Made by a program: the position numbers and the translations under genes
Notes under the pieces: generated by a model
Databases searched by the model: none
What the model saw: the letters and a program-made list of their open reading frames with translations, nothing else
What the model was told of the DNA's origin: nothing
Origin: Fidelibacterota bacterium
GTDB taxonomy: Bacteria; Marinisomatota; Marinisomatia; Marinisomatales; UBA1611
DNA length: 16,079 bases
Direction: 5' to 3'
NCBI GenBank assembly: GCA_002722105.1
Contig: PBKF01000016.1
Location: forward strand, 3,738-19,816
Shown here: positions 1-16,079 of the stretch, piece by piece
Position numbering within the stretch: position 1 is the stretch's first letter
Layout: each line of letters starts with the position of its first letter

Positions 1-142
1 GAAAATATTTATTGACTTTCCCAAATAGGTAAATAATTGGAAAAACCATTAATAGGGGATATTGGATACAATATGTTTTTAGAAGCGCTTTTTTACTTAT
101 TTTGCTATAATTGATCACAATTATAATTCTATGCTCAATATA
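1..142 (-). CDS. Possible 5' part of an unidentified gene running off the left edge
   Basis: A minus-strand frame is open from the stop at 143-145 to the window edge (47 codons). It could start at GTG 118-116 or ATG 49-47. The GTG version begins VINYSKISKKALKTY and leads into a hydrophobic stretch (PLLMVFPIIYLF), as expected for the start of a membrane or membrane-associated protein. Direction and spacing fit continuation of the polysaccharide operon, downstream of the methyltransferase. There is no clear Shine-Dalgarno sequence, and the frame is short enough to be open by chance in AT-rich DNA. No family can be assigned. Confidence 0.3.
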
Positions 143-303
143 TTACACGGACAGTTAGTATACTGTTTAAACAAACAATAATAAAACCCTAACGGATTTG
201 GTTATTTAGATAACTTAGACCAGTCGTAACAAAATTATTTTTATCAATTATCAATAAAATTAAATAATCATTTTGTTGTTATCGTGCATAAAAATAATTA
301 TTT
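143..303. other. AT-rich intergenic stretch without a recognisable gene
   Basis: All frames are broken by stops. It holds a short hairpin (ACAGT 151-155 pairing with ACTGT 162-166) and a 12-base inverted repeat, 233-244 against 288-299, made only of A and T and separated by 43 bases. Neither has the GC-rich stem and T-run of a typical intrinsic terminator. It is the longest non-coding gap in this operon and may hold a promoter for the gene to the left, but no convincing -35/-10 pair was found. Confidence 0.4.
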
Positions 304-954
304 CTACGTATAGTTAACTTTCTTAACAATGCATCCAAACTGTGCGAAATTTTTTTCATCTGGCGTCCTAGAACGAAGAAATAAAGGATTAATGAAATAC
401 TTTAAAAAAATAAATTTAAGCAAATACTTTAATCCAATTTCATTAGATTCTTTCAAGCGTTGCCATAATAACCATTTGATGGCCCAATTATGGTCTTCGG
501 TATAAAATATACTATCAATTTGAAGTTTTTGATTAATAAGAATTATTTTCAACCCATTCGGTGTGAACCGAAAGTTGTCAATTGGGGCAGCATGAACAGG
601 ATTTATGAATGGCACTTCAATAACCATAACTCCATTTTCTTTTAAAATTCTAGAGGCCTCCTTCAATAAACTTTCTGGATCGTTTACATGTTCAAGTACA
701 CATCTAAGTAATATTTTATCAAATGTCTTATCTTCAAATGGGATTATACCTCCATCATATACTACATCAATATTATTACCAGGATGAATATTTAATCGAG
801 TAATATTATCACTTTTAAAGGTGTATTCCCCGTCATGACCAATATCCAACCCCTTTCCATATAATCCATCAAAAATCTCAATTGACTTCATATTTCGATC
901 ACATGGCCATTTGCCAAGGTTATTTAAAAATTTGTACCATATACGGGATATCAT
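304..954 (-). CDS. SAM-dependent methyltransferase, class I (Methyltransf_11-like)
   Basis: Predicted cytoplasmic 216-residue protein that should transfer a methyl group from S-adenosylmethionine; the acceptor is unknown. Motif I is GLDIGHDGE (residues 35-43), a slightly degenerate form of the usual LDxGxGxG. Next come FDKILLRCVLEHVNDP (78-93), the typical motif of this family with EHV in place of the common EHL, and a strand GVMVIEVPF (108-116). PIDNFRFTPNGL (124-135) resembles methyltransferases of glycan clusters. It lies 44 bases after the Wzt-like ATPase on the same strand, so methylation of a sugar or chain end is plausible but inferred. Chain-terminating modification coupled to Wzt-dependent export is known for some O antigens. 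The ATG start has no obvious Shine-Dalgarno. Confidence 0.8.
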   Translation of the reverse strand: MISRIWYKFLNNLGKWPCDRNMKSIEIFDGLYGKGLDIGHDGEYTFKSDNITRLNIHPGNNIDVVYDGGIIPFEDKTFDKILLRCVLEHVNDPESLLKEASRILKENGVMVIEVPFINPVHAAPIDNFRFTPNGLKIILINQKLQIDSIFYTEDHNWAIKWLLWQRLKESNEIGLKYLLKFIFLKYFINPLFLRSRTPDEKNFAQFGCIVKKVNYT

Positions 955-998
955 TTTCTATTTTTTTTATGATTATATGATAAAAATAGTTTTATGAG

Positions 999-2207
999 CT
1001 AAAGTATTCTAGTTTCAATATTCATAATAGACTTACTCGCATCATAATTTTTGCATTTTATGATTAGTTTTTTACCGTGACAACTTTTTTTAATCCTAAA
1101 ACCTCCATAAATCTCAGCCTCAATAAAATATATACCCGGACTAAATGCCGTATATTCATATTTGATATTAATCTCATTAAGGCCTTTTTGCTTCAAAGAA
1201 ATATTGTATTCTGAATCAAATACGGCAGATCCTGAATCGTTTAGTATATAAATCCTTAAAGTACTAGGAACCAATTCGATATTATTTGGTATAGAAAAAA
1301 TTAATGTAAGTATAAAACCATCCATTTCACTAATTGTAGTTATTGGATTCCCCATATTATTTTTGATTTTCCAATCAATAAAACCAAATCTTGATATATT
1401 CTTACTTTTTGGTTTAAAACTACGATTCTTATAGACTCTTACTACATCATAAGTATTGCCATATTCTTGAATTTCACCCTTACTCAATAGAATCGATTTT
1501 TCACAGATATTTGGTAATACTCCAAGTCTATGACTGACCATCAAAACAGTTCGCCCTTCATCTGAAATATTTTCCATCTTATCAATACACTTTTCTTGAA
1601 AATTAGCATCACCAACCGCTAATACTTCATCTATCAATAATATATCTGGATTAAGATGTGCAGCTACAGAAAAAGCTAACCTAACACCCATACCACTAGA
1701 ATAACGTTTAACTGGAGTATCAATAAATTTTTCTACACCTGAGAAATCAACAATTTCTTCAAACTTACTATCAATTTCTTTTTTAGTCATACCAAGTATT
1801 GTACCATTAAGATATATATTTTCTCTTCCAGTCAAATCAGGATGAAATCCGGAGCCAACTTCTAAAAGACTTGCTACATTACCATTTAGTTCTATTTGCC
1901 CAAAAGTAGGTTGGCTGATTTGAGCAAGAATTTTTAATAATGTACTTTTCCCAGCACCATTTTCACCAATAATCCCTAACACTTCACCTTGCTTTACTTT
2001 AAAAGAAACATCCTTTAAGGCCCAAATAATATCTTTTTCATCTGTTCCATTTTTAAAATTGCTCAAATTTTTCAAACGATTAAAATTAGAAAAAGGACTT
2101 TTAATTATTGATCCCACTTTTCCAATTAATGAATCCTGCATTTCATCTTTCAGACCTATTCTATAACGCTTTGAAAGGTTATCTATCTTTATTGCAATAT
2201 CAGTCAT
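999..2207 (-). CDS. wzt: Polysaccharide ABC exporter ATPase with C-terminal Wzt-like domain
   Basis: This 402-residue protein powers export of a lipid-linked glycan across the inner membrane together with the adjacent permease. The Walker A motif is GENGAGKS (81-88), the signature YSSGM (169-173), Walker B ILLIDEV (189-195), and the H-loop histidine is in VSHR (about 226). The TGRENIYLNG segment (126-135) is typical of the Wzt/TagH branch. Residues from about 272 to 402 form a beta-rich extension like the Wzt C-terminal domain, which in O9a-type systems recognises the modified end of the glycan. The start chosen is ATG 2207-2205, which overlaps the permease stop as TGATG and so suggests translational coupling. 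A TTG one codon upstream is the alternative. Confidence 0.9.
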   Translation of the reverse strand: MTDIAIKIDNLSKRYRIGLKDEMQDSLIGKVGSIIKSPFSNFNRLKNLSNFKNGTDEKDIIWALKDVSFKVKQGEVLGIIGENGAGKSTLLKILAQISQPTFGQIELNGNVASLLEVGSGFHPDLTGRENIYLNGTILGMTKKEIDSKFEEIVDFSGVEKFIDTPVKRYSSGMGVRLAFSVAAHLNPDILLIDEVLAVGDANFQEKCIDKMENISDEGRTVLMVSHRLGVLPNICEKSILLSKGEIQEYGNTYDVVRVYKNRSFKPKSKNISRFGFIDWKIKNNMGNPITTISEMDGFILTLIFSIPNNIELVPSTLRIYILNDSGSAVFDSEYNISLKQKGLNEINIKYEYTAFSPGIYFIEAEIYGGFRIKKSCHGKKLIIKCKNYDASKSIMNIETRIL

Positions 2208-3059
2208 CAAGCTACATCGGCAAAGATTCTTTCTTTACGTTTAAAATAAAATGCACCACTTATACATAAGATAAATCCAGTTAAAAAACCAAATAGTATA
2301 AATTTTAATGGCATGGGGGTTTGTCCAAGTAATGCGGAACGGAATCCTTCTATTACACCTACCATTGGGTAAAACCCATACCAAAACGTAATTGATTCTC
2401 CGAATTTATCTGTAAGTAATGAAAGAGGCCATACAACCGGTGCAGCATACATCAAAAGTTGAGATATAAAATTAATTCCATGTCTAACATCACGATATTG
2501 AATCGCCATTGCCGATAACCACATACCAATACCATATGAAGTTAAAATCATAATCAAAACCAATAATGGAAGCCAAAGTATATTCAATGTTACGTTGATA
2601 CCATACCATACCATTAGTAAAAAAACAATGCTTAACGCAATGAAAAAATCAATTAGTCCAGCAATAACTGGGGTTAAGGGGATAATGAGCCTGGGAAAAT
2701 AGACCTTAGTAAATATTCCAGCATTTCCTACAAGACTTTGAGTCGATTTCGTCATGGCTGTTGCGAAATAAATCCATGGTACCAGTGCCGTATAAGAAAA
2801 TATCGGGTAGGGTATTCCGTCACTTGGGATTTTAGCTAAATTCCCAAAAATAATTGAAAAAATTATCATGGAAAGTACAGGCCGAATAATTGCCCAGGAA
2901 AATCCAAGAATAGTTTGTTTATACAATACCTTTATTTCTCTTAGAACAAAGAAATAAAGTAAATCCTTATATCTTATTAACTCTGGTAAATTTATGAACT
3001 GCCAGCGTTTATCTGGTGTAATTACAGTTTTAATTTTTGTATTTTTTACTTTTTAACAT
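2207..3059 (-). CDS. wzm: Polysaccharide ABC-2 exporter permease, with an apparent frameshift at codons 2-7
   Basis: Integral membrane partner of the Wzt-like ATPase. The body (YKQTILGFSWAIIRP, then about six hydrophobic segments, ending FYFKRKERIFADVA) is typical of Wzm/TagG ABC-2 permeases. The frame stays open upstream of the TTG at 2926 to 3052 and encodes family-typical residues (TVITPDKRW, ELIRYKDLLYFFVLREIKV), so the gene is longer than a 2926 start implies. No ATG, GTG or TTG lies in that extension. An ATG at 3059-3057, preceded by a fair Shine-Dalgarno (GGTGA, four bases away), is one base out of frame. Removing one A from the A5 or A6 run just after it would give a protein beginning MLKVKNTKIKTV, about 283 residues, a normal length. 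The extra base may be a sequencing error, a real mutation, or a slippage site. Start from an ATT (3022) is less likely. Confidence 0.8.
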
Positions 3060-3099
3060 CTGTTCACCAATATTTAAATCAGAAATTTATATTTTTGAT

Positions 3100-3627
3100 T
3101 TAAATATCAAATATTTTTGTTCCAAGAGTTTGTATAAAAGAATACTCTAAAATCATATCTTCTTTATTATCAATAACCCAATTCATATTATGTTGGCCAC
3201 CAGGGAATGAGTTTTCATCAAAAATACACTCTATATGTTTATGTCCAAGTTCTTTGAATGCAAAATATCTCTTAAATCCATCTAGCCTTTGATATTGGAA
3301 ATTAATATCAAGCCCATTAATCATATTATATTGATATCCACAATAATCTATGTAAGATTGCGATTTAAAGCTTGTAACTAAGATTGGTAATATTTTCTTG
3401 CCGTTATTAATTAATTCTTTTACCATTCTTATTCCCTCTTTATGGTCTTTGCATTCTGTAATAGTCTTTACATCATGATTACAATCAAAGGGATTAATTT
3501 GTTCTATGGGAATTTTCTTGATGCAAATCTCTTTTATTATATGTTTATTTTTTTTAAACCGTCTTAGTTGGTATTCATAAGAAAAATACTTTTTTGACCA
3601 ATTTTGAATAATATTTGTAATAAGCAT
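3100..3627 (-). CDS. Uncharacterised protein with a ParB/sulfiredoxin-fold-like core
   Basis: 175 residues, no signal peptide or membrane segment. The N-terminus is basic (RRFKKNKHIIKE). Residues 39-46 (IPIEQINP) and 112-135 (YQRLDGFKRY, then FAFKELGHKHIECI) match the layout of ParB-like/sulfiredoxin-fold proteins: an entry strand, a D-G-x-x-R turn, a helix and a closing strand. It is too short for, and lacks, the helix-turn-helix of chromosomal ParB, so it is not a segregation protein. Proteins with this fold can hydrolyse or bind nucleotides, but no activity can be claimed. It follows the duplicated-domain gene by 23 bases and precedes wzm by 40, so it is embedded in the polysaccharide operon. 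The call rests on motif resemblance only. Confidence 0.6.
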   Translation of the reverse strand: MLITNIIQNWSKKYFSYEYQLRRFKKNKHIIKEICIKKIPIEQINPFDCNHDVKTITECKDHKEGIRMVKELINNGKKILPILVTSFKSQSYIDYCGYQYNMINGLDINFQYQRLDGFKRYFAFKELGHKHIECIFDENSFPGGQHNMNWVIDNKEDMILEYSFIQTLGTKIFDI

Positions 3628-3650
3628 AATAATCTAAGTCTACTCTTTCT

Positions 3651-4127
3651 TCAGATCCTTCTGGCAAAGATTGATCTAATTATTATCTGCATTATTTTTT
3701 TTATTTTAGTAAATAATAATACTCTTCTTGATTTCTTAATGGACTTACAGAAATTGATAAAATCTTTTTCATTAAACTCTAATCGAATATCAAAATAATG
3801 CAGATGTATTGTACCATTTTCTTGTAACTCAATCTGTATTCTATCTGGAAAATAATCTGGCTTAGTTTGAATATCTATTTTTAATTGTTTTCGTAAATCA
3901 TGTGATTCATTTTCTACGTATCCATTCGATATTTGGTGTTTAAGCTCAATATCGCTCAGTTTAATCAATTCGGCAAAATTATTCCATTCTGGAATGCTAA
4001 ACTCAACCCTAAGATCTCTATGATGTATATGGATGTTTTCACATATGTCTATACACAATCTGGTACTGCATAACCTCTGCGAGCTAGAATTATTATTAAC
4101 AAACAATTTTTTATCTATTATTCCCAT
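3651..4127 (-). CDS. Uncharacterised protein with two copies of an IHxHxxDxRxEF domain
   Basis: 158 residues; I do not recognise a named family. The sequence shows an internal duplication. NIHIHHRDLRVEF (31-43), followed by PEWNNFAELI, matches TIHLHYFDIRLEF (106-118), followed by KDFINFCKSI. Each copy looks like two beta strands carrying H-x-H and D-x-R, then an amphipathic helix. The tail (134-158) is strongly basic and hydrophobic, including IMQIIIRSIFARRI, and could contact a membrane. The ATG start has a good Shine-Dalgarno (GGAG, seven to eight bases upstream), the clearest in the polysaccharide block. Its neighbours are PAPS synthase upstream and the ParB-like gene downstream. Paired histidines could bind metal or a glycan; that is speculation. 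Confidence 0.65.
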   Translation of the reverse strand: MGIIDKKLFVNNNSSSQRLCSTRLCIDICENIHIHHRDLRVEFSIPEWNNFAELIKLSDIELKHQISNGYVENESHDLRKQLKIDIQTKPDYFPDRIQIELQENGTIHLHYFDIRLEFNEKDFINFCKSIKKSRRVLLFTKIKKIMQIIIRSIFARRI

Positions 4128-4254
4128 TAGATATCTCCGATATGAATTAGGTATATGAATACATTTGATGTAATTAAAAAATTAATATTTAAAATAATTT
4201 CGAAGCTTTATTGCTATCTATCTGTACGATTTAACCCAAAATAAAGTTTTTAGG

Positions 4255-5952
4255 TTATTTTATGTATCCCAATTTTTTGATACGAATAATAATTTGATCA
4301 ACTAATTCTTCAGGCGGTGTGCCACTGGAATTAATAACAATCTCCGCTTGTTTGGGTGCTTCATAAGGGTCTGATATTCCGGTAAATTTTTTAATTATGC
4401 CTTTTCTAGCTAATTCATATAGACCTTTCACATCCCGTTCTTCACATTTTTCCAAGGAAGTATTTACATAGATTTCAATATATCCACCCAAATCTGATAT
4501 AAGCGCACGATTTATTCTTCTATCAGCTTCATAGGGAGCTATTGGTGCACAAATAGCAATACCTCCATTTTTTGTAATCTCGCTGGCAACATAGCCAATA
4601 CGCTGAACATTTAATGAACGGTGTTTTTTAGAAAAACCTAATTCACTGGACAAATTTGTACGAACAATGTCACCATCTAAAAGAGTTACAGGGCGACTAC
4701 CTTCTTCCAATAATTTTACCAATAACCCATTGGCAAGAGTTGACTTTCCAGAACCAGATAACCCTGTAAAAAATATTGTAAGCCCTCGCTCAGTTAATGG
4801 CGGGTGTGATAATTCTAGCTCTTGTGCTACTTTTTTATAGGTAAACCATTCAGGAATTCCTCTCCCCTTTTCTAATAACTGTCTTAATTCTGTACCAGAA
4901 ATAGTTTGATATTCAACCTCTTTTTTGATTTCATCAACAGCTTCATAGCGATCTTCTTGCGGTAAAAAAACCATAAACTTGAATGGTACCATTTCAATAC
5001 CAATTTCATCTTGGTACTTTATTAAAAGTTCTTGTGCATCATAAGGGCCATAAAATGCATTACCTTCTTTGTCATTACCGGGACCAGCGTGGTCACGACC
5101 AACAACTAAATGTGTACATCCATAATTTTTTCTGATTAAGGCATGCCATAATGCTTCTCTTGGGCCACCCATTCTCATTGCAAGTGGTAGTAAACTTAGC
5201 ATTACGGAATTTTCAGGGTATTTTTCCATGACATGTTTGTAGCATCTTACTCGCGTGTAATGATCTACATCACCGGGTTTAGTCATACCTACCACAGGAT
5301 GTAATAACAGGTTTGCATTTAGGTCTTTTAGTGCACGTGTGGTCATTTCAACATGAGCACGATGTAATGGATTTCTTGTTTGAAAAGCGACTATTTTTTC
5401 CCATCCATTATCTAAAAAGAAAGATTTTAACTCTTGCGGTGTATGTCTATCATATTGATAATCATAATGGTGCGGGTAAGATATTCCCTCAAGTTTGCCA
5501 CCTAGGTAAACTTGATGACTAATATTGGTTAAATAATTAACAGCTGGATGTGCGACATCATTTGTACCATAAACAATTTTGGCTTCTTTTTCTAAATCGG
5601 GTTTCCATTTATCTGAAATATTTAATACCGCTAATGGAAATCCTTCCTTATCCCGTAACGTTATTTTTTCTTCTCCATTGATATTTTCTGCAAATTCTTC
5701 GGTGATATCTAAAGTAATTGGCATTGGCCATAATGAGCCATCTTGCAAACGCATTTCATATAGAACGGATTCATAATCATTTTGATTCATAAAACCGCTT
5801 AAAGGAGAAAAACCGCCATTTAATAATAACTCCAAATCACATATTTGACGATCAGTCAATTGCCAGGACGGAAATGTATTTGCATCATGTTTTAATTTTG
5901 GTTTTACTTTATAAGGTGCCATTAACGTGGTAACCATTGTATTATCGCTCAT
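4255..5952 (-). CDS. sat-cysC: Bifunctional sulfate adenylyltransferase / adenylylsulfate kinase (PAPS synthase)
   Basis: A 565-residue fusion that turns sulfate and ATP into APS, then phosphorylates APS to PAPS in the cytoplasm. Residues about 1-385 are ATP sulfurylase: QTRNPLHRAH (191-200) carries the nucleotide-binding HxxH, and GRDHAG (285-290) is the second active-site motif. Residues 390-565 are APS kinase: P-loop GLSGSGKST (397-405), LDGDIVR (425-431) and FTGISDPYE (523-531). Both active sites look intact. It sits inside the polysaccharide operon and no reductive sulfate genes are visible, so PAPS may feed sulfation of the glycan; no sulfotransferase lies in the window. General sulfur assimilation is the alternative. 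A weak promoter (TTACAA, 18-base spacer, TACAAT; 6003-5974) lies upstream. The nearest AGGA is about 14 bases from the ATG, too far for a standard Shine-Dalgarno. Confidence 0.95.
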   Translation of the reverse strand: MSDNTMVTTLMAPYKVKPKLKHDANTFPSWQLTDRQICDLELLLNGGFSPLSGFMNQNDYESVLYEMRLQDGSLWPMPITLDITEEFAENINGEEKITLRDKEGFPLAVLNISDKWKPDLEKEAKIVYGTNDVAHPAVNYLTNISHQVYLGGKLEGISYPHHYDYQYDRHTPQELKSFFLDNGWEKIVAFQTRNPLHRAHVEMTTRALKDLNANLLLHPVVGMTKPGDVDHYTRVRCYKHVMEKYPENSVMLSLLPLAMRMGGPREALWHALIRKNYGCTHLVVGRDHAGPGNDKEGNAFYGPYDAQELLIKYQDEIGIEMVPFKFMVFLPQEDRYEAVDEIKKEVEYQTISGTELRQLLEKGRGIPEWFTYKKVAQELELSHPPLTERGLTIFFTGLSGSGKSTLANGLLVKLLEEGSRPVTLLDGDIVRTNLSSELGFSKKHRSLNVQRIGYVASEITKNGGIAICAPIAPYEADRRINRALISDLGGYIEIYVNTSLEKCEERDVKGLYELARKGIIKKFTGISDPYEAPKQAEIVINSSGTPPEELVDQIIIRIKKLGYIK

Positions 5953-6057
5953 GTAAAAATTATGTTCCTATATATTGTATTTTTTTAAAGAAAAAGTTTG
6001 TAATGGATATTATTAAAAGAAAATAATTTAATTTTTATAAAATAATAACAGCTAAAG

Positions 6058-8418
6058 CTAAGCAGACTGAGTTTCCGTATCACTTCTATAGTAATGATAA
6101 TATTGATAATAATAATAGTATGAGCCATAACTGTTTTTATGGGTTACAGCATTTAGAATAATACCACCAAGCGGTGCATCTACATTCCTTAATGATGTGA
6201 TGGTATGGTCAAATGCTTTTTTATCTGTTTGTCCTACCTTCACTACCATAACGATTTGATCTATTTCTTTAGAAACCATGGTGGCATCCGTTACAGCAAC
6301 TAGTGGCGGACTGTCTAGCAATATCATATCCCAATCTTTCTCTAACCTTTTTAAAAGATCAGACATCCGTTTGGATCCTAATAACTCTGATGGATTAGGA
6401 GGAATAATTCCAGATGGAACAACGTAAAGATTCTCAATACTAGTCGATTGAACCAAAGAATTAAAATCATCTTTTGCACCTGAAAGGTAATCTGTGATAC
6501 CAGGTTCTTTATTCAAATCTAAAACTTTATGAACAACTGGTCGCCTCAAGTCTGTATCAATTAAAATAGTTTTTTTACCAAGATTGGCATAGGTAATAGC
6601 TAAATTTGCTACGGTAGTTGTTTTACCTTCACCGGGCCCAGCACTTGAAATAAGAATCGATTTTATCTTTTTATCAGCAGATGTGTACAGAAGACTAGTT
6701 CTTAGACTTCTGTAAGCTTCAGAGACTGGTGATCTTGGGTCTTCTCTTGTAATTAGTCTTCTTTTTAATCCATGACTAGTTTTGGATCTTGATAGTAGAC
6801 CGCTTTTAAAAGAAAAAAACCTTTGTTTATTGACGATTTCTTTACCAATTGAAGGAATGATTCCCAAAACAGATAAACTTTTTCTTTCTATATCATGAGG
6901 TGTTTTGATGGTATTATCTAAAAACTCAAGTCCGAACGCTAAGAAAATTCCTAATCCTAAACCAAAAATTAAACCCATAAGTATAGTCCGCTTATGATTT
7001 TGTCCAGTACTACCAGGTAAACGTGAGTAATCAACTATTTGTACTTTACCAACCTGAGAAGCAACGTTGATTTTTGCTTCTTCCAGCTTTTGTCTAAGCA
7101 AAGAATAGTTTTGATTCAACACTATATTATTTCGTTGTAAACGAGAGAATTCAAGTTGTTTAGATGGTAAAAGGTCTAGTTTTTCTTCATATAATGATAA
7201 TAAACGTTCAGATTCTTTCTTTTTTAAACGGTAACCCATTATTTCAGAGTCTAGCGAAATAAGTTCGGTTACTATATCCTGTCTTGCTTTCAATGGGTCC
7301 TGAACAATGATACCTTGTTGTGTTAATTCTTTTACTTTTGTATTTAATTGTGATTTAAGCCCCTGCATTTTTGACTTTAATTCCATAACTGCACCGTGTT
7401 CTTCACCATATTGTGCGATATTTTGGATTAAATTAGCTTCAAGTTGACTGATTTCATTTCTAAGTGATATTACTTGAATATTTATATTATTCATCAGCTG
7501 TTCAGCAAGGTTTTTTTCATCTTGTGATAACTTAGATTTTAAATGATTGTATTTTTCTTTTCGTATATTAATCTCTGAAGCTGTATTATATATCTCAGTT
7601 TCTACACTACTTATCTGACCAGTTATTGCTATAGCCTTACCATCCAGATCATACATACGTTCCTGTTTTTTAAATTGAGTAAGAGCTTTTTCTGAATCCC
7701 TAAGCTTTTTTTCCTGGTTTTTGACCAATTCATCAAGAAACTGAACTGAATTATTCGCTTTCTCACCACTCCATTTTTGATCTAAATCCTGATATACATC
7801 TGCAACTGTATTTACAATTAATTGGGCTTCCATCGGCCACACACTGGTATAAGAAATATCAATTATATTTGTACCTTGACGGTGATTCACCTTTAATCTT
7901 GCAATTAAATTCTCTGCAAATCTTTCTCCAATTTTATCTGAGTATTCTTCATTATATCTAAGAGGCAAATCTGTGCTGGGATCATATAGCCCAAGAGTTA
8001 GAATTTCTTTGGTGAATTGTCGTAATCTTTTACCTCGTGGGTAAAATGGATATGAACCAAATAGAGCCAGGTTATTTTTCTTATACCGCCAAATCTCTTT
8101 TATAGTTGCTTTGGCTACACTTCTGGATCGGATAAGTTGCATTTCATTTGTCATTCTGTTGCGATCCCTGTTTCCTGTAATATCCATAATCATACCAGCA
8201 CCAGGTTTATCCTGCACAACAACTGTAGCTATGGCAGTATAAGATGGTGGAATGGTCATTACATGATAAATAGAATAACCTAAACCCAAAAGACCAAATA
8301 ATAGTATTTTTTTTAGATGAAGACGTAGAATAAAAAGGTAGTCTCTAAAAGTTAACTCATTATCCTGCCAATTCGGCATTTGCCCATTTGATTGTAATCC
8401 TGATTGGCGATTAATCAT
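6058..8418 (-). CDS. wzc: Polysaccharide chain-length protein / tyrosine autokinase (Wzc-type BY-kinase)
   Basis: 786-residue inner-membrane protein that combines a Wzz/GumC-type co-polymerase with a cytoplasmic bacterial tyrosine kinase. Transmembrane segments are at about 35-55 and 478-497. Between them is a periplasmic region with long coiled coils (about 220-450). The kinase has EAYRSLR (567-573), matching the ExxRxxR oligomerisation motif; Walker A SAGPGEGKTTT (592-602); Walker A' ILIDTDLRRP (618-627); and Walker B MILLDSPP (698-705). The C-terminus carries ten tyrosines within 14 residues (764-777, SYGSYYYYYQYYHYY), the autophosphorylation cluster. The start overlaps the SLBB gene stop as ATGA, implying coupled translation. 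The phosphatase two genes upstream should reverse its phosphorylation. Wzc is used as a family label. Confidence 0.95.
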   Translation of the reverse strand: MINRQSGLQSNGQMPNWQDNELTFRDYLFILRLHLKKILLFGLLGLGYSIYHVMTIPPSYTAIATVVVQDKPGAGMIMDITGNRDRNRMTNEMQLIRSRSVAKATIKEIWRYKKNNLALFGSYPFYPRGKRLRQFTKEILTLGLYDPSTDLPLRYNEEYSDKIGERFAENLIARLKVNHRQGTNIIDISYTSVWPMEAQLIVNTVADVYQDLDQKWSGEKANNSVQFLDELVKNQEKKLRDSEKALTQFKKQERMYDLDGKAIAITGQISSVETEIYNTASEINIRKEKYNHLKSKLSQDEKNLAEQLMNNINIQVISLRNEISQLEANLIQNIAQYGEEHGAVMELKSKMQGLKSQLNTKVKELTQQGIIVQDPLKARQDIVTELISLDSEIMGYRLKKKESERLLSLYEEKLDLLPSKQLEFSRLQRNNIVLNQNYSLLRQKLEEAKINVASQVGKVQIVDYSRLPGSTGQNHKRTILMGLIFGLGLGIFLAFGLEFLDNTIKTPHDIERKSLSVLGIIPSIGKEIVNKQRFFSFKSGLLSRSKTSHGLKRRLITREDPRSPVSEAYRSLRTSLLYTSADKKIKSILISSAGPGEGKTTTVANLAITYANLGKKTILIDTDLRRPVVHKVLDLNKEPGITDYLSGAKDDFNSLVQSTSIENLYVVPSGIIPPNPSELLGSKRMSDLLKRLEKDWDMILLDSPPLVAVTDATMVSKEIDQIVMVVKVGQTDKKAFDHTITSLRNVDAPLGGIILNAVTHKNSYGSYYYYYQYYHYYRSDTETQSA

Positions 8419-8903
8419 AATCTGGATACCTGAAGATAAATACTTATCAAGCTTAAAACTGTATTAATTGCTCCTATCTGCTCTAGAAAATATGCTACAG
8501 GCTTTTTAGGAATAATAATTGTATCATTTGGTTTAATTTTAATGAAGTTAGAACGATCACCTGATTGAACATAATTATTAAGATCTATAACATAAACTAA
8601 CTTGCCATTTTCATCGGGTAATTCCCTGTAAATACTTGTCTTTTTTAAATTGGCACCGGGCTGCGGGCCGCCAACAATTGAAATAAGCGTAGCTAAATCA
8701 ATTCCTTCATAAACTAGATGATTTCCAGCATTTCCAACTTCACCCCACACGTTTACGTGCATCATTATGTTTCCATTATTATCAGTTAAATATCTTTCGC
8801 TAGATATTTGATAATCTGAAAATGTAGGTATTTTCACTAAATCATCTTGAGCAAAAATGAGATTAAAAACTAAACAGGTGATACAATATTTAATTTTATT
8901 CAT
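8415..8903 (-). CDS. Small periplasmic SLBB-domain polysaccharide export protein
   Basis: 162 residues from ATG 8903-8901; a TTG two codons earlier (8909) is possible but would only lengthen the signal peptide. Residues 1-18 form a secretion signal (cleavage probably after IFA, before QDD); the cysteines at 7 and 10 do not make a lipobox. Residues about 49-105 (VNVWGEVGNAGNHLV, LATLISIVGGP) form one SLBB domain like those of Wza-family proteins. IKPNDTIIIPKK (122-133) is the characteristic end of such a module, followed by a hydrophobic tail (137-158). The N-terminal polysaccharide-export domain and outer-membrane helix of full Wza are absent, since Wza is more than twice as long. It probably works as a periplasmic adaptor to the BY-kinase, with the outer-membrane channel encoded elsewhere. 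Confidence 0.8.
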   Translation of the reverse strand: MNKIKYCITCLVFNLIFAQDDLVKIPTFSDYQISSERYLTDNNGNIMMHVNVWGEVGNAGNHLVYEGIDLATLISIVGGPQPGANLKKTSIYRELPDENGKLVYVIDLNNYVQSGDRSNFIKIKPNDTIIIPKKPVAYFLEQIGAINTVLSLISIYLQVSRL

Positions 8904-8909
8904 ACCCAA

Positions 8910-9704
8910 TCAAATTAAACCAATTCTATCCTTTATGCGAGAAAAGAAATTAGGTTTAACTTCATCACTGTATTCAAAATCAAACTGGATTGGGGAACCA
9001 TCAATTACTGCTTGGGGATTTTCATTCACTAAAATACTTGTATCGTAATCTACCCATTTTTGAATTAATTCTATCGATTCCTTTAAACAAAAATTCCTTT
9101 TCCTATTGTTATGGGAATCAGAACCTAATATTTGGCACCATCCGTTTTTTAAAATTTTTTCAGAAGCTTTTTTAGAGTCTGCTCCTAAATATCCAAGTGG
9201 ACTACCTGCATCCACTTGAATTATGCAACCGGCAGCTAACCATTCCACCACAATATTTACATTATCCTGTACAGGTTTATATCTTTCCGGGTGAGCTATA
9301 ATCGGTATTACACCTGCCATTTTTAAATTAAACAATTGCGTTTTATAATTTTTTGGGAATTGATGAGTTTGAAACTCTATCAGCATGTATTTACCATGGT
9401 TAAATGTTGATAACGGATCATCTTTAATTTTAAGGAGATTTGGCAAAAAAAAGACTTCGGCACCAAAATGGAGGTTTATTTTAATCCCGTTATTATCCAA
9501 CTCTCTCTGCAACGACTCTACTTCTCTTTTAATCCTTTTATATGAGATCTCCTCAGTTTCTACCTTTGGGTGTTGATAATGTACTGTATTTACAACATCT
9601 GTAATGCCTTGGGACTCAGCAAATGCTAACATCTGTAGGGACATTCCCAATGATTTGGATCCATCATCTACTTTTGGTAATACATGATTATGGAAATCAA
9701 TCAA
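8910..9704 (-). CDS. cpsB: PHP-family protein-tyrosine phosphatase (CpsB/CapC/YwqE type)
   Basis: 264-residue metal-dependent phosphatase expected to dephosphorylate the tyrosine-rich tail of the BY-kinase two genes downstream. PHP metal ligands are visible: DFHNH (3-7), DDG (13-15), GAE (81-83), HPERY (138-142) and GSDSH (194-198). The second motif reads NTVHYQHP (39-46) where many family members have TPH; the histidine is kept. The start is TTG 9704-9702: the frame is closed by a stop at 9725-9723, and the protein then begins MIDFHNH, exactly the expected family N-terminus. It is the first gene of the polysaccharide block, and its stop lies six bases before the SLBB ATG. Confidence 0.9.
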   Translation of the reverse strand: MIDFHNHVLPKVDDGSKSLGMSLQMLAFAESQGITDVVNTVHYQHPKVETEEISYKRIKREVESLQRELDNNGIKINLHFGAEVFFLPNLLKIKDDPLSTFNHGKYMLIEFQTHQFPKNYKTQLFNLKMAGVIPIIAHPERYKPVQDNVNIVVEWLAAGCIIQVDAGSPLGYLGADSKKASEKILKNGWCQILGSDSHNNRKRNFCLKESIELIQKWVDYDTSILVNENPQAVIDGSPIQFDFEYSDEVKPNFFSRIKDRIGLI

Positions 9705-9846
9705 AAGACTATCTTGAATGCATTAATTTTTTTATTGTATTTTTCATCATATTTTTGATATGGCTCCGCCTAGTCAGTCCCAATGGTAATGATAAGGCTA
9801 TTTTATTTTTAGCTGAATCCAGCCAATTTATTTTAAAGTGACCTAT
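9705..9846 (-). promoter_or_regulatory. Leader and candidate promoter of the polysaccharide operon, with an ops-like motif
   Basis: This 142-base gap lies between the GHKL/STAS gene and cpsB. On the minus strand it holds TTGGCT (9826-9821), a 15-base spacer and TAAAAT (9805-9800), a weak sigma70-like pair. About 40 bases downstream is GGCGGAGCCAT (minus strand, around 9771-9761), which resembles the RfaH ops core GGCGGTAGCNT with one base missing. Because a NusG paralogue is encoded nearby, the leader is a candidate target, but the match is imperfect and UpxY-type factors are not known to need ops. Confidence 0.3.
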
Positions 9847-10857
9847 TTAGGTTAATCGGTGCATAGCCCGAGACATCAAAACATCCACAATTTTGTTAGA
9901 ATTAATCCATTTGATATCTGCGAATTGATTCTTTTGCTTGGTTTTACGAACCAATTCATCTGCAAATGCAGGGCCTATCAATTCAATATTTTGGAAATCA
10001 AATTCGATTTTACTTATATTTCTAATATTATGTAATAGGCTTTGCGCCTGTATCCTTGAATTCACCTGTTCATTCTTTTCACGTATCAAATTGACAGGAA
10101 TACGAACCATATTATATTCTTTTTCAAAAATTTGATGAAATACTTTCTGACAAGTTCTTTTAGAATTGGTTTTAATCTCTAAATGGATGCGAGTACCTTT
10201 TTGCTGTGAAGATGCAAATACATTCCACTCATTCTGTTTGTTTTGAAAAACAAGTCTAATACCAGAAGCATCAATTTTTACTTTATCGAAGAGATGAATT
10301 ACCGTCATTAATTCATCACCTGAATGATTTTCCGGATCTGTAGTAATATGACCTTTTGCAATTTCTACTGCAGCTATTTTTGTATTATTCAGACTAAGTG
10401 ATTGATTCAATTTTTCAAAAATACCAATACCATTATCATTAAGAACAAAATGAATTTCTGTTGGCGAAATAAAAAGTTTATAATTTAGTTTAGTGGCTTG
10501 TGCGTGATCCATTGCGTTTACCAAAATAGCCCTGAAAGAATATTCACAAATCTCAAAAATATTTTTTCTTACAATCTTTAGATTTGGCAGAATCTGGGAT
10601 TTCAATATTGCATAAGCAGATGTGGGTTCATTAAGATTTATGGTTTTTGTAAAGTTTACAATTGGCTTTAATTCATAGAATCTATCCCTAGTCTTTCCAT
10701 GCGCAACTACACGTTCTTCGTTAATAAGGGTATGCATATGTTTCAAAATAGCTTGCCGAGACAAACCAAATTTCCTAATTGATGCCTTGATAATATCCTT
10801 CTGATGGCCAGATAGGTTTTCAAGGATAAATTGTTTTATTTGTTCAGATGAATCCAT
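9847..10857 (-). CDS. Winged-helix / GHKL ATPase / STAS-like DUF4325 regulator
   Basis: 336-residue soluble protein with three parts. Residues about 5-65 form a winged helix-turn-helix (RKFGLSRQAILKHMHTLI) that could bind DNA. Residues about 95-230 form a GHKL ATPase: N-box ILVNAMDHA (111-119), G1 box NDNGIGI (140-146), and GTRIHLEI (221-228) as the last box. Residues about 265-325 are STAS-like (IEFDFQNIELIGPAFADEL), the DUF4325 signature. There is no phospho-acceptor or sensor domain, so it looks more like an anti-sigma-kinase-type switch fused to its partner than a two-component kinase. It lies upstream of the polysaccharide genes on the same strand and is divergent from the NusG paralogue, which suggests regulation of that locus. 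ATG start; no Shine-Dalgarno. Target and ligand are unknown. Confidence 0.85.
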   Translation of the reverse strand: MDSSEQIKQFILENLSGHQKDIIKASIRKFGLSRQAILKHMHTLINEERVVAHGKTRDRFYELKPIVNFTKTINLNEPTSAYAILKSQILPNLKIVRKNIFEICEYSFRAILVNAMDHAQATKLNYKLFISPTEIHFVLNDNGIGIFEKLNQSLSLNNTKIAAVEIAKGHITTDPENHSGDELMTVIHLFDKVKIDASGIRLVFQNKQNEWNVFASSQQKGTRIHLEIKTNSKRTCQKVFHQIFEKEYNMVRIPVNLIREKNEQVNSRIQAQSLLHNIRNISKIEFDFQNIELIGPAFADELVRKTKQKNQFADIKWINSNKIVDVLMSRAMHRLT

Positions 10858-10878
10858 AGGGATACTATTAATGGATTA

Positions 10879-10907
10879 TTGTCAACTTAATTCATCTGTA
10901 TTATAAA
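10879..10907 (+). promoter_or_regulatory. Sigma70-like promoter for the NusG paralogue
   Basis: TTGTCA (10879-10884), a 17-base spacer and TATAAA (10902-10907) read rightward. Predicted transcription begins near 10914, leaving a leader of about 115 bases before the TTG at 11029. The -10 shares bases with the opposing promoter on the minus strand. Confidence 0.5.
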
Positions 10908-10929
10908 CCCATCTAATGTTTTTTATCAA
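10900..10929 (-). promoter_or_regulatory. Sigma70-like promoter for the GHKL/STAS regulator
   Basis: TTGATA (10929-10924), an 18-base spacer and a perfect TATAAT (10905-10900) read leftward. Transcription should begin near 10893, about 36 bases before the ATG at 10857. Its -10 lies within the -10 of the plus-strand promoter, so polymerase probably cannot occupy both at once. Confidence 0.55.
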
Positions 10930-11028
10930 CTAAATAATTATTTTTTTATTTTAAATTGGATGTGTAATATTTCGAAAATTTTACATATTGAATCAAAACT
11001 AATTTGAAAAAGATTATAGGGATTAGGA

Positions 11029-11538
11029 TTGAATATTATCCAAAATAATGGTTTAAAGTGGATTGCTATTTATACAAAACCACGTCATGAAAAAAGTGTA
11101 GAGAAGGAACTATTAAAAAAGGGTTTTGAAGTATACTTACCTCTTTTAAAAGAACGTCGCAAATGGAGTGATCGTAAAAAGTGGGTAGAATTTCCATTGT
11201 TTCGATCATATATCTTTGTAAGAACACAGGAAAAAAATACTTTGTTTATCTTACAAACTATTGGAGTGGTAAGATTAGTGAAGTTTGGAAATAAAGTTGC
11301 CATAGTCCAAGACGAAAGTATCAGAGCAATAAAACTTATGATTGAAGGTGGATATAATCCAAAAGCAACTGATTACTTTTTGGTTGGTGATAGAGTAGTA
11401 GTTCAAGATGGTCCACTTAAAGGGTTAAGTGGTGAAGTGGCTAGAGTTGACAACCACGATAGGCTTCTTGTCCGGATAGAGGCCATTCAGCATTCAGTCT
11501 CCATACAAATCGATAGAGCATTCCTTAAATTAAATTAG
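11029..11538 (+). CDS. NusG paralogue, UpxY/RfaH-type transcription antiterminator
   Basis: 169-residue cytoplasmic protein expected to bind RNA polymerase and promote elongation through a long operon. The N-terminal NGN domain (about 9-105) includes WIAIYTKPRHEKSVEKEL, the family signature, and KKWVEFPLFRSYIFVR. A KOW domain follows (about 118-165: VGDRVVVQDGPLKGLSGEV). At this size and with the WSDRKKWVE element it resembles UpxY factors of Bacteroides capsule loci rather than housekeeping NusG. The start is TTG 11029, with AGGG seven bases upstream; no earlier usable start is in frame. UpxY genes are usually first in the operon they control. Here the gene points away from the polysaccharide genes, so action in trans, or on a locus elsewhere, must be considered. 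Confidence 0.85.
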   Translation: MNIIQNNGLKWIAIYTKPRHEKSVEKELLKKGFEVYLPLLKERRKWSDRKKWVEFPLFRSYIFVRTQEKNTLFILQTIGVVRLVKFGNKVAIVQDESIRAIKLMIEGGYNPKATDYFLVGDRVVVQDGPLKGLSGEVARVDNHDRLLVRIEAIQHSVSIQIDRAFLKLN

Positions 11539-11594
11539 ACTATATATTATATTTTAGACTAATATAAAGCATCGATAAATCAAGCCTTTTATAG

Positions 11595-11687
11595 CGGGAA
11601 CGCCTGGGAATCGAACCCAGCTCTCCGCTCTATACGGAGACAACGGCTTTGAAGGCCGCGGAGAGCACCAGCCACTCAATCATTCCC
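11595..11687 (-). tRNA. selC: tRNA-Sec (anticodon UCA, selenocysteine)
   Basis: A 93-base gene read leftward. The acceptor GGGAATG pairs with CGTTCCC (seven pairs, one T-G), with an eighth layer A8 opposite G. The D-arm can form six pairs, with one bulged T and the loop TGGT. The anticodon stem GCGGC/GCCGT encloses the loop CTTCAAA, giving anticodon UCA. The variable arm has six pairs (TCTCCG/CGGAGA, seven-base loop). The T-arm is CTGGG-TTCGATT-CCCAG, and the discriminator is G. CCA is not encoded. The six-pair D-stem with tetraloop, long variable arm, UCA anticodon and G73 are hallmarks of bacterial tRNA-Sec. A suppressor serine-type tRNA is the alternative. It starts 32 bases after the SPOR gene stop, so it is probably cut from that operon's transcript. 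Confidence 0.88.
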
Positions 11688-11719
11688 AAATTATAAATAT
11701 AACGAATCATACTGATAAT

Positions 11720-12505
11720 CTACTTCATATAGTTTTTTGGTCTATATAATACCCTGTAGTCAATACCTAGTTTTTTCTTAATTACAATTCCAACTCTTTC
11801 TGCTTCAGATTTATTTTTATAACGCACTACTCGAACTGCATGGAACTTACTGCCATTTATCTCAACAGGGACTATCTCTACATTATAGCCAATTTGAGAC
11901 ACTTGTAGTTTCAAACGTTTTGCATTCCCAAAATTTCCAAAAGCACCAATTTGGACTATATACGGCTTTGGCTCCTCCATAAGTTTCGACTTAAAATTCA
12001 TTGGCTTTGTTGGCTGATTTCTTGTAGATAATCCATACCCGTTAACATTTAAATCCGGGAACATACCTTGATATATTCCAACGTAATATCTTGCAGAATC
12101 TTCTTCTCCAACAGCTTTGAATGAGCTTACTGTAAGATCTAATACCCTCTGAATATCTGGATAACGTGGATAACTTCGAGGTATTTGACAAAGCTGGCGT
12201 GCCGCTTGGGTATACAATCCACGTGCATAAAAATATTCCCCTATTTTCATAGCCGCAGCAGGAGAATATTTTGATTTAGGAAATTTTTCAATTATACTGC
12301 TATAAATTTCCAAGGATTTCATTCCATCCATAGTTAGGAGCCCCTGTAAATACAATACACCAGGGTCATTGGGGTATTTGGAGATTAGTTCTGGTAGATT
12401 CTCATTCACACCATCTTTCTGTCCATCGTGTAGTAAAGATAAATACATGTCCACATTTTGAGCTAGCAAAAATAAAGGGAATAAATAAAAGGTCACCTTA
12501 ATCAT
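11720..12505 (-). CDS. Secreted TPR-like protein with C-terminal SPOR domain
   Basis: 261 residues. A signal peptide covers about 1-15 (VTFYLFPLFLLA, then QN). Residues about 20-150 are helical repeats of TPR character (FPKSKYSPAAAMKIGEYFYARGLYTQAARQL). Then comes a linker, and a SPOR domain at about 181-253 (PYIVQIGAFGNFGNAKRLKLQ ending at YRVL), with the typical Q-I-G-A-F start. SPOR domains bind glycan strands stripped of stem peptides, so a periplasmic, peptidoglycan-linked role is likely, often at division sites. The ATG overlaps the lapB stop by eight bases, so translation is probably coupled. tRNA-Sec follows after 32 bases. No enzymatic domain is present. Confidence 0.85.
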   Translation of the reverse strand: MIKVTFYLFPLFLLAQNVDMYLSLLHDGQKDGVNENLPELISKYPNDPGVLYLQGLLTMDGMKSLEIYSSIIEKFPKSKYSPAAAMKIGEYFYARGLYTQAARQLCQIPRSYPRYPDIQRVLDLTVSSFKAVGEEDSARYYVGIYQGMFPDLNVNGYGLSTRNQPTKPMNFKSKLMEEPKPYIVQIGAFGNFGNAKRLKLQVSQIGYNVEIVPVEINGSKFHAVRVVRYKNKSEAERVGIVIKKKLGIDYRVLYRPKNYMK

Positions 12506-13556
12506 TCTTACTATTGGATAATTTGCCTAAAATTGAATCAATTTGGTGAGAAAGTTCTACTGGAGTTGAAGTGGTAAGAGAAAGTTTTAATTTAATGAGT
12601 TCACCGCGAACATCATCATCACTTTTACTCATAGCATCTTCGACTAATGCTAAAGCAGCATTATCTTCTCCCTTTTCTTCTAGCACATTAGCTAATCGAA
12701 TAATTGCTTCAAAATTAGATGAATCAGTTTCTAAGATTCTCCTGTAAAAGTTTTCAACCTCGCTATAACGACCCAAATCAAATAATGCAGATTCGATTTT
12801 TGTAAAGATATTTGCACAATTTTTAATGTCCCTCATTGCAAATGCTTCCCAATTTTCCACAGCTTTTACTAGATCTCTTCTTTGTTCATATACATTTCCA
12901 AGATACCGATAGGGTAAACCATAATCGGGGCATGATTTAATAGCTTTTTGGAAGTAGGCTTTTGCTTCATCTAGTAAACTATTTTTTAATTTTTCTAGTC
13001 CTTTGTAGACCTTAAACCTGGCAAGTTCCTCTTCATTATATTTACCTTTAATCTTTTGAATTTGTTTTGTCCAACTGACCGCCATATCCCATTTTTGTTC
13101 TTTTTCAGCAATACCAACTAAAAATTGTAATGCCCATATATTTCGTTTTTCGATGTTAAGAATTTGTTCTGCTTCACGACTTGCTTTAGAGTATTGGTTA
13201 ATCTGCTCATAATCCAAAGCCAATGATTGATGTATATCCACTTTTAAGTCTGTAGATAGATTAGGCCGAACAGTTAAAGATTGGTGAATTTTTGTTGCCT
13301 GGTGAGGATGATCATCTCTGAGAATATTTCCTAATTGTAAATATGCACGAATATGATTAGAATCCTGTTTCACAACATCACGCAAATGACGAATGGCTGT
13401 ATTCCTATCTCCCTTAATCATGGCATTTAATGCATCAGTAAAAAGAGAGTCTGATTTTGGTTTCCGATCAGACTTATGAAAATAAAAATAAAATACTAAT
13501 CCTGCCCCTACCGCAATTCCCAGAGCAAGATATAAAAATAAAAATTCCAAATCCAA
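12498..13556 (-). CDS. lapB: LapB/YciM-like TPR membrane protein lacking the rubredoxin domain
   Basis: 352 residues: one N-terminal membrane anchor (about 3-26), then TPR repeats through most of the protein. The stretch ALNAMIKGDRNTAIRHL, AYLQLGNILRD, KIHQSL and ALDYEQINQYSKASREAE follows E. coli LapB closely in layout. In E. coli, LapB works with FtsH to control LpxC and so lipopolysaccharide level. The E. coli protein ends in a rubredoxin-like four-cysteine domain. Here the C-terminus stops at KLSNSKND with no CxxC pairs, and only two cysteines occur in the protein. The start is TTG 13556-13554 with GGAG four bases upstream, so the gene overlaps lapA by 49 bases. The preceding lapA homologue supports the assignment. 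Confidence 0.8.
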   Translation of the reverse strand: MDLEFLFLYLALGIAVGAGLVFYFYFHKSDRKPKSDSLFTDALNAMIKGDRNTAIRHLRDVVKQDSNHIRAYLQLGNILRDDHPHQATKIHQSLTVRPNLSTDLKVDIHQSLALDYEQINQYSKASREAEQILNIEKRNIWALQFLVGIAEKEQKWDMAVSWTKQIQKIKGKYNEEELARFKVYKGLEKLKNSLLDEAKAYFQKAIKSCPDYGLPYRYLGNVYEQRRDLVKAVENWEAFAMRDIKNCANIFTKIESALFDLGRYSEVENFYRRILETDSSNFEAIIRLANVLEEKGEDNAALALVEDAMSKSDDDVRGELIKLKLSLTTSTPVELSHQIDSILGKLSNSKND

Positions 13557-13870
13557 TATTCTCCATCCTCTATATCGTAATTATCATCAATAGCAACATT
13601 TCTAAGGTTATTTAACTCATCCATTAGCTGTTGATTTTTATTTTGGAGACTTTTCATATGAGTCTTATAGGAAAAAATGACGAAAACAGAAGCAAGAAAC
13701 CCAGCAATTACACCAAACAATGTAGTAACCAGAAGTACTACATTAAGATAAGACCCTTGAATAGTATAATTAAAAAAATGTATATCTACACGTTCAACAG
13801 AATTCTGAGTCATAAAGACTATGATAATCAGATTAAATAGAATTAGGAGGAAAATTTTTAAAAGTTTCAT
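13508..13870 (-). CDS. lapA: LapA-domain (DUF1049/YciS-like) inner-membrane protein
   Basis: 120 residues with two membrane segments (about 4-22 and 40-68) around a short loop containing TQNSVERVDIHFF, the characteristic LapA pattern. After the second helix comes a short coiled coil (about 72-92) and an acidic tail. The order lapA then lapB matches E. coli yciS-yciM, where LapA assists LapB in lipopolysaccharide assembly. The ATG overlaps the miaB stop by one base (TAATG). The last 15 codons (WIWNFYFYILLWELR) lie within the start of lapB in another frame, so they are probably shaped by the lapB coding need rather than conserved. Confidence 0.85.
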   Translation of the reverse strand: MKLLKIFLLILFNLIIIVFMTQNSVERVDIHFFNYTIQGSYLNVVLLVTTLFGVIAGFLASVFVIFSYKTHMKSLQNKNQQLMDELNNLRNVAIDDNYDIEDGEYWIWNFYFYILLWELR

Positions 13871-15189
13871 TAGGCTGCCTCGGCTTGCTTTTTTAAATGT
13901 CCACGTAAAGAGATACCTTTTGCTTCTGTTATCTGTATCCGAACCATATCCTGAATTTGTGCATCTTCTTTGTTAAATATCACCCATTTATTTGAATCTG
14001 TACGTCCTGCCCAGTCACTGGCTGAGCGTTTTGATTCTTTTTCTATAAGGACAGTTTGGATAGTACCCACAAAACTAAGATTCCTCTGCAGAGTGTGTTT
14101 TTTCTGAAGATTAATTACCTGTTCTAATCTGGCCTGTTTCACCTTTTCTGCAACTTGATCTTCATACTCTGTAGCTTTAGTACCCGGACGAGGTGAATAT
14201 TTAAAATTGAACGCTGAATCAAATTTTACTTCTTCCATAACTTCCAAAGTCTCTTGGAATTCATATTCTGTCTCACCTGGAAAGCCTACGATAATATCCG
14301 TTGACAAGCCACTCTGTGGCAAAATTTCACGTATTCGATGTGCAAGCTTTATAAAGTGATCTTTAGTATACGTTCTATTCATACGATTAAGAATTCTATC
14401 ACTCCCCGCCTGTAATGGTAAATGAACATAATTACAAATATTATCATGTGCTGCCATTGTAAATAATAATTCATCAGTTATATCCTGAGGATGTGGCGAT
14501 GTATACCGGATTCTTTTTAACCCAGATATTTTGGCTACCTGTTTCAACAAATCATGAAATTTCTTACCGTTATGATTATAGGAATTCACATTTTGACCTA
14601 AAAGTGTTATTTCAGTAAACCCATCCTGAACCGCTTGAGACGCTTCTGCAACTATCCCTTCGATACTTCGACTTCTTTCCCTACCACGTGTAAAGGGGAC
14701 TATACAAAATGTGCAAAATTTATCACATCCACGCATAATAGAAATCCAGGCATTGATTCCTTCCTTTCTACTTGGGAAAAGATCATCATAAACTTCAAAT
14801 CGGGACAAAGTTGTATCAACAATACCATGCTTCTCAGTTTTTCGGTTTAATAATTCCGGTAGTTTTCGGTAGGAATCAGGGCCAAGAATGATATCAATAT
14901 ATGGTTTATTTTCCAGTAGATCATGTTTCAAGCTTTGTGCCATGCATCCTAGTACACCAATAATTGTGTCTGGCTTCTTTTTTTTAATAGTATCATAACG
15001 TCCTAATTGAGAATAGATTTTTTCTTCAGCATGTTCTCTTATTGCACATGTATTTACAAATATTGCATTTGCATGACGAATGTCAGCCGCTGGAAAATAC
15101 CCCTGATTCTGCAGAAGTGATTCTACTATTTCAGAATCAGCTACATTCATCTGGCAGCCGTATGTTTCAATAAAATACGTCTTATTCAT
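13870..15189 (-). CDS. miaB: tRNA-2-methylthio-N6-dimethylallyladenosine synthase
   Basis: 439-residue radical-SAM methylthiotransferase that converts i6A37 to ms2i6A37 in tRNAs reading codons beginning with U. The N-terminal UPF0004 domain holds the three cluster cysteines C12 (YGCQMN), C48 (NTCAIRE) and C82 (GCMAQ). The radical-SAM motif CDKFCTFC gives C155, C159 and C162, and GRERSRS follows, as in MiaB. A TRAM domain (about 375-437) ends the protein. All six cysteines are present and the length is normal. It lies between the M23 peptidase (22 bases upstream) and lapA (one-base overlap), so it belongs to the same unit. YGCQMN and NTCAIRE favour MiaB over MtaB or RimO. Confidence 0.96.
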   Translation of the reverse strand: MNKTYFIETYGCQMNVADSEIVESLLQNQGYFPAADIRHANAIFVNTCAIREHAEEKIYSQLGRYDTIKKKKPDTIIGVLGCMAQSLKHDLLENKPYIDIILGPDSYRKLPELLNRKTEKHGIVDTTLSRFEVYDDLFPSRKEGINAWISIMRGCDKFCTFCIVPFTRGRERSRSIEGIVAEASQAVQDGFTEITLLGQNVNSYNHNGKKFHDLLKQVAKISGLKRIRYTSPHPQDITDELLFTMAAHDNICNYVHLPLQAGSDRILNRMNRTYTKDHFIKLAHRIREILPQSGLSTDIIVGFPGETEYEFQETLEVMEEVKFDSAFNFKYSPRPGTKATEYEDQVAEKVKQARLEQVINLQKKHTLQRNLSFVGTIQTVLIEKESKRSASDWAGRTDSNKWVIFNKEDAQIQDMVRIQITEAKGISLRGHLKKQAEAA

Positions 15190-15211
15190 TAAGAAAAATT
15201 ACAGAATAAAA

Positions 15212-16079
15212 TTATTTTATGGGTTCAGAGAAAAAGTAATCAAGCGGATTTTGCGGTGTCCCGTAATAATGAATCTCATAATGCAAATGAGGTGCCGTAG
15301 AACGGCCAGTATTCCCGGTTAAACCAATTATATCACCACGCTTAACCCTCTGACCATATTTGACCTTAAACTTAGAAAGGTGTGCATATAGAGTTGAATA
15401 TCCTGAACCATGATCTATTTTAATATGATTACCAAATCCCCCTACGTAATATGCACGTTTTATAACCCCATCTGCAGGTGCATAAATTGGTGTCCCTACC
15501 GGGACTGTAATATCTTGTCCTTGGTGAAACCTACGAACATTGTCAAGTGGATCTTGACGATAACCATAACTTGAATTAAGATAACCACCGTCTACTGGTC
15601 GAATAGAAGGTATTTTTGCTATCCTAGAAATATCTTCTTGTACTTTTTCATATATTGACTCATAACTTGTTAGTTCAAGATTCACTTTTCGAGAAAGACG
15701 CTCCAAATCCATTTCCAAAATGGATAATTCCTTGTTCACTGCTGGTGCAAGATTATCTGAAAAGACCTTTAATTCCAGATTACGACCCCCAATTCCTAAT
15801 TTACGGATATCTTGATCAATCTCTGGCATGCCAGCATATGTTCTAACTGCTTTATCCTTTTTCTCTATTTCATTTATCTGCTGATCTATGTGCTTTAATC
15901 TATCTTGAAGTAAAGTTAGGTTACTTGCAACATTCCTATAATTAGATCGGAATTCAGATAGCCTTCTTTCATAAAAATAATTGCTTAGAAAATCAGCAGT
16001 AAGAAAAAGAAAAGCCAGCATGACTGATAATGTTACAGTCATGAGAGAAAGAGCTTGATTCTGATTAAGGTGCCACTGG
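15212..16079 (-). CDS. Membrane-anchored M23 (LytM) peptidase, 5' end outside the window
   Basis: The frame stays open from the ATG at 16042 to the right edge, adding at least twelve residues (QWHLNQNQALSL) before that methionine, so the true start is probably beyond the window. A membrane anchor (TVTLSVMLAFLFLTADFL) is followed by a periplasmic coiled coil (about 25-140 from the internal Met). An M23 domain follows, with HQGQD (173-177), the HxxxD zinc ligands, and HLHYE (252-256), the HxH pair. The active site looks intact, so it should cut peptidoglycan cross-links or act as an amidase activator. The layout resembles NlpD/MepM-like envelope peptidases. It leads the miaB-lapA-lapB-SPOR unit. 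Confidence 0.88.
   Translation of the reverse strand, partial: QWHLNQNQALSLMTVTLSVMLAFLFLTADFLSNYFYERRLSEFRSNYRNVASNLTLLQDRLKHIDQQINEIEKKDKAVRTYAGMPEIDQDIRKLGIGGRNLELKVFSDNLAPAVNKELSILEMDLERLSRKVNLELTSYESIYEKVQEDISRIAKIPSIRPVDGGYLNSSYGYRQDPLDNVRRFHQGQDITVPVGTPIYAPADGVIKRAYYVGGFGNHIKIDHGSGYSTLYAHLSKFKVKYGQRVKRGDIIGLTGNTGRSTAPHLHYEIHYYGTPQNPLDYFFSEPIK

Follow-up and report, generated by a model that had tools for sequence, protein, structure and literature searches.

In its canonical 8/5 form, known from E. coli and A. aeolicus (PDB 3W3S, cited in PMC7609411), bacterial tRNA-Sec has a UCA anticodon, a G73, a long variable arm, six D-stem pairs with a four-base loop, and five T-stem pairs. A second form is found in Clostridiales, whose tRNA-Sec carries a D-stem bulge at position 13a and a 12-bp acceptor/T stem (PMC5330540); D-stem bulges in tRNA-Sec are thus not new as such. 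The selC gene analyzed here lies in a stretch of 16,079 nucleotides from a Fidelibacterota bacterium (the window) and shares all of the listed canonical features, but the 5' strand of its D-stem is one nucleotide longer, and its eighth acceptor layer is A-G instead of a pair. A bulged D-stem and a weakened acceptor/T stack are common to this gene and to the Clostridiales tRNA-Sec as there described. In contrast to the latter, the bulge in the window gene is located between pairs 3 and 4 (12a by our own count in the Clostridiales numbering), all 13 layers are kept with a mismatch in place of a missing nucleotide, and no sel gene stands beside selC. No description of this D-stem form for the phylum was found among open-licence papers.

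Table. Features of selC and its neighboring genes in the window
Feature	Position	Strand	Evidence and remarks
selC, tRNA-Sec (UCA)	11595..11687	-	ARAGORN; RF01852, 62.8 bits; fold
Anticodon UCA	11652-11650	-	ARAGORN
D arm	11661..11677	-	5' strand 11677-11671 (7 nt), UGGU loop 11670-11667, 3' strand 11666-11661 (6 nt)
Bulged U between D-stem pairs 3 and 4	11674	-	Covariance model, RNAfold; extra 5'-strand nucleotide in 121/150 sequences
A8, eighth acceptor layer	11680	-	Sequence; faces G at 11603
G facing A8 (A-G mismatch)	11603	-	Sequence
NusG-family gene	11029..11538	+	Pfam; convergent with selC, at the edge of the polysaccharide locus
SPOR-domain protein gene	11720..12505	-	Pfam SPOR; 5' of selC, gap 32 nt, probable co-transcript
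TPR protein gene	12498..13556	-	Pfam; upstream of selC in 139/150 loci
LapA-domain protein gene	13508..13870	-	Pfam
miaB-like gene (tRNA modification)	13870..15189	-	UPF0004, Radical_SAM and TRAM domains
M23 peptidase gene	15212..16042	-	Pfam; first gene of the cluster within the window

An earlier note on this DNA, made from the letters alone, had identified the gene as tRNA-Sec, and ARAGORN and the Rfam covariance model RF01852 concurred. ARAGORN placed the gene, the sole tRNA called in the window, at 11594-11687. RF01852 matched end to end at 11596-11687, without the discriminator, with 62.8 bits against a gathering cut-off of 47 bits, and this covariance model gave a Sec identity, not a non-Sec one. 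On the minus strand, base 1 of the gene is at 11687 and the discriminator G at 11595; CCA is not encoded, and the 3' end reads G-C-T-A. The D-stem, GAG(U)GGC / UGGU / GCUCUC, comprises six pairs, a four-base loop, and one bulged U. The same D arm was obtained by RNAfold (-40.6 kcal/mol; z -2.87; equaled or bettered by 2 of 200 shuffles), whose unconstrained fold consisted of seven acceptor pairs, the six-pair D-stem with its bulged U, a five-pair anticodon stem, a variable arm as long as seven pairs, and a five-pair T-stem. The acceptor/T stack (8+5) therefore has 13 layers, of which 12 are standard pairs and layer 8 is A-G. Both peculiarities read in the earlier note, the bulged-U D-stem and the A-G eighth pair, were recovered from the sequence, RNAfold, and the covariance model. 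With its score, UCA anticodon, D-stem and loop, G73, and long variable arm, the gene agrees with bacterial tRNA-Sec as modeled by RF01852. In the window, UGA also serves as an ordinary stop (4 of the 16 ORFs of at least 90 aa end with it), none of these 16 ORFs matches a sel family in Pfam, both as the earlier note had stated, and no UGA-interrupted selenoprotein gene was recognized. A 21-nt piece of the 3' part of selC, used to look for an attachment site, had no second copy in the window with up to three mismatches.

The selenocysteine machinery was examined in ten relatives, selected by the gene at 13870..15189, which we take to be miaB. Its product, 79% identical to that of locus L001 (Candidatus Neomarinimicrobiota), places the window in this phylum; it is 59-67% identical to those of L002-L009 and L044 (Marinimicrobia / Neomarinimicrobiota). 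A tRNA-Sec gene lies 2.1-2.4 kb behind miaB in nine of the ten loci, and in the tenth, L004, the contig ends 2.2 kb behind miaB. The selA gene was present in all ten genomes, and selB was above the cut-off in nine, G006 having only a fragment at a contig end that scored below it (70 bits). The selA and selB matches lay no more than 75 nt apart in seven of the nine, and the distance was about 1.4 kb in G007 and G008. Nine of the ten genomes have selD, each with exactly one in-frame TGA whose site is fixed (S[HS]G[AS]G-U-A[CS]K in six, KAAG-U-AGK in three) and is presumably the catalytic Sec/Cys site of SelD; by this in-frame TGA, SelD is itself a selenoprotein in the relatives. Because selA, selB, and a UGA-interrupted selD occur in its relatives, the lineage of the window very likely recodes UGA. 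The claim of the earlier note that the organism makes selenoproteins thus holds by way of these genomes (selA in 10/10, selB in 9/10, selD in 9/10). Across a phylum sample of 245 genomes, selC was detected in 148 (E 2e-9) and selA in 177 (E 1e-20). Both were present in 132 genomes, selC alone in 16, selA alone in 45, and neither in 52, an association with a Fisher p of 3e-13 when kinship is ignored.

The 45 of the 177 selA-bearing genomes in which selC was missing include G140-G146, G148, and G149, while G147 has selC and no selA. When 40 of the 45 were searched with RF01852 at relaxed settings, 18 places were obtained, all of them tRNA-Ser by ARAGORN. A loop pattern, which recovered selC in three of three positive control genomes, found no tRNA-Sec over all 45, the other matches being judged by eye. 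The SPOR gene that precedes selC was searched for in 37 genomes, namely, 35 of the 45 together with G147 and G160, both of which bear selC. It matched at 1e-8 in 14 genomes, strongly in nine, and no strong match was obtained in 28 of the 35 selC-negative genomes. In G145 and G004 the contig breaks inside the SPOR gene, and in G078 the contig ends 623 nt behind it, with 233 N in the locus. Four of the seven selC-negative genomes with a strong SPOR match have 393 to 1497 nt of sequence after the gene in which selC is absent (G149, 405 nt; G161, 393 nt; G163 and G164, about 1.5 kb). Two arrangements show that the position of selC can change: between the SPOR gene and selC of G147 lie at least two sugar-metabolism genes plus a third ORF, and in G160, selC lies 41 nt behind a tRNA-Arg gene on a different contig from the SPOR gene. 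In our view, the missing selC genes are a mixture of assembly gaps and relocation, and in some genomes there may be true loss or an unrecognized tRNA-Sec. A separate class of genomes lacking selC was considered and dropped; gaps and relocation explain part of the absences. A "missing" selC in metagenome-assembled genomes should not be read as biology, since two selC-negative relatives break inside the very gene that precedes selC. In candidate phylum KSB1, the presence of selABD without selC has been interpreted biologically (PMC9012183).

The D-stem was then compared across the phylum in 150 selC sequences, comprising the window and 149 loci from 147 of the 148 selC-bearing genomes (G203 and second copies in G179 and G136 were left out). 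ARAGORN called tRNA-Sec in all 150. By length and pairing, the D-arm strands were 7/6 in 121 sequences and 6/6 in 27, and two were not parsed. Among the 121 bulged sequences, 47 D arms are distinct. With the fourth base of the 5' strand skipped, the best of the seven possible skips, 97.5% of the pairs were standard and 40 of the 47 arms fully paired; in a few arms, pairing improves when the bulge is shifted one or two places toward the stem base. When the 3' strands were re-dealt in 2,000 shuffles, at most 18 of the 47 arms were fully paired (mean, 7.3; kinship ignored). Because 40 arms exceed this shuffle maximum of 18, the D-stem appears to have been kept while its letters changed and the extra nucleotide to have been inherited. 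The fourth base itself is U in 21, A in 18, C in 6, and G in 2 of the distinct arms. The discriminator G, the five T-stem pairs, and acceptor pairs 1-7 are all standard in the 149 parsed sequences (1 of the 150 was not parsed). On a tree of the SPOR protein built from 139 of the 143 SPOR rows, the bulge changes three times. Judged from these comparisons, the D-stem bulge appears as an inherited trait of the group and not as an error. Since the Neomarinimicrobiota D arm keeps six pairs and a four-base loop, the simplest reading would be that the bulge is tolerated.

The eighth acceptor layer behaves similarly. Among the 149 parsed phylum sequences it is A-G in 78, T-A in 28, A-A in 26, G-A in 8, C-G in 5, C-T in 3, and C-A in 1, i.e., standard in 33 and nonstandard in 116. 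A nonstandard layer 8 is widespread in the phylum and appears to be inherited. This trait also changes three times on the SPOR-protein tree. Jointly, 113 phylum sequences have both the bulge and the mismatch, 24 have neither, 8 have the bulge only, and 3 have the mismatch only; one further sequence (L228) has a paired layer 8 and an unparsed D arm. The earlier note had presented both features as departures from the E. coli model; the departures are real, but they were given too much weight, as both are common to most selC genes of the phylum.

Outside the phylum, 20 genomes were reached through the MiaB list, and the eight with selC were each represented by one locus, the second copy of a Binatia genome being set aside. 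In that class, two tRNA-Sec-like genes about 1 kb apart were observed (L332 and L336), the second with 81 nt and a shortened variable arm. Six of the eight loci have 7/6 D arms: L329 (Gemmatimonadota), L330 and L331 (Latescibacteria), L333 and L335 (Deltaproteobacteria), and L334 (Paraliomyxa). They share the seven-nucleotide 5' strand with the window, and the bulge has the same place in L330, L331, and L333; the arm of L335 reaches only five pairs. Unlike the window, the six have no SPOR neighbor, and CCA is encoded in L329, L330, L331, and L333. Two larger sets were also examined. In the phylum of G261 (Chelativorans), selC matched in 54 of 398 genomes, and 3 of the 50 parsed loci (53 examined) were bulged. 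In the phylum of G257 (Acidobacteriota), selC matched in 177 of 297 genomes and 87 loci were examined; none of the 82 parsed had a bulge in sound register. In both sets, 7/6 rows with only five or six of the seven acceptor pairs were discounted as cases in which ARAGORN had begun one base early; the six such rows in the first set were rechecked, and the two in the second were judged by eye from the sequences. The bulge therefore seems partly recurrent outside the phylum.

Three other explanations of the window gene were weighed. That a tRNA-Ser or another long-arm tRNA was misread as selC is hardly credible: tRNA-Ser genes of the relatives do reach 49 bits with RF01852, but the window gene combines 62.8 bits with a UCA anticodon, a six-pair D-stem with a UGGU loop, and G73, and ARAGORN separates the two types in the relatives. 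It is also very improbable that the gene is a decaying pseudogene, with damage as the source of the bulge and of the A-G layer, in an organism that no longer uses selenocysteine. The unpaired layer 8, the bulged D-stem, and the selA-bearing relatives that show no selC would fit such decay. However, the bulge recurs in 121 of 150 sequences and the nonstandard layer 8 in 116 of 149, the stems stay paired while their bases change, and the relatives have sel genes, including the UGA-interrupted selD. The window gene is thus almost certainly a genuine, functional selC, an ordinary gene with a mildly novel anatomy.

A different proposal is a mechanistic coupling of the bulge with the weak eighth layer, giving a re-registered tRNA-Sec that is read by matching SelA and SelB. 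The joint counts above, in which the two traits go together, favor coupling, and so do the Clostridiales, where tRNA-Sec with a 12-bp acceptor/T stem also has a D-stem bulge (PMC5330540). Nevertheless, the mismatch occurs without the bulge in 52 of the 82 parsed sequences of the G257 phylum (main class), where nonstandard layers are likewise common, and the bulge occurs with a paired layer in L333, L334, and L335. Coupling is unproven because each trait changes only three times on the SPOR tree, which yields at most three independent pairs, too few for a test. We consider it rather unlikely and retain the reading of a tolerated bulge.

The window gene had been described as the end of an envelope operon, and it does close an envelope-type cluster, running in the same direction 32 nt behind the SPOR gene. 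A SPOR gene on the same strand within 2 kb upstream was found in 143 of the 150 phylum loci. The gap between its stop and selC has a median of 8 nt, does not exceed 135 nt in 140 of the 143, and is only 3-8 nt in 66. Among the loci without a SPOR gene, L171 has just 14 nt of upstream sequence and is not judgeable, the genomes of L133 and L135 have selA about 0.3 kb from selC on the same contig, and L152, L159, and L169 have a tRNA-Arg (CCG) gene upstream at 8, 41, and 418 nt, respectively. Small ORFs resembling a HigA/HigB pair were noticed by eye in L169. With a profile built from 36 of the 143, no SPOR neighbor was detected in any of the 69 selC loci examined outside the phylum. In nine of the 143 loci (L248-L254, L256, and L258, from genomes between G212 and G225), the last 8 nt of the SPOR gene are shared with selC. 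There, the UGA stop of the SPOR gene is formed by bases 6-8 of selC, and its last two codons, W-E, lie inside the tRNA. An RNase P cut at base 1 would consequently deprive the SPOR mRNA of its stop codon in these nine loci. This tight and sometimes overlapping placement at the end of an envelope operon is the most novel element of the locus.

A search of the window for terminators around selC found none. A promoter-like match before the gene, at 11718-11690, was rejected because it would start transcription inside the tRNA, and the seven promoter-like matches in the region are at chance level (4.4 in shuffles; standard deviation, 2.1). The lone match before selC is thus poorly placed and within chance. 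The gene would most likely be transcribed by read-through of the M23-miaB-lapA-TPR-SPOR cluster. A bolder idea is that the supply of selC is tied to the envelope operon, the tRNA being excised from the SPOR mRNA at its 3' end at a level set by translation of the envelope genes. We regard this idea as unlikely. If it were true, a terminating ribosome and RNase P would compete for the same RNA in the 66 loci with gaps of 3-8 nt, and in the nine overlapping loci the tRNA that decodes UGA would hold the UGA stop of its neighbor within its acceptor stem.

On its other side, selC borders polysaccharide genes in some members of the phylum. In the window, a polysaccharide export and biosynthesis locus, whose NusG-family gene adjoins selC, was observed at 304-10857; it contains an ABC-2 transporter, an ABC ATPase, a Wzz/AAA protein, an SLBB-like protein, CpsB/CapC, and a methyltransferase. 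In the sequence examined around selC, reaching up to 1.5 kb behind it, a relative of the NusG-family gene was found in the window only (1 of 150); L001 has a look-alike 1.85 kb behind its selC. In L003 a polysaccharide-biosynthesis gene is 100 nt behind selC, in G147 sugar-modifying genes sit between the SPOR gene and selC, and L002, L007, L008, and L044 have other genes behind selC. Within the locus, a fused ATP sulfurylase-APS kinase gene was seen at 4255-5952, and the protein at 9847-10857 has a C-terminal DUF4325 (STAS-like) domain and, by eye, a middle resembling a histidine-kinase ATPase; L001 has an apparent relative of it at 14296-14910, also by eye. At 8907-8912 a UGA is all that separates the CpsB frame from the SLBB-like frame, the two being in register; this UGA is unlikely to be a Sec codon. 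A selenocysteine fusion of CpsB and SLBB across this stop (8910-8912) was rejected, as L001 has TAA there. L001 also has a nickel superoxide dismutase gene, convergent with its selC, at 11754-12245.

The identity of the gene, its conservation, pairing, and neighbors, and the presence of sel genes in relatives were shown by the analysis. From general pathway knowledge, we infer how selC would be expressed, processed, charged, used with SECIS elements, and made to function in this organism. The tRNA would be cut out of the cluster transcript, CCA would be added, and SerRS would charge it with serine. SelA would then turn the serine into selenocysteine with selenophosphate from SelD, and SelB would deliver the tRNA at UGA codons marked by SECIS hairpins. 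In this molecule, the extra D-stem nucleotide would be a tolerated, inherited bulge around which six pairs and a four-base loop are kept, and the A-G eighth layer would be a non-Watson-Crick step within an otherwise 13-layer acceptor/T stack. Selenocysteine machinery is widespread in a large uncultured marine phylum (148 of the 245 genomes with selC, 177 with selA), and the tRNA-Sec of this phylum appears to tolerate a bulge in the arm that SelA reads. The bulge may therefore serve as a natural test of how strictly SelA needs a six-pair D-stem.
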